A stretch of DNA of 53,326 nt from Candidatus Moraniibacteriota bacterium (GTDB lineage: Bacteria > Patescibacteriota > Minisyncoccia > Moranbacterales > UBA2206), in assembly GCA_013334765.1 (NCBI GenBank), contig JAAXWW010000006.1:1-53326 (forward strand), in the 5' to 3' direction. Made by a program: the position numbers and the translations under genes. This document shows positions 1 to 53,326 of the stretch, one piece after another. The notes under the pieces are model-generated. The model was not told where the DNA came from. It saw nothing but the letters and a program-made list of their open reading frames with translations, and did no database searches. Every line of letters begins with the position of its first letter. Within the stretch, counting starts at the first letter, position 1.

Positions 1-1
1 G

Positions 2-616
2 ACGAGCACTGGGAGCAACGTGAGCGGGAGCGCGAGCAGCGGGGGAAGCACTTGCTGCAGATCATATGATTCATCGACAGGAAAATATACCTGCACCACC
101 AATCCGTCGGGAGGATGCAACGGGGAATCGAAGACTGGCGACTGTTCGCAGAACGCCTCTTTTTGCGAAGGGGCAACAAGCAGCTCGAGCAGCAGCTATT
201 CAACAGATCCTAATGCAGGAAAATGTCAAGAAGTAAAAAGCGGACCTTGCGAAGTCAATAATTTGAAACAGTATTTCGGAAATGGAGCGGCACAAGCTTC
301 AAGGATATGCAACAGGGAATCAGGGGGGAATCCTAATAATGCCAGCTCGACCGACAAGACAGCCGATGGCAAGACTTTTTCATGGGGACTCATGCAGATC
401 AATATTACTCAGCATAAAATCGGAGGATTAGACTGTCCAAGCGCATTCAATGGAAAAAACTATAAAGCTACTGTTATCAACCAGGGTCTTTATGACCAAT
501 GCGTAGCTGCCGCAAAGAATCCTACGACAAACCTGGAATACGCATCGAAACTTTCCAAAAACGGAACTGATTTCAGCCATTGGAAAGACAAGAATGGAAG
601 CACCTGCAGCAGTTAA
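2..616 (+). CDS. Lysozyme/transglycosylase-like secreted protein, 5' end missing
   Basis: The reading frame is open to the left edge of the window, so the true start lies outside; the first in-frame start inside is a GTG at 20. The first ~75 residues are low-complexity Ser/Gly/Thr sequence rich in cysteines, typical of an exported linker. The C-terminal ~120 residues look like a lysozyme/SLT-type muramidase fold: a Glu within ICNRESGGNPNN followed by a SWGLMQIN segment, the usual catalytic Glu plus glycine-rich LMQIN arrangement. I infer a peptidoglycan-cleaving enzyme acting outside the cell, perhaps with a secretion or pilus apparatus encoded further left. A small membrane-anchored protein follows 15 bp later. 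Enzyme class is fairly clear; exact family is not. Confidence 0.6.
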   Translation, partial: TSTGSNVSGSASSGGSTCCRSYDSSTGKYTCTTNPSGGCNGESKTGDCSQNASFCEGATSSSSSSYSTDPNAGKCQEVKSGPCEVNNLKQYFGNGAAQASRICNRESGGNPNNASSTDKTADGKTFSWGLMQINITQHKIGGLDCPSAFNGKNYKATVINQGLYDQCVAAAKNPTTNLEYASKLSKNGTDFSHWKDKNGSTCSS

Positions 617-631
617 TTTTATTTCATAACT

Positions 632-1204
632 ATGGAGAAAAAGAAAATCATCGCAGCTGTGTCATTATTAGTCACGCTTGTTATTCTCATTGTTATTGTT
701 TTGAGAAAACAACCATCTCAGACCGAAACAAGCACACCCAATACGCCTCGTTCCGCGTCATCTTCCTCTAGCAGCAAGACTGTCTCTTTCCCTATTTATA
801 ACTCCGAAAATCAAAAATATACGATATCGAAACTCCCGTCCAATCCTGACAAGTCATTAATAACAACTCCTCAGGGAAATCAAATAGAAATCAATAACCC
901 TAAAAAAATTGCGAAAGAAAAATTGGACGAGAAGGATTTAGTGCTAGAATCCAACGGCAATTATGATATCATGTATTTCAATTATTCCAAGGGTCCGTCA
1001 TTCCTAATAACCCTGTCCTCTCCGGATCTTGAATCTTCGAGAACAGCCGGAGAATCAAAACTTATCGACCTGCTCGGCATTTCAAAGGATCAAGCCTGCA
1101 AGCTCAATGTGTCGCTCACCGTTCCTCAGGATGTCAGCTCTCCGGCCGCGGGATATGACTATGGGCTCAGCTTCTGCCCGAATGGAAAACCTTTCCCCAA
1201 ATAG
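632..1204 (+). CDS. Membrane-anchored hypothetical protein
   Basis: Unrecognised 190-residue protein. Residues 5-24 form one strongly hydrophobic helix after a Lys-rich start, followed by a Ser-rich linker (about 36-50), so it should be an N-terminally anchored exported protein. The remaining ~135 residues are soluble, with two cysteines near the C-terminus that could form a disulfide. It lies 15 bp after the lysozyme-like gene and 64 bp before another single-helix anchored protein, suggesting a small envelope operon. No catalytic motif is visible. Confidence 0.6.
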   Translation: MEKKKIIAAVSLLVTLVILIVIVLRKQPSQTETSTPNTPRSASSSSSSKTVSFPIYNSENQKYTISKLPSNPDKSLITTPQGNQIEINNPKKIAKEKLDEKDLVLESNGNYDIMYFNYSKGPSFLITLSSPDLESSRTAGESKLIDLLGISKDQACKLNVSLTVPQDVSSPAAGYDYGLSFCPNGKPFPK

Positions 1205-1268
1205 GATAGACAACCGGCACAAAGAAGGTTAGTATTATAAAAGAATCCTAACTTTCAAAAAACAAAAC

Positions 1269-2417
1269 ATGACTTGGATCAAAAAAACTTTCTATATCTC
1301 CCTCCTGGTTTTCGTTATCGCTCTTCTTTTTTGGGGAGTATACAACCTATCCTTCAAAAAAGCCTCCCCGCAACAGGAGACTGCCCGGGTTCCTGCGGGA
1401 AATCAGCAGCCCATAGCGCCGAAAAACAATACCGACGATCCTATCGCCGCCGTTTCGGATGAGGGAGTCATCGCTCCGACGCTCGTTCCTGCCGGAAATG
1501 CCATAAAGTATTATTCCGCTTCGACAGGGAAAGTTTTCCAGATAGACACCAACGGCAACAACAAGAAAGCCATCGCGGAAAAGGAGCTGATCGGCATTAT
1601 CGACGCCTTCTGGTCTCCGGACAAAACAAAGGTCATAACCAAATTCAAGGCTGCTGACGGCAACTTCAGATTCTATTTCTATGATTATGCCGCTGACAGG
1701 GCGACACCGCTCAAGGACAATATAGACCAGATCGCCTGGAACGGAAGCAGCAACAAGATCTTCTATAAATATTTCGACGCCAAGACCAAAAAAAGGACCC
1801 TCAGCATTTCCGAACCGGACGGAACAGGCTGGAGCGACCTGGCAGATATAGATTTCCGGGATATGTTCATTTCCCAGGTTCCCAGGAGCGGGCTGGTCTC
1901 ATTCTGGAACAAGCCGGATTCATATACCGCAACCAATCTCGATGTCATCGCGCTTGCCGGCGGCGATGTCAAAACCATCCTGAAAGATTTATATGGCGCC
2001 GACTATCTTTGGAACAACGAAGGGACCGACGCCTTGGTCAGTTATGTGACAGCAAAGGGCGGGAACAAGCTGCAGCTCGCGACCGTGAACTCAAGCGGGG
2101 GAGAGTTCATCAACCTCAACATCCCCACCTTCGCTTCCAAGTGCGTCTGGTCGAAGAATGACAAGGTCGTATATTATGCCTTGCCTGGGTCCATTCCTGA
2201 AAACGGCGTGATGCCGAATGATTATAACAGCGGCAAGTTCCAGACGACAGATACTTTCTGGAAAATAGACCTGACAACCGGAGAAAAAACCAGGATCGTC
2301 AGTCTCGACAAGATGGAAGGCGCCTATGACGCGACGGAAATGTTCCTCAATAACGATGAAAGCATCCTCTTTTTCGTGAATAAAACCGATGGGAAGCTGT
2401 ATCGTGTGCTGCTATAA
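1269..2417 (+). CDS. Membrane-anchored TolB/WD40-like beta-propeller protein
   Basis: A 382-residue protein with one N-terminal transmembrane helix (about 8-28), a Pro/Gln/Ala-rich linker, then a soluble domain with repeated blade-like segments such as DAFWSPDKTKVITKF and CVWSKNDKVVYYAL. The recurring pattern of Trp-Ser, Asp/Asn, Lys and a beta strand is characteristic of TolB-like or DPP-IV-like propellers. Such anchored propellers usually act as extracytoplasmic binding or scaffold proteins; the ligand is unknown. It ends 4 bp before the convergent polysaccharide polymerase gene on the other strand. The propeller fold is inferred from the repeat pattern only. Confidence 0.65.
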   Translation: MTWIKKTFYISLLVFVIALLFWGVYNLSFKKASPQQETARVPAGNQQPIAPKNNTDDPIAAVSDEGVIAPTLVPAGNAIKYYSASTGKVFQIDTNGNNKKAIAEKELIGIIDAFWSPDKTKVITKFKAADGNFRFYFYDYAADRATPLKDNIDQIAWNGSSNKIFYKYFDAKTKKRTLSISEPDGTGWSDLADIDFRDMFISQVPRSGLVSFWNKPDSYTATNLDVIALAGGDVKTILKDLYGADYLWNNEGTDALVSYVTAKGGNKLQLATVNSSGGEFINLNIPTFASKCVWSKNDKVVYYALPGSIPENGVMPNDYNSGKFQTTDTFWKIDLTTGEKTRIVSLDKMEGAYDATEMFLNNDESILFFVNKTDGKLYRVLL

Positions 2418-2421
2418 GAAA

Positions 2422-3603
2422 TCAGACCGAAAATACGGCCAGCCAGAAAATGACCGCCAGGTCATTTTTCATATAGGTGTCCAAAAGTCCGACTAAAAGA
2501 ATATATGCCATTATTGCTAGGAAAGTCGCCACGGATTTATCCGTTTTTAAATCATTGAGAGCTTTTTTCGCCCAAAAAAAGACGATTCCCAAAAATCCGA
2601 CCAGTCCGATGACCCCGGCTGAAAGCCAAATGAAGAGAAAGAGATTGTGCGGATGAGGAACCGCCCATTCGAGATAGGGCGGGAAATATTTCTGATAAGC
2701 CAGATACTGCTCCTGGAAACTGTCCGGCCCAATGCCGAATGCCCATTTGTCATCAAGGATCCTGAAGGCCGCCTTCCAAATCATTATTCTCGAAGCCAGC
2801 GAAGAACGCCTGTCAAACTCGACAAGGCTTCTGAACTTATCCGCATTGGCTTGCAGCATGACAACGCCTGCAATGACAGCTATTCCTCCCGCCAGCCATT
2901 TTTTGGAATAATCTTTCTTTGTCCAAGCGACAACAGCCAGCAGGGGAACTGCTAGCGCCGCCCAGGAAGCATATGAAAAAGTCCTATAGATAACTGCGGC
3001 TATCATCAGGCAAGAGACCAGGAATATCGCTTTTTTAAAAAAAATCTTCTGGGCATTTTCCGGCGCGAAAATCTGCCTCGACATAAAAAATCCAATGATA
3101 ATTGCCGGAGATAGATACATCGCCAAATAATTAGGCGAATTGAAAATGGATTCCAATCTGCCGTCATATGTGACTCTTCCAGAAAAGAGATAGCCAAGCG
3201 AAATCGCGGCGACAAAGAAGGCTGACCAGTAGAGGCTCTCGAGCAGTTTGCCATACCCGTCCTTCCCTGTAACCGTTCTGGCTGCAAAAACGAAAGCGAA
3301 AGGAAGGATAAACCAGCCCTTGATTATTCCTAAATTGCCTCTAAGATCGGGATTTCCGATGGCTGCCAGAAAAAGACCGAGAAACATGAGGCCGGAAAAG
3401 AAAAGCAGCATCCTGTTCTCAAACATGAACGCTTCGGCCTTTTTCCGATTAGCTGCCGAAAAGAAAGATACTGCCAAAAAAACCAGCATGAGGCATTCGA
3501 GCACATTGGTCGGAATGCCGAAAACGCTCAGCCGCAGCAGATAACTCGGGAGAGCAAAAACGATAAGGATCGCCAGGCTTTCAAGATTGAGATATTTTTT
3601 CAT
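2422..3603 (-). CDS. O-antigen ligase/polymerase-like membrane protein (second of pair)
   Basis: A 393-residue polytopic membrane protein with about ten hydrophobic helices. A large periplasmic loop ends in a PHPHNLFLFIW segment, which matches the Wzy_C/O-antigen ligase signature (His-Asn followed by a hydrophobic helix). Members join or polymerise undecaprenyl-linked glycans outside the membrane. Its start overlaps the 3' end of the upstream paralogue by 23 bp, so the two are probably translationally coupled. Whether it ligates glycan to protein or lipid, or polymerises repeats, cannot be told from sequence. Confidence 0.8.
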   Translation of the reverse strand: MKKYLNLESLAILIVFALPSYLLRLSVFGIPTNVLECLMLVFLAVSFFSAANRKKAEAFMFENRMLLFFSGLMFLGLFLAAIGNPDLRGNLGIIKGWFILPFAFVFAARTVTGKDGYGKLLESLYWSAFFVAAISLGYLFSGRVTYDGRLESIFNSPNYLAMYLSPAIIIGFFMSRQIFAPENAQKIFFKKAIFLVSCLMIAAVIYRTFSYASWAALAVPLLAVVAWTKKDYSKKWLAGGIAVIAGVVMLQANADKFRSLVEFDRRSSLASRIMIWKAAFRILDDKWAFGIGPDSFQEQYLAYQKYFPPYLEWAVPHPHNLFLFIWLSAGVIGLVGFLGIVFFWAKKALNDLKTDKSVATFLAIMAYILLVGLLDTYMKNDLAVIFWLAVFSV

Positions 3604-4867
3604 TCTTTCTTAGGTTCGGATTATCGAAACTTGCTACGATCAGGAAAAGCGATAGCACGGCCGGCGAATAGATCGGCATCTCGACCAGGGAGTGCGTCGC
3701 AAAGATCAGGATGCTTATGAAGAAAAACAAATATATAGGCTCTTCCTTCGCTCTAAGCAAAAACGCATAGCCTAATGCTAATTCGAGCATTATCCAAATC
3801 AAAGAATTCAACACGCCTGTTTCAGTCGCGATATCCAGATATAGGCTGTGGGCATAAATCGGTTCCCGATAGCTGGCAGTCGGCTTTATTTCGAGCGGAT
3901 AGTTGCCTAAGCCGACACCGAAGAGCGGATGCTCGAGTATGACTTCGCCTGCCTCCTTCCATATTTTCAGCCTTCCCGCGTTCGATCCTTCATTTAGATC
4001 GAAACTCGAAATGAAGCGGCTCGATATCGGACCGGGTATTATCATGACCAGAAACAAGGCAACTGAAAGAAAGATCATCCCCAGCTTGTATCTCGAAGAT
4101 ATATTCCTCCAAAAAAGCGCTACAAGAGCGATTGCGGCAGCGACTAGGCCCAGATACCCTCCGCGAGAGAAAGTGAGCATGTCGGTCAAAATAAGAGCCG
4201 TGAGGATGATTGCATAGATTGTTTTCCTTGAATTCATGTATAATCCAAGCGCCATAGGAATCAGCATGCCCAAAAAGAAGGAAAACATGTGAGGATCAGG
4301 AAATGTCGCCGTTGCGCGAAGAAGCGTTTTCCCTGAAACATCGACCAGCCAGCTAGGATTCTGAAGCACCGCCTCGGAAAAAGCGCGCCCTAAGAAAAGC
4401 GGCGCCACGTTTTTCGCCCAGAATCCGTATACGCCATCGATTCCGATGACGAACTGCATGCTGAATTGGAAGATCCCCAGGATCGCAGCGAAGAATCCTC
4501 CCCAAACCAAGGCCTTGAGGATATTGTCCCGTCTTTCTTGACTTGTTATGATGTTTGTCGCTATAAAGTAAAGAGGAAAAACAGAAAAAAGAAAGAGTAG
4601 TTTCCTTGATGACCAATCAATGTTTCTCGCGAAAAACAGTGAGAAAGCATTGAGAAACAGAAAGCTCATTATGAGCAGCCCCGAAAGCGATCTGGGCAGA
4701 CGAATGTCCCTATTCCGAAGCCCCGCAATGATCCAAGCCGCAAAAAAGCCCAGGATAAGCACCCTGACAGAAGACAGGTCAACATCGTTCGCGGGACTGA
4801 GAGCGATTCCGAAAGGCAGATAGAAGCAGAATCCGACCAGTCCCAGAAAAAGGATCTTATTCTTCAT
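3581..4867 (-). CDS. O-antigen ligase/polymerase-like membrane protein (first of pair)
   Basis: A 428-residue polytopic membrane protein with roughly eleven hydrophobic helices. The signature region near residue 340 reads PIYAHSLYLDIATETG, the His-(Ser/Asn) motif of the Wzy_C family. It is the upstream member of an overlapping pair with the paralogue at 2422-3603. With the glycosyltransferases at 5.5-7.4 kb and the flippase at 7.4-8.8 kb it forms a surface glycan assembly set. tsaC (4929) is divergent from it with 61 bp between the two start codons, so both promoters must lie in that gap. Confidence 0.8.
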   Translation of the reverse strand: MKNKILFLGLVGFCFYLPFGIALSPANDVDLSSVRVLILGFFAAWIIAGLRNRDIRLPRSLSGLLIMSFLFLNAFSLFFARNIDWSSRKLLFLFSVFPLYFIATNIITSQERRDNILKALVWGGFFAAILGIFQFSMQFVIGIDGVYGFWAKNVAPLFLGRAFSEAVLQNPSWLVDVSGKTLLRATATFPDPHMFSFFLGMLIPMALGLYMNSRKTIYAIILTALILTDMLTFSRGGYLGLVAAAIALVALFWRNISSRYKLGMIFLSVALFLVMIIPGPISSRFISSFDLNEGSNAGRLKIWKEAGEVILEHPLFGVGLGNYPLEIKPTASYREPIYAHSLYLDIATETGVLNSLIWIMLELALGYAFLLRAKEEPIYLFFFISILIFATHSLVEMPIYSPAVLSLFLIVASFDNPNLRKNEKISQS

Positions 4868-4928
4868 ATACTATATTTTCTAGCATTTATCGGATAAAAT
4901 AACAACATTCAGGCCTTTTATCAAAAAC

Positions 4929-5528
4929 ATGAAGAATATAAGCCAAGAGGAGATTATAGAAAAAATAAAATCGGGACAGATCGGCGTATTCCCGACTGAT
5001 ACCCTCTATGCCGTTTCCGGAAGCGCCTTCGCCAAGGAGGCTGTCCGAAAGATTTATGAAGTGAAAAAAAGGAGCCGGGTCAAATCTCTCATTATCCTTA
5101 TAGGCTCCATTAAGGATCTTGATCTTTTTAAGATTCATCCCTCCGAAAAAGAAAATGACATCTTGAAAAAAGTTTGGCCGGGAAAAGTCAGCGTTATCTT
5201 TTCCTTCAATGAGAAATCATATGATTATCTCCACTGTGGAACGGATTCTTTGGCTCTCCGGCTTCCTGATGATCCTTGGCTCAGATCTTTTCTCAAAAGA
5301 TCAGGTCCGATCGTTGCCCCAAGCGCTAATCTGGAAGGATTTCCTCCGGCTAAAACCATAGCGGAAGCGAGGGAGTATTTCAAAGAAAGCGTAGATTTTT
5401 ATTTCGATAAAGGGAAGCTGGACAGCAAGCCATCCACCATTATTTCGCTCAAAAACGACCGCGTAACGATATTAAGGGCGGGTGGAGAAGAAGAGGTGCG
5501 TCTTGCGAAAAGCCTTGAGCAATCCTGA
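4929..5528 (+). CDS. tsaC: L-threonylcarbamoyladenylate synthase
   Basis: A 199-residue YrdC/Sua5-family protein that makes threonylcarbamoyl-AMP from threonine, bicarbonate and ATP, the first step of t6A formation on ANN-decoding tRNAs. The N-terminal FPTDTLYAVSG motif and the KKRSRVKSLIILI segment correspond to the family's PTDTxYG and KxR...P blocks, and SANLEGFPPAKT is the conserved nucleotide-binding Ser-Ala-Asn. The length matches TsaC without a Sua5 C-terminal domain. tsaE lies at 33548. Its last 57 bp overlap, on the opposite strand, the 3' end of the convergent glycosyltransferase gene. Confidence 0.9.
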   Translation: MKNISQEEIIEKIKSGQIGVFPTDTLYAVSGSAFAKEAVRKIYEVKKRSRVKSLIILIGSIKDLDLFKIHPSEKENDILKKVWPGKVSVIFSFNEKSYDYLHCGTDSLALRLPDDPWLRSFLKRSGPIVAPSANLEGFPPAKTIAEAREYFKESVDFYFDKGKLDSKPSTIISLKNDRVTILRAGGEEEVRLAKSLEQS

Positions 5529-6287
5529 TTCGACAGGATGCCGGTGCTTTTTGAAATAACGGTCTTGAGATCCATAGTAGTGCCTTTTCTGTGCCGATCC
5601 GGCTTCGTTTTCATAGCTTGCCCCGCCATGGTGAATGATTTCGAGTCCCGGATCGAAACGAACGGTCTTTCCGAAATCGCGCGCTCTTTTGCAGAGATCC
5701 GCGTCTTCGAAATACATGAAGAAATCCTCGTCGAATCCGCCTAATGATTCGAACAGGTTCTTTCGCATGATGAAAGCCGTTCCGGAAACCCACCCGACAG
5801 GAATCTTGCTTCCGCTCATCCAGATCTCTTTGTCCTTTATGAATCCGAGATTATTGGAAACGATCCGGCTGAAATTTATTTCGTCTCCAGCGCTCCATTC
5901 CTGAACCATGCCGTCCTTATTGAGAAGTTTTCCGCCCACTATGCCAAGCGACGGATCAGCGTGAAAATCATCCAATATCCCCCCTATATTTCCAGAAGAC
6001 ACCCGGGCGTCAGGATTAAGGAAAAATAGGAAATCGCCTTGCGAATTCCTTGCGCCCAGATTGCTTGCTGATCCGAAACCTTTGTTTTGTGATGATCTTA
6101 TTATCCTGATTGACGGAATGCTTTCTATAGTGCCGAGATTAGACTCCTGATCATTATCGACAATAACGATATCCGCGAGGATATCGTTATTTATTTTCTT
6201 CCGGACCGAGTCGACGCAATCGTGAAGATATTTCTCGCTCTTATAGTTGACGATGATAACCGAAAGAGTTTTTTTCAGAGTATTCAT
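5472..6287 (-). CDS. Family 2 glycosyltransferase (rhamnosyltransferase-like)
   Basis: A 271-residue GT-A protein. Visible motifs are SVIIVNYKS at the start, VDND (nucleotide-sugar site), FFLNPDARV (DxD-equivalent metal site) and GGFDEDFFMYFEDADLC, the acceptor-side ED(A/V)D block typical of WbbL/RfbN-like rhamnosyltransferases. It acts on the cytoplasmic face, adding sugars to a lipid-linked glycan. Its last 57 bp overlap the end of convergent tsaC. It is separated from its sister glycosyltransferase by a 154-bp palindromic repeat, so it may be transcribed by read-through from the flippase promoter. Confidence 0.85.
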   Translation of the reverse strand: MNTLKKTLSVIIVNYKSEKYLHDCVDSVRKKINNDILADIVIVDNDQESNLGTIESIPSIRIIRSSQNKGFGSASNLGARNSQGDFLFFLNPDARVSSGNIGGILDDFHADPSLGIVGGKLLNKDGMVQEWSAGDEINFSRIVSNNLGFIKDKEIWMSGSKIPVGWVSGTAFIMRKNLFESLGGFDEDFFMYFEDADLCKRARDFGKTVRFDPGLEIIHHGGASYENEAGSAQKRHYYGSQDRYFKKHRHPVESGLLKAFRKTHLFFSTRP

Positions 6288-6324
6288 GGGGATTATCGGA
6301 ACACAAGAATTTGAAAAGATTATA

Positions 6325-6478
6325 GGTTTTGCGTATTTGCATATTGAAACTAATCAATGGAGGCAAATCGACAAACTGTCGAACAGTAACAAGGCTTTAC
6401 CGCAAGTGGAGCCAGTCATACTGCCACTCCCAACTAACAGGCCGGAACATTAGTTTCAATATGCAAATACGCAAAACC
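6325..6478. repeat. Family 1 palindromic repeat, copy A (inverted orientation)
   Basis: The two ends, 6325-6354 and 6449-6478, are a perfect 30-bp inverted repeat. The ~94-bp core, read on the minus strand, matches the cores at 43864-44016 and 45440-45592, including the shared blocks GTTCCGG, TGGCTCCACT, GCGGTAA and TTGCCTCCATTGATTA. The arm sequence differs from the other copies but still pairs completely. It sits between two co-oriented glycosyltransferase genes. Confidence 0.85.
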
Positions 6479-6502
6479 GCCTTCGTATCAAAACCTAGGA
6501 TA

Positions 6503-7396
6503 CTAATTTGCCTTCTTCGCGCGAACATTGCTCTTGAAATCATCGTACGCTTTTTTGACAGAAAGGGATATGGCATCGCTTGCTTTTTTCCCGACATCCA
6601 TCCGGTTTTTCAGCTTGCGCATGATAGTATAGAAAAATATCCACGGGCGAAGATAGCATCTGGAATTCTTTTTGAAAAAGAAAAGCCCGGAAACGACCAG
6701 CCAATAGATCTTCGCTTCCAGGTTGTCTTCGCTTTTCTCGAAATGCCTGACTTTGGATAGAGGGGAAATAGCCAATTTGAATCCGGCCCGTTTTGCCCTC
6801 ACGCTGAAATCCACATCCTCCCAATAAAGGAAAAAGTCCTCATCCAGAAGTCCGGCTTTGGCGAAGACTTCGCGCCTAATGAGCATCGCGCAGCCGGAAA
6901 CGAAACCTGTTTCGAAAAACTCCTCCTTCAGCTTCTCCGGGGAAGCATCCTCATGCATCGTCCTCATCCGCATCCAATCTATTTTTCCTCCGGAAAACCA
7001 GACGTCGGAAGAATCGCCCCTAGTAATCACCGGGCTTATTATTCCTATGTCCTTGTGCTTCTCCATTATGCCGACAAGGACGGAAAGCATATTGCGTTCG
7101 ATTTCCGTATCGTTATTGAGAAGCAGGATATATTTAGCCTGTTTTTCCAAAGAATATTTGATTCCGACATTGTTTCCCGCTGAAAAACCTAGGTTGCCCT
7201 CGTTTTTGATGAAAGTGGCGCGAGCGAAATCGTTCTTGGCCTCTTCAAGCGATCCGTCTTTGGAATCGTTATCCACCACGACCGCCTCGAAATCAGGATA
7301 ATCCAGCCTGAAAAGGCTGGACAGGCATTTTTTCAAGACATCCTTGCCGTTATAGTTAAGGACTACGATATTTACCTTACATGATGGGTTCTTCAT
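6503..7396 (-). CDS. Family 2 glycosyltransferase
   Basis: A 297-residue GT-A glycosyltransferase related to rhamnosyltransferases. It shows VNIVVLNYNGKDVL, the nucleotide-binding VVVDNDSKDGS, the metal-site LLLNNDTEIE and the acceptor block LLDEDFFLYWEDVDFSVRA. The C-terminal ~60 residues are basic and probably contact the membrane. Its first codons overlap the end of the flippase gene by 20 bp, so the two are translationally coupled. Together they indicate assembly and export of one glycan. It is the closest relative of the 5472-6287 gene visible here, and the two may add successive sugars. Confidence 0.87.
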   Translation of the reverse strand: MKNPSCKVNIVVLNYNGKDVLKKCLSSLFRLDYPDFEAVVVDNDSKDGSLEEAKNDFARATFIKNEGNLGFSAGNNVGIKYSLEKQAKYILLLNNDTEIERNMLSVLVGIMEKHKDIGIISPVITRGDSSDVWFSGGKIDWMRMRTMHEDASPEKLKEEFFETGFVSGCAMLIRREVFAKAGLLDEDFFLYWEDVDFSVRAKRAGFKLAISPLSKVRHFEKSEDNLEAKIYWLVVSGLFFFKKNSRCYLRPWIFFYTIMRKLKNRMDVGKKASDAISLSVKKAYDDFKSNVRAKKAN

Positions 7397-8822
7397 ATTC
7401 CTTGATGCCCTTTTTGGTGAATATGCTTGTTATTTCAGATGTTTCAACAGCCTTGGATATCCATATGGCGCCTGTATATACTGCCATGCCTATAAATCCG
7501 GCCACGAAGAAATTCATTCCTTTGAGCGCGAAAAGTGCCGCTCCCATAATAATACCCGAAAGGACTATCCTTGGAAACCTTTCCACATGCGGGCTGTATG
7601 CCAGGTATTTCGATGCCAAATACCAGCCCAGAAGGGAAACGAATGCCTCTGTCAGGAAAGATATCCAAGCGGCAGCATTATACGAATAGATCGGAATGAA
7701 GATAAGGTTGGAAGCCACGTTCAGCGCGGCGGCGGCGCCAAGGACATACATAAGCTTCTTCTGCATGTTTCCTGCGATCAGGACCGAGTTGAAGAAATTG
7801 GAGAAGAAGATCATCGATAGCGCGAGAACCAGGATCCTGAGCACATTGGCCGACTCGGCGAATCCTACGCCGCCGATAAGCCTTATGACGCCCTCCGAAA
7901 GGAACATCGTCCCGATGATAAGAGGAATGATCGCCAACACGAAAACCTTGAATGTCTTGTTGGAAATATCCTTGAATCTCTCTTTATTGGAGAAGACGTT
8001 CTGCGCCATTATAGGGAATATGAGGCCCATAATCATAGCCGGGAAAAAGGAGATGTTTTCCAATATCTTATATGCAGCATTATATATCCCGACCTCCACG
8101 TTGGTTTTGAGCATCGAGAGAAGGATGGTGTCCATCTTGAAATAAATGAAAACCACCACCGCGGCAATACCCACCGGATATGACGTCGCGAGGAACTTTT
8201 TCCAATAGGCGAAATCGAATCGGAAGCTCAGTTTCACGTATTTCCTTGACCACAGATATACTAAAACGAAATTCACCATTCCATTGAAGAGCAGCGAGGC
8301 GACGATCCATCCGAATCCGAGCGAAAACCTGACAGCTAGGATGACGACTAGCAGCTGAACCGCTTTCCCGACAAGCTCGGAGATAGCCACTTTGTCCATA
8401 ACCAGGTGTTTTTGGAAAACTCCGTTAAGGACCTGATAGCCGGAAGAGAACACGAATGACCCGGAAATGACGATTATTCCGAGCTTGACCGCGTCGGAAT
8501 ACGGGAAAAACAGTATCAGGATAGGGGAGAGAAGAAACACGACCAATGAGGAAAGCAGCCGGAGCGTGAAGATATTGCTCATTATCTCGCTTTCGTCCGC
8601 GCCTTCATGGGATATTTCCCTGGTCGAAAGCTGATTGAGACCGAGATCGGAAATGGCCGAGAATAAGGACAGGAAGGCAAGGACTGTCGCGTAGTCCCCG
8701 AATCCGTCCTTGCCAAGGCCTCTCGTTATGAATCCGACGGCCGCAAGCGCGAGGACAGTGGAAAGGACTTTCGAAACACTGCTGACAAGCACGTTATAGG
8801 CTATTTTTCTAGCAACGATCAT
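7377..8822 (-). CDS. Polysaccharide flippase (MOP/Wzx-like)
   Basis: A 481-residue polytopic protein with about 12-14 hydrophobic helices and the family opening: amphipathic N-terminus, VSSVSKVLSTVL, then FITRGLGKDGFGDYA, which is characteristic of the RfbX/Wzx branch of the MOP exporters. It would move undecaprenyl-linked oligosaccharides to the outer face of the membrane. It is the first gene of the leftward glycan operon, preceded by a -35/-10 pair at 8862-8890 and an AGGAG-type site about 20 bp upstream of the start. The substrate is unknown. Confidence 0.85.
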   Translation of the reverse strand: MIVARKIAYNVLVSSVSKVLSTVLALAAVGFITRGLGKDGFGDYATVLAFLSLFSAISDLGLNQLSTREISHEGADESEIMSNIFTLRLLSSLVVFLLSPILILFFPYSDAVKLGIIVISGSFVFSSGYQVLNGVFQKHLVMDKVAISELVGKAVQLLVVILAVRFSLGFGWIVASLLFNGMVNFVLVYLWSRKYVKLSFRFDFAYWKKFLATSYPVGIAAVVVFIYFKMDTILLSMLKTNVEVGIYNAAYKILENISFFPAMIMGLIFPIMAQNVFSNKERFKDISNKTFKVFVLAIIPLIIGTMFLSEGVIRLIGGVGFAESANVLRILVLALSMIFFSNFFNSVLIAGNMQKKLMYVLGAAAALNVASNLIFIPIYSYNAAAWISFLTEAFVSLLGWYLASKYLAYSPHVERFPRIVLSGIIMGAALFALKGMNFFVAGFIGMAVYTGAIWISKAVETSEITSIFTKKGIKEYEEPIM

Positions 8823-8861
8823 GGTTTTTGTGAATGCTGATTAGGAGGATAATCTTATGAT

Positions 8862-8890
8862 ATTATACGCCCTTAAGCAATATCTACCAA
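8862..8890 (-). promoter_or_regulatory. Promoter of the flippase-glycosyltransferase operon
   Basis: On the minus strand TTGGTA (8890-8885) is followed after 17 bp by a perfect TATAAT (8867-8862), about 40 bp before the flippase start codon. It abuts the terminator of the upstream khpB operon. Confidence 0.65.
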
Positions 8891-8920
8891 ATAAAAAATC
8901 CCAGGAATAACCCTGGGATT
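8891..8920 (-). terminator. Rho-independent terminator after khpB
   Basis: A 9-bp perfect stem (8897-8905 with 8912-8920), six-base loop, then on the minus strand TTTTTTATTT. It ends the rpmH-rnpA-yidC-khpB transcript. Confidence 0.85.
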
Positions 8921-8963
8921 GGCTATTGAAATTCGCCACACGACGATGAGCAGCTTCCTGACC

Positions 8964-9440
8964 CTATACCAGCTCGACAGGCTTTATGACTATCCGCCTG
9001 TCGTCTCCTTCTCCGATACTCTCCGTCTGGATCCTTTCATCCTTGGACATTTCCAGATGCACCACCCTTCTTTCATATGGAGTCATGGGACGCATCACGA
9101 CGGCCCTTTTCTCAGAAACAGCCTCATCTGCAAGATTCTTTGCCAGCTTGACTATCGACTCATTCTTTTCTTTCCGATAGGAATTGACGTCCAATATGAA
9201 GTTCACATTCTCATCGAAACGCTTCCTGACCATGACTCTTGCTATATGCTGTAGGGACTGCAGATTCACCCCGTATTGTCCGATAAGAAAGCTGGACTCT
9301 TCCGATCTTATATCGCAGATTACGGTCTCCTTTCCTTCCTCTTCAGATTCTTCGATTTCAACTTCCGAAGCAAAACCCATCCTTGAAAGAAGCCCTTCCA
9401 CTATTTCTTTTAATTCTTTGTTCCGTTCTTCTCTTTCCAT
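8964..9440 (-). CDS. khpB: RNA-binding KH/R3H protein KhpB (Jag, SpoIIIJ-associated)
   Basis: A 158-residue protein with a KH-like domain (about 45-95, containing SSFLIGQYGVNLQSLQHI, the GxxG-type loop) and a C-terminal R3H domain (about 100-150, with RPMTPYERRVVHLEM, the R-x3-H signature). KhpB proteins bind RNA and influence division and envelope synthesis. The ~50-residue Jag_N domain of Firmicute Jag is absent, so this is the short form. Its place directly after yidC in the rpmH-rnpA-yidC-jag order is the textbook context and supports the call. Confidence 0.92.
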   Translation of the reverse strand: MEREERNKELKEIVEGLLSRMGFASEVEIEESEEEGKETVICDIRSEESSFLIGQYGVNLQSLQHIARVMVRKRFDENVNFILDVNSYRKEKNESIVKLAKNLADEAVSEKRAVVMRPMTPYERRVVHLEMSKDERIQTESIGEGDDRRIVIKPVELV

Positions 9441-9501
9441 TTGATTTACTTTGCGCTGATTTTCTGCTCGTTGGCAAAAAACGCGTTATATAAATAAATA
9501 A

Positions 9502-10284
9502 TTATCGGGAATCCTTCGCTTTCAGTTCTTCTCGTTGCAGGTATCCCTGCTGAACGATCATGAATAGGGTCGAAACCAGCCAATAAAGCGCCAGTCCGGA
9601 TGGGAACCTGAGACCGATAAGCAGTGTCATCACTGGCGCCAGATAAAGCATCTGCTGGGACATGGCCTGAGAAAAATCAGGATCTTTCTTGTCATTTTTG
9701 GCCTCTTTAGCCTCCTTGGCTTTCGTGCTTTTGGCCATAAGCATCTTAGTCTGAAAGAATTGCGCCGCTGCCGCGGCCACGACCAGTAACAGGCGAACAG
9801 CATTGGAAATGGAAAAATCATGGATATTTGCCGGCACTGACAGATCAAGAAATCCCAGGAACACATGCTTGACGACTCCCGGATTATAAATAAAGGGATA
9901 TATTCCTTCTGCAGCAGCCCCGTCTTTCGAAATATTGAACAGGACCCGATAGATAGCGATCAGGAAAACCAATTGCAGGATCATCGGCAGGCATCCTGAA
10001 AACGGATTGGCTTTGTTTTCCTTATAAAGCTCCATCATCGCCCGGCTTTGCTTTTCCTTGTCATTCTTGTATTTCTGCTGCACCTCCTTTATTTTCGGCT
10101 GCAGTTCCTGCATCTTCTTTTGGGATTCGATCTGTTTCCTGCTGAAAGGGATCAGAACGAATTTCACAAGAATCGTCACTATGATGATAGCTACGCCGAA
10201 ATCGTGCCCAGGAATGATGTTATAGATCAGGATGAGCAGGTTATAGATAGGTTGGTAGATAAGTTCGTTGAATAAGAAAGCCAT
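9502..10284 (-). CDS. yidC: Membrane protein insertase YidC/Oxa1
   Basis: A 260-residue Oxa1-family insertase that places membrane proteins into the inner membrane alone or with SecYEG. It has a hydrophobic N-terminal segment, the helix containing IVTILVKFVLIPFSRKQI with the conserved positive residue in the groove, the charged cytoplasmic hairpin (KKMQELQPKIKEVQQKYK) and the hydrophobic core ending in RFPSGLALYWLVSTLF. It lacks the large periplasmic P1 domain of proteobacterial YidC and so is the short Gram-positive-like type. The gene lies 40 bp after rnpA in the conserved origin-linked operon. Confidence 0.95.
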   Translation of the reverse strand: MAFLFNELIYQPIYNLLILIYNIIPGHDFGVAIIIVTILVKFVLIPFSRKQIESQKKMQELQPKIKEVQQKYKNDKEKQSRAMMELYKENKANPFSGCLPMILQLVFLIAIYRVLFNISKDGAAAEGIYPFIYNPGVVKHVFLGFLDLSVPANIHDFSISNAVRLLLVVAAAAAQFFQTKMLMAKSTKAKEAKEAKNDKKDPDFSQAMSQQMLYLAPVMTLLIGLRFPSGLALYWLVSTLFMIVQQGYLQREELKAKDSR

Positions 10285-10324
10285 TTTTTATTTTTTAATA
10301 TTTTGGGCGCGTGCTTTCGCCCTA

Positions 10325-10669
10325 TTATTGAATTAGTTTACCTTTTTTGAGAGCGCAAACGATCATTTCTTCCAATTCACCGCTTTCAAGCTTCTCCTTG
10401 CCGTCTTTCTTAATAAAGACTACCACATCGAGCCCTTTTTTCACACTATCGATATTTTTCCGAAAAATTTCCCTTATCTGACGCTTTATCCTGTTCCTAT
10501 TCACTGCAATTTTTGAAAACTTGATCCCGACCGAAACGCCTATCCGGGTCGCGCCGATAAGATTGTTTCTGGCCTTTATTCCTATAATACCACAAAAAAG
10601 AGGCCTTCCTTGACGATAAACCGCCTCAAAATCACCTCTTTTTATAAGTCTATTCTTATGGGACAACAT
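10325..10669 (-). CDS. rnpA: Ribonuclease P protein component
   Basis: The ~114-residue basic protein subunit of RNase P, which binds the 5' leader of pre-tRNA. The RNR signature is present as AVNRNRIKRQIREIF, with the preceding GVSVGIKFSKI strand and an N-terminal F-x3-Y-x2-G pattern (FEAVYRQG). I place the start at the second of two adjacent ATG codons (10669), which gives MLSHKNRL as in most family members; the codon before would add one residue. It follows rpmH by 42 bp. Confidence 0.93.
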   Translation of the reverse strand: MLSHKNRLIKRGDFEAVYRQGRPLFCGIIGIKARNNLIGATRIGVSVGIKFSKIAVNRNRIKRQIREIFRKNIDSVKKGLDVVVFIKKDGKEKLESGELEEMIVCALKKGKLIQ

Positions 10670-10711
10670 CAATGTTCTTTTTGATAACCGCCTGATACTT
10701 TAGGCGATTGT

Positions 10712-10849
10712 TTAGGCAGTAGTAAGCCTTTTTCTTCCCTTCTGTATCCTGCTTTTCAAGACATTTTGTCCTCCCTTCGTGCTCTTTCTTTCAAGAAAAC
10801 CATGCCTTCTTTTCCTTCGGAGGCTTTTTGGCTTATAGGTAACGCTCAT
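10712..10849 (-). CDS. rpmH: 50S ribosomal protein L34
   Basis: A 45-residue ORF too short for most ORF callers. The product begins MSVTYKPKSLRRKRRHGF and ends QKGRKRLTTA, matching L34: YxPSxxRRxRxHGF, central Arg/Lys/Gly-rich stretch, and KGRxRL near the end. The centre is slightly divergent (KSTKGGQNVLKSR in place of the usual MxTKxGRxVLxxR), but position upstream of rnpA and divergent from dnaA makes the call secure. A promoter lies at 10883-10911. Confidence 0.93.
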   Translation of the reverse strand: MSVTYKPKSLRRKRRHGFLERKSTKGGQNVLKSRIQKGRKRLTTA

Positions 10850-10882
10850 TGTCGTCTTACGCTTAACAAATTAGCATTTAGA

Positions 10883-10911
10883 AGTTTACCAATTAAAAAA
10901 ATAAAAGTCAA
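10883..10911 (-). promoter_or_regulatory. rpmH promoter
   Basis: On the minus strand TTGACT (10911-10906), 17-bp T-rich spacer, TAAACT (10888-10883), 34 bp before the rpmH start. Confidence 0.6.
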
Positions 10912-10927
10912 TCTATCCGGCCTTTTT

Positions 10928-11077
10928 CAGGACTTGCGCATTTGCCTCAAAAACCTTTTAAATCGCGAGGCTGTGCGGAATCCGTCCTGGTTATATATAG
11001 TCCCATCCTGACTCTTAGGAAACTGCTTTCTGTTTCTGGCTAAGAAAAAGGTTTTTTCAGCAAACGCGCAAGTCCTG
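10928..11077. repeat. 150-bp element with 32-bp inverted arms upstream of rpmH and dnaA
   Basis: The arms 10928-10959 and 11046-11077 pair at 28 of 32 positions around an 86-bp core. The outer arm begins CAGGACTTGCGC, sharing GGACTTGCGC(A/G)TTT with the arms of the family 1 copy at 45440-45592. The architecture and length resemble families 1 and 2, but the core is unrelated to either by eye. It fills most of the 427-bp rpmH-dnaA gap. Confidence 0.7.
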
Positions 11078-11143
11078 TTTCCAATGTGTCGAATGTGCTT
11101 GTTTTTCCCTGACATCCGGCTGCTTTTCGGCTATAGGCACATG

Positions 11144-11164
11144 TTATCAACATGCTTATCCACA
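11144..11164 (+). promoter_or_regulatory. DnaA boxes upstream of dnaA
   Basis: A perfect consensus box TTATCCACA at 11156-11164 and a variant TTATCAACA at 11144-11152, just before the dnaA -35 element. This placement suits autoregulation of dnaA. Confidence 0.7.
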
Positions 11165-11170
11165 CATCCA

Positions 11171-11200
11171 TTGTAATGTTCTTTTTTTTCATGCTATACT
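11171..11200 (+). promoter_or_regulatory. dnaA promoter
   Basis: TTGTAA (11171-11176), 18 bp, TATACT (11195-11200), about 76 bp before the dnaA start codon and immediately downstream of the DnaA boxes. Confidence 0.6.
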
Positions 11201-11276
11201 TTTTTTAAACAAATCCACGGGGGCCATAGAATTATCTATCGGGATATTTGTCTTTATAAAATAACCCTTTATTATT

Positions 11277-12650
11277 ATGGTTAACGAGGAACTTTGGCAG
11301 GCAGCCCTAGCTGAAATCGAGCTATCCATTTCCAAGGCGAATTTCATCACTTGGTTCAAAAACACTTCTATCATATCCAATGAGAACGGACATGTCGTCA
11401 TTGGAGTTCCGAACGGTTTTGCCAAAGAATGGCTTGAAAACAAGTATAATTTGTATATTTTAAGGGCTCTTGGCAATATCCAGCCTGAAATAAAGAGCGT
11501 TTCCTGTGTTATTTCCACACCTACTGAGACAAAAACAGTCAATGAGGCCCCGCAGATGGTCGACGCCATAATCGCGCCTAAAAAACCTTTCCCGCGGGAA
11601 ATAGCCGCTCCGATAAGCTTCGAAACCAACCTCAATCCGCGCTATGCTTTTGATAATTTCATTATCGGAGGCAATAATGAGCTTGCCCGGGCTGCTTGTT
11701 TCGCTGTTTCGCAGAATATCGGCCGGATATATAACCCGCTTTTCATTTATGGCGGAGTCGGGCTCGGCAAAACCCATCTGATCCAGTCCATCGGCAATGA
11801 AATCTTAAAGAATAATCCCCAAAGCAAGGTAAAATACATCACTTCGGAAAGATTCACTAGTGAACTGATCGATTCCATAAAAAACCAGAAAATCAATGAA
11901 TTCAAGGAATATTATCAGAAAATGGACCTTCTTATCATCGATGATATCCAGTTCATTTCAGGAAAAGAGAAGACTCAGGAGGAATTTTTCCATATTTTCA
12001 ATCATTTATACCAACTGAACAAGCAGATCGTCCTTAGCAGCGACCGCCCCCCGAAAGCCATCCAGATACTGGAAGAAAGGCTTAGATCAAGGTTTGAAGG
12101 CGGTATGATCGCCGATGTGACTCAACCGGATTTTGAAACAAGAATGGCTATTTTGGAAAAGAAGATCGTGGATGATAACATCCGCATCAGTCCCGAGGCT
12201 ATCAAGTTCATTGCCAGCAATATAAAGAACAATATCCGCGAACTGGAGGGAGCGCTTAACCGGGTAGTCGTTTCAGCTCAGCTGACCAATAAGGAAATTA
12301 CCGATGAATTCGTTGCTAATCAGCTCTCGGAAATAATTTCCAGTGGCAAAAAGAAAGGAATAACCCATAAGCATATATTGAAAGCTGTTTCTGAATTTTA
12401 TGATATCCATATTGATGATCTGGTAGCGAAAAATCGCAAACAGGACGTGGTTCGTCCGCGCCAAATCGCGATGTATCTCATGAGAAGCGAACTCCAGTTC
12501 TCATATCCGGGAATCGGTGAGAAATTAGGCGGAAGGGATCATACTACAGCGATCCATGCTTTTGAAAAGATTGCCAAAGCCTTATCATCTGATGAGAAAC
12601 TGATCAAAGAGATAGGCGAACTTCGCGAACAGCTCTACCAAATAAACTGA
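11277..12650 (+). CDS. dnaA: Chromosomal replication initiator DnaA
   Basis: A 457-residue AAA+ initiator that binds DnaA boxes and melts the origin. Domain I spans about 1-75 (LWQAALAEIELSISKANFITW), a short linker follows, then domain III has Walker A GGVGLGKTH (159-167), Walker B LLIIDDIQF (218-226) and the ERLRSRFEGG arginine-finger region. Domain IV has the DnaA signature around HTTAIHAF, binding the TTATCCACA box. Consensus boxes lie on both sides of the gene (11156, 12665, 12814). The linker domain II is short (about 30 residues), as in many reduced genomes. Confidence 0.97.
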   Translation: MVNEELWQAALAEIELSISKANFITWFKNTSIISNENGHVVIGVPNGFAKEWLENKYNLYILRALGNIQPEIKSVSCVISTPTETKTVNEAPQMVDAIIAPKKPFPREIAAPISFETNLNPRYAFDNFIIGGNNELARAACFAVSQNIGRIYNPLFIYGGVGLGKTHLIQSIGNEILKNNPQSKVKYITSERFTSELIDSIKNQKINEFKEYYQKMDLLIIDDIQFISGKEKTQEEFFHIFNHLYQLNKQIVLSSDRPPKAIQILEERLRSRFEGGMIADVTQPDFETRMAILEKKIVDDNIRISPEAIKFIASNIKNNIRELEGALNRVVVSAQLTNKEITDEFVANQLSEIISSGKKKGITHKHILKAVSEFYDIHIDDLVAKNRKQDVVRPRQIAMYLMRSELQFSYPGIGEKLGGRDHTTAIHAFEKIAKALSSDEKLIKEIGELREQLYQIN

Positions 12651-12947
12651 AAGTACGAATAACCTGTGGATAACGTATTGATATCCTTAGCAAATACCGT
12701 CTAATAACCTCCTACTCCTGTTGTTATTATCCTGTAACGCTTGCCACCATTAATCATAACCGTCTTAGATATCAACACTACCAAAAACCCTCCTCCTCCA
12801 ATTTATCCCTCTATTATCCACAGATTTTTCAGCTTAAATAAGCCTATATAAATACTTATCCCCTCATAATAGAATCATAGTAATAATAGTAGTTAATTAA
12901 AATATATATAATATAACTATTAAATACATTAGGTATATCATAATCCT
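12651..12947 (+). other. Probable replication origin (oriC) between dnaA and dnaN
   Basis: This 297-bp gap holds two perfect DnaA boxes, an inverted TGTGGATAA at 12665-12673 and TTATCCACA at 12814-12822, plus looser TTATCCC-type sites near 12803 and 12859. It is followed by a strongly AT-rich tract (about 12835-12945) suited to unwinding. No ORF is visible. The known dnaA-dnaN arrangement supports the call; a GC-skew switch over the whole chromosome would confirm it. Confidence 0.75.
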
Positions 12948-14108
12948 ATGAAACTTATCTGCACACAGGACAATCTTAAAAAAGCGATCTCTAGCTCTGA
13001 AAGGATGGTTTCCAAACAGAATACTTTGCCGATCCTGAATGCCATCCTTTTTGAAGCGGATAAAGGATCGCTCAGGCTTTCAGCGACTAATCTGGAAATG
13101 GGTATCCAGATAAAGATAGGGGCTAAAGTCGAAAAAGAAGGAAAAATAGCGGTTCCAGCCAAGCTTATTAGTAATTTTTCGGCTAATTTGCCTGAAGGCG
13201 AGAGTGTCAGTTTGGAACTGGATGAACAGAATCTTAAAATAAAAAGCGGCAGGACGCAGGCTACCATAAAAAGCTTCCTTGCAGGTGATTTTCCATTGAT
13301 TCCTAAAAAAACGACGGAAAGCCTTTTTGAGATAAATACTGATAATTTCAAGAAGATCATAAATAGGATAATCGTATCAGTGGCTCATGGCGAGGCAAGG
13401 CAGGAACTTAGTGGGGTCAATATAATTTTCAATAAGGAAGATATATGCTTTGCATCGACTGACAGTTTCCGTCTTACGGAATATTCATTCAAGCTTAGTG
13501 ATAAGAATAATATCAATAAGGATAGCTATAATGCTTTTATTGATAAGAATGTCAGTATTATTATTCCAGCCGCGACACTGATAGAAATGGGAAGGATTAT
13601 TTCCAATAATCTTTCGGATATCATAAAAGTCACTTTAGAAGAAGGACAGATATTTTTCGAAATAGGCGGAGCGAGAATAGTTTCCAGGCTTATCAATGGC
13701 AAGTATCCGGAATATAAGCATATTATGCCGACGAATTTCAAGACTACGATCATCGGCGATAAAGCTCAGATTCAGAATGCTATAAAGATGGCTAGTTTGT
13801 TTGCGCCTGGGAAATCTAGCGATATAACCTTGAAAATCAATCAGGAAACCGGGAATGTTTCCATAGGCGCTAGGAGTGCTGAGGCGGGGGAAAACGCCAC
13901 AGAGATTGATTTTGAGGCGCTAGGCGAGTCTCAGGAGATTATTTTCAACTCGAAATATCTTTTGGATGGCATAAATATGATTGAAAGTTCCAAGGTGGCT
14001 CTTTTGGCTAATTCTGAAACAGCCCCGGTTGCTATAAAGGAAGTCGATCAAAACACTAATAATATCCTAGAAGGCTATACTTATATAGTGATGCCGATAA
14101 AGAATTAA
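12948..14108 (+). CDS. dnaN: DNA polymerase III beta sliding clamp
   Basis: The 386-residue beta clamp, which tethers the replicative polymerase. The N-terminus MKLICTQDNLKKAIS, the strand TLPILNAILFEADKGSLRLSAT and the C-terminal VMPIKN ending (family: MP(M/I)R) are diagnostic, and the length is normal for three DnaN folds. It directly follows the putative origin and precedes the DUF721 gene by 9 bp. The gene is AT-richer than the flanking envelope genes. Confidence 0.96.
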   Translation: MKLICTQDNLKKAISSSERMVSKQNTLPILNAILFEADKGSLRLSATNLEMGIQIKIGAKVEKEGKIAVPAKLISNFSANLPEGESVSLELDEQNLKIKSGRTQATIKSFLAGDFPLIPKKTTESLFEINTDNFKKIINRIIVSVAHGEARQELSGVNIIFNKEDICFASTDSFRLTEYSFKLSDKNNINKDSYNAFIDKNVSIIIPAATLIEMGRIISNNLSDIIKVTLEEGQIFFEIGGARIVSRLINGKYPEYKHIMPTNFKTTIIGDKAQIQNAIKMASLFAPGKSSDITLKINQETGNVSIGARSAEAGENATEIDFEALGESQEIIFNSKYLLDGINMIESSKVALLANSETAPVAIKEVDQNTNNILEGYTYIVMPIKN

Positions 14109-14117
14109 TATATAAGC

Positions 14118-14402
14118 GTGAAGGCTCTTAGGTCTCTTCTTAATAATAAGAAATTCAGTTCGCCGACGGTTTTGGATGACAAGACCGTTTTTTATGTATT
14201 CAAGAAAGTGATCAAAGAGGATTTCGGGAATATCGGTATCGAGAAATTCGTGCCGGACTATTTCGCTAAGGGAATACTTTTCATAAAACCGGAAAGCTCC
14301 GCCTGGGCGGCGGAGCTTTGGATGAACAAGAAACGGATTATCAGAAAAATAAACGAAGAGATTGGTGAAGACGCGCTGAGCGATATCAAAGCGAAGCAAT
14401 AA
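14118..14402 (+). CDS. DUF721/DciA-like protein
   Basis: A 94-residue protein with a GTG start at 14118. The C-terminal half, GILFIKPESSAWAAELWMNK followed by KRIIRKINEEIG, matches the DUF721 core (hydrophobic strand, S-x-A/W-x2-E-L, then a Lys-rich helix and a short INExxG turn). Family member DciA recruits the replicative helicase in bacteria lacking DnaC/DnaI. Position right behind dnaN agrees with a replication role. It is shorter than typical DciA, so function is inferred. Confidence 0.65.
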   Translation: MKALRSLLNNKKFSSPTVLDDKTVFYVFKKVIKEDFGNIGIEKFVPDYFAKGILFIKPESSAWAAELWMNKKRIIRKINEEIGEDALSDIKAKQ

Positions 14403-14423
14403 ATATTTCCCAATCAATACTTG

Positions 14424-16949
14424 CTAATTGCTGACATCCGTATTGACGATTATCGAGTCGGAATCAGAATCCTCATTCACATCAGTGGCCTTCACTGATA
14501 TTTCCAATGAAGAATGCTTGTCACTGGAAGGGATTGTGTATGTGTATTCGAAAGATTTGTCTTGGCTTGATTTCAGTGTTAATCCGTTTATGCTGAGCGA
14601 TACTTTGGAGATATCATCTTTTGAAGATATGTCGGCCTTTATGTCGATCGAGCTTGAGGTTATGGTGTCCCCGTCTTCCGGGCTGTTTATCTGGACAGAC
14701 GGTTTTCCTTCATCATCAGAACTGCTTCCATCGCAGCTGTCAGGAGTGGAACTGGTCGAATAGCCGTTCGATTTCAGCCAATTCTTGACGGCACTGTCCC
14801 AGTTTTCGAATTGGGGATCGTCTTTTGGGTTTTTCGGCGCATCGCCGCGCGGATCATTCCTGTCGACATAATAAAGCAGGGAATGGGCATCGGTGAATTT
14901 CTTTTTCACCCGGTCTTTCCCATTGGGGCATGATCCGTCAGGAATGCAGTATTTCTTGCTGGAAATCTTGCAGACTTTGATTTCTTTCTTGACATTCAAT
15001 TTTCCGTCCAAGGCATCTTTGCCAGTGTTTTCGACTTCATATTTCGGGAAATCCTCGATAGGGGAATTCTGAAGGGCGGTATTCATGAACGCCCGCCAAA
15101 TCGGGGCGGCGACATATATTCCGTCTGAGCCGGCTTTCAATGCGGTGTTATTATTGTTTCCGGCCCATACGCCAGCCACTAGAGACGGCGTGTAGCCCAT
15201 TGTCCAACCATCCCGCCATTCATTAGTGGTTCCGGTTTTGGCGGCTACTGGGCGGTTAGGGAAACTCAAGGGGTTATTATCTCCGAAAACCGGAGCGCGC
15301 AGGCTGTTGGTTGAAAGGATATAGTCAAGCATCGAAACGTATTTCTCATCGATTACCCTGTTTCCGGGCTTGTCCTTGTATTGTTCTAGAACGGTTCCCT
15401 TGCTGTCTTCGACGCGAAGGATTGCGGTCTTGTCATGATGGACACCTCCGGTTGCGAATGTCCCATAGGCATTCACATGATCAAGCAGTTTGACCTCGCC
15501 TCCTCCGAGCACGAGGGATAACCCGTAGTCATCAGGTTTGTTCAGAGTAGTGATACCCATCTGGTGGGCGATATTGATCGAGTCTTTTATGCCTGCCAGA
15601 TAGAGGGTCTTGACTGCGGGGACATTGAGCGATCTTGCCAGCGTGTCTTTCATTTGCAGCAGTCCGCTGTTCTTGCCGTCATAATTCTTCGGATCATATG
15701 TTTTCCCGTCCTCAGTGCTGAAATTGGTGTCCACGTCCCAGATATTGGTTTCGGGAGTGTAGCCCTTGGAAAAAGCGGTCAGATAGACATAGGGCTTGAA
15801 GGATGATCCCGGTTGGCGGTCGCGGATAGCGACATTGACCTGCCCGTCGATGGATTTGTCGAAGTAGTCTTTTGAACCGACCATGGCGAGGATCTGTCCG
15901 GTTTTGGGATCCATGGCGACCAGAGCCGCATTGGAAGCGTTGTATTTGACGTTGTTAGCGGCGCCTTCTTTTACGGCTTTTTCCGCGGCCTGCTGCTTGT
16001 TCCAATCGAGGGTGGTATATGCTTTCAATCCTCCCTGTTCCACTGCCTGTTCGCCGTATCTGTTTTCCAGGTATTCTTTCACATACATGACGAAATGCGG
16101 CGCGGATATGTTTTCAGAGGGCGCTTTTATTTTCGAAAGGACGTCAACAGCCTTGGCTTCATCAGCTTGTTCCTGGGTGATATACCCAAGCTTCGCCATC
16201 TGGTTGAGCGCATATTGCTGGCGTCCGATGAGGGCATCGGTGTGGTTTCCGTAAGGGGAATAATAGGACGGAGCTTGCGGAAGGGACGCGAGGAGGGCTG
16301 ATTCGTCAAGGGACAATTCCTCGGCATGCTGTCCGAAAAACGTCTGGGCTGCTGCTTCGATGCCGTAGGCGTTGGATCCGTAGGGTATCTCATTGAGATA
16401 CATGCCGAGGATATCGTTTTTCGAGAATTTCTGTTCCAGCTCGATAGCCAGGATAACCTCTTTTATTTTCCTGATGAGTGTCCGCTCTGATGTCAGGATG
16501 GAATTCTTTATGAGCTGCTGGGTTATGGTAGACGCTCCCTGTTTGGCTCCGCGATGGAAAATATCGACGAGAGCCGAACGGAAAATGGAAGTTATCTTTA
16601 TCCCGTGATGCAGATAGAAGTCCTGGTCTTCCAGTGAGATGGTGGCGTATTTGACGGCTTCGGGCATCTGGGCGAAATCTATCTGGGTTCTTTTCTCTTC
16701 GCCATGGATGTCATAGAGCAGGTGCTGCCCGGTACGGTCATATATCTTAGTGGACTCGATGATTTTGCGACTGCTGACCGATCCGGGGCTGGGAAGGTCT
16801 TTCCATGCCCAGGCGAATACGCCGACGACGAAAACGAACCCGGCTATCGCCAGAATGCCGAGATATTTGAATATTTTCTTCCAATTCCAGTTAAAGCGGG
16901 ATCTTCTCGCGGGCCTCCGGAAGTCCCTAGGTGAGAATGCTTGCCACAT
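14424..16949 (-). CDS. Class A penicillin-binding protein (PBP1A-like)
   Basis: An 841-residue bifunctional peptidoglycan synthase. It has a basic cytoplasmic tail, a transmembrane helix (about 28-50), a GT51 glycosyltransferase domain (about 75-260; catalytic Glu107 in LEDQDFYLHHG, and KQGASTITQQL) and a transpeptidase domain with SSFK (active-site Ser), SLN and KTGT in the right order. The last ~90 residues (after a Ser/Asp-rich linker near 745) form an Ig-like Big domain with VQINSPEDGDTI. Its own promoter lies at 16986-17014, so it is probably independent of the ligase cluster, though co-directional with it. Confidence 0.93.
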   Translation of the reverse strand: MWQAFSPRDFRRPARRSRFNWNWKKIFKYLGILAIAGFVFVVGVFAWAWKDLPSPGSVSSRKIIESTKIYDRTGQHLLYDIHGEEKRTQIDFAQMPEAVKYATISLEDQDFYLHHGIKITSIFRSALVDIFHRGAKQGASTITQQLIKNSILTSERTLIRKIKEVILAIELEQKFSKNDILGMYLNEIPYGSNAYGIEAAAQTFFGQHAEELSLDESALLASLPQAPSYYSPYGNHTDALIGRQQYALNQMAKLGYITQEQADEAKAVDVLSKIKAPSENISAPHFVMYVKEYLENRYGEQAVEQGGLKAYTTLDWNKQQAAEKAVKEGAANNVKYNASNAALVAMDPKTGQILAMVGSKDYFDKSIDGQVNVAIRDRQPGSSFKPYVYLTAFSKGYTPETNIWDVDTNFSTEDGKTYDPKNYDGKNSGLLQMKDTLARSLNVPAVKTLYLAGIKDSINIAHQMGITTLNKPDDYGLSLVLGGGEVKLLDHVNAYGTFATGGVHHDKTAILRVEDSKGTVLEQYKDKPGNRVIDEKYVSMLDYILSTNSLRAPVFGDNNPLSFPNRPVAAKTGTTNEWRDGWTMGYTPSLVAGVWAGNNNNTALKAGSDGIYVAAPIWRAFMNTALQNSPIEDFPKYEVENTGKDALDGKLNVKKEIKVCKISSKKYCIPDGSCPNGKDRVKKKFTDAHSLLYYVDRNDPRGDAPKNPKDDPQFENWDSAVKNWLKSNGYSTSSTPDSCDGSSSDDEGKPSVQINSPEDGDTITSSSIDIKADISSKDDISKVSLSINGLTLKSSQDKSFEYTYTIPSSDKHSSLEISVKATDVNEDSDSDSIIVNTDVSN

Positions 16950-16985
16950 AAAATAAAAGATATGTCAATTAAACAAATTTGTTCT

Positions 16986-17049
16986 AGTTTAACTGATTTT
17001 GGGGAAATGTTCAAGGATGTGACAAATGATGCCGAGCAGGTCATTTGTC
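16986..17049 (-). promoter_or_regulatory. PBP promoter with adjacent inverted repeat
   Basis: On the minus strand TTGAAC (17014-17009), 17 bp, TAAACT (16991-16986). Directly upstream of the -35 is a perfect 9-bp inverted repeat (17021-17029 with 17041-17049, 11-base loop) without a T-tract, so it looks more like a protein-binding site than a terminator. Confidence 0.5.
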
Positions 17050-17079
17050 GGCGATCCTATGCTTTTTCAATGCGCGTCT

Positions 17080-18282
17080 TTATTTTTTTTGCAGTTCCTC
17101 TTTGATAACAGATATATCTTTCTTTATCTGGTCTCCTATTATATAGAGAATCTCATCCTTTTTGAGCTTGCGGATTGATTTTCGGATAGCTGTCAGTTCG
17201 TCATTTATTATTCTGGCAACTGCGCCTTCTTTTTTCAATTCTTCCAGCATCATTTTTGCCACGCTTCCGGCTTTCTTGTCCCGAGTGAATATTTTTCTGA
17301 GAGACGGCCTGCTGATGGCCTTGTCATAAATTATATAAGAATCGAATAAGGGGGCTATCTTCCGGGTCAGGTCTCTTATGATGCCTTCTTTGCGGTAATA
17401 GGAAAGCCTTATGACGGCTTTCAGATGCCTCCCTTTGAATTTTAAGCGCAATGTCTTGGCGGCCTCGGAAATGCTTTTTATTTCATGAGCATAATCAAGC
17501 ACGACCGTATATCCGTTCTTGTCGAATAGATTGAATCTTCCCGGAACCGATAGCACTGACTTCTTTTTCAATATTTCCGGCCCTATCTTCAATGATTTCA
17601 ATATGCCGGTTATGGCTATAAGGTTCGATTCCGAAATTTCCGATCGGATTCCAGCAGGAAAGCTTGCTGAGGATATTTTCAGCAGCAAGGTGTCATTGAG
17701 GTAGATGCAATCGTTTTTCATGTAACACTTGCCTATCTGATCGGAGGAGCTATGAAACAGTCTTTTATTGTATGCGACTACGGACAAATCATTGCGATTT
17801 TTCCTCAATTTTGAAATCGCCTTATATGAAACGCTGTTTTTCTTATCGCCGGCATATATGAAGGCGGTCCCTCCTTTTTTGAGGTTTCCGATCAGCTTCA
17901 GCTTTCTTTCGAGCAGGTCTTTCTGATCCTTTATTCTTTCGCCGTCGATGTGGTCCCAATAGACATTGGTCAGTATGGCCAGATCGATATTGTTTTTAGC
18001 GAAAGACTCCCGGATGTTTTTCCCGGAACTGAAGCTGCTTTCCAATATGACATAGTCGAAACGGCGGGCTTCGTCGCTGCGTACCTCATTCAATGCGCAG
18101 ACATTAGCGGAAGTCTTGAATTTCTTCAGGAAGTATTCATTGTCCTTGATAATCTTCCCATTCTTAAATATGCCCTCGCTGCTTATGCAAAGCACTTTCT
18201 TTCCAATTGAGAGAAGCGCGTTATTGAGGGTTAACGAAAGGGTGGTTTTTCCTTTTGTGCCGGTGATAAGGATGACCTTCAT
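17080..18282 (-). CDS. Mur-ligase-family amide ligase lacking the N-terminal domain
   Basis: A 400-residue ATP-dependent ligase starting directly with the P-loop (ITGTKGKTT, residues 6-14), so the usual UDP-binding N-domain of MurC-F is missing. ILTNVYWDHIDGE corresponds to the Mur central-domain metal and lysine block, and VVLDYAHEIKSI to the DYAHxP motif of the C-terminal domain. This domain set resembles CapB/PgsB of poly-gamma-glutamate synthesis and the C-terminal half of cyanophycin synthetase CphA. It is the last gene of the ATP-grasp train and begins 3 bp after the preceding stop. I infer amide bond formation between amino acids or to a peptide; the substrate is unknown. Confidence 0.75.
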   Translation of the reverse strand: MKVILITGTKGKTTLSLTLNNALLSIGKKVLCISSEGIFKNGKIIKDNEYFLKKFKTSANVCALNEVRSDEARRFDYVILESSFSSGKNIRESFAKNNIDLAILTNVYWDHIDGERIKDQKDLLERKLKLIGNLKKGGTAFIYAGDKKNSVSYKAISKLRKNRNDLSVVAYNKRLFHSSSDQIGKCYMKNDCIYLNDTLLLKISSASFPAGIRSEISESNLIAITGILKSLKIGPEILKKKSVLSVPGRFNLFDKNGYTVVLDYAHEIKSISEAAKTLRLKFKGRHLKAVIRLSYYRKEGIIRDLTRKIAPLFDSYIIYDKAISRPSLRKIFTRDKKAGSVAKMMLEELKKEGAVARIINDELTAIRKSIRKLKKDEILYIIGDQIKKDISVIKEELQKK

Positions 18283-18285
18283 CTT

Positions 18286-19209
18286 TTATTTATCGCTTAA
18301 TATCGTCAATGAATCCAAAAGTCCATCGATAAAGCTCTTATGATTTCTCATATCATCGCTCGGAAATCCTATCTGATCGTTGAGCTCGAATACGTAGGGA
18401 CCGTTTCTTGTCATTCCGAAGTCTATCGAATAAACCGGCTTTTGGAATTTTTCATCTACTATCGTTTTTATCTTTTCAGCCACATCCATGATTTCCTGCG
18501 GTATTTTTTCCAAAGGAACTTCTTTTATCGATCCGCCTTGGGAAGCGTTAGCAAGGTAGCTTCCTTCCCGGGGAGTCCTTATGTGGGACAGGACTGTTTT
18601 TCCATTGACTATCACGACCCTGAGATCATGCCTTCCATTGGAAAGACCCTCTATCCCGCATGATGTATCGATGAAATCCTGAATGACATATTCGTTGCCA
18701 GGGTCTAAGTTTGTTTTTCTCAATTCGGAAACTTTGTCTATGATGATCCCTTTACCTCCTAGCCCCTTGGCAGGCTTCAATACGGCAAGCTCGTCTTCCC
18801 TGAATCCATTCAGAACTTCTTGGAATTTATCGGTTTTTTTGAGTTCAAAGCTTTTCGGCATGAATTGCCCGAAATATTCATACATCTTGTTCTTGTCATT
18901 GCAAAGAATTTTGAAATCAGAACAGTTAAGGACCTTGCCGTCCATTTCTTTTGCGGGAAAACTGATCCCCCCGCTCCTGTCATATATAGCATCTGCGATT
19001 ATCGTTCCTTGCGTTTTCGCGAATTCATTTCCATTGAAAAAAGCAGGATCGTTAAAGGAGAGACCTCCTCGATAGGCTTCCGGCCCGCTTGCCAGATACA
19101 TATCGAAGCCAAGATCGCGCCCTTTCTCGAAAAAATAACGGTATACGTTTCTTTTTTTGCCGAACTTAAAAAAAGGGTCATTGCCGGGCCTTTCCTTCTT
19201 GAAATACAT
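18286..19209 (-). CDS. RimK-type ATP-grasp ligase (third of three small ligases)
   Basis: A 307-residue ATP-grasp protein. The recognisable core is VLKPAKGLGGKGIIIDKV (phosphate-binding glycine loop), EYVIQDFID, the DLRVVIVNGKTVLSHIRTP strand pair and YSIDFGMTRNGPYVFELND, which supplies the acidic Mg ligands of the fold. The family forms amide bonds through an acyl phosphate. I choose ATG at 19209, 2 bp after the upstream stop, rather than the overlapping start at 19239, because it gives the same stop-TA-ATG junction as the neighbours. The substrate is unknown; the C-terminal QIGFPSDDMRN is unusual for RimK. Confidence 0.75.
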   Translation of the reverse strand: MYFKKERPGNDPFFKFGKKRNVYRYFFEKGRDLGFDMYLASGPEAYRGGLSFNDPAFFNGNEFAKTQGTIIADAIYDRSGGISFPAKEMDGKVLNCSDFKILCNDKNKMYEYFGQFMPKSFELKKTDKFQEVLNGFREDELAVLKPAKGLGGKGIIIDKVSELRKTNLDPGNEYVIQDFIDTSCGIEGLSNGRHDLRVVIVNGKTVLSHIRTPREGSYLANASQGGSIKEVPLEKIPQEIMDVAEKIKTIVDEKFQKPVYSIDFGMTRNGPYVFELNDQIGFPSDDMRNHKSFIDGLLDSLTILSDK

Positions 19210-19211
19210 TA

Positions 19212-20111
19212 CTATTTTTTTCCTTGGTGATATTCGCATAGATAATCAGCTAAGACGCTTGTTTCATCGGATACCTTTTCATCATAAGTGAATGCGGGGG
19301 AGCGGTTGACTTCGAATATGAACGGATCGTTGTTTTTATCGACAACCACATCGACCCCGGCAACCTGTATGTTCGTAAGTTTCGCCGCAGCGACGGCTAC
19401 GCTTTTTATAAAAGGGGGAACCTTGGATAAATCCATAAATTCTTCGGAAGCGCCGAGATGCACGTTGTTCCTGAATTCTTCCTTCTTATCCGGCCTTTCT
19501 CTCTTTATGACGCAGGCCGCCTCATCGCCTAATACGAGGACTCGGTAATCGAAATCATTAGGGATGAATTCCTGCAGTATTATTTCCTCCTCGGGGTTTT
19601 TTCTTGTTATTTCCAGGGCCTCCTCCTTGTTCTTGGCCAGAAACACCCCTAGTCCTTTTCTGCTTTGTGAAAATTTGACAACCATGGGGAGTCCTAGGAA
19701 TTTTTCAGCGCGGTTCATGGAAAAGCTGTCGTATTGAGAAGAAAAATATGTTTTCGGAACGGGAATGCCGGCGCTTGAAAGAAAAAACATCTGGCTTAAT
19801 TTTCCAGGATCATTGCTATTTTCGTAAAGCTTGTCAATGAAAAGAATTCCGTTCTTCTTGGCGATATTGGATAATATCGAGGCCAAGCTCCGTTTCTTTC
19901 CTACCCGCCTGAAAAAAACGGCTTTGTATCGCGATAAAGGCTTCTTGTCTATGAAAGCCTCGCTAGCCTCATTGCTTATGAACAGCTCTATTTTTTCCAT
20001 GCTGGATATTTCCGTTTCTATGCCTTTTTCGGTCAGTTTCCGGATCAGCATGTCTATGCCCTTCTGCGTCTCCGGACTTGATTCCTGTTTGCTTTTCAAT
20101 ATGAGCAGCAT
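19212..20111 (-). CDS. RimK-type ATP-grasp ligase (second of three)
   Basis: A 299-residue ATP-grasp protein (start chosen at ATG 20111; a TTG at 20129 would add six residues). Core motifs are MVVKFSQSRKGLGVFLAKN (glycine loop), IILQEFIPNDFDYRVLVLG, and VAGVDVVVDKNNDPFIFEVN, where Asp and Glu/Asn would bind Mg-ATP, then RSPAFTYDE. This is close to the RimK/LysX branch that attaches glutamate or other amino acids to a carboxylate. It lies in a co-directional run of ligases with near-zero spacing, which suggests sequential or alternative steps of one pathway. Confidence 0.8.
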   Translation of the reverse strand: MLLILKSKQESSPETQKGIDMLIRKLTEKGIETEISSMEKIELFISNEASEAFIDKKPLSRYKAVFFRRVGKKRSLASILSNIAKKNGILFIDKLYENSNDPGKLSQMFFLSSAGIPVPKTYFSSQYDSFSMNRAEKFLGLPMVVKFSQSRKGLGVFLAKNKEEALEITRKNPEEEIILQEFIPNDFDYRVLVLGDEAACVIKRERPDKKEEFRNNVHLGASEEFMDLSKVPPFIKSVAVAAAKLTNIQVAGVDVVVDKNNDPFIFEVNRSPAFTYDEKVSDETSVLADYLCEYHQGKK

Positions 20112-20130
20112 ATGTTTTGATTTTGACAAA

Positions 20131-21093
20131 TTAGCAATCCACTTTTCTTTTCATGACCAAAATGAATTCGATGATATTCTTTATGACATTTCTTGTCTTG
20201 CCGTATGTCGGATTGTAATGAATATACAAATCCGGTTTGCCGTTTATTTCTATGATGCTGAAATGCTGACCCTCCGGCCTTTTCGTTATATCGTCGCACA
20301 TCAGGTCGATTCCGACGAGATAATTTTCTGTCAGTTTCCCGGCTTTTGCGCACAAAGAGGCTATGTTGTCATTTATGATGTCCGTCACGTCCCTTGTCTC
20401 TCCTCCTTCGGCTAGGCAAGAGTTGTTCTTGATGAATATCCGCGTTCCTTTTTCAGGTGTGCTTCCAAGCGATGAACCTTGTTTTGACAGGATGCTGTCG
20501 AGAACGTTATCCCGGACGGTTTCATTGCAGATATCTTTCTGTTTCCTGGCTATCAGTTCGTCAACTGTCGATTTGCCGTCTCCTAGGATGCTTGGCGGTA
20601 TCATTTCAAGCACGCCGATAGCCTTGTTTCTGAGCATCAGTACCCGGAACTCTTTTCCGAAAACCATTTCCTGTGCTATGAGGCGGGGAAAGATATTGAT
20701 TTTTTCTGTCAGTATTCTTTTCGCTTCGCTTATATCCGGGATATTTACGAAAACTCCGCGGCTATTCGATCCGTCAGAATCTTTTATGACGATCGGATAA
20801 CTGAGTTGGGACAGCTTTTCATCGGCAGGGTTCTTTTTGAAAGTCTTCTTATAGAAGCATACGGTTTTGGGCGTCGGGATGCCTTCTTTTTCAAGGATGA
20901 AATAAGTCAGATCTTTGAATGCCGTCAATTCTTTTCCGACAAGGGAGCTTCTCGTTATTTTGAATTTCCTCGAAACGAATATCTTTTCTCCATCTATCCT
21001 GATATAAAAGCATCCTCTTTCGGGGATTATCTTTTCTACGGAGCCGCCCATTTCTTCGACGACTTTCTTGATTAAGGCTGAATTTCTGATCAT
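20131..21093 (-). CDS. Cyanophycin-synthetase-like ATP-grasp ligase (first of three)
   Basis: A 320-residue ATP-grasp protein. PIVIKDSDGSNSRGVFVNI is the ATP-binding loop. EMVFGKEFRVLMLRNKAIG and PPSILGDGKSTVDELI match the conserved stretch of CphA and GshF ligases (the latter usually PxxVxGDGxxTIxxLI), and GIDLMCDDITK with IIEINGKPDLYIH gives the Mg ligands. Together with the separate Mur-ligase-like protein at 17080 it looks like the two halves of a CphA-type enzyme encoded apart. It starts 2 bp after the stop of the upstream ligase/protease fusion. Confidence 0.78.
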   Translation of the reverse strand: MIRNSALIKKVVEEMGGSVEKIIPERGCFYIRIDGEKIFVSRKFKITRSSLVGKELTAFKDLTYFILEKEGIPTPKTVCFYKKTFKKNPADEKLSQLSYPIVIKDSDGSNSRGVFVNIPDISEAKRILTEKINIFPRLIAQEMVFGKEFRVLMLRNKAIGVLEMIPPSILGDGKSTVDELIARKQKDICNETVRDNVLDSILSKQGSSLGSTPEKGTRIFIKNNSCLAEGGETRDVTDIINDNIASLCAKAGKLTENYLVGIDLMCDDITKRPEGQHFSIIEINGKPDLYIHYNPTYGKTRNVIKNIIEFILVMKRKVDC

Positions 21094-21095
21094 TA

Positions 21096-22541
21096 TTATT
21101 TGCTTGTGTCTATTAGGAAATTCTTCAGATCCCTTCTTCCGATGAGCAAGGGATATTTCAGCCCATCGCGGTTGGCGATCGACATCTTGGAAGTCATGTT
21201 CATTTTGTCGATAATGATCGGAATCGATATCTCGGCCCTATAGGTGGCCCCATGAGAGGAGAATGTCTTAGCTACGCCTACGATATCCGGATGCTTTTCC
21301 AGTTCTTTCCATGTCTCGTTCTTGCTGAGCTCCCGTATTTCTTCTTCGCTGAGGACTTGATCGAGATGAAAATCTTCCCAGATTCTGACGGCCTCCCTGT
21401 ATCCCAGGCTTATGGCTAGGTTCTTATCTATAGCGGAAATGCCGGCTCCTGTATCTATGCGAGCCTCCACTTCGATTTCCTTTCCTTCTTTTCCGATGAG
21501 TTTCACTTTTTCCACTGTTCCAATGACTTTCTTTCCGGAAATCTCCTCCAGTTCCTCCTCGATTTCCCCTCCGAAAAGATCCATCCCGACGCGCACGCCG
21601 CGTTCGCGGGTCTTGATCTTGAGGCTTCTTATTTTTTCGAGCCTCTCCTTGAGTCCTGACAGGTTGGCTATCTGGATAGAAAGCCCCGGGCGGGCATTGA
21701 GCTCCAGGATGACTGGGCCTTTTTCCTTGTCGATCGCGATGTCGGCGCCCAGGAACCCGAGTCCCGAGACGCTTTGCGCGTCGACTGCGAGGCGCAGCAT
21801 GTCTTTCCAATAGGGAAGTTTCAGTCCTGAAAGCAGCAGCCTTGTCCCTGGAACGTATTCTATGAGCTTGCTTTTCCCGACAACGGCGCTGGTCGTGGTC
21901 CCGGTTGCCATGTCGATGCCGACCCCGACAGCTCCCTGCTGCAGGTTGGCTTTTCCGCTGGATTCCCTGGTCGGAAGGCGCAGCATCGCCATCACTGGGA
22001 TCTTGTTGAAGACGATGATGCGGATATCCGGAATCCCTTTATAGGCATAGGGTTTGAAAAGTTTCAGCAGCTGGAGCCTTTCTTCGAAAAAAGCCGTGTC
22101 ATGTATGCCGGAAAGGGAGAAGGATCCGTCGATGATGTTCCTGACATGATTTTTGAGATCGTCGATTGTCACTAGCGAGCGATCGGCTTTTATCCAGGCG
22201 TCGTCGCGTCCCTTCTTTTTGCCATATACGACGATGATCCCTTCACCGCCGAATCCTCGGTTCGGCTTCAGCACGAAGCTCGCGGGCAATTTTTGCCAAT
22301 CGAAATTATCCAGATCCTGATAGGAGCATATCTTGGCGATCAGTCCTGGAACGGAAATATTGTTTTTCTTGAGGATCCTTTTGCAAAGAAGCTTGTCGTC
22401 CGCGATGCGCTTGGCGCGCTTCCGGTTGAACGGCCGAATAAACTCAAGATTCCTTGAGTTCATGCCGAGTATTTTCCTGCTTTTCCTGAAAAAATCAAAC
22501 ACGCTTAGTATCCGGCAAAACATGCGATCAGTCTGTCGCAT
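21096..22541 (-). CDS. Alpha-L-glutamate ligase-like ATP-grasp fused to RimB-type aspartyl protease domain
   Basis: A 481-residue two-domain protein. The N-terminal ~310 residues are an ATP-grasp of the RimK-related E-ligase group: SRKILGMNSRNLEFI opening, FVLKPNRGFGGEGIIVV loop, PDIRIIVFNKIPVMAMLRLP, and GADIAIDKEKGPVILELNAR. From about residue 335 a second domain carries ARIDTGAGISAID, the DTGA retropepsin-like active-site motif of the RimB/DUF785 family, and ends PLLIGRRDL. In proteobacteria these occur as separate neighbouring genes next to a 7TM protein, as also found here. A ligase and a peptidase in one chain imply making and trimming of the same peptide. Domain calls are from motifs only. 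Confidence 0.8.
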   Translation of the reverse strand: MRQTDRMFCRILSVFDFFRKSRKILGMNSRNLEFIRPFNRKRAKRIADDKLLCKRILKKNNISVPGLIAKICSYQDLDNFDWQKLPASFVLKPNRGFGGEGIIVVYGKKKGRDDAWIKADRSLVTIDDLKNHVRNIIDGSFSLSGIHDTAFFEERLQLLKLFKPYAYKGIPDIRIIVFNKIPVMAMLRLPTRESSGKANLQQGAVGVGIDMATGTTTSAVVGKSKLIEYVPGTRLLLSGLKLPYWKDMLRLAVDAQSVSGLGFLGADIAIDKEKGPVILELNARPGLSIQIANLSGLKERLEKIRSLKIKTRERGVRVGMDLFGGEIEEELEEISGKKVIGTVEKVKLIGKEGKEIEVEARIDTGAGISAIDKNLAISLGYREAVRIWEDFHLDQVLSEEEIRELSKNETWKELEKHPDIVGVAKTFSSHGATYRAEISIPIIIDKMNMTSKMSIANRDGLKYPLLIGRRDLKNFLIDTSK

Positions 22542-22553
22542 GCCAAGCGCTTG

Positions 22554-23213
22554 TTACATATTCTTTATTATTTCCCTGAATCTGACGTATTCCGTGATGC
22601 GAAGACCCGTCCATTTCCCGATCAGGAGATTCAGCGGGACAGTCAGGATGACTATCCAGGGATAGGTGATGATGAAATTGATAAGCAGCGGCCAACTGGC
22701 TATGTAGAAGCCGAGGATCGAAATGATGAGCGTTTCCGCTGCCAGCATGAAAGCGACGCGGTCTCCTTTTTCGATCTGCACGGTGATGAATTTCTCGACG
22801 AGAGTGATCATGATAAGGATAGGGAAAATGGAAACGGAAGCCAATCCTGTCCTTCTGAGTCCGCCACCGATAGTCAGCATGAAAAGGATCGCGATCGCGA
22901 CAATCGTGAGCATGATGGCGACGCGGGGAAGATAGAGCAGGCGGAGCGATTTAAGCAAGAGGCGCGAAAGCATTCCGACCAGAAGGATCGTCACAAAAAT
23001 GGCTATGCCGTATTTGACGCCGTTGGTGGCAAGGAAGGCGAAGGTGACTATGAGAGGAGTATATACTCCGAAAGCCTTGACTCCGACCACTTGGCGGAGA
23101 AGGGCGATGAAGGTTGCGATAATGGGGAGCATCAAGAGAAGCACAACGGTGTCGAAGGGAACCCCTTCCCGGAGAAAGAAATCGATAACGGGATTCAGGT
23201 GCTGTATGTTCAT
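22554..23213 (-). CDS. 7TM membrane protein of the inactive-transglutaminase-associated family
   Basis: A 219-residue polytopic membrane protein with about seven hydrophobic segments. VGVKAFGVYTPLIVTFAFLA and LLYLPRVAIMLTIVAI are recognisable blocks of the 7TM domain that in other bacteria is fused to an inactive transglutaminase; that extracytoplasmic domain is absent here. The start is set at 23213 (MNIQHLNP); the longer frame to 23297 would overlap ruvC. In proteobacteria this family travels with the RimK-like E-ligase and RimB-like protease, exactly the next gene here. CapC/PgsC membrane proteins of polyglutamate synthesis are a functional analogy, not an established homology. Confidence 0.75.
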   Translation of the reverse strand: MNIQHLNPVIDFFLREGVPFDTVVLLLMLPIIATFIALLRQVVGVKAFGVYTPLIVTFAFLATNGVKYGIAIFVTILLVGMLSRLLLKSLRLLYLPRVAIMLTIVAIAILFMLTIGGGLRRTGLASVSIFPILIMITLVEKFITVQIEKGDRVAFMLAAETLIISILGFYIASWPLLINFIITYPWIVILTVPLNLLIGKWTGLRITEYVRFREIIKNM

Positions 23214-23220
23214 GGTTTTT

Positions 23221-23715
23221 TCAAGTTGATTTAATGCTTGATAGTTTCCTGCTGTGGATGTGGCAGACCGCAATCGCAAGAGCATCTGCCGTATCATCGG
23301 GTTTCGGAACGGATTTGAGGCCGAGAATGTTCTTGGTCATCAGCTGGACTTGGGCTTTTTCCGCTTTGCCATAGCCGGTTATGGCCTGCTTCACTTGAAG
23401 CGGCGTGTAACTTGAAACCTTAACATTATTTCGTTCAAGTGTCAATAGGACAGTCCCGCGAGCCTGAGCTACCTGGATGACGGTTTTCTGGTTCTTGAAG
23501 AAGAAAAGGCTTTCCACGGCTGCTTCCTGCGGATGGTATTTTTCTATTATCTGAGCGATATCGTTCGATATTTCCAGGAGCCTGTCCTCATCGCGGCGGT
23601 CTTTTTCGGTACTGATGTGGCCGTATGCCAGGGCTTGGATTTTTCCTGAAGATTCTTCGATGACGGCCCATCCGGTGGTGGCTGTTCCTGGGTCGATGCC
23701 TAGCACTCGCAACAT
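23221..23715 (-). CDS. ruvC: Holliday junction resolvase RuvC
   Basis: A 164-residue RNase H-fold endonuclease that cuts Holliday junctions. Catalytic acids are visible: Asp8 in LGIDPGTATTGW, Glu in EAAVESLFFFKN, and the pair in PKPDDTADALAIA. I start at ATG 23715; the frame continues 14 codons upstream but that extension (MFHVPCFMPHVSCP) is the translation of a catgga-type minisatellite. The gene follows yebC, a classical neighbour, and leads into the 7TM/ATP-grasp train with 7 bp to the next start. ruvA and ruvB are elsewhere in the window. Confidence 0.93.
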   Translation of the reverse strand: MLRVLGIDPGTATTGWAVIEESSGKIQALAYGHISTEKDRRDEDRLLEISNDIAQIIEKYHPQEAAVESLFFFKNQKTVIQVAQARGTVLLTLERNNVKVSSYTPLQVKQAITGYGKAEKAQVQLMTKNILGLKSVPKPDDTADALAIAVCHIHSRKLSSIKST

Positions 23716-23757
23716 GGGGCATGAAACATGGGGCATGAAACATGGAACATGGAACAC
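23714..23757. repeat. catgga-type minisatellite at the ruvC start
   Basis: A run of five short units of the form acatgg(g/a)(g/a)c-at(g/a), directly abutting the ruvC ATG. The same motif recurs at 26736-26760, 33462-33487 and 48276-48312. Confidence 0.75.
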
Positions 23758-23820
23758 CGAGTTTGGAACATGAGCATGCTACGCGTCGGGAGTTCTATGC
23801 TATGTGTTTATGCTTCATGA

Positions 23821-24537
23821 CTAAAGATTATCGTATATCTCGTCCACGTCGTCGTGGTCGTCAAGCGTTTCAAGAAGTTTTTCATAATCGAGACGCGTGT
23901 CAGCGTCGATCTCGGCGATTGTCTTGGGCAGATAGCCGAGACTTGCTTCCAGCACCTTTATGCCATTGGCAACAACGTTTTCCCGAATGGAGTTGAGCTT
24001 GTCCGGTTCCGTGAAAATGAGAAGCGAACCGTCTTCGAGCTTGGTGTCTTTGGCTCCGGCATCGATTGCCACGAGCTCGATTTCATCAGGATCTTTTCCT
24101 TCCAAGTCGGCATAGATGATCCCGACGGAATCGAAATTCCACATGGAACTGCCCTTTTCTCCCATTTTGCCTCCGGATTTGGTGAGGAGTGTCTTTATTT
24201 CCGAAACGGCCCGATTGCGGTTGTCGGTCATGGATTTTATGATCATCATGACTCCGCCTGGACCCATTCCTTCATATACGAGCTCTTCTATTTCGGCGCC
24301 TTTGAGTTCGCCGGTCCCGCGCTTTATGGCGCGTTCGATGTTTTCCTTGGGCATATTGACTGAGCGCGCCCTCTCAATGGCAAGCCTCAGCTGAAAATTG
24401 GCATCCGGGTTCCCGCCTCCGCCGTCCCTGGCTGCTATGGTTATGAGTTTGCCGAATTTGGTGAAGACTTTTCCTCGTTTTGCGTCCTGAAGGCCTTTTT
24501 TATGCTTGATTCCTGCCCAATGCGAGTGTCCGGACAT
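23821..24537 (-). CDS. yebC: YebC/PmpR/TACO1 family protein
   Basis: A 238-residue protein with the diagnostic start MSGHSHWAGIKHKKGLQDAK, followed by KGKVFTK-type basic sequence and the GGGGNPDANFQLRLAIERAR block, then the acidic central domain. The family was long called transcriptional regulators; recent work assigns some members a role in relieving ribosome stalling. Full length, normal start. It is the first gene of the leftward train ending at 17080, with a promoter at 24567-24595. Confidence 0.94.
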   Translation of the reverse strand: MSGHSHWAGIKHKKGLQDAKRGKVFTKFGKLITIAARDGGGGNPDANFQLRLAIERARSVNMPKENIERAIKRGTGELKGAEIEELVYEGMGPGGVMMIIKSMTDNRNRAVSEIKTLLTKSGGKMGEKGSSMWNFDSVGIIYADLEGKDPDEIELVAIDAGAKDTKLEDGSLLIFTEPDKLNSIRENVVANGIKVLEASLGYLPKTIAEIDADTRLDYEKLLETLDDHDDVDEIYDNL

Positions 24538-24566
24538 AGTTTTCTCTTACGGTTGGTTACAATACC

Positions 24567-24595
24567 ACTCTAGCATTTTAGCAAGCTGATTTCAA
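24567..24595 (-). promoter_or_regulatory. yebC-ruvC operon promoter
   Basis: On the minus strand TTGAAA (24595-24590), 17 bp, TAGAGT (24572-24567), about 30 bp before yebC. No terminator is visible between here and the Mur ligase at 17080, so it may drive the whole train. Confidence 0.5.
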
Positions 24596-24605
24596 GGAAA
24601 AACAA

Positions 24606-24627
24606 AACCATCCTGGAAAGGATGGCA
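24606..24627 (-). terminator. Terminator after the PH-domain gene
   Basis: A 7-bp perfect stem (CCATCCT/AGGATGG) followed on the minus strand by TTTTGTTTTT. Confidence 0.75.
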
Positions 24628-24660
24628 AGCTGTTTGTGGGCTGTAATTGAACGGCGCGCC

Positions 24661-25248
24661 TCAGATCTTTTCATGATGAATTTTGCCTTGCAGCATTTTT
24701 CCGAATTGCGCCTCCTCGGTTTTCTCCTGTTTTTCTTGGAGATTCATGATAAGATCCTTGATCCTGTATGGATCCGGGACATTGTTGAAGATGAAACGTT
24801 CTTTTTCCGAAGCGGTCTGTATGTAGAGGTTTCCGAAGTTGAAGAAAGTGGGAATGATGCCGGAAACTTCAGTAGTGACATCCTGGATGTTTTCCAATTC
24901 CAATTCGCTTACTTGGCGGGAAAAAAGGGCCTTCTGTTCAATATTGACGACGCGCTCGTTGGTGATTATCCAAACATCGAAATAATAATCGATCCAGATA
25001 ATGAAGAATATGATCCATATGAAAAGCAGGAAGGTGTTTTCCAACAGGGCGAAGAAAGAGTTCCCGATGGCTTCGCCGAGGAAAGGGAACATGACTGGCA
25101 GATAGGCATAGCTGCCGACTAGCATGATGATGAGGACGAAAACGAAGAAGAACTGCGTCAATATGTCGAACCAATGGCGATGCGCTACTAGAAGGATCTT
25201 TTCTCCTTCTTTCTGTCCGGCGAAATGGTATCTGTTGAAATCTTGCAT
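24661..25248 (-). CDS. Membrane protein with bacterial PH (bPH2) domain
   Basis: A 195-residue protein with two adjacent hydrophobic helices (about 25-90) joined by a short loop, followed by a YdbS/bPH2-type domain: ITNERVVNIEQKALFSRQVS, LENIQDVTTEVSG and FGNLYIQTAS are the conserved strands of that fold. The function of such proteins is poorly known; they are thought to organise membrane or envelope processes. A small two-helix protein gene precedes it by 9 bp, and its terminator lies at 24606-24627. Confidence 0.8.
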   Translation of the reverse strand: MQDFNRYHFAGQKEGEKILLVAHRHWFDILTQFFFVFVLIIMLVGSYAYLPVMFPFLGEAIGNSFFALLENTFLLFIWIIFFIIWIDYYFDVWIITNERVVNIEQKALFSRQVSELELENIQDVTTEVSGIIPTFFNFGNLYIQTASEKERFIFNNVPDPYRIKDLIMNLQEKQEKTEEAQFGKMLQGKIHHEKI

Positions 25249-25257
25249 AGGGATTTG

Positions 25258-25491
25258 TTAAAAGCTGGTTAGATTGGCTATTTTGGCAAAAAGAGGCTGC
25301 CAGTTCACTGAAAAGAAGAGCGCCAGATTGGAAACGAAAAGCAAGGTCGCTACGATGACGAAGGTTGTGAGCATGATCTTGTTGAGCTCGGAATTCAGGG
25401 AATATTTTATGAGATGATAGGTGATGAAAAGGCAGAAGAAGATATATGAGAAGATGATCAGTCCGTAGAGTATGAAAACAAATAGCGCCAT
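25258..25491 (-). CDS. Small two-helix membrane protein
   Basis: An unrecognised 77-residue protein made almost entirely of two hydrophobic helices (about 4-30 and 40-64) with a short charged link. It is the first gene of a pair with the bPH2 protein (9-bp gap), so the two may form a membrane complex. No conserved motif seen. Confidence 0.6.
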   Translation of the reverse strand: MALFVFILYGLIIFSYIFFCLFITYHLIKYSLNSELNKIMLTTFVIVATLLFVSNLALFFSVNWQPLFAKIANLTSF

Positions 25492-25552
25492 AGGTTTGTT
25501 TTAGTTTGTTATGTTTTTGTGGCCGATATGATCAAAGTATTCTAAGACATGC

Positions 25553-25707
25553 AAGGAAGCACTTTAAAAAATAAAAGAACCAAACTCGAACGCTCTGTTT
25601 TCTTTTCAAAATATTCACGCCTCTGATTTGTTAGCGTTCCGCAGAATATTTTGAAGAAAACAGGCATTCTCAAACAGTGTTTCTTTTATTTTTTAAAGTG
25701 CTTCCTT
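25553..25707. repeat. Family 2 palindromic repeat, copy 1
   Basis: The outer arms 25553-25579 and 25681-25707 are a perfect 27-bp inverted repeat. Inside, a second pairing joins the TTTTCTTTTCAAAATATTC segment with GAATATTTTGAAGAAAA. The ~100-bp core is nearly identical to that at 27178-27285. It lies in the ruvB to small-membrane-protein gap. Confidence 0.85.
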
Positions 25708-25734
25708 TGTGAATAACCTAAAAATCATACTGGA

Positions 25735-26733
25735 TCATATCAATTTTCCCGGGCATTTGATTCCGAGATGCTCGTAGGCAAGCTCGGTCACGACGCGGCC
25801 TCGGGGCGTCCTGGTGAGGAATCCTATTTGAATGAGGTATGGTTCGTATACGTCTTCGATGGTGTTTATCTCTTCGCTTGTGGCAGCGGCTATGGTGGAG
25901 AGGCCGACCGGACCGCCTGCGAATTTTTCGATGATAGTCGAAAGGATGTGTTTGTCAGCCGGTTCCAGCCCGATTGGATCGACGTCGATCATTTCAAGAG
26001 CCTGCCTTGCTATCACTCCGTCAACCATCGGATGATCTTTGATCTGGGCATAGTCCCTGACGCGTTTCAAGAGCCTGTTGGCGACACGCGGAGTCCTTCT
26101 GGAACAGAGCGCGATTTCTTGCAGGCCTGACTCATCCATTTTCACATCAAGGATGCGTCCTGAGCGCTCAATGATCTTTTTTATCTCGTCCGTTTCATAG
26201 AATTCCAATCGATGGATGGCTCCGAAGCGGTTCCGAAGCGGGTTGGTGAGTGAGCCGAGTTTGGTGGTCGCTCCGATGAGGGTGAATTTGGGGAGGTCAA
26301 GCTGGATGGTTCTGGCGGATGGTCCTTTGCCGATGATGATGTCGAGCTTGTAGTCCTCCATGGCGGGATAGAGCACTTCCTCGATCGATTTGTTGAGGCG
26401 GTGGATCTCGTCTATGAAAAGGACATCGCCGTCTTGGAGGTTGGTTAGGATGGAGCCGAAATCGCCCACCCGTTCGATGGCAGGGCCGGAGGTTATCTTG
26501 ATGCTGACGCCCATCTCTTTGGCGATGATGTTGGCAAGGGTGGTTTTCCCGAGGCCGGCTGGGCCATAAAGAAGGACATGCTCGATCTGCTCGCTTCTTT
26601 TTCTGGCAGCTTCTATGAGGATCTGGAGGTTTTTCTTGGCTTTTTCCTGTCCGACATATTCTGAAAAGCTCTGCGGTCGCAAAGTCACGTCGAGGTTTAG
26701 GTCGTCATTCTGTTCGTTGGCGCTTGTAATCAT
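25735..26733 (-). CDS. ruvB: Holliday junction branch migration ATPase RuvB
   Basis: A 332-residue AAA+ motor that drives branch migration with RuvA. It shows [14 protein letters not shown], Walker [10 protein letters not shown], Walker [11 protein letters not shown], sensor region [18 protein letters not shown], and the C-terminal winged helix with [12 protein letters not shown] choose ATG 26733 (MITSANEQN); an in-frame start at 26766 would add [11 protein letters not shown], which is the translation of a catgga-type repeat. The repeat also forms a hairpin just upstream of the start (26736-26793). Confidence 0.95.
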
Positions 26734-26735
26734 AT

Positions 26736-26793
26736 CATGGAATATGGAACATGGAACATACAGCAAAAATGCCTTTTTGTTCCATATTCCATG
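26736..26793 (-). repeat. catgga-type repeat forming a hairpin in the ruvB leader
   Basis: 26736-26751 and 26778-26793 are a perfect 16-bp inverted repeat built from catgga-type units. It lies three bases upstream of the ruvB ATG, so the mRNA leader can fold back on itself close to the start. Confidence 0.7.
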
Positions 26794-26823
26794 GTCTATG
26801 TTCTGTAATCAGTCTAGCACCAT

Positions 26824-26852
26824 TTGACAAATTTTAGAAGCTGTGCTAAGAT
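26824..26852 (+). promoter_or_regulatory. Strong promoter of the 26.9-kb structured RNA
   Basis: A perfect TTGACA (26824-26829), 17 bp, TAAGAT (26847-26852). It points at a region without a credible gene but with a terminator about 275 bp downstream. Confidence 0.8.
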
Positions 26853-26858
26853 ACTAAG

Positions 26859-27133
26859 TCATTTGGAAAAGCAGCTTTGCTTGATAAATGGCTAGCAGTA
26901 AATTGCAGGCAATTGGTGGTTCCTATCTTTTGCCATCAATCAGGGAACTTTTTTATCCAGACATGGGTAGCTTGGTAGCCTTCCACACCAGTTCTGAATC
27001 CATTTTGAGAATTGATGTGGCGGGTCGCTGGGCTATTCCTCGATACTGTTCCTTTTCTTGGGCTCCTAGTCTGAGAGTTTGCCTGCAAATTATTGATTGG
27101 ATAAGAAATCTCGCTTTCGGGCGAGATTTTTTT
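26859..27133 (+). ncRNA. Structured small RNA, candidate 6S RNA
   Basis: A strong promoter and an intrinsic terminator bracket about 275 nt with no plausible coding sequence; the only ORF (26888-27151) runs through the terminator. A 10-bp perfect long-range pairing (26903-26912 with 27079-27088) closes a 186-nt domain. Within it, nested helices are visible: GGAAC near 26943 with GTTCC near 27048, TAGCC near 26976 with GGCTA near 27031, CCACA near 26983 with TGTGG near 27016, and an AGTTCT/AGAATT hairpin with G-T wobble. One long irregular hairpin of about 185 nt with internal bubbles is the general shape of 6S RNA, the sigma-70 polymerase decoy. Lack of recognisable SRP, RNase P or tmRNA signatures argues against those. 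The identity remains a proposal. Confidence 0.55.
27107..27133 (+). terminator. Terminator of the structured RNA
   Basis: An 8-bp perfect stem AATCTCGC/GCGAGATT with a six-base loop, followed by a run of T. Confidence 0.85.
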
Positions 27134-27159
27134 GTATTCTTGCATAGCTAGCGGAGAAG

Positions 27160-27300
27160 GATTGAAAATAAAAAAAGAACCAAACTCGAACGCTCTGTTT
27201 TCTTTTCAAAATATTCACGCCTCTGATTCGTTAGTGCTCCACGGAACATTTTGAAGAAAACGGGCATTCTCAAACAGTGTTTCTTTCAAATATTTGTCCC
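27160..27300. repeat. Family 2 palindromic repeat, copy 2
   Basis: The core (about 27178-27285) is nearly identical to the copy at 25553-25707, with a handful of substitutions in the central part. The outer arms differ in sequence and pair only partly, so this copy looks decayed. It follows the small RNA terminator. Confidence 0.8.
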
Positions 27301-27325
27301 TATTCTAATTTATTTTAATCGTGGT

Positions 27326-27390
27326 TCTATAAATCCGTAACTCTTTCCACTTCCGAAAGCGTCGTCTCTCCTTCGATGACGTGGAGGATG
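27326..27390 (-). pseudogene. Fragment copied from the 3' end of the PilB/GspE ATPase gene
   Basis: 65 bp that match 29061-29125 at 61 positions, including the last ~21 codons and stop of the double ATPase gene (ending ETTLSEVERVTDL). It starts no gene and lies just after the TrmB1 stop codon (27398). It is either the remnant of a deleted paralogue or a duplicated gene end. Confidence 0.75.
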
Positions 27391-27397
27391 GTTGTTG

Positions 27398-28150
27398 TTA
27401 TTTCGTATTGCCCCACATAGCTTCGAAAAAATATCGTTGGCTTTCGGAAACGTCATTATTTTTGATATTAAATGTGAGATGTGGGTCGCCATATATTTCG
27501 AAGTCGATAGTGTCGTTGTAAATGACGGTATTGACCAAGTTTTTCTCAAGTCCTTTCATTGTCCGGTATTCGATCAATCCGCGTTTTGCGACTGCAATAT
27601 CCATGGAAGTCTTCAGTGATTCGGGACCTATGATTCTGAATCTGATATTCTTTGATACTCTTATTCTGTCCCATTGGGTATGAACGAATTCTCCAGCTTG
27701 GTCGAAATAGCGTTGCCATTCTCCGCATATCATAAGGATGGTCGTATCTTTCGACATTCCTTTAATTGTATCAATAAGCCGGGCGCGGAATGCTTTATTG
27801 CCTTCGGTTATCGAGAATTCCTGGCCTGATTTCTGCTGCATCAGCATCATGAGCGCTTGAGAAGCCTGCATGGCTTTTTTTTCCTGATTCTCAGCTAATG
27901 TGATTAGTTTTCGTGGATTTTCAGCTCTCCAGCTTGATTTTTTGATGCCTACCCGACTCACCATTTCCTTGCTTTCAAGAGAGGAGAGGGCGTTATAGAT
28001 GAATTGGCGGTGAAGTCCGGTGAGTTTGCTTAATGTGATGGCACTCATTTCGCCATAGGAAAGAAGCCTGGCATAGACCAGCGTTTCTTTCTCGTTGAAG
28101 CCGAGGGACAGCAGGCTTTCTTCTGTGTTTCGGTCAATAATTCTTGACAT
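27398..28150 (-). CDS. TrmB-family transcriptional regulator (TrmB1)
   Basis: A 250-residue protein with an N-terminal winged-helix TrmB domain (about 5-75: LGFNEKETLVYARLLSYGEM, then TGLHRQFIYNALSSLESKEM as the recognition helix). A coiled linker (about 80-108) and a C-terminal effector domain of the phospholipase D-like fold common in this family follow. TrmB proteins in archaea and some bacteria sense sugars or redox state. It is divergent from the receiver/zinc protein at 28301, with a perfect palindrome between them, a typical autoregulated divergon. A second TrmB-type gene lies at 38808. The ligand is unknown. Confidence 0.8.
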   Translation of the reverse strand: MSRIIDRNTEESLLSLGFNEKETLVYARLLSYGEMSAITLSKLTGLHRQFIYNALSSLESKEMVSRVGIKKSSWRAENPRKLITLAENQEKKAMQASQALMMLMQQKSGQEFSITEGNKAFRARLIDTIKGMSKDTTILMICGEWQRYFDQAGEFVHTQWDRIRVSKNIRFRIIGPESLKTSMDIAVAKRGLIEYRTMKGLEKNLVNTVIYNDTIDFEIYGDPHLTFNIKNNDVSESQRYFFEAMWGNTK

Positions 28151-28197
28151 GATTATATTATATACCTTTTTTAAAGCAAAATAAAGTCAATAAATAA

Positions 28198-28239
28198 TGT
28201 CAATGTATCATTGACAAGTATTCTTTTTTAGCATATGAT
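28198..28239 (+). promoter_or_regulatory. Promoter with palindromic operator upstream of the receiver/zinc protein
   Basis: TTGACA (28211-28216), 17 bp, TATGAT (28234-28239). The -35 is embedded in a perfect palindrome TGTCAATG-TAT-CATTGACA (28198-28216), so a bound dimer would block polymerase. The divergent TrmB1 is the obvious candidate ligand. Confidence 0.7.
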
Positions 28240-28300
28240 TTGCGGTTAAGATGAATTATCTTAACCAAATGAACATTAACAATCAAGCGAGGATAATACC

Positions 28301-28897
28301 ATGAAGATTCTTGTTGTTGATGACAGGCTAGCCAATCAGGAATCCGCGCGTAAGACGCTTTCTGGTCACGAGTTGATCATTGGAGGAACATATGCCAGTG
28401 GCTGGAGCCATTTTCGTCGCCGTTGCAATAAAAAATTTGACGCTGTTCTGACTGATCTTCTTCTTCCTGAAGACTTGCCATCTGATGAAATTTTTCCGTA
28501 TGGAATCCCACTAGCGCTCGAAGCACTCACTCTTGGGGTGCCGTTGATTGCGATTGTGACTTTCGGCGACCATCATACGGAAGATCCTCGGGTGGGTATG
28601 CTAAACGGTATGAAGAACGGAAAAATCGGAGAAAGCGTTTTTATGACATCGGTGGATAGCCCCCTGGCGGCTCTGGATGGTGAATGCGATGTCTGCAGGG
28701 GTAAAAGGCTTGTTGTCTGCAAAAATTGCAAAGGAACCGGAATGACAGATGCAGAACATGGAAGGTTCGCGCAATGTTCCTGCATCTATAACGAACCGGG
28801 GCGGGGGAGGTCTCATTGCCACTTCTGCGATTCAACAGGGCGGCTTCACGGCAAGGATTGGGGATGGGTTCTCGAGCGGCTCATTGAGATGTGCTGA
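28301..28897 (+). CDS. Receiver-like domain fused to DnaJ-type cysteine-rich zinc finger
   Basis: A 198-residue protein. Residues 1-120 resemble a CheY receiver: Asp7-Asp8 after the first strand (MKILVVDD), a phosphoacceptor-like Asp52 in DAVLTDLLLPED, and Thr87 at the end of strand 4 (LIAIVTF). The usual strand-5 Lys is not evident. Residues 129-176 are cysteine-rich: C129-x2-C132, C140-x2-C143 in KNCKGTGM, C159-S-C161 and C173-x2-C176 followed by STGRLHG, very like the CxxCxGxG modules of DnaJ. The start has a GAGG site and its own promoter at 28211-28239. I know of no named family with this pairing; function is unknown. Confidence 0.7.
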   Translation: MKILVVDDRLANQESARKTLSGHELIIGGTYASGWSHFRRRCNKKFDAVLTDLLLPEDLPSDEIFPYGIPLALEALTLGVPLIAIVTFGDHHTEDPRVGMLNGMKNGKIGESVFMTSVDSPLAALDGECDVCRGKRLVVCKNCKGTGMTDAEHGRFAQCSCIYNEPGRGRSHCHFCDSTGRLHGKDWGWVLERLIEMC

Positions 28898-28953
28898 CCA
28901 AAGATATCAGCGGGTCGATTATTATTCCGCAGTAATCTTAGTGTCTTCGTCTT

Positions 28954-29002
28954 CCTCCGGATGCATTAGCGTATTTTCGCTTCTGTATCCGGGGGATTTT
29001 TT
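28954..29002 (+). terminator. Terminator of the receiver/zinc gene
   Basis: A 12-bp stem with one wobble and one mismatch (28954-28965 with 28984-28995), a nested AGCG hairpin in the loop, then ATTTTTTA. Confidence 0.7.
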
Positions 29003-29012
29003 ATTCTAAAAA

Positions 29013-29043
29013 ACACCCAGTATCTATAATGGATACTGGGTGT
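29013..29043 (-). terminator. Terminator of the double PilB ATPase gene
   Basis: A 12-bp perfect stem ACACCCAGTATC/GATACTGGGTGT with a 7-base loop; on the minus strand it is followed by a T-rich stretch. It is back to back with the terminator of the convergent gene. Confidence 0.75.
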
Positions 29044-29061
29044 CTAAGTACCTCAGTTTTT

Positions 29062-32000
29062 CTATAAATCCGTCACTCTTTCCACTTCCGAAAGCGTCGT
29101 CTCGCCTTCGATGACATGCAGGATGCCGTCCTGGGTCATGGTGAGCATGCCGTTTTCGACAGCCTTGTCCTGGAGGTCATTGGTGAGGGCGCCTTGCGTG
29201 ATCATCTCCTGGATATCGCGAGTGAGCTGGAAGACCTCGGAAACCGTCATGCGGCCTTTGTATCCGAGATGGTTGCATTCGTCGCATCCGACAGTCGCGT
29301 ATATCTTTTTGAGTTCCGGAATGGCGATGCCTGATTTCGGGGAAATAGTCTTGATGACGGACTGGATTTTCTCGGCCTCTTCGGGAGTCGGATCGATTTC
29401 TTTCTTGCAATGCGGGCAGAGCCTTCGGACCAGGCGCTGCGCTATGAAGGCATTGACTGAGGTGGCGACGTCCTGCGGCGTGACGCCCATGTTGATCATA
29501 CGGGCGACGGCTCCCGCCGCGTTGTTGGTGTGAATGGTCGAGAGGACCAGATGTCCGGTGAGGGCGGCCTGCACTGCCACCTGCGCCGTTTCGTCATCGC
29601 GGATTTCACCGATCATCATGATGTCAGGATTCTGACGGAGAAGCTGGCGAAGAGCGGTCGCGAAAGTATATCCGCCGGCGTCATTGACCGGAGTCTGCAA
29701 TATCCCTTCCATGCGGTATTCGATCGGATCTTCCACGGTGATTATTTTCACTTCCGGCTTGTTGAGGTGCTGCAGGACGCTGTAGAGAGTGGTGGTCTTT
29801 CCGCTGCCGGTCGGACCGGTATTGAGGATCACCCCGTTCGGTTTCTCGATCTCAAGGAGGATCTTTTCGAGATTCTCTTTCCGGATGCCGAGCTTGGTAA
29901 GGTCGTATTCCAGATTGGCGCTCGAGAGGAGCCTCATAACGACAGTCTCGCCGTATCCGCCGAGGATTATGGAAACACGGACGTCGATCATCTGTTCGGC
30001 GACGTCTTTTATGTCATCATCGAACTTGATGCTGAAACGGCTATCGATCACTCCCTGTCTCACTTCCGTCTTCACTCCGGAGAGAAGCTTTATCTGTCCC
30101 AGGAAATTCGGATATTCGGTCATGGTGATCTTGACGACGGTCTGCAGGATGCCGTCGATCCGGAAGCGTATGTGGACGTCTTCCGAGCCCGGTTCGATGT
30201 GGATGTCTCCAGTGCCCAGGATTTCGGCTGCCGCGAATATTATCTTGGCTATATCGATAGTCTTGGCTTTGGAGACAGCCTCCTGGAGAAGGGAAAAGTC
30301 ATGGACATTCTCTTTCGCTATATCGAATGATTCCTTGTTGACCAGGACCTTCCTTCCAAGGGTCTGGGACATGAGGCGCTCATAGATGTTCTCCAGGAAT
30401 TCTCCTTCTCCGGTCACTCTTTTCACTTCGTCGATCGAAGTGATTCCGGCAATGGCTTTCAATATCCCGTCCTGAAGCATGGTTATCATGCCTGATTCAA
30501 GGGCTGTCATGGTGAGTTCGGTTTCTCCGGCCAGCTCGATGATCAGCTTCTCAAGATCTTCATTGATGGTGAGGATCTCGAATATCCCGCGTCGCCCTTT
30601 GTAGCCGACTCCGTTGCATTTGGGGCATCCTTTCGGGCGGTACAGCTTGGTGATCTCTTTGGGAATCTCGACTCTTGATCGGGGAGAGATGATGGATAGG
30701 ACCTTTTTGATCGAATCGATAGTTTCGGTTGCCGGGACATATTCCTCTTTGCAGAAATCGCAGAGTTTTCTGACTAGCCTCTGTCCGATGATGGCGTTTA
30801 TGGAAGGGCTTATGAGCGACGGCTTCACTCCGAGCTCGATGAGCCGGGGAATGGCTCCGATGGCGCTGTTGGTGTGGAGCGTCGAGAGCACGAGATGCCC
30901 GGTAAGGGATGAATTGACGGCGATGTCGGCAGTTTCGTCGTCTCGGATTTCACCGACCAGGATGACGTCCGGATCCTGACGGACTATGGCGCGCAGGCCG
31001 GAAGCGAAAGTGTATCCTCTGGCTTTTTCGATCTGGGTCTGTGAAATCCCTTCCAATTCGTATTCGATCGGGTCTTCAATGGTGATGATTTTCTTGTCGG
31101 GCGTGTTCAGTTTGTGGATGATGGCATAGAGGGTAGTGGTCTTTCCGCTGCCGGTCGGACCGGTATTGAGGATCATGCCATTAGGTTCATTGATCTGCTT
31201 CTGCAGCTCTTCCCCAGCCAGCCCGACGATTCCGAGCTGTTCCACCTCGACGCGGATGGATTCCGGATCGAGAAGCCTTATGACTATGGATTCGCCGAAG
31301 TTTCCTGGGATGACGGAAACGCGGGTGTCGATTTTCTTGCCGGAAAGATGGACTTCGAAAGTTCCGTCTTGAGCGATATCGCGTAGGTTTATCTTCATGC
31401 CGGACATGATCTTGATACGCGAAAGCACGCTTTTGAAAACGCTCAATGGGAACATAGCGACATCCTGGAGGATCCCGTCGATGCGGTATCTGAGGCGGAA
31501 TTCGTTTTCCTGAGGTTCGATATGGATATCGGAAGATTGGAGGGCATAGGCGCCCGCCATGATGACATTCAATATCTGAGTGACAGGCATCTCCTTGATT
31601 CTTTTCCTGAGGGATACCAGGTTCTTGATAGCCGTTTTGTATTCTTGGAGCTCGTCATCCCCGATACTGAGGCTCAGCTGGTCGATGACGTCGAGAAAGA
31701 CTATCTTTTTGTAGCGCTCCAGGATATTCTTGAAATTGGTGTTGGAAACGACGAAAAGCCTGATTTCCCATCCGTTTTCTTCCGATAGGTGCTTGGCGAA
31801 CTTGCTGGTCTCTTCAGCCGTGGGATTGGGTGAAACCATGCTCACGTTTTTCCCTGCTTTTTGGATGATGGCCATGTTGTATTTTATGGCTGATTCTTCA
31901 GGAAGAAGCCGGAGGTTGTCAGGGGAAACCGGGACGACGTTCGTGTCGATATATGGGAAATTTATGGAAGCGGCGAAAAACGAGGCCTGTTCTTCCTCGG

Positions 32001-32091
32001 AGCGATGGCGGAGTTTCGCGATGATGTCCTGGGTTTCCCGATCTTTTTTGGAATGGTCAAGGGGCGCCTGACCGCTTAATACTTTTATCAT
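29062..32091 (-). CDS. Double PilB/GspE-type secretion ATPase (two complete ATPase modules in one chain)
   Basis: A 1009-residue fusion of two type II secretion/type IV pilus assembly ATPases; ordinary members have about 550 residues. Module 1 (about 150-570) has DIHIEPQ, Walker A GPTGSGKT (311-318), LVGEIRDDET, a GHLVLSTLHTN His box and a tetracysteine zinc site (C444, C447, C489, C492). Module 2 (about 600-1000) repeats the order with DIHIEPG, Walker A at 759-766, MIGEIRDDET, GHLVLSTIHTN and a second tetracysteine site. An N-terminal ~140-residue MshEN-like region occurs once. Both modules keep all catalytic residues. The product should power pilus extension or DNA uptake; no other pilus gene is in the window. 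It has its own terminator and is flanked by a truncated family 1 repeat. Confidence 0.92.
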   Translation of the reverse strand: MIKVLSGQAPLDHSKKDRETQDIIAKLRHRSEEEQASFFAASINFPYIDTNVVPVSPDNLRLLPEESAIKYNMAIIQKAGKNVSMVSPNPTAEETSKFAKHLSEENGWEIRLFVVSNTNFKNILERYKKIVFLDVIDQLSLSIGDDELQEYKTAIKNLVSLRKRIKEMPVTQILNVIMAGAYALQSSDIHIEPQENEFRLRYRIDGILQDVAMFPLSVFKSVLSRIKIMSGMKINLRDIAQDGTFEVHLSGKKIDTRVSVIPGNFGESIVIRLLDPESIRVEVEQLGIVGLAGEELQKQINEPNGMILNTGPTGSGKTTTLYAIIHKLNTPDKKIITIEDPIEYELEGISQTQIEKARGYTFASGLRAIVRQDPDVILVGEIRDDETADIAVNSSLTGHLVLSTLHTNSAIGAIPRLIELGVKPSLISPSINAIIGQRLVRKLCDFCKEEYVPATETIDSIKKVLSIISPRSRVEIPKEITKLYRPKGCPKCNGVGYKGRRGIFEILTINEDLEKLIIELAGETELTMTALESGMITMLQDGILKAIAGITSIDEVKRVTGEGEFLENIYERLMSQTLGRKVLVNKESFDIAKENVHDFSLLQEAVSKAKTIDIAKIIFAAAEILGTGDIHIEPGSEDVHIRFRIDGILQTVVKITMTEYPNFLGQIKLLSGVKTEVRQGVIDSRFSIKFDDDIKDVAEQMIDVRVSIILGGYGETVVMRLLSSANLEYDLTKLGIRKENLEKILLEIEKPNGVILNTGPTGSGKTTTLYSVLQHLNKPEVKIITVEDPIEYRMEGILQTPVNDAGGYTFATALRQLLRQNPDIMMIGEIRDDETAQVAVQAALTGHLVLSTIHTNNAAGAVARMINMGVTPQDVATSVNAFIAQRLVRRLCPHCKKEIDPTPEEAEKIQSVIKTISPKSGIAIPELKKIYATVGCDECNHLGYKGRMTVSEVFQLTRDIQEMITQGALTNDLQDKAVENGMLTMTQDGILHVIEGETTLSEVERVTDL

Positions 32092-32166
32092 GGTTTTGTT
32101 TTAGGATCTTTAACGCCATTCTAGCATATCTGCTGCGTTATTGATAATAAATCAGCTTAATTAAAC

Positions 32167-32212
32167 GGGCTTGCCTATTTGCATATGACAACTAATATTC
32201 CGGCCTGTCAGT
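32167..32212. repeat. Family 1 repeat, truncated copy B
   Basis: Contains the left arm and first ~16 bp of core (ACTAAT-ATTCCGGCCTGTCAGT), closest to the copy at 43864. It then stops abruptly at the start of a terminator hairpin. The right arm and the rest of the core are missing. Confidence 0.8.
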
Positions 32213-32255
32213 AAAAAGACACCCGGCGCCTATTATGGACGCGGGTGTCTTTTTT
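32213..32255 (-). terminator. Bidirectional terminator after the DHH-like gene
   Basis: A stem AGACACCCG/CGGGTGTCT (32217-32225 with 32242-32250), flanked by A-runs on the left and T-runs on the right, so it can work on both strands. Confidence 0.8.
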
Positions 32256-32267
32256 GAGTCGTAAAAG

Positions 32268-33395
32268 CTATAAAGCGCTCTTGATTTTTTCGGCAATGAA
32301 TCTTCCGGCTGAATAGGTGTCGGGTATGTCCAGTTTTATTTCCAGGACTCCCTGGCTTGTTTTCCCGCCCAGAATCTGCTGCATCCCGCCGAGCTTGTCG
32401 GGTTCCGCCATTCTTACGACAGCCATGGTTTCTGACGGGCTGCTGCTGTATGTCACTATGAAAATCCTGCCTTCGCTATAGTTCTCTTTGAGCTTTTCAA
32501 GGATCAGCGGCAGCGTTTCCGGGTTCGAGCGGCTTTGGACGAAGTCTTCGATGGAAAGGGGAGCCCAGACGATCTTGGCTTCTTCTTCCCAGTTGATCTT
32601 TGACATCAGCCTTCCCATGAGTTTCAGGACGTGGAGAGGTTGGGTCTTATATAGCCAGCGGATGATTTCCTGCTGTTCGGCTCCTTTCTCCATGAGATCG
32701 GCTGCAGCCGAAAGGCACCGCGGAGTGGTGTTTTTCTTCTGGAAGCTGTCGGTGGCGCAGATGATTCCGGCCAGGAGGCAGGTGGCTATATTCTTATCCA
32801 ACATCTCCTTGCTGATCTCTTCCAATGCCCGTTTGATAATCTCGGAGCTTGAGCAGGCGGTCACATCGACCAGGTTGGTCTGTCCGAAACTTTCATTGTT
32901 GCTGTTGGAATCGATGTTGACGATCGGGATTTCGAAAAACAGATCGGGATTGTTGAGATAGATGGAGCCTAGCTTTTCCAGATCGGAACAGCCGATGGTT
33001 ATGATGAGGTCGTATTTGAATTTGGCAAGTATGAATGAGAAGTCTTTCGGATTGAGCGATCCTTTTTCCGGCGTGAGATAGATGTTCAGCGTGTCGCCGT
33101 TCTGCTCTTTCCTGATGCCGGTTATCTTGTTGTCTTTGGTGTTGAAAGAAAGGACGAAATCGCGCGAACCGGAAATATCATTGATGATATTCCGCGGACG
33201 GGGGAGGAAAGAGAACTTGTCAGAAATCTGGCCGGACGAAGCAATGGTCGGATCGATGCCGATGCGTTCCAGGAAGAAGAAGAGCCCAAAAGCGCTTCCG
33301 ACCGCGTCGCAGTCAGGGTTTTCCGGGATGAGAATCAGCACCTCTTTGGAATTTTCCAGGAATTTCTTGAATTGTTCTTGCGGCAAAAGGCTCAT
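32268..33395 (-). CDS. DHH-family phosphoesterase homologue with lost metal ligands
   Basis: A 375-residue protein aligning with NrnA-like DHH/DHHA1 phosphoesterases, which degrade nanoRNA, pAp or cyclic dinucleotides. Motif I reads LIPENPDCDAVGS (24-34): the aspartates remain but the preceding His is Pro24. Motif II IITIGCSDLEKLG has Gly135 in place of the metal-binding Asp. The name-giving DHH motif is D162-S163-N164 in NIDSNSNNESFG. The rest of the fold is intact (LVDVTACSSSEII, LAGIICATDSF, C-terminal glycine-rich DHHA1-like part ending in GGKTSQGVLEI). The enzyme is therefore probably inactive or uses different chemistry; a nucleotide-binding role is possible. It is monocistronic, with its own terminator. 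Confidence 0.8.
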   Translation of the reverse strand: MSLLPQEQFKKFLENSKEVLILIPENPDCDAVGSAFGLFFFLERIGIDPTIASSGQISDKFSFLPRPRNIINDISGSRDFVLSFNTKDNKITGIRKEQNGDTLNIYLTPEKGSLNPKDFSFILAKFKYDLIITIGCSDLEKLGSIYLNNPDLFFEIPIVNIDSNSNNESFGQTNLVDVTACSSSEIIKRALEEISKEMLDKNIATCLLAGIICATDSFQKKNTTPRCLSAAADLMEKGAEQQEIIRWLYKTQPLHVLKLMGRLMSKINWEEEAKIVWAPLSIEDFVQSRSNPETLPLILEKLKENYSEGRIFIVTYSSSPSETMAVVRMAEPDKLGGMQQILGGKTSQGVLEIKLDIPDTYSAGRFIAEKIKSAL

Positions 33396-33461
33396 AATAG
33401 GGGCATCTTTAAGTTAGTAGTGTAGACTAGCAAGATTTTTTTGGAGTGTCAAACAGGAGCG

Positions 33462-33487
33462 TGGAGCATGAAACATGAAGCATGGGG
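33462..33487. repeat. catgga-type minisatellite upstream of tsaE
   Basis: Three to four short units (gtggagcatga, aacatgaa, gcatgggg) of the type at ruvC, ruvB and in the FemAB-like gene. Confidence 0.6.
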
Positions 33488-33547
33488 CAGCAAAGCGCGG
33501 CCGGACGCAAGGCTTCCATTTTTCCGAAATACCGCTAAGATTGAGAT

Positions 33548-33985
33548 ATGGAAAAGGAATTCATCACCAAAAATCTGAAGGAAACCAAGAAGCTGGGGGA
33601 AATGCTGGCGGCGGAGCTTCGAGGAGGAGAAATCATCTGCCTTTCCGGAGAGCTGGGCGCCGGGAAAACCACTTTTTCTCAAGGGATCCTGGAGGGGCTT
33701 GGCGCGAAGGGACCATATACCAGCCCGACGTTCGTGGTCATGAAGCACTATGAGATCAAAACACCGAAAAACGGAAATATAAGAAACGCCTATCACGTCG
33801 ATGCATACCGGATCGGTTCGGATGACATGCTCAATCTCGGTTGGGAAGAAATAATTTCGAACAAGGAAAACGTGATCATTGTCGAATGGGCGGAAAGGCT
33901 GGAAAATATCATTCCGAAGTGCGCATTGCGCATCGATTTTTCCTGGGAAGGCGAGAATGAGAGGAAAATAAATTTCAAGAGCTAG
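33548..33985 (+). CDS. tsaE: tRNA threonylcarbamoyladenosine biosynthesis ATPase TsaE
   Basis: A 145-residue P-loop protein: Walker A GELGAGKTT (34-42), then YTSPTFVVMKHYE and HVDAYRI, the family's SPTF and DxYR motifs, and a late WAERLENIIP (W-x-E). TsaE is the ATPase partner of TsaD-TsaB in t6A synthesis; tsaC is at 4929 in the same window. The start at 33548 gives the normal N-terminus with the FITKNLKETKKLGEML helix. A 79-bp inverted repeat separates it from polA. Confidence 0.92.
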   Translation: MEKEFITKNLKETKKLGEMLAAELRGGEIICLSGELGAGKTTFSQGILEGLGAKGPYTSPTFVVMKHYEIKTPKNGNIRNAYHVDAYRIGSDDMLNLGWEEIISNKENVIIVEWAERLENIIPKCALRIDFSWEGENERKINFKS

Positions 33986-34002
33986 AAGTGATATAATCAG
34001 GC

Positions 34003-34081
34003 GCGCTTCCCTCGCAGGTATTATTTTACTTGCCTTACGCTTCGCACGGAAGCCGCAAAATAACACCTGCAAGAGAAGCGC
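34003..34081. repeat. Imperfect palindrome between tsaE and polA
   Basis: Arms 34003-34027 and 34057-34081 pair at 22 of 25 positions, with all three mismatches of the G-T type on one strand. The loop contains ACTTGCCTTACGCTTCG. It has no T-tract, ends 18 bp before the polA start and so probably lies in the polA leader. Confidence 0.65.
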
Positions 34082-34099
34082 TAAGACGCATTAATCGAT

Positions 34100-36805
34100 A
34101 TGCCTAAAGAAAAGAAAAAACTCATCCTTATCGACGGCAATGCCATAATCCATCGGGCCTACCATGCTATGCCGCCTCTTGTCACGAAAAAAGGCGAACT
34201 GGTGAACGCGGTCTATGGATTTTCGTCTACCCTGCTGTCGGTTATCGACAAGTTCAAGCCGGAATATGTCCTAGCCACTTTCGATCTGGCCGGACCGACT
34301 TTCCGTCACGAGGAATATGAGGAATATAAAGCGACGCGCGTGAAAGCCGATCAGGAACTATATGACCAGATCCCGCGCGTCAAGGAAGTGGTGCGGGCTT
34401 TCGGTATCCCGATTTTCGAGGCGCAAGGGTTCGAAGCGGACGATGTCATCGGCACGCTGGTGGCGCAGTCGGAAAAAAAACATGAAGAGATTGAAAACAT
34501 AATCGTGACAGGAGACATGGACACGTTGCAATTGGTCAGCCCGAAAACGAAAGTATATACCATGCGGCGCGGGCTTACCGACTCGGTGCTCTATGGCGAG
34601 AAGGAAGTCTTTGCCAGGTATGGTCTCAAGCCCGAGCAGCTGGTTGATTTCAAGGGTCTTCGCGGTGATCCGTCCGACAATATCCCGGGAGTGAAAGGCA
34701 TCGGAGAAAAGACGGCCATAACGCTCCTTGAGCAATACAAGACCGTGGAGGGAGTCTACGAGCATATAGCTGAAATAAAAGGAACGGTTAAGGATAAGCT
34801 GGAGCGGGACAAGATGATGGCGTTCAAAAGCAAAAGCCTGGCGACGATTTCCAGGAAGGCTCCGGTTGTGCTCGCTATCGAAAAAGCGCTCACGCATGAT
34901 TTCGATCGCGAAGGGCTGGTCAGCATGTTCAAGGAACTCAATTTCTTCAGTCTGGTGAAGCGCATTCCTGGAGCTGAGAAGGATGATGCTTCGAAACCAG
35001 CCGCGGTCCCCGCCGGGGTGAAGGATTTCAAATTCGAAATCATCGAAAACGGCAAGGTCGGGGATTTCGTGAATACGCTCAAGGAGTGCGGCGAGATCTC
35101 GCTGTCTCTTAGGACGCACGGGGAAAAGGCCTGGAACGGCAAGATACTCGGCGTCGCTATCGGATACAAGACCGGAAGGGTCGGCTATGTCAGCTATTCT
35201 GAAGAGAATTTCGCTCTTCTTGGAAAGGTTTTTTCCGATCCTGATGTGAAAAAGATCGGCTATGATCTGAAAAGCGACCTAGAAATCTTGCGGGCTAACG
35301 GCATCGAGCTTGCGGGAGCATATTTCGACATCATGCTAAGCGCCTATCTTCTCAATTCCGGATCGAAAATAGAGCTTTCGACCTTGGTTCTGGAAGGCCT
35401 TGGGGAAGAGATGGAAGAAGAGAAAAAGCAGGGACAGCTAGGGCTGCAAATAGAGTCGGAAGAGGAAATCGCTAGCCGTTCCTGTCAGCGAGCCGACTAT
35501 ATTTTCAAATTGAAAGACATCCACGAGAAGAATATCGCGGATATTTCCAAAGAACAGGAAGCGGCTGGCAGCAATGGCAATACTCTTTGGAAAGTCTTTG
35601 AGGATGTGGAAATGCCGCTGGTTGAAATCCTGTCCGCGATGGAAATCAATGGTGTCAAATTCGACCCGGATGTCTTTCATGGCATTTCCGAGAAGATAGA
35701 GAAAAGGATCAAAACCTTGGAAGACGGGATATATGAAGCGGCTGGCGAGACTTTCAATATCAACTCTCCCAAACAGCTTTCGGAAATATTGTTCGTGAAG
35801 CTCAAGATCCCGACTGACAATCTCAAGAAAGGGAAAACCGGGACGATCTCGACGGCATCTTCCGAGCTCAAGAAAATCAAGGATCAGCACGATGTCATTG
35901 GAAAGATCGAGGAATACCGCGAGATTTTCAAATTGAAAACGACCTATCTCGACACCTTGCCGAGCTTGGTCGACAATAATTCAAGGATCCATACCTGTTT
36001 CAATCAGGCAGTGGCAGCGACAGGACGCCTTTCATCTTCCGATCCCAATCTTCAGAACATTCCGATTCGGACCGATCTAGGGCAGCTTTTGAGAGCCGCT
36101 TTCGTGGCAGATGAAGGTTGGAAATTGGTGAGTGCCGATTATTCGCAGATCGATCTCCGGGTGGTGGCGCATGTGAGCGAGGATAAGACCATGATCGAGC
36201 TTTTCTGGAAAGGCGAAGATATCCATCGGGCGACGGCGGCCGAGATAAACAAAGTGACGCCTAGCAAAGTGAGCGACAAGATGAGGAGCCGCGCCAAGGA
36301 GCTCAATTTCGGCGTCATATACGGCATGGGAGCCTTCGGGTTTTCCGCGCGCACCGGGATATCGAGAGAGGAAGCCAAGAAATTCATCGACGCCTATTTC
36401 GAAAGGTTCCAAGGAGTGGCCAGGTATATGAAATACATGAAGGAGTTCGCCAAGAAGAACGGCTATGTGGAAACCGAGATCGGAAGAAGGCGATATATCC
36501 CGGAAATAAACTCATCCAATTTCCAGGTAGCCAATTCCGCTGAAAGGATGGCGATCAACATGCCGATCCAAGGGCTCTCTGCCGATATCGTGAAGATCGC
36601 GATGATCAAGGTGTACGATGAATACAAGAATAATCCGGACGTGCGCATGATCCTCCAAGTGCATGATGAAATCATCTTGGAAGTGAAAGAGGATGCGGCT
36701 GAAGAAGTAGGGAAAAAGGTGAAAGAGATCATGGAAAGCGCATATAAGCTCAAAGTCCCGCTGTTAGTGGATGTTCACATGGGGGATAATTGGGGGGAGA
36801 TTTGA
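34100..36805 (+). CDS. polA: DNA polymerase I
   Basis: A 901-residue family A polymerase for repair and Okazaki fragment processing. The 5'-3' exonuclease domain (about 1-290) is intact: LIDGNAIIHRAYHAMP, EADDVIGTL, GDMDTLQLV, GDPSDNIPGVKGIGEKTA. The middle exonuclease-like domain (about 310-510) has lost motif I (SLSLRTHG replaces DxE), though KSD and RADY remain, so proofreading is probably gone. The polymerase domain has ATGRLSSSDPNLQNIP, ADYSQIDLRV, the O-helix ELNFGVIYGMGAFGFS and QVHDEIILEV. The start overlaps no gene and follows the palindrome. Confidence 0.96.
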   Translation: MPKEKKKLILIDGNAIIHRAYHAMPPLVTKKGELVNAVYGFSSTLLSVIDKFKPEYVLATFDLAGPTFRHEEYEEYKATRVKADQELYDQIPRVKEVVRAFGIPIFEAQGFEADDVIGTLVAQSEKKHEEIENIIVTGDMDTLQLVSPKTKVYTMRRGLTDSVLYGEKEVFARYGLKPEQLVDFKGLRGDPSDNIPGVKGIGEKTAITLLEQYKTVEGVYEHIAEIKGTVKDKLERDKMMAFKSKSLATISRKAPVVLAIEKALTHDFDREGLVSMFKELNFFSLVKRIPGAEKDDASKPAAVPAGVKDFKFEIIENGKVGDFVNTLKECGEISLSLRTHGEKAWNGKILGVAIGYKTGRVGYVSYSEENFALLGKVFSDPDVKKIGYDLKSDLEILRANGIELAGAYFDIMLSAYLLNSGSKIELSTLVLEGLGEEMEEEKKQGQLGLQIESEEEIASRSCQRADYIFKLKDIHEKNIADISKEQEAAGSNGNTLWKVFEDVEMPLVEILSAMEINGVKFDPDVFHGISEKIEKRIKTLEDGIYEAAGETFNINSPKQLSEILFVKLKIPTDNLKKGKTGTISTASSELKKIKDQHDVIGKIEEYREIFKLKTTYLDTLPSLVDNNSRIHTCFNQAVAATGRLSSSDPNLQNIPIRTDLGQLLRAAFVADEGWKLVSADYSQIDLRVVAHVSEDKTMIELFWKGEDIHRATAAEINKVTPSKVSDKMRSRAKELNFGVIYGMGAFGFSARTGISREEAKKFIDAYFERFQGVARYMKYMKEFAKKNGYVETEIGRRRYIPEINSSNFQVANSAERMAINMPIQGLSADIVKIAMIKVYDEYKNNPDVRMILQVHDEIILEVKEDAAEEVGKKVKEIMESAYKLKVPLLVDVHMGDNWGEI

Positions 36806-36880
36806 AAATGAAATCAGAATGCAAGATTATAGGTAAGGATTGAAATTTTTTGGATATTAATCAAATACACATTGGCGCGT

Positions 36881-37654
36881 ATGAAAGAACTTTTTTCGAT
36901 GCCTGAGAAAAATAAAGAATCGACTATAACTCCCGATGATTTTGGTAGGAGATATTTTGTTAGGGAAACTCCTGAGGAATATGAGAATGCTATTGAACAT
37001 GCTGGGTTTGTCGAAATAAAAACTCCGTATGCGGAAGACCTTCTATTTGAATTGGATAGGGAAACATATGAAGGCAGGGATCTTTTATCTGAAAAAATAA
37101 AAGGGGAGGTGGTTCTTGATTTGGGATGTGGCGACGCGTCCCTCAATTATGAATATGCGGAAAAATTAGGGGCAAAACTATTTATCGGTATAGATTTCAG
37201 CCCAGCAATCTTTTTGCCCTCCGCAGTCAGTGAAAAGGAACCTCTGGATCTCTCTTTGGATTATAATCAAGAACCTGCAGTGATTGGAGGAGGCGTATCG
37301 GCCGAAATAGCAGAAAAGGATCACAATGAATCTGATCCTAAGCCTATATGCAAGAAAAAAAGCGTCTTGCTTTCTGGTGATATGCTGAGGGTGATTTCTC
37401 TGCTTCCTGATGAGTCGGTTTCTGTGATAATATCGTCAGGAATTGAAGGTAATCTCGTTAGCGAAAATACTAATAGTGAATATTTAAAATTTCTCGCTTC
37501 AGAGATAGTGAGAGTTCTTAAGAAAAAAGGTATTTTCATTAGATATATGAGCGATGTTTGTCCGGGGAAAGATTTGAAAGAAGTAGCTTCCATCGAGGCT
37601 GTCGATAGTGGTAGGAGTGGTATTTTTGAAAAAACAAGCGAGGATCAAAAATGA
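36881..37654 (+). CDS. SAM-dependent methyltransferase-like protein
   Basis: A 257-residue protein with a Rossmann-type methyltransferase motif I, VVLDLGCGDASLNYEYAEKL (about 86-105), post-I LFIGIDFSPA, and a later ESVSVIISSGIEG with RVLKKKGIFIRYM, the motif III-like strand and hairpin of class I enzymes. A ~55-residue insertion of low complexity separates the halves. The substrate is unknown. I set the start at ATG 36881; a TTG at 36872 is possible. Codon use is clearly more A/T-rich than in neighbouring polA, hinting at separate origin. Confidence 0.65.
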   Translation: MKELFSMPEKNKESTITPDDFGRRYFVRETPEEYENAIEHAGFVEIKTPYAEDLLFELDRETYEGRDLLSEKIKGEVVLDLGCGDASLNYEYAEKLGAKLFIGIDFSPAIFLPSAVSEKEPLDLSLDYNQEPAVIGGGVSAEIAEKDHNESDPKPICKKKSVLLSGDMLRVISLLPDESVSVIISSGIEGNLVSENTNSEYLKFLASEIVRVLKKKGIFIRYMSDVCPGKDLKEVASIEAVDSGRSGIFEKTSEDQK

Positions 37655-37700
37655 AATAAAAATAATCTTTGGATTCCTGTATCCGTAGGAATGACAAATA

Positions 37701-37738
37701 AAAAGGCCGTCGGGAAGTTATCCTGGCGGCCTTTTGGT
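37701..37738. terminator. Bidirectional terminator
   Basis: A perfect 9-bp stem AAAAGGCCG/CGGCCTTTT (37701-37709 with 37727-37735) between convergent genes. The minus-strand T-tract (TTTTTATTTG) is better than that on the plus strand. Confidence 0.75.
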
Positions 37739-37795
37739 TTGCTTGAGAAGGTTATTGCTAGCTCATCCTGCTTACAAACCGTCTTTTAGCGCAAA

Positions 37796-38239
37796 TTACA
37801 ATTGAATGAAAGGGTCCTGCTCGAGTGCGTACAAAATAGCTCGGATACGAGCCCTTTTACTTCTAGTATCCTTTAATCTTTGCCTTAAGGCGCCTTCTTT
37901 GTCGGAGAGACTGTATAACTCCATTTTTGATGATGTGATCATGCCTCTGTTGTGAATGAGTCTTTTTTCAAATTCGGAAAGCCTGGACAGAAATTCTGCG
38001 ATGTTCGAATTGGCAGTGAGTTTCGCCTTTTCGAGAAATTCGCCGACTGGCATTGACTTCAGGATATCGGGTTGCTTGTCAGTAGGAAGCTGCGCTTGAT
38101 TTTCCAGGAGTATGCCGTTGCATAATTCGATGCATTCAGGACATATGTAAACATCCCCCTGTCCTATGAGCCTGCTAACCTCATCCTGATTCTTTCTGCA
38201 GAAAGAGCAACACAGCGATCCTTCATTATTTCCGTTCAT
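37796..38239 (-). CDS. Stand-alone ClpX-type C4 zinc-finger protein
   Basis: A 147-residue protein. Residues 10-40 ([19 protein letters not shown], then [10 protein letters not shown]) match the zinc-binding N-domain of ClpX, C11-x2-C14 and C33-x2-C36, but no AAA+ module follows. The remainder is helical and basic near the end. ClpX N-domains bind adaptors and substrates, so an adaptor-like role is conceivable but unproven. The start at 38239 has a strong GGGGAGAGG site; the frame extends to 38308 but would overlap the preceding gene. It is the second gene of a leftward pair divergent from TrmB2. Confidence 0.8.
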
Positions 38240-38285
38240 GGCAACCTCTCCCCTGGGTTTTGTTGTTGATTTTAATGTGTATAGA

Positions 38286-38600
38286 TTACGGCTTGATGTC
38301 CTCGACATCGACCATCATGGACAGCAGCCAGCCCATGACTCTCCATTTGTCTTCGGCTTTGAAATTGTAGTCTTCGGCGAGAGTCGTGAGATATTCCAAT
38401 TTCTGATCCGCTTCCTTCTGGCTGGCGGCACGTATTGGGAGATCGAATGACACCTCACCGCATTGAATTTTACGCGCCAGTTCGATAAAACGCGGATCAA
38501 CATCCTTGGGACATTTTTCCAGCAGCTCTTCCCTGTTGGGAACTGTGGAAAATGCTTTCGCTGCTGGGCTGAGTTCGAAAAAAGGAAATTCAAGCGTCAT
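38286..38600 (-). CDS. Hypothetical protein, partner of the ClpX-type zinc protein
   Basis: An unrecognised 104-residue mainly helical acidic protein. ATG 38600 ([11 protein letters not shown]) is preferred because a GGAGG ribosome site lies 8 bp upstream; the longer in-frame starts at 38615 and 38672 would put that site inside the gene. It ends 46 bp before the zinc-finger gene and shares the promoter at 38668-38696. No motif suggests a function. Confidence 0.65.
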
Positions 38601-38667
38601 ACCCGTATCCTCCATGGTTGTATCTTGATTGATAATGTGCTGTTGCCAGAATTCCATCCGACTGCGT

Positions 38668-38696
38668 ATCATACACTAAGCATATATTATTGTCAT
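38668..38696 (-). promoter_or_regulatory. Promoter of the hypothetical/zinc-finger pair
   Basis: On the minus strand ATGACA (38696-38691), 17 bp, TATGAT (38673-38668). Confidence 0.55.
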
Positions 38697-38773
38697 ATGA
38701 AATATGGTGATAGATATCAAGAATAAAAATACATAAAAATCCTTTAAAAATAGGAAAATAGGCATGTTGTGAT

Positions 38774-38801
38774 TGACTAATCATAATTATTATGATAATA
38801 T
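38774..38801 (+). promoter_or_regulatory. TrmB2 promoter with palindromic operator, probably leaderless
   Basis: TTGACT (38774-38779), 16 bp, TAATAT (38796-38801). The spacer is a perfect palindrome ATCATAAT-T-ATTATGAT (38780-38796). The predicted start of transcription falls on or next to the ATG at 38808, and no ribosome site is visible, so the mRNA may be leaderless and the gene self-repressed. Confidence 0.55.
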
Positions 38802-38807
38802 TGCAAT

Positions 38808-39548
38808 ATGCAGAAGGAACTCCAGCTCATTGGAATGCACAAGAACGAGGCTAAGGTCTATGAAGCTTTGGTTAAGTTCGGGCCGTGCCGTGCGGGCGTT
38901 TTGATAAACAAATTGGATATTCATCGAAATCTGGTCTATCAATCCCTGGACAAGCTTATTTTGGGCGGATATGCCACAAAGGTTATCAAGAAAGGCGTGT
39001 GGACTTTCCAGATAACCGATCCCAACAGCCTACTGTCGAGCGTCAGGCAAAGGGAAACGGTGGTCGAGGGAATAATAAAAGAAATCCAGACCAATCAGCA
39101 CAAATCCTTCCAGCAGATCGTGGTCTATGAAGGGGTGGAAAGCTACCGGAATTATTGGCTTAGCTCCCTTGAGCGTTTTCCGGAAGGGACGGTCGATTAT
39201 ACTGTCGGCAGTCCTGCTATCAGTGACTGGATCGATATTATGGGTCCGGCGTATGAAAAATATAATAAATTAAGACTGAAGAAGAAAATAAAATGGAAAA
39301 CCATACTTTTCCAGGTTGCTGAAAGCGAAATGGAATCCCTGAAAAGGTTTCCGGATCTGATAGAATACAGGTTGTGGCCAAGAGAAGGAGAGTTGCTGGG
39401 CAATTTCAATGTAATTCACGATACGATAATACTTCACGTATTTACTTCTCCTGTGCGCATAATCGAAATCAGGGATCCGACCTTGGTGCTTGTATTTAAG
39501 AACTACTTTGATATGATGTGGGAAAAGGCCGAGCCTGTTAATCTTTAG
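38808..39548 (+). CDS. TrmB-family transcriptional regulator (TrmB2)
   Basis: A 246-residue paralogue-like counterpart of the protein at 27398. The N-terminal winged helix (about 3-70) reads LIGMHKNEAKVYEALVKFG and LDIHRNLVYQSLDKLILGGY. A helical linker (about 80-105) and a C-terminal domain with VVYEGVESYRNYWLSSLE and later strands resemble the PLD-like effector half of the family. It is divergent from the zinc-finger pair at 37796-38600 with a palindrome over its own promoter. It is followed 9 bp later by mutM, which may be co-transcribed. Confidence 0.78.
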   Translation: MQKELQLIGMHKNEAKVYEALVKFGPCRAGVLINKLDIHRNLVYQSLDKLILGGYATKVIKKGVWTFQITDPNSLLSSVRQRETVVEGIIKEIQTNQHKSFQQIVVYEGVESYRNYWLSSLERFPEGTVDYTVGSPAISDWIDIMGPAYEKYNKLRLKKKIKWKTILFQVAESEMESLKRFPDLIEYRLWPREGELLGNFNVIHDTIILHVFTSPVRIIEIRDPTLVLVFKNYFDMMWEKAEPVNL

Positions 39549-39557
39549 CCATAATCT

Positions 39558-40406
39558 ATGCCGGAACTGCCAGAAGTCCAAACGGTCGTAAGCGACCTGA
39601 ATAGGAAGATAAAGGGTGATGTTATCACTGATTTTTGGAGCGAGTGGCCGAAAGCGATAAATGGGAAATCCCTTGATGCGTTCAAGAAGGAAATCAAAGG
39701 GAGGAAAGTGCTGGAGGCCAGGAGGATCGGGAAGAACATATTCATCGATCTGTCCGGAGGCAAGACCCTGTATATCCATCTCAAGATGACAGGCCATCTG
39801 CTGATAAAACAGAAAGCGGAATCGAACGGGTATTTTTCAGACAGGGTCAATCAATATATCCGGCACATATTCCATATCGGAAAAGACAAGACGATGGAAT
39901 TTTCGGATATGCGGAAATTCGGGAAGATCGTTTTGGATGATACGGAAAAGATAAGCGAATTGAAGGAAGTGAAGAAGCTGGGCATCGACGCGATGAGCGC
40001 GGAATTCACTTTCAGGAAATTCAACGAGATATTGGACAGGAAGCAGAAGGCCGTCATCGGCATCCTTCTCATGGATCAGGAAACGATTTCGGGAATCGGA
40101 AACATCTATCGGAGCGAAGTCTTGTATGACGCAGATATATCGCCCAAAAGGAAGGCTGCCGATCTGTCTTTGGATGATAGGAAAAGATTATATGATTCGA
40201 TAAGGAGGATATTGAAACTGGCCATAAAGCTGCGCGGAACATCGGACAGCGATTATCGCGACACGTCCGGAGCGCCAGGCGGATTCCAGAAGGTCATGAA
40301 AGTGTATAAGCAGCAAGGGAAAAAATGCGGGAAATGCGGCGGAACGATTGAGCGGGAAAAGATGGGGCAACGAAGTGTTTTTTTCTGCCCTGGCTGTCAG
40401 GCATAG
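39558..40406 (+). CDS. mutM: Formamidopyrimidine-DNA glycosylase (Fpg/MutM)
   Basis: A 282-residue glycosylase/lyase that removes 8-oxoguanine and formamidopyrimidines. Pro2 and Glu3 of MPELPEVQTV are the catalytic nucleophile and acid. ARRIGKNIFIDL carries the conserved Lys, DQETISGIGNIYRSEVLY is the helix-two-turn-helix signature, and the C-terminal finger has CGKCGGT and CPGCQ. Full length and intact. The reading of Met1-Pro2 fixes the start exactly. The TrmB2 stop lies 9 bp upstream. Confidence 0.95.
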   Translation: MPELPEVQTVVSDLNRKIKGDVITDFWSEWPKAINGKSLDAFKKEIKGRKVLEARRIGKNIFIDLSGGKTLYIHLKMTGHLLIKQKAESNGYFSDRVNQYIRHIFHIGKDKTMEFSDMRKFGKIVLDDTEKISELKEVKKLGIDAMSAEFTFRKFNEILDRKQKAVIGILLMDQETISGIGNIYRSEVLYDADISPKRKAADLSLDDRKRLYDSIRRILKLAIKLRGTSDSDYRDTSGAPGGFQKVMKVYKQQGKKCGKCGGTIEREKMGQRSVFFCPGCQA

Positions 40407-40495
40407 GCATGACGGGTAATAAGGAATGACAGTATGAGGATATGTTAGCAGAAAAAGGGGCTTCGGGGTTTGAATTCGGGCACGATAAGATATGT

Positions 40496-40523
40496 TTGAC
40501 AAAAACCTATTTTGGCGCATACT
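40496..40523 (+). promoter_or_regulatory. Promoter of the unknown 40.6-kb gene
   Basis: A perfect TTGACA (40496-40501), 16 bp, CATACT (40518-40523), 70 bp before the start codon. Confidence 0.5.
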
Positions 40524-40595
40524 GACGTGTTACGTTCTGAGCGAGCGTAATCAGAGAGTTTCTGCTCTTTGAAAATCTATTAAGGGAGATTGAAC

Positions 40596-41270
40596 ATGAA
40601 AGACATGCTCGGTCGTGCAGTAAGGTTGCTTGTGGATGTCCCCGCAAGGATGCTGGGGTCTATCTGCGATCTCCTGGAAAAGGTTTCAGGAAAAGAAGGC
40701 GGCGAGGAATGGCTGGCGGAACTGAAGAAGTTCCTGCTGCGAAAACCTTGCTGGACTGGCGAAGTTGTCAAAACCATCCTCGAGTTCGTAGGCAACGTCA
40801 CGGTTACCCTGACGGCAGGCGAGTTCATTGCCAAGGACAATTTCGTCCTCAATACTGGCAAAAACGCCCGAGTGAAAATTTCTTACTTGGGGGATAACTT
40901 AAAGAAGTATTTCCTCGATAAGATTGAGAATTTCATCGGCGATGGCGATGTTTCTCTCGTCTACAACAAGCTCAAAGAAAGTTCTCGGGATATTCCGATC
41001 ATCTCCGAGCTTGGCGGCGAAGATCAGGCGGAGACCATGCTTGGCGTGATCTTTTCCCTGATGAGCAAGCAGCCCAATGGAGAAGATGGAGTTCTGCTCA
41101 GCAACGGCTACGCGAACATTTTCTACGTTCGCGACGATGTCCAGGTGCTCTGGGCTGTGGGCGTCGGCTGGGGTGGCGACGGTTGGCGCGTCAATGCCTA
41201 CTCCGTCGCTGGTACGAACGGGTGGGACGGTGCCTACCGGGTGTTCTCTCGCAATTCCTCAAACGCTTAA
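40596..41270 (+). CDS. Hypothetical protein, lineage-specific family
   Basis: A 224-residue soluble protein with no signal peptide. The N-terminal half is helical and the C-terminal ~55 residues have a distinctive aromatic/glycine pattern (FYVRDDVQVLWAVGVGW, DGWRVNAYSV, GAYRVFSRNS). I recall similar Trp/Gly-rich endings in Parcubacteria hypothetical proteins but cannot name a family. ATG 40596 is chosen because GGGAG lies 7 bp upstream; a TTG two codons earlier is less likely. Its own promoter and terminator make it monocistronic. GC content and codon use are slightly higher than in mutM. Confidence 0.75.
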   Translation: MKDMLGRAVRLLVDVPARMLGSICDLLEKVSGKEGGEEWLAELKKFLLRKPCWTGEVVKTILEFVGNVTVTLTAGEFIAKDNFVLNTGKNARVKISYLGDNLKKYFLDKIENFIGDGDVSLVYNKLKESSRDIPIISELGGEDQAETMLGVIFSLMSKQPNGEDGVLLSNGYANIFYVRDDVQVLWAVGVGWGGDGWRVNAYSVAGTNGWDGAYRVFSRNSSNA

Positions 41271-41299
41271 GCTCAGACCCTTTGATCCTTAGTACCTTT

Positions 41300-41349
41300 G
41301 ACCCTTTCGAATTCATGGACATCATTCATGATGACGGGAGGGTCTTTTT
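41300..41349 (+). terminator. Terminator of the unknown gene
   Basis: GACCCT (41300-41305) pairs with AGGGTC (41339-41344), with additional pairs inside, followed by TTTTTATTT. Confidence 0.55.
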
Positions 41350-41688
41350 ATTTACTTTAAATTTTGATATAGTGTTTTTGTATTCATGTGATACGCAACG
41401 GTTACGGCTTTTGCGTCATGGGTGCAGAAAATTTTTTGCGAGATTCGTGTCGGGTAAGCCTTGCACGAGAGTGCTGGAGATATTTCTTCAAAAAATACAG
41501 GAATTGGTGCAAGAAGCTGGCGGACTTTTGATGTCCCGAATAAGATTCAATCTGGAGAGTATTCGAAGGATGGTGGTGCAGATGGTATTCTGAGGAAAAA
41601 TACTGCATTTCAGTCAAAATAAAAGACGGCTGTTTGGAAATGCTGTTTTTGGTGTATAATGAATAGGTAATTTTTTTTAAACTTTTCA
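41350..41688. other. Intergenic stretch without a convincing gene
   Basis: Short ORFs occur on both strands (for example 41402-41689 on minus) but none resembles a protein. Several small hairpins are visible: ATTTTTTG near 41431 with CAAAAAAT near 41491, and GCAC-GAGA-GTGC near 41462 with a GNRA-type loop. An unrecognised RNA is possible, but I see no clean promoter or terminator. Confidence 0.35.
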
Positions 41689-42813
41689 ATGGACAAGAAA
41701 AAGAAAATAATCATTGCTGTCGTTGCGATTGTCGTGATTGCGGTCGGGGGAATCCTTTTTTTCAGATCCCGCGGCAACAGCGGATCACGCCAGAAGATCG
41801 ACCTTAACAAGAAACAGGCAGAGACCGGTCCCAAGAACACCGGTCCGGTCAGCCCGATTTCCGGCATCTCATGCGACGACTGGAATCGCCGGCCGTTCGC
41901 CATTATGGAACCGTCGGACACCTCCGCCCGTCCCATTTCAGGAATCTCGGACGCGGATATGGTCATCGAGATGCCCGCCATTTATGGAAGCATCACCCGC
42001 TTGATGGGCGTCTATGTCTGCGGCAATCCGGAGAAGGTCGGTTCGATGAGGAGCTCCAGGCATGACTACATCCCCCTGGCGGCAGGACTCAATGCCATAT
42101 ATGTCCACTGGGGCGGTTCGCATTTCGCGCTCGACAAATTGAACGAGGGAATCATCGACAACATGAACTGCAACGGCGATGGAGGGAAATCGGCTGCGAA
42201 ATACTGCTATCGTGAGAGCATGGATTATCTGAATCAGGGGAAAGCTTTTCCGGATGTTCCGACCAAGAGCGATGACACTGGATATATGAAATTCGCCGAT
42301 CTGCTGCAGGGTGCCAAGGATTTCGGATATGACCTCACTGACAAATTCGTCGGCTATCCCCATCAGGATGAAGCGTCGGCCGATCAGCGCCCGGCAGGCG
42401 GGAAGCTGCGCGTCGGATATCCTGGTCCGTGGGTGGAAGAGTTCAGCTATAGCAAGGACAACAATTCGTATACCAGGGTCTGGGGCGGAGTTCTCGACAC
42501 GGATCGCAACAACGGCAAGAACATCACTCCGAAAAACATCGTGGTCATGATCGCGGATGGAGCTCAGATGGAAAGCCAATATGCCAACTTCCAAGTCGGG
42601 GATCCATGGTATGACGACAGCGATTCCGGCACCGCCTATTTCTATATGAACGGCCAGCAGATGCAGGGGACATGGAAGAAAGACAAGAGCAGACTGGACA
42701 GCAAGCTGATATTCTTCGATTCCGAAGAGAATGAAGTCAAATTCGTGCCAGGGCAGATCTGGGTCAATATCATCGATCCGGGCATCGGGTTCAAATGGAC
42801 GGCTGCTCAATAA
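41689..42813 (+). CDS. Anchored DUF3048-family protein (YerB-like)
   Basis: A 374-residue protein with an N-terminal transmembrane helix (about 5-25) and an extracytoplasmic DUF3048 region. The conserved opening RRPFAIMEPSDTSARPISG, the ITRLMGVY strand and SMRSSRHDYIPLA are recognisable (family: RPxAVMIeN...aRPqsGl; R-S-R). The late part has NIVVMIADG and WVNIIDPG. Its biochemical role is unknown; the family is widespread in Gram-positive bacteria and Patescibacteria. It has its own terminator before holA. Confidence 0.85.
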   Translation: MDKKKKIIIAVVAIVVIAVGGILFFRSRGNSGSRQKIDLNKKQAETGPKNTGPVSPISGISCDDWNRRPFAIMEPSDTSARPISGISDADMVIEMPAIYGSITRLMGVYVCGNPEKVGSMRSSRHDYIPLAAGLNAIYVHWGGSHFALDKLNEGIIDNMNCNGDGGKSAAKYCYRESMDYLNQGKAFPDVPTKSDDTGYMKFADLLQGAKDFGYDLTDKFVGYPHQDEASADQRPAGGKLRVGYPGPWVEEFSYSKDNNSYTRVWGGVLDTDRNNGKNITPKNIVVMIADGAQMESQYANFQVGDPWYDDSDSGTAYFYMNGQQMQGTWKKDKSRLDSKLIFFDSEENEVKFVPGQIWVNIIDPGIGFKWTAAQ

Positions 42814-42844
42814 CAGCGACAGATAGAAAAACAAAAATAGCGAG

Positions 42845-42872
42845 AAATCTCCCTTTTCCAGGGAGATTTTTT
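42845..42872 (+). terminator. Terminator of the DUF3048 gene
   Basis: A 9-bp perfect stem AAATCTCCC/GGGAGATTT, 7-base loop, T-tract. Confidence 0.85.
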
Positions 42873-42888
42873 GTGGTAAGATGGGCTC

Positions 42889-43860
42889 ATGATATTCTTC
42901 CTCTATGGCGAAGATTCCTTCAGGTCATACGAAAGGGTCTTGGAAATAAAAGACAGGTTCCAGCTGAGCGACAAGTCGAATTCCGGCTTGTCTTCTTTCG
43001 ATGCGGAAGAAAAAAAGAATGTCTTCGACGAGTTCAGGAAGACATACGAGATGCCGAGCCTCTTTTCGCCGAAACGGCTTCTGGTGGTCAAGAAGGCTAT
43101 TTCGGCGGCGAGTTCCGAAGAGCAGAAGAAGCTGTCGGATTTTCTCAAGGAGAACGCGGAGAGGATATTGAAAGACGAGGATTGGATCGTTGTTTTCTGG
43201 GAGGGAGATATGCCCAAGAAGAATAACGCGCTCTTCAAATTCCTGGAGCAGAATGCCAAGAAGCAGAATTTCGAGGGGCTGTCAGGATTGAAGCTGGAGC
43301 AGTGGGCGATGAAGAAATTGAAAAGCCTGAATGCCGAAGCGGCTATTTCCAAAGACGCGCTCCGGAAGCTCTTGGCCTATGCGGGAAACGATACGGCGGT
43401 GCTTTCGAATGAGATCGAAAAGCTGTTCAGCTATTCATACCCCGGCATGATCAGCGAGGAGATCGTGGATATGCTGGTGAAAGCCCGGATCGATAATAAT
43501 ATTTTCAACACTATCGACGCGATCGCGTCTGGGAACAAGAAAAAGGCGTTTGCCCTCCTTCATAAGCACCTGGAAAAGGATGAGGATCCGTTCTATCTTT
43601 TTTCCATGTTCGTCTATCAGTTCCGCAATCTTCTTAGGGTGAATGACGCGCTTGAAGCTAGGGTCATGCAGGAAGCGCAGATCGCCAAGATGACGCGCCT
43701 GCACCCCTATGTGGTCAAAAAAAGCCTTATGCAAGCCAGGAATTTCGGAAGTTTCCGCCTGAAATCGCTCTATCAGAAGCTCTCGGTTTTCGATCTGAAA
43801 ATAAAGACCGGGTCATTGGATATCAAGCTCGCGCTGGATAAATTCATCGCGGAAATATAG
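42889..43860 (+). CDS. holA: DNA polymerase III delta subunit
   Basis: A 323-residue clamp-loader subunit that opens the beta clamp. The N-terminus MIFFLYGEDSFRSYERVLEI, a Lys-rich strand RLLVVKKAIS and the central LRKLLAYAGNDTAVLSNEIEKL helix (family: G-x-D-x3-L-x2-E-x2-K-L) match HolA, with a C-terminal helical collar domain. As usual for the family the P-loop is not functional. The start follows the terminator closely (17 bp). Confidence 0.9.
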   Translation: MIFFLYGEDSFRSYERVLEIKDRFQLSDKSNSGLSSFDAEEKKNVFDEFRKTYEMPSLFSPKRLLVVKKAISAASSEEQKKLSDFLKENAERILKDEDWIVVFWEGDMPKKNNALFKFLEQNAKKQNFEGLSGLKLEQWAMKKLKSLNAEAAISKDALRKLLAYAGNDTAVLSNEIEKLFSYSYPGMISEEIVDMLVKARIDNNIFNTIDAIASGNKKKAFALLHKHLEKDEDPFYLFSMFVYQFRNLLRVNDALEARVMQEAQIAKMTRLHPYVVKKSLMQARNFGSFRLKSLYQKLSVFDLKIKTGSLDIKLALDKFIAEI

Positions 43861-43863
43861 ATG

Positions 43864-44016
43864 TGGTTTGTACATTTGCATATGACAACTAATGTTCCGG
43901 CCTGTCAGTTGGCAGCGGCAGCATAGTTGGCTCCACTTGCGGTAAAGCTTCTTCGCATTTTAAAGATTGTCAATTTGCCTCCATCGATTATTTGTAATAT
44001 GCACTTGCAAATCATG
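43864..44016. repeat. Family 1 palindromic repeat, copy C
   Basis: A 153-bp element with arms 43864-43893 and 43987-44016. The inner two thirds of the arms pair well (about 18 of 21), the outer part has decayed. The core shares TTCCGGCCTGTCAGTTGG, TGGCTCCACT, GCGGTAA and TTGCCTCCAT with copies A and D. It lies just after holA. Confidence 0.85.
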
Positions 44017-44032
44017 CTCTGCGCAAAGGCTT

Positions 44033-44899
44033 TCAGTTTTTCGAATTCAGGATCTTGTTTTTGAAATCTTCGAGGCTGTTCCTGTTGTCGATCCGGATCC
44101 TTTTCAGGTCGAAAAGATTGCCTTTGAAATCCGCGATTCCCGGTTCCGTGGTGAACGCGCCAGAGTATCCGTTTTCTTTGAGGTATCCTTGGATCTTTTC
44201 ATTGTAGTCGCCCGATGGATAAACGAAGAAGGGAACCTTGATGTCATAGTGATATTCCAAAAAATCGCGGCTGTCCTTGATTTCAGCCCGCAACCTTTCG
44301 TCGGTCGATTCTTTGAGGTTCGGGTGCGTCATGGAGTGCGACATGAGTTCTATGCCGTAGTCGGAAATCTCTTTCAGCTGCGTTCCCATCATGAATCCGG
44401 AGTGGTCGATCTTGTCTATGATGATCGCCTCTGAAGCGCGGAAACCGTTGCTTTTGAGGATCGGGAAAGCGGCGTCATAAAAATCGCTGTATCCGTCATC
44501 GAAAGTGAGGATGACTGATTTTTCGGGGACGTCTCCTTTGATAGCCATGCTTGGGGTGATGGCGCTGTAGCCGTTGTTCTTGAGCCATTCCATTTCCTGC
44601 TTGAAAAGTTCCGGGTCGGTCGAAAGGTTGTATCCGAGGAAGTCTTCATCCTTGTCGACTGAACGGATGTAGTGATACATGAGTACGGGGATGTTCCCGC
44701 TTGGAACCAGATTGCCGCTAGGCGCTTCGGGCTCTTTTTCTTCCTGCTGGACAGGCGCATCCGGCTCAGAATATTTCAAGTCAGCCGGATCTTTTCCCGA
44801 CACAGAACTGCTTTCGATAGTTTCGACTTGGACGGTTTCTTTCGCTTGGCATCCTGAAAGGAATAAAACAGCGATAAGGATAAGCAACATCTTTTTCAT
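44033..44899 (-). CDS. Polysaccharide deacetylase lipoprotein
   Basis: A 288-residue exported protein. From ATG 44899 a lipoprotein signal is seen (KKMLLILIAVLFLSGC, lipobox Cys17), then a Ser/Pro/Glu-rich linker and a NodB homology domain: VLMYHYI, VILTFDDGYSD (catalytic/metal Asp-Asp), MSHSMTHPNL (metal His pair SHSxTHP) and FVYPSGDY. Such enzymes remove acetyl groups from peptidoglycan or surface glycans. The frame extends 17 codons further upstream but lacks a signal there. It is monocistronic, upstream of the family 1 repeat. Confidence 0.9.
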   Translation of the reverse strand: MKKMLLILIAVLFLSGCQAKETVQVETIESSSVSGKDPADLKYSEPDAPVQQEEKEPEAPSGNLVPSGNIPVLMYHYIRSVDKDEDFLGYNLSTDPELFKQEMEWLKNNGYSAITPSMAIKGDVPEKSVILTFDDGYSDFYDAAFPILKSNGFRASEAIIIDKIDHSGFMMGTQLKEISDYGIELMSHSMTHPNLKESTDERLRAEIKDSRDFLEYHYDIKVPFFVYPSGDYNEKIQGYLKENGYSGAFTTEPGIADFKGNLFDLKRIRIDNRNSLEDFKNKILNSKN

Positions 44900-44926
44900 G
44901 ATTCCATTATAGCTTTTATGTCCGGA

Positions 44927-44966
44927 TAAAAAAACGCCCGGTCTTTCCAAATGGGACGGGGCGTTT
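44927..44966 (-). terminator. rpsT terminator
   Basis: AAACGCCC (44932-44939) pairs with GGGCGTTT (44959-44966), followed on the minus strand by TTTTTTTATCC. Confidence 0.85.
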
Positions 44967-44976
44967 CGCGTGCGGA

Positions 44977-45252
44977 CTATTTCTTTGTCAATGCGGCGCT
45001 TTTCACGAGGGCGTTCAGTCTGGATTTCTTTCTCGCGGCAGTGTTCTTGTGAAGGACTTTCTTCTGCGATGCCTTATCGATAGCCTTCAGCGTTTTCTTG
45101 AGATGCTCCTGGGCCTTCTCGATGTTCCCGCTAGCGAGAGCTTCCTTGGTGGCTTTCATGGCGCTTCGGAAAGCTCCTTTGATTTTGCGGTTCTTTTCGG
45201 TCTTGTGCTCGGTGACCCGCATGTATTTCTTGGCTGCTTTTATGATCGGCAT
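44977..45252 (-). CDS. rpsT: 30S ribosomal protein S20
   Basis: A 91-residue Lys-rich three-helix protein: MPIIKAAKKYMRVTEHKTEK, KGAFRSAMK, KTLKAIDKASQKKVLHKNTA and KKSRLN match S20 (usual K-N-x-x-A-x-x-K-SRL). ATG 45252 is the normal start; seven further codons upstream are in frame but atypical. It has a promoter at 45369-45397 and its own terminator. Confidence 0.93.
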   Translation of the reverse strand: MPIIKAAKKYMRVTEHKTEKNRKIKGAFRSAMKATKEALASGNIEKAQEHLKKTLKAIDKASQKKVLHKNTAARKKSRLNALVKSAALTKK

Positions 45253-45368
45253 AGTTCTATCGCTCACGCACAATGCGCATTAATGAGATGCTGGATTGCT
45301 ATTCGGAGCTGTTTTAAGGGTTTAAAGATTCTGACTAAGAGCTTTGTCCATTGGGATAGACTTTATTA

Positions 45369-45397
45369 TTTCTATCACAGGTTCCGTTTTTTGGCAA
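45369..45397 (-). promoter_or_regulatory. rpsT promoter
   Basis: On the minus strand TTGCCA (45397-45392), 17 bp, TAGAAA (45374-45369), leaving a leader of about 110 nt. Confidence 0.45.
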
Positions 45398-45439
45398 GAA
45401 TAGGGGGAAATGGTAGAATGGCCTCATGATGATGGGTGC

Positions 45440-45592
45440 GGACTTGCGCGTTTATATATGCCAACTAATGTTCCGGTCTGTCAGTTGAGAGCATTAGTAC
45501 AGTTGGCTCCACTCGCGGTAAGGCCTGTTCATGCTCGATAGCTTATCGATTTGCCTCCATTGATTAGTCGGCATATATAAACGCGCAAGTCC
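45440..45592. repeat. Family 1 palindromic repeat, copy D
   Basis: A 153-bp element; arms 45440-45469 and 45563-45592 pair at 29 of 30 positions, the odd one being a G-T wobble when read on the minus strand. The arm sequence (GGACTTGCGCGTTTATATAT outer part) differs from copies A and C, yet the core matches. It lies 21 bp upstream of ruvA. Confidence 0.88.
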
Positions 45593-45613
45593 TAAAAATA
45601 TTGAACATTTGCA

Positions 45614-46186
45614 ATGATAGCTAAATTGAAAGGAAAAATCGAATACATGAAAGACGGGTTCGCGGTGGTGGATGTGAACGGCGTTGGGTATAAGGTGCAT
45701 CTGACAGCATATGCTTTCGGGCGCATCGCGGGAGCCGGTTCGGTCGATCTTTTCATCCATACGCACGTCAAGGAGGACGCGATCGACCTATACGGTTTCA
45801 TCACCATGGAAGAGTTGGAAATGTTCGAGCTGCTGATTTCCATTTCGGGAGTCGGTCCGAAATCAGGACTGGGAATCCTGACCGTCGCAACGCCTGTGAC
45901 CATAAAAACGGCTATCTTGAACGAAGATTCATCCATCCTCACTAAAGTGTCCGGGGTCGGGAAAAAGACGGCTGAAAGGGTCATTCTGGAGCTCAAGAAC
46001 AAAGTGGGCGCTATTTCGGCTGGCGATCAGGCGGAAGCGGTCATTGACAGCGACGCGATCGAGGCGCTGGTCACGATGGGATATAGTGTCAGCGACGCGC
46101 GCGACGCCCTGAAGCTGGTTCCGGCCGACATCAAAGAGGTCGGTCAGCGGATAACCTTAGCGCTTAGGAATTTGGGGAAAAAATAA
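45614..46186 (+). CDS. ruvA: Holliday junction DNA helicase subunit RuvA
   Basis: A 190-residue protein. Domain I OB fold (MIAKLKGKIEYMKDGFAVVD, DAIDLYGF), domain II with two helix-hairpin-helix motifs (ISGVGPKSGLGIL and VSGVGKKTAERVILEL), and a C-terminal domain III (EALVTMGYSVSDARDALK) that contacts RuvB. It starts 21 bp after the family 1 repeat and ends 8 bp before tRNA-Gly. ruvB and ruvC are at other places, so the Ruv genes are dispersed. Confidence 0.95.
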   Translation: MIAKLKGKIEYMKDGFAVVDVNGVGYKVHLTAYAFGRIAGAGSVDLFIHTHVKEDAIDLYGFITMEELEMFELLISISGVGPKSGLGILTVATPVTIKTAILNEDSSILTKVSGVGKKTAERVILELKNKVGAISAGDQAEAVIDSDAIEALVTMGYSVSDARDALKLVPADIKEVGQRITLALRNLGKK

Positions 46187-46194
46187 AAAAACAA

Positions 46195-46265
46195 GCGGGA
46201 TTAGTACAGTGGCAGTACGCTAGCTTCCCAAGCTATAGACGCGAGTTCGATTCTCGTATCCCGCT
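46195..46265 (+). tRNA. tRNA-Gly (anticodon CCC)
   Basis: A 71-nt cloverleaf: acceptor GCGGGAT/ATCCCGC, anticodon loop TTCCCAA on a CTAGC/GCTAT stem, T arm CGAGTTCGATTCTCG, discriminator T. CCA is not encoded. It may be co-transcribed with ruvA. Confidence 0.93.
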
Positions 46266-46418
46266 CAGATGAAAAAAATGCTTAAAAATTCCTTATTGCT
46301 GGCTATGCTTTTTTCTAGGCTGCTTTAAGAATAAGCATCATTAAATTCACAACTTTACGATCCGATGGCAGTCATGCGTTTTTTATTAACAGAGGTTGTG
46401 GTTATTGCGGGGCTGACA

Positions 46419-46507
46419 GGTGTATAATAGGTATATAATCGGTATACAGTATACCTATTGACAATAGGTATATAATAGGTATATAATCGGTATACAGTAT
46501 ACCTATT
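46419..46507 (+). promoter_or_regulatory. Operator array and promoter upstream of the Fic gene
   Basis: Six GGTATA-type half units in 11-bp register: three at 46419, 46430 and 46441, three more at 46467, 46478 and 46489. Each triplet ends in the perfect palindrome GGTATACAGTATACC (46441-46455, 46489-46503), and the two blocks repeat with a 48-bp period. A promoter, TTGACA (46458-46463), 18 bp, TATAAT (46482-46487), is buried inside, so a bound repressor would cover both elements. Confidence 0.8.
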
Positions 46508-46521
46508 AATTAAAAAACGGA

Positions 46522-47871
46522 ATGCTTTATAAATTAGAAAAACCTGATTTGTCCAAGATTAAACCCGAGGAAGCTGTTAATTTGTTATTCAAGGCTTATT
46601 CGGCAGGGGATGAAGGAATAACTAGTCTTTTTCAAAAGACATCCAATCCGCGTTATTTGTATTGGGATAGAATGAAATACAAGCCATTGCCAAAAGGCGT
46701 ACCTTCTGCCGAAATGCTATGGCTCATAGTTAAATTCCTAAGGAAAGGTCAACAGATAAATACGGTTGTGACCACTGAAACAGGGGAGGTTTTTGCCTGG
46801 GTCAAACTTCCGGAACTTGAAGAATTTTTTCATAAACTGGATTTGCATACCGGCGGTCATTTGAAGCTTTTTGATAGTGACATAGATGAACATAAGAGGC
46901 AGCAGTTTATCGTAAGCGGGATTATGGAAGAAGCTATCGCGTCGTCTCAATTGGAAGGAGCCAATACCACAAGGAAGCTGGCAAAAGAATTCCTGCGAGC
47001 AGGGAGGAAGCCGTTGAACAAGGCCGAACAGATGATATTGAATAATTATGAAATGATGAAGGCCATAGACGGAGAATATAAAAGTCAGAAACTGACCAAG
47101 GATATGCTCTTGGAAATGCACAGGATGATAACTAACAATACTATTGATGCGCAAGACGTGGGTTGTTTTAGAAAGGATGAGGATGGGATTATCGTTGGCG
47201 ATGCGTATAACAAAATTTATCATGTCCCGCCGAAAATGAAATTCGTTCAACAAGAGCTTGATAAGTTTATCGATTTTGCCAATGATGATTTGAAGGAGAA
47301 TGTTTTTTATCATCCTATAATCAAGGCGACAATCATACATTTCTGGATTGGCTATCTTCATCCGTTTGTTGATGGAAACGGAAGACTGGCAAGAGACTTG
47401 TTTTATTGGTATCTTTTGAGAAAAGGGTACTGGGCCTTCGCCTATCTTCCCATATCGACCATAATAAAGAAATCACCCGAGCAATATAAGATGGCTTTTG
47501 TATACAGCGAACAGGATGATAGGGATATGACTTATTTCATAGATTATTCCGTTAGGAAAATCAAGCTGGCGCTAGGGGGATTTGAAGAGTATGTCAAGAA
47601 CAAAGAAGCGGAAAATCGCGCACTTAACGACGTCATTAGGAACAGTTACAGTCTCAATGAGAGACAGATAAAACTTCTTCAGTACTACTATAAAAATCCG
47701 AAAGGAAAAACATTTCCCAAAATGCATTCCAATATATATCAAGTGTCGAAGTTAACGGCGCTTAAGGATCTTAACGGTTTGGAATCGCAAGGATTCGTAG
47801 TTGCCAAAAAGGAAGGAAGGAATACATTTTATTATCCTACTTTGAAAATAAAGGACATTATTAAAAATTAG
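46522..47871 (+). CDS. Fic-family protein with C-terminal winged helix
   Basis: A 449-residue Fic protein, predicted to transfer AMP (or another nucleotide moiety) to Ser/Thr/Tyr of a target. The catalytic motif is HPFVDGNGRLAR (280-291, His280 general base). The inhibitory-helix motif S-x3-E-G occurs upstream (SSQLEG, 141-146), so it is an N-terminally self-inhibited enzyme. An N-terminal domain of ~110 residues precedes it, and the last ~60 residues form a winged-helix-like segment (YQVSKLTALKDLNGLESQGF, then a KEGRNTFYYP wing). That end could bind the operator array, giving autoregulation. No antitoxin gene is adjacent, which suits a one-protein regulated system. Confidence 0.9.
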   Translation: MLYKLEKPDLSKIKPEEAVNLLFKAYSAGDEGITSLFQKTSNPRYLYWDRMKYKPLPKGVPSAEMLWLIVKFLRKGQQINTVVTTETGEVFAWVKLPELEEFFHKLDLHTGGHLKLFDSDIDEHKRQQFIVSGIMEEAIASSQLEGANTTRKLAKEFLRAGRKPLNKAEQMILNNYEMMKAIDGEYKSQKLTKDMLLEMHRMITNNTIDAQDVGCFRKDEDGIIVGDAYNKIYHVPPKMKFVQQELDKFIDFANDDLKENVFYHPIIKATIIHFWIGYLHPFVDGNGRLARDLFYWYLLRKGYWAFAYLPISTIIKKSPEQYKMAFVYSEQDDRDMTYFIDYSVRKIKLALGGFEEYVKNKEAENRALNDVIRNSYSLNERQIKLLQYYYKNPKGKTFPKMHSNIYQVSKLTALKDLNGLESQGFVVAKKEGRNTFYYPTLKIKDIIKN

Positions 47872-48022
47872 CATCAGTGCAGCGTCTGCATTAGCTGAGA
47901 TTTCAAGATTCTGAACGGGGGTTCGTTTTTGTTTCAAACTGGTGCGTTAGTAATCCAGTTTTTTGATTTTTTTAAATCGTGCCGCGATCAAGTCTTAGCC
48001 GTTTTACAGGAGGATATCTTGT

Positions 48023-49165
48023 ATGAAAAAAATAGTCAAGCTTTTTCATGCTAAAATGAAAGATATGGCAAAAACAGAAGACAACGGATTCGTTCAATCC
48101 AATTCTCCAAATGGGGGATTCTTGGCATCCAGCGCTTGGAGGGCATTCCAGGAAGCGGCAGGGAGGAATGTTTTCCATCTTGAAGAGGAGGGTTTTTCGG
48201 CAAGCATTATCGAACACCGGCTTCCCTTGGTTGGGAAGTATTTCTATGTTCCGAGAGGCCCGATCATTTCACGGGACATGGAGCATGGAGCATGGAGCAT
48301 GGAACATGGAGTAGGGAACGGTGCTCGTAGTCGGGAGTATTTTTCGAAACTCATTGAACTGGCGGAAAAGAACGGGGCTGGGTGGATCAGGGTCGATCCG
48401 GCGAGCGATAAAGCGCTTGAAATCATGAGAAAAAGCATTGATTTTCCCATCCAAAAGGCACCTCATGATATGCAGCCGAAAGAGATTTTCCTTGTCGATA
48501 TTTCGAAATCCGAAGAGGATATCCTGACGGGAATGAAGCCGAAAACCAGATACAATATCCGTTTGGCTGAAAAGAAAAACGTGAAAATATGCTATGTCGA
48601 CAAACGGTCAGCGGACGCGGAAAAATATCTTAGGGAGTTCTTGCGGCTGGTGGCAGTCACTGCCAAGCGTGACGGGATCGTCTCTCACCCGGGCGGATAT
48701 TATCGGAAGATGTTCGCGGCTGTTCCGTCTGAAAACATGAGATTGTATGTCGCCCGATATGGCGAAAAGGTGATCGCTGCCAACCTGGTCGTCCTTTTCG
48801 GGGACACGGCGACATATCTTCATGGCGCGTCAGACAACGAAAACCGCAACCTCATGGCACCGTATCTCCTGCAATGGCAGCAAATGAAGGACGCTAAGGC
48901 GGCTGGATGTTCGAAATATGACTTCGGCGGGGTTTCTATAGCTCGCGAGCCTGGCATGGCTGGTCAAGATGCTGAAAAAAAGGGGAATATGAGCCTGGGC
49001 AGCTGGGCTGGAATCACTAAGTTTAAGATCGGTTTTTCGCCTAAGGCGGACGCGACCGTTTTCCCTGGGAGCTACGACATTGTTGTCGACAAGAAGAGGT
49101 ATTCGGCATACCGTATCCTTTCATCCGTTATGCCTATCCTGAAGCGTATCAAAAAAAGTACATAA
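48023..49165 (+). CDS. FemAB-like peptidoglycan interpeptide-bridge aminoacyltransferase
   Basis: A 380-residue GNAT-fold protein of the FemX/FemAB family, which adds amino acids from aminoacyl-tRNA to lipid II stem peptides. Indicators are FLASSAWRAFQEAAG, FYVPRGPII, the KPKTRYNIRLAEKK basic segment (family: hxkxR.xixkAxk), LVVLFGDTATYLHGASD and PYLLQWQQMKDAKAAG, then FKIGFSPKA. A strong AGGAGG lies 9 bp before the start. Residues 84-103 (RDMEHGAWSMEHGVGNGARS) are encoded by a catgga-type minisatellite and are absent from what I know of the family; they sit in a surface-loop position. Confidence 0.87.
   Translation: MKKIVKLFHAKMKDMAKTEDNGFVQSNSPNGGFLASSAWRAFQEAAGRNVFHLEEEGFSASIIEHRLPLVGKYFYVPRGPIISRDMEHGAWSMEHGVGNGARSREYFSKLIELAEKNGAGWIRVDPASDKALEIMRKSIDFPIQKAPHDMQPKEIFLVDISKSEEDILTGMKPKTRYNIRLAEKKNVKICYVDKRSADAEKYLREFLRLVAVTAKRDGIVSHPGGYYRKMFAAVPSENMRLYVARYGEKVIAANLVVLFGDTATYLHGASDNENRNLMAPYLLQWQQMKDAKAAGCSKYDFGGVSIAREPGMAGQDAEKKGNMSLGSWAGITKFKIGFSPKADATVFPGSYDIVVDKKRYSAYRILSSVMPILKRIKKST
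48276..48312. repeat. catgga-type minisatellite inside the FemAB-like gene
   Basis: Four to five tandem 9-bp units acatggagc/atggagc within the reading frame; unit length is a multiple of three, so the frame is kept. The unit is the same motif as at ruvC, ruvB and upstream of tsaE. Confidence 0.75.
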
Positions 49166-49220
49166 CGGTTTTTTATCAGAGAATTTCGGGTGGGGAATGT
49201 TGACATCTTCAAACAGGAAA

Positions 49221-49252
49221 AATCGGATTAAAAATCCGGTTTTTTCTTTTTT
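49221..49252 (+). terminator. Terminator of the FemAB-like gene
   Basis: AATCGGAT (49221-49228) with ATCCGGTT (49234-49241), one wobble, followed by TTTTTCTTTTTT. Confidence 0.8.
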
Positions 49253-49258
49253 CCAACC

Positions 49259-49311
49259 TGTGGATAACTTTCGGAAAAAGTGTTGTTGACACTCGAAAAT
49301 AATGTTATAAT
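49259..49311 (+). promoter_or_regulatory. Promoter with an isolated DnaA box
   Basis: TTGTTG (49283-49288), 17 bp, TATAAT (49306-49311). A perfect inverted DnaA box TGTGGATAA lies at 49259-49267, just upstream of the -35. It could tie expression of the surface genes to DnaA or be chance. Confidence 0.5.
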
Positions 49312-49339
49312 TTCAACAGGAATTTTATCGGATTTTCAA

Positions 49340-49477
49340 ATGAACGCGCGAAAAAAACTCTGGCAGGAAAGTTCTAGAGAGAGTTTCCGTTCTGAAGGGA
49401 AACGCGCGGCACAAAACGGACATCGTTCGGGGGTTTGTGTTGAGGCAAAACAAAAAAATAACAATGGGAATATTTGA
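49340..49477 (+). CDS. Possible 45-residue leader peptide
   Basis: A small ORF (MNARKKLWQESSRESF...) in the leader of the next gene, whose ATG at 49464 it overlaps by 14 bp. It is hydrophilic and basic, without recognised homology. It could couple translation to the membrane protein that follows, or be noncoding leader; no ribosome site stands out. Confidence 0.25.
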   Translation: MNARKKLWQESSRESFRSEGKRAAQNGHRSGVCVEAKQKNNNGNI

Positions 49478-50171
49478 TTTTTCAAAGAAAGGTACTGGAT
49501 TCAAGGGACAGGTCGTCCTTGTCGTTTTCATGTTTATCTCAGCCATTTTAAGCGCTTCGATACTGCGTTTCGGACTGCAGAAATACAGCTATTTTTCCCC
49601 GATGATCCAGACAGCCTTGAACCAGGATGTCGCCATTGCCGAGAACCGGATAGTGAACGAAAACACTGTTCCCGCCGAGGTTGCGATCGGGCAGGTCAAG
49701 GGAGAAACCGATACGCTCAGCGCTGGAATATCCGGCAGCGAAAACTTCGAGGCGACGCAAGTCAATATCGGAAGCAATCTCATCCTGTCGGATGATGGCA
49801 GCAATCTGCAATTGTCGATCTATGACATCAAGAGCGAATCGTTCATTTCCGCCGACAAGGGAGATTCGAAAATACTGATTTCCTGGAAGACCAACAAGCC
49901 GGCTGTTTCCGATTTGGAATACGGCAAGAACGGACAGAAGAATCTTGCTAGCATGAAAGAGGATTCATACGGGTTCATCCATAGCGCGGTCCTTAGCGAT
50001 CTGGAACAGAAGAACGCCTATACATACCGCATCACTAGCAAAGACAGATTCGGGAATTCCGAGGAAAGCGACTATTTCGGGATATATACTGCTGCAAAAC
50101 CGGTTTCGGTTTTCGATATGATTTCCAAATCGCTCAACGACATATTCGGTTGGGCAGTCAAGAAGGGTTAA
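49464..50171 (+). CDS. Membrane-anchored protein with FnIII-like domain
   Basis: A 235-residue protein with one transmembrane helix (about 15-38), an extracytoplasmic region of ~80 residues and a fibronectin type III-like domain (about 125-205: SKILISWKTNKPAVSDLEYG, SDLEQKNAYTYRITSKDRFGN, the purple-acid-phosphatase N-domain style). ATG 49464 is preferred over the upstream GTG at 49437. It precedes the giant surface protein on the same strand, and the two could be one cell-surface operon despite the tandem repeat between them. Confidence 0.7.
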   Translation: MGIFDFSKKGTGFKGQVVLVVFMFISAILSASILRFGLQKYSYFSPMIQTALNQDVAIAENRIVNENTVPAEVAIGQVKGETDTLSAGISGSENFEATQVNIGSNLILSDDGSNLQLSIYDIKSESFISADKGDSKILISWKTNKPAVSDLEYGKNGQKNLASMKEDSYGFIHSAVLSDLEQKNAYTYRITSKDRFGNSEESDYFGIYTAAKPVSVFDMISKSLNDIFGWAVKKG

Positions 50172-50196
50172 AAGGCTGAATTCTTAAGGACAGCGC

Positions 50197-50290
50197 CCGC
50201 CTACGCTAAGGCTTGCATAAGACACGACCCGCCTACGCTAAGGCTCGCATAAGACACGACCCGCCTACGCTAAGGCTTCGGCGGGCGAAG
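50197..50290. repeat. Three 32-bp tandem repeats before the giant surface gene
   Basis: Units beginning CCCGCCTACGCTAAGGCT start at 50197, 50229 and 50261. The last one runs into TTCGGCGGGCG, which pairs back to CGCCCGCC as a hairpin. The unit resembles a repeat I have seen widely in Patescibacteria sequences. It ends five bases before the next ATG. Confidence 0.8.
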
Positions 50291-50294
50291 CAAA

Positions 50295-53200
50295 ATGAAA
50301 ACAAATTTGAAAAACAAAATCATTTCCGTTATCCTGGTGGCTGTTTCGGCCTTCGCTTTGACGTGGCGTGGGACATCCGCTGAAGTGGCGAAGACGATCG
50401 ACGTGACTGCATATATCGCCAACAAGGCTGACAAGGAAATGGCGAATGGGGAATACGATGTCCGCTTCGCGCTTTATTCGGCTGACCGCACGACTCCTGA
50501 CGCTTACCCTTCCACGAGCGATCCTAGGATATGGGAAGAGACTCAGAAAATCCAAGTGCGAGACGGGATACTTCATGCCGAGCTTGGATCGGCTAACCCT
50601 ATTCCGGATAATGTCGATTTCAATTCCCAGGATTACTATCTGGGAATCCGTATCGCGACCGATAGCGAGATGGTTCCGCGAAGGAAGCTCGGCGCTGTTC
50701 CGAGAGCCTTGAGCGCTCTCAATTCGACGAACGCTGACACCGCAACGAACGCGCTCAGCCTTCAAGGGGCGAATGTCGGAACCAAATCGGGAGATATTCC
50801 GCGATTGGGATCCGGCGGGAAAATCGCGTCCAGCATGCTGCCGAGCTTTACGAAACTCGGGACCATAACAGCCGGCGTATGGCAGGGGACGGCTATCGCG
50901 AATAATTATATAGCCAAGTCCCTCACGGGGAAGACATATAACGGGCTTTCGCTGACTGTTTCAGGCGGGGACTTCTCGATTGCGGGAGGCAGCAGCAAGC
51001 TGACCGTGTCAGGCCAGGTGAGCGTCAATCAGAATCTGACTACGTCTTCCACGCCGACATTCGCGGGACTCAAGCTTACTTCCGGCCTTGATCTGGGAAC
51101 CGGCGATATAACGCTCAGCACGGTCAACGGGAATTTCATTGCCGGCGGGAATATCATTCCCGATACGGACGATGCATACAACCTGGGGTCTTCCACGAAA
51201 AGATGGAAGAACGTCTATTTTTCAGGAAGCATCTCCAGCACCTCTTTCAATGGAAACACGATCGTGCCAGGTTCCGGGAAGATAGATCTGAATTCGCATA
51301 CTTTGACGCTGACTGCCGATTCGCATATCAATCAGGATCTCCTGACTACATCCGATCCGACTTTCGCCGGCATGACTATCGGCAGCCTTTCGGGTGTGCT
51401 CAAGGCTGCTGGCGGGACGATAAGCGGCAGCGCTACTACGTCGGATCTGCCCGAAGGGTCGAATCTTTATTATACGAACACGAGGTTCGATAACCGCTTG
51501 GCGGCTAAAACGACAGCTGATCTCACGGAAGGCGCGAACCTGTATTATACCGATGCCCGCTTCGATAACCGCTTGGCGATAAAGACAACCGATAACCTGT
51601 CGGAAGGAAGCTCTAATCTGTATTACACGACCGGCAGATTCGACACGCGTTTCGCGGCAAAAACTACAAGCGACCTGACTGAAGGAAGCAATCTGTATTT
51701 CACTGACTTGCGCGCCAGGGCGTCTCTGACTTCAAGCGCGACAGGACTGACATACAGCAATACCAGCGGCATTTTCACGATTACCAGCGGATATGTCATC
51801 CCGACGACGACCCAGGAATCGCAATGGGGAACGGCGTATGCATATCGCGTCGAAAGCGCGGCAGGGACTGCTCCGCTCAATCTTGCTCTTTCAGGGAATG
51901 CCCTCACGGGATCGATCGATGACGCGACCTTGACAGCCAAGGGCGTGGCATCCTTCAATTCGACGAACTTTTCTGTTGCTAGCGGAGCGGTCAATACCAT
52001 CCAGGATATCGCGACGGCTTCCACCCCGAGCTTCTCCGGCTTGAATCTCACCAACGCTCTCACCGCCGGAAACGGAGGAACCGGATTTGCCAGCTATGCG
52101 GCCGGAGACATGCTGTACGCGGCTTCCTCCTCGGCTTTCTCGAAGCTGCCGATAGGAACTAATGGGCAAGTCCTGGTGATTTCTTCGGGAGTTCCGGCTT
52201 GGGTGGACAGCGCGACCGGAACATCGCATGACCTGCTTTCCGCGTCGCATAGCGATACGACTCCTGGTTCTGTTGAACGCGGAGCTATCATAACCGGACA
52301 GGGAACGACTCCGAAATGGGCGAAACTGACAGCCGGGCTGAGCGGACAGGCGCTTATTATCGATGCGAACGGCGACCCGGTCTGGACAACCGTAACGGTC
52401 GGAGGAGACGGGCAAGGGGTGTCCGCCGATTCATTGGATTTCACTGAATTCAAGGACGCGATGGCGCTTGATGCCAACCTTTCTATCTCTGCGAGCGCCA
52501 ACAATTATTCCATGGATTTCGATTCGGGGACTTTGTTCATTGATACGGCAAACAATTATGTCGGAATAGGAACTACCGCGCCGGGAACTAAGCTGGATGT
52601 GGCGGGAGCGATCACCGCAACCGGAGGGACAAGCACCAATTGGAACAGCGCGTATGCCTATCGGATAGAAAGCGCTTCTGGAACGCTGCCGCTGACGCTC
52701 ACGCTTTCCGGCAACGGACTGACCGGTTCGATCGCGGACGCGACGACGGGATCGAAAGGCGTCGCTTCTTTCAACGGATCCAACTTCACAGTGACAAACG
52801 GATCGGTCAATACCATCCAGAACATATCAGTAACAGCTACTCCGACATTCGCAGGACTCACTCTCGATACCATGAACGGAGTGTTGAAAGCATCATCGGG
52901 AATCGTTTCGGGATCAGCGACGACAACCGACCTCACCGAAGGGACGAATCTTTATTATACGGATGTCCGTGCCAGAATATCTATCTCTTCTACTGCGACA
53001 GGCCTGACATACAACAACACTAACGGAATCTTCACTCTGACCAGCAACTATGTCATCCCGACGACGACGGAAGAATCGCATTGGGAAACGGCATATGGCA
53101 ATAGGGTTGACACCTGGAACGCGCCGCTGGCGTTTTCAAGCAACATCGCCAGCCTCAGCTATATCTCGACTAATCTTCGGATCAATGGGACATCCCTGGA

Positions 53201-53326
53201 TACCATCCAGGATATCGCGACGGCTTCCACCCCGAGCTTCTCCGGCTTGAATCTCACCAACGCTCTCACCGCCGGAAACGGAGGAACCGGATTTGCCAGC
53301 TATGCGGCCGGAGACATGCTGTACGC
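50295..53326 (+). CDS. Giant repetitive tail-fibre-like surface protein, 3' end outside window
   Basis: An open reading frame from ATG 50295 to the right edge (over 1010 residues, no stop found). The N-terminus has a signal peptide (NKIISVILVAVSAFALTW...SAEVA). The next ~110 residues are a globular domain (GEYDVRFALYSADRTTP, YYLGIRIATDSEM). The rest is beta-rich and repetitive, like phage tail fibres: LTEG(S/A/T)NLYYTDxRF-type motifs at about 51.44, 51.52, 51.60, 51.67 and 52.94 kb, SSTPTFAGLxL-type units, and NYVGIGTTAPGTKLDVAG, a motif typical of trimeric beta-helical fibres that often end in a self-cleaving chaperone. I infer a secreted or surface-attached fibre for host or surface contact. 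No ribosome site is evident. Confidence 0.85.
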   Translation, partial: MKTNLKNKIISVILVAVSAFALTWRGTSAEVAKTIDVTAYIANKADKEMANGEYDVRFALYSADRTTPDAYPSTSDPRIWEETQKIQVRDGILHAELGSANPIPDNVDFNSQDYYLGIRIATDSEMVPRRKLGAVPRALSALNSTNADTATNALSLQGANVGTKSGDIPRLGSGGKIASSMLPSFTKLGTITAGVWQGTAIANNYIAKSLTGKTYNGLSLTVSGGDFSIAGGSSKLTVSGQVSVNQNLTTSSTPTFAGLKLTSGLDLGTGDITLSTVNGNFIAGGNIIPDTDDAYNLGSSTKRWKNVYFSGSISSTSFNGNTIVPGSGKIDLNSHTLTLTADSHINQDLLTTSDPTFAGMTIGSLSGVLKAAGGTISGSATTSDLPEGSNLYYTNTRFDNRLAAKTTADLTEGANLYYTDARFDNRLAIKTTDNLSEGSSNLYYTTGRFDTRFAAKTTSDLTEGSNLYFTDLRARASLTSSATGLTYSNTSGIFTITSGYVIPTTTQESQWGTAYAYRVESAAGTAPLNLALSGNALTGSIDDATLTAKGVASFNSTNFSVASGAVNTIQDIATASTPSFSGLNLTNALTAGNGGTGFASYAAGDMLYAASSSAFSKLPIGTNGQVLVISSGVPAWVDSATGTSHDLLSASHSDTTPGSVERGAIITGQGTTPKWAKLTAGLSGQALIIDANGDPVWTTVTVGGDGQGVSADSLDFTEFKDAMALDANLSISASANNYSMDFDSGTLFIDTANNYVGIGTTAPGTKLDVAGAITATGGTSTNWNSAYAYRIESASGTLPLTLTLSGNGLTGSIADATTGSKGVASFNGSNFTVTNGSVNTIQNISVTATPTFAGLTLDTMNGVLKASSGIVSGSATTTDLTEGTNLYYTDVRARISISSTATGLTYNNTNGIFTLTSNYVIPTTTEESHWETAYGNRVDTWNAPLAFSSNIASLSYISTNLRINGTSLDTIQDIATASTPSFSGLNLTNALTAGNGGTGFASYAAGDMLY
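51994..52120 (+). repeat. 127-bp exact direct repeat in the giant gene, copy 1
   Basis: Identical over 127 bp to 53200-53326, in frame, 1206 bp apart; it encodes TIQDIATASTPSFSG to DMLYA. Confidence 0.95.
53200..53326 (+). repeat. 127-bp exact direct repeat in the giant gene, copy 2
   Basis: Identical to 51994-52120 and still matching at the right edge of the window, so the true repeat is longer than 127 bp. Confidence 0.95.

Follow-up and report, generated by a model that had tools for sequence, protein, structure and literature searches.

In the Moranbacteria, amino-acid ligase genes form an exchangeable, hypervariable cassette and not a fixed pathway. The cassette, mostly of 1–4 ligases, lies between PBP1A and a constant core of two genes, one for a 7TM protein and one fusing an ATP-grasp ligase to a retropepsin-type protease, and its exchangeability is the most informative feature of the locus. 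The preliminary description of the window, by which we mean the whole 53,326-nucleotide stretch of Candidatus Moraniibacteriota DNA analysed here (contig JAAXWW010000006.1), had treated the genes as one uncharacterised peptide-ligase pathway and missed this exchangeability; 30 gene sets occur among 43 loci. Species-to-species variation in the ligases resembles that of surface-sugar gene clusters and therefore suggests an undescribed variable surface peptide. Our preferred reading, on which we stand evenly divided, is that the locus encodes a variable peptide, peptide-decorated or glycopeptide conjugate of the envelope, whose product, export and attachment we infer.

Organisation of the locus

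Upstream of PBP1A, a minus-strand train holds a 7TM gene, four ATP-grasp genes, one of them retropepsin-fused, and a Mur-like ligase gene. Each gene of the train in the preliminary description (four ATP-grasp domains, a Mur-like protein, a retropepsin-type domain and a 7TM protein) was recovered at the same coordinates and on the same strand:

23221..23757, minus strand: ruvC, constant left neighbour (PF02075, E 5.4e-53)
22554..23213, minus strand, start ATG: 7TM protein, 219 aa, constant core gene (PF14402, E 3.9e-31)
21096..22541, minus strand: ATP-grasp and retropepsin fusion (ligase A), constant core enzyme (PF14397, E 9.4e-68; PF05618, E 1.7e-7)
20131..21093, minus strand: cassette ligase B, cluster c2, with GDGKST motif (TIGR02068, E 4.3e-48)
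19212..20129, minus strand: cassette ligase C, cluster c5, RimK-type ATP-grasp (PF08443, E 2.3e-27)
18286..19239, minus strand: cassette ligase D, cluster c1, divergent RimK/GshB-type ATP-grasp (PF14397, E 3.8e-10; PF08443, E 4e-8)
17080..18282, minus strand: cassette Mur-like ligase, cluster c36, with relatives in c6 (TIGR02068, E 1.8e-31; PF08245, PF02875)
14424..16949, minus strand: PBP1A, transglycosylase and transpeptidase, constant gene flanking the cassette on the right (PF00912, E 6.3e-59; PF00905, E 1.3e-21)

From the 7TM gene to the Mur-like gene the spacing is 12, 2 and 1 bp, a 28-nt overlap and 3 bp. PBP1A is 130 bp from one edge of the train and ruvC 7 bp from the other, the latter a neighbourhood that is probably positional rather than functional. 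An Rfam scan of the window returned one tRNA and nothing else, and promoter and terminator scans gave nothing decisive. The genome also carries a FemAB-family gene (48023-49165) and five further Mur ligases, two of which adjoin Ddl and MurG genes (assigned by sequence reading). With five others present, the Mur-like ligase of the train is neither the only nor a required MurC-F enzyme there.

The constant core

The 7TM gene adjoins the fusion gene in 48/48 loci of Moranbacterial relatives, and PBP1A lies downstream of the pair in 42/48. Conservation of the pair and of the PBP1A position is far beyond chance. The core is single-copy and order-wide, with the 7TM gene carried by 51/55 Moranbacterial genomes and by 111/380 sampled Patescibacteria; across the phylum, 35 of the 40 sampled loci hold the 7TM and fusion pair. 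PBP1A adjoins the locus in other orders too (L124, L125, L130 and L136), and this adjacency is lost in many other Patescibacteria. The gene survey, run as a challenge to the preliminary description, found the core genes co-conserved, and the PBP1A neighbour lends support to the envelope connection proposed there.

The 7TM protein is an RloB-type membrane half, aligning to NF052267 only at positions 313-508 of 508 (95 bits against a cut-off of 900, E 3.7e-27), and is devoid of the periplasmic transglutaminase-like domain. In relatives it bears extracytoplasmic PKD domains. Its AF2 model (pLDDT 89.5) gave no significant match in a fold search of the PDB, the best being NqrD (E 0.32, TM ~0.4), which makes a transport role a guess. 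The NqrD/RnfA likeness was set aside as too weak (E 0.3, TM ~0.4). The fusion enzyme consists of an RloC-type ATP-grasp at aa ~30-305 (TIGR02291, 296.3 bits, E 2.3e-88; cut-off 314.2) and a retropepsin-type aspartic protease at aa ~339-475 with D363-T-G (NF052264, E 3.3e-9), and has conserved residues in A2. No sequence relatives of the fusion were found in the PDB, and the 50 matches listed from a fold search with its model were all ATP-grasp-containing proteins. Pairing of ligase and peptidase recurs among relatives, including fusions of ATP-grasp, retropepsin region and MATCAP.

The proteobacterial parallel drawn in the preliminary description, of a RimK-like ligase, RimB-like protease and 7TM protein, is borne out and the system now has a name, RloABC (PMC12239564). 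The RloABC operon of Pseudomonas aeruginosa (retropepsin, inactive-transglutaminase 7TM and ATP-grasp) shares with the Moranbacterial locus homologous 7TM, ATP-grasp and retropepsin parts and a single transcription direction. The Moranbacterial core genes are adjacent and co-directional with a 12-bp gap, which as gene layout only is operon-like as in RloABC. The parallel is inexact because the retropepsin is secreted and periplasmic in Rlo, whereas here it is presumably cytosolic owing to its C-terminal fusion to a soluble ligase. RloB joins an inactive transglutaminase to its 7TM region, whereas the Moranbacterial homologue comprises the 7TM half only. The Moranbacterial locus further differs in its hypervariable ligase cassette and PBP1A neighbour, and misses all NCBIfam cut-offs. 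In P. aeruginosa, rloB/rloC mutants have cell-shape and ampicillin phenotypes, and rloB/rloC mutations suppress the loss of polyglutamate-cleaving RloA proteases (PMC12239564).

The hypervariable cassette

Cassette gene presence is unlinked to phylogeny: on the core tree, presence of the c2 ligase requires 14 changes, of which branches with good support impose 13; shuffled labels require 14.6. The c2 ligases share 28% identity in close genomes (core 88%) and 81% in distant ones (core 64%). Cassette GC is below core GC in 42/43 loci, by a mean of 6.8 points (p 4.5e-13). A cassette swap is seen directly between L052 and L048, two loci of one genus with 94% core protein identity. Their left flanks share 85% DNA identity that ends just past the stop of the fusion gene, their right flanks share 93% starting ~70 bp before PBP1A, and no similarity is detectable in the cassette interior between these flanks.

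Content varies too. The Mur-like partner is present in only 6/49 loci (L033, L052, L053, L056, L076 and the window), lying next to c2 in L033, L052 and L053. Cassettes of other species also hold genes for a glycosyltransferase, acetyltransferase, YdjC-type deacetylase, methyltransferase or MATCAP-type carboxypeptidase, while in L077 the core is followed by no ligase and in L036 by one weak ligase at most. Low GC and turnover are also compatible with defence or secondary-metabolite islands.

The locus has the constant flanks and the exchangeable low-GC middle, unlinked to phylogeny, by which surface-antigen loci are recognised. As in O-antigen and capsule loci, the middle is replaced between close relatives; here, however, the variable genes are mostly amino-acid ligases rather than glycosyltransferases, and Wzx/Wzy are absent from the cassettes with identified families. 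The genetics are thus, by analogy, those of a surface-antigen locus in which amino-acid ligases stand in for glycosyltransferases, and the product may be surface-exposed.

Wall chemistry offers a different account of the same neighbourhood. The D-aspartate ligase Aslfm of enterococci is an ATP-grasp precedent for modification of peptidoglycan precursors, and the cassette ligases might likewise extend UDP-MurNAc-peptide or lipid II by amino acids in a species-specific cross-bridge or stem-peptide modification whose product PBP1A uses. The direct adjacency of PBP1A, in Moranbacteria and in other orders, and the wall-type phenotypes of Pseudomonas rlo mutants (PMC12239564) agree with this. We nonetheless consider it unlikely, if a serious contender: such variability between 94%-identical relatives is rare for cross-bridges, the glycosyltransferase, YdjC and MATCAP genes are a poor fit, a FemAB-family gene and a separate Mur ligase set are present elsewhere in the genome, and the retropepsin is left unexplained.

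The ligase and peptidase content might alternatively indicate tagging of protein C-termini, in a bacterial counterpart to the tubulin code: ligases would write, and retropepsin or MATCAP peptidases erase, amino-acid tails on one or a few proteins. Matches to the RimK and TTL families and the MATCAP carboxypeptidases, both within cassettes and ligase-fused, point this way, as does the RimK/RimB precedent on RpsF (PMC11957791; PMC12239564). RimK/RimB polyglutamylation of ribosomal S6 likewise combines RimK-type ATP-grasps with a retropepsin-type protease, whereas here there are several divergent ligases, a membrane partner and a variable cassette, and the TIGR00768 cut-off is not reached. One would not expect close relatives to exchange complete ligase sets, along with glycan enzymes, if these served a housekeeping tag, and the constant 7TM partner is unexplained, making tagging rather improbable.

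Graspetide clusters have been reported from CPR bacteria (PMC8939145), and together with the island-like GC and turnover this could suggest a graspetide or other small diffusible peptide, such as a toxin or signal, as the ligase product. We regard this as highly improbable, as the train has no space for a precursor gene (gaps 1-12 bp) and no export ABC gene, and the core is order-wide and single-copy whereas biosynthetic clusters are sporadic.

Cassette enzymes

The ATP-grasp with the GDGKST motif was correctly assigned to the CphA type in the preliminary description: ligase B matches CphA residues 202-471, the G domain of cyanophycin synthetase. It keeps Glu215 of CphA, and its Arg150 corresponds to the acceptor-carboxylate Arg309; this arginine and the catalytic lysine (Lys261) are each kept in 27/27 c2 members. 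Cyanophycin synthetase recognises aspartate through Arg323, Asn394 and Arg458 (PMC9427784), which are Met164, Cys226 and Tyr290 in ligase B of the window, and across the c2 family there is variation at the sites in contact with the amino acid being added. The Mur-like ligase matches CphA 481-860, the M domain, and retains the P-loop GTKGKTT and the TNVYWDH and DYAHE motifs. Its reading frame opens directly at the P-loop and it therefore has no UDP-binding domain, as had been noted.

The split cyanophycin synthetase proposed earlier, with ligase B as G half and the Mur-like protein as M half making a branched poly-amino-acid store, is upheld in the homology of the two genes, which are nearest to the CphA halves and whose families lie side by side in three loci. 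Compared with CphA1 (TeCphA1, PDB 7wac; SuCphA1, 7lg5), however, the G and M parts are separate genes, the N domain is absent, the aspartate contacts are replaced and the Mur partner is optional. With the aspartate pocket not conserved and the Mur half missing from most c2 loci, we think cyanophycin-like storage very unlikely. The CapB-type system also mooted is not borne out. CapB/PgsB poly-gamma-glutamate synthase shares a Mur-fold ligase devoid of the UDP-binding domain, but the best match here is CphA-M, the train is without CapA/CapC-like genes and the 20 NCBIfam matches include no PgsB/CapB model.

Ligase C matches RimK structures (E 3e-20) and scores below cut-off against TIGR00768 (106.6 bits; cut-off 143.4) and NF007764 (71.8 bits; cut-off 331). 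Ligase D has no PDB match at E<=0.001. The check for single-purpose housekeeping families, a second challenge to the preliminary description, found no ligase at a housekeeping NCBIfam cut-off. As the cassette ligases of the window all miss equivalog cut-offs and the genome has its own Mur ligases and Ddl, housekeeping roles for them were rejected.

A model for a variable envelope conjugate

In our preferred reading of a variable envelope conjugate, the cassette ligases would add amino acids one by one, at the expense of ATP, to an acceptor or growing chain in the cytosol, the ligase mix determining chain composition. The constant ligase may add or polymerise a common, possibly acidic, building block, which the protease domain of the same enzyme would trim, on the model of RimK/RimB and probably RloC/RloA acting on polyglutamate. 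The 7TM protein, with a putative N-out, C-in topology, might dock the fusion enzyme and pass the product to the outer face or anchor it there, for incorporation as the wall grows through PBP1A. Beyond the cassette genetics, this reading draws on the c2 residues (catalytic lysine and acceptor arginine kept, amino-acid contacts variable), on the PBP1A neighbour, the PKD domains and the rlo phenotypes as signs of an envelope link, and on the recurrent pairing of ligase with peptidase. Against it count the loss of PBP1A adjacency in many other Patescibacteria, the inexact Rlo parallel, the missing transglutaminase-like domain and the ligase-poor loci L077 and L036. Cassette turnover would proceed by recombination in the constant flanks, driven by diversifying pressure of the surface-antigen type from phage, host or competitor. 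It is possible, albeit doubtful, that this amounts to antigen-like diversity of a categorically new kind, a combinatorial non-ribosomal peptide code. Patescibacteria would then diversify their surface through swappable ATP-grasp and Mur ligases built onto an ancient ligase-protease-7TM platform of Rlo type, with attachment to hosts or escape from phage as the trait probably tuned.

The Patescibacteria make up a very large share of bacterial diversity, most of it uncultured, and are believed to live for the most part on the surfaces of other cells; to our knowledge their own surface variation is poorly known. The preliminary description knew of no system with this gene set, and our search of open-licence papers agrees, finding no account of such a system or of the locus in CPR/Patescibacteria. 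If our reading is correct, a near-universal single-copy locus that swaps amino-acid ligases like sugar transferases would represent a new route to surface diversity. It would also place the recently named Rlo proteins of Pseudomonas in a functional context. The locus supplies many natural ligase combinations for probing peptide-ligase specificity; it holds all four RimK-family matches of the window's genome and, counted by contig, 83 of the 101 across the 55 searched genomes of the order.

Organisation of the gene train

Six genes of the window run leftward from 23213 down to 17080, with PBP1A lying 130 bp past the Mur-like end of the train:

22554-23213, minus strand, 7TM protein
21096-22541, minus strand, ATP-grasp/retropepsin fusion
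20131-21093, minus strand, ligase B (protein cluster c2)
19212-20129, minus strand, ligase C (c5)
18286-19239, minus strand, ligase D (c1)
17080-18282, minus strand, Mur-like ligase (c36)
14424-16949, minus strand, PBP1A

Successive train members are spaced by gaps of 12, 2 and 1 bp, an overlap of 28 bp and a gap of 3 bp, and ruvC and yebC lie upstream of the 7TM gene. Every domain named in the preliminary description, including its ATP-grasp, Mur-like, retropepsin-type and 7TM assignments, was recovered with Pfam and NCBIfam, and none of the train's proteins reached a curated NCBIfam family cut-off. In these searches the top family matches of ligase B and the Mur-like protein were the cyanophycin synthetase G domain (E 4.3e-48, model 202-471) and M domain (E 1.8e-31, model 481-860), respectively. 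All four RimK-family domains of this 0.97 Mb Ca. Moranbacteria genome reside within the locus. That the ATP-grasp ligases make graspetides is highly improbable. The Mur-like protein is the sixth Mur ligase of the genome, the other five being encoded elsewhere, two of them adjoining the Ddl and MurG genes. No description of this locus was found in the open-licence literature. On reading, the 130-bp gap between cassette and PBP1A (16950-17079) contains ACAAATGA...TCATTTGT, a perfect inverted repeat that may be an operator or an element marking the cassette boundary.

A constant core

The 7TM family PF14402 is found in 51 of 55 genomes surveyed of the order. The fusion gene directly follows the 7TM gene in all 48 loci fetched from relatives, nearly always with ruvC upstream, and PBP1A lies downstream of the core in 42 of the 48, some of the remainder running off the contig. 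Phylum-wide, 111 of 380 sampled Patescibacteria genomes carry the 7TM gene, named examples being Woesebacteria, Shapirobacteria, Beckwithbacteria and Kaiserbacteria. Among 40 such loci fetched, an ATP-grasp gene neighbours the 7TM gene in 38, with a recognisable retropepsin domain in 35 of those 38. PBP1A adjoins the locus outside Moranbacteria too (fetched loci L124, L125, L130 and L136), although not everywhere.

The 7TM proteins of other classes have added N-terminal parts, which are PKD domains in L125 and L128, and Woesebacteria proteins have starts that read as signal peptide-like. The AlphaFold model (pLDDT 89.5) is consistent with the seven helices of the family name. Together these features suggest a topology with the N-terminus outside and the C-terminus, where R205, E208, R211 and F212 are invariant, inside on the ligase's side.

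The fusion protein retains the ATP-grasp signature residues and D-T-G, and in several lineages has a third part, a MATCAP-type carboxypeptidase. Single chains of ligase, middle retropepsin region and carboxypeptidase occur at L138:5822-8218, L158:11490-13937 and L143:5629-7983, the retropepsin region being undetected in the L143 chain. Writer and eraser domains resembling those of the eukaryotic tubulin code are thereby joined. Protein tagging of the tubulin-code kind is an unlikely role for the locus.

Cassettes are exchanged beside the core

In most loci the interval from the fusion gene to PBP1A holds one to four genes, all co-directional.

Cassette gene families
Main, ATP-grasps: c1, c2, c3, c4, c5, c7, c13
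Main, Mur-like: c6, c36
Less frequent, glycosyltransferases: c9, c16, c19, c20
Less frequent, others: GNAT c10; YdjC c11; MATCAP c8; methyltransferase c22; DUF3541 c15

The 43 complete loci comprise 30 distinct gene sets, a count that depends on the average-linkage threshold chosen, whereas the nucleotide swaps are independent of it; the genomes are mostly MAGs and contig ends cut some loci. On a core tree of 1515 residues, c2 presence requires 14 changes, 13 of them forced by well-supported branches, against 14.6 with shuffled labels, so cassette content, at least for c2, for which the shuffle was run, tracks phylogeny no better than chance. The ATP-grasp families c1, c3 and c4 require 15, 10 and 8 changes.

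Two loci of one genus, L052 and L048, have core proteins 94% identical and different cassettes, one of c2 and a Mur-like gene, the other of c1, two glycosyltransferases and c14. Their DNA is 85% identical until just beyond the fusion stop and 93% identical from ~70 bp ahead of PBP1A, with no detectable similarity between these flanks. The pair L053 and L046 shows the same swap pattern. Close genomes (core 88% identical) can carry c2 proteins only 28% identical, and distant genomes (core 64%) c2 proteins 81% identical. In 42 of 43 loci the cassette has a lower GC content than the core (mean difference 6.8 points; Wilcoxon p 4.5e-13); in the window the values are 42-44% against 50-51%. Gene content, core constancy, cassette variability and swapping are directly observed. 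A constant core with swapped low-GC cassettes is the mark of loci for variable surface structures; such a pattern by itself is no proof of a surface product, since islands for defence or metabolites may resemble it.

Substrate pocket of ligase B

In the cyanophycin synthetase TeCphA1 the acceptor carboxylate is held by Arg309 and the incoming aspartate by Arg323, Asn394 and Arg458 (PMC9427784). Ligase B keeps the former as Arg150 and replaces the latter three by Met164, Cys226 and Tyr290. All 27 c2 proteins compared have the same residues at the Lys261 and Arg309 positions, and the three aspartate-contact positions vary among them, in an alignment to one template that is imperfect in the loop near 394 (gaps in 6 of 27). 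On this basis members of the c2 family seem to have kept chain-end extension chemistry and to differ in which amino acid they attach. Cyanophycin-like storage is accordingly hard to credit as the function of the locus.

Proposed mechanism

The closest studied relatives of the core are the P. aeruginosa 7TM protein RloB, ATP-grasp RloC and retropepsin RloA; in Patescibacteria, by contrast, ligase and protease form a single protein. Loss of the three RloA proteases is harmful, an effect fully or partly rescued when RloB or RloC is lost; in vitro, RloA cuts polyglutamate (PMC12239564). These data fit a scheme in which RloC would make a chain, RloB would help handle it at the membrane and RloA would trim it. 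For the Patescibacteria we favour a variable peptide or glycopeptide envelope conjugate, for which we infer catalysis, chain nature, export, anchoring and selection. The fusion ligase-protease and 7TM protein would provide a common platform, cassette ligases would add species-specific amino acids, plus sugars in some species, and the product would be placed at the cell wall, which would explain the PBP1A neighbour. Cross-bridge modification is improbable, if a little less so than protein tagging.

Other surface and wall genes

Near dnaA, a Wzx/Wzy-type surface polysaccharide cluster (2422-8822) encodes two Wzy_C/O-antigen-ligase-type membrane proteins, two family-2 glycosyltransferases and a Wzx-type flippase, so more surface machinery lies nearby in the window. 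Because a FemAB-family protein is encoded at 48023-49165, the genome may also have a tRNA-dependent cross-bridge enzyme. Elsewhere in the genome, an 814-aa frame in region L114 (contig C9, near 75.9 kb) reads as a MurL-like (glutamate epimerase) N-terminal part with a MurD ligase at its C-terminal end, a probable MurL-MurD fusion. Next to Ddl, region L112 (contig C6, near 134 kb) appears on reading to encode a further MurF-like ligase, whose N-terminal part has membrane helices; the other MurF-like gene is on contig C1. The window also encodes a 1009-aa protein with a tandem pair of type II/IV secretion ATPase (T2SSE) domains, a doubled PilB-like ATPase (29062-32091), and a 449-aa Fic-domain protein near its single tRNA (46522-47871).
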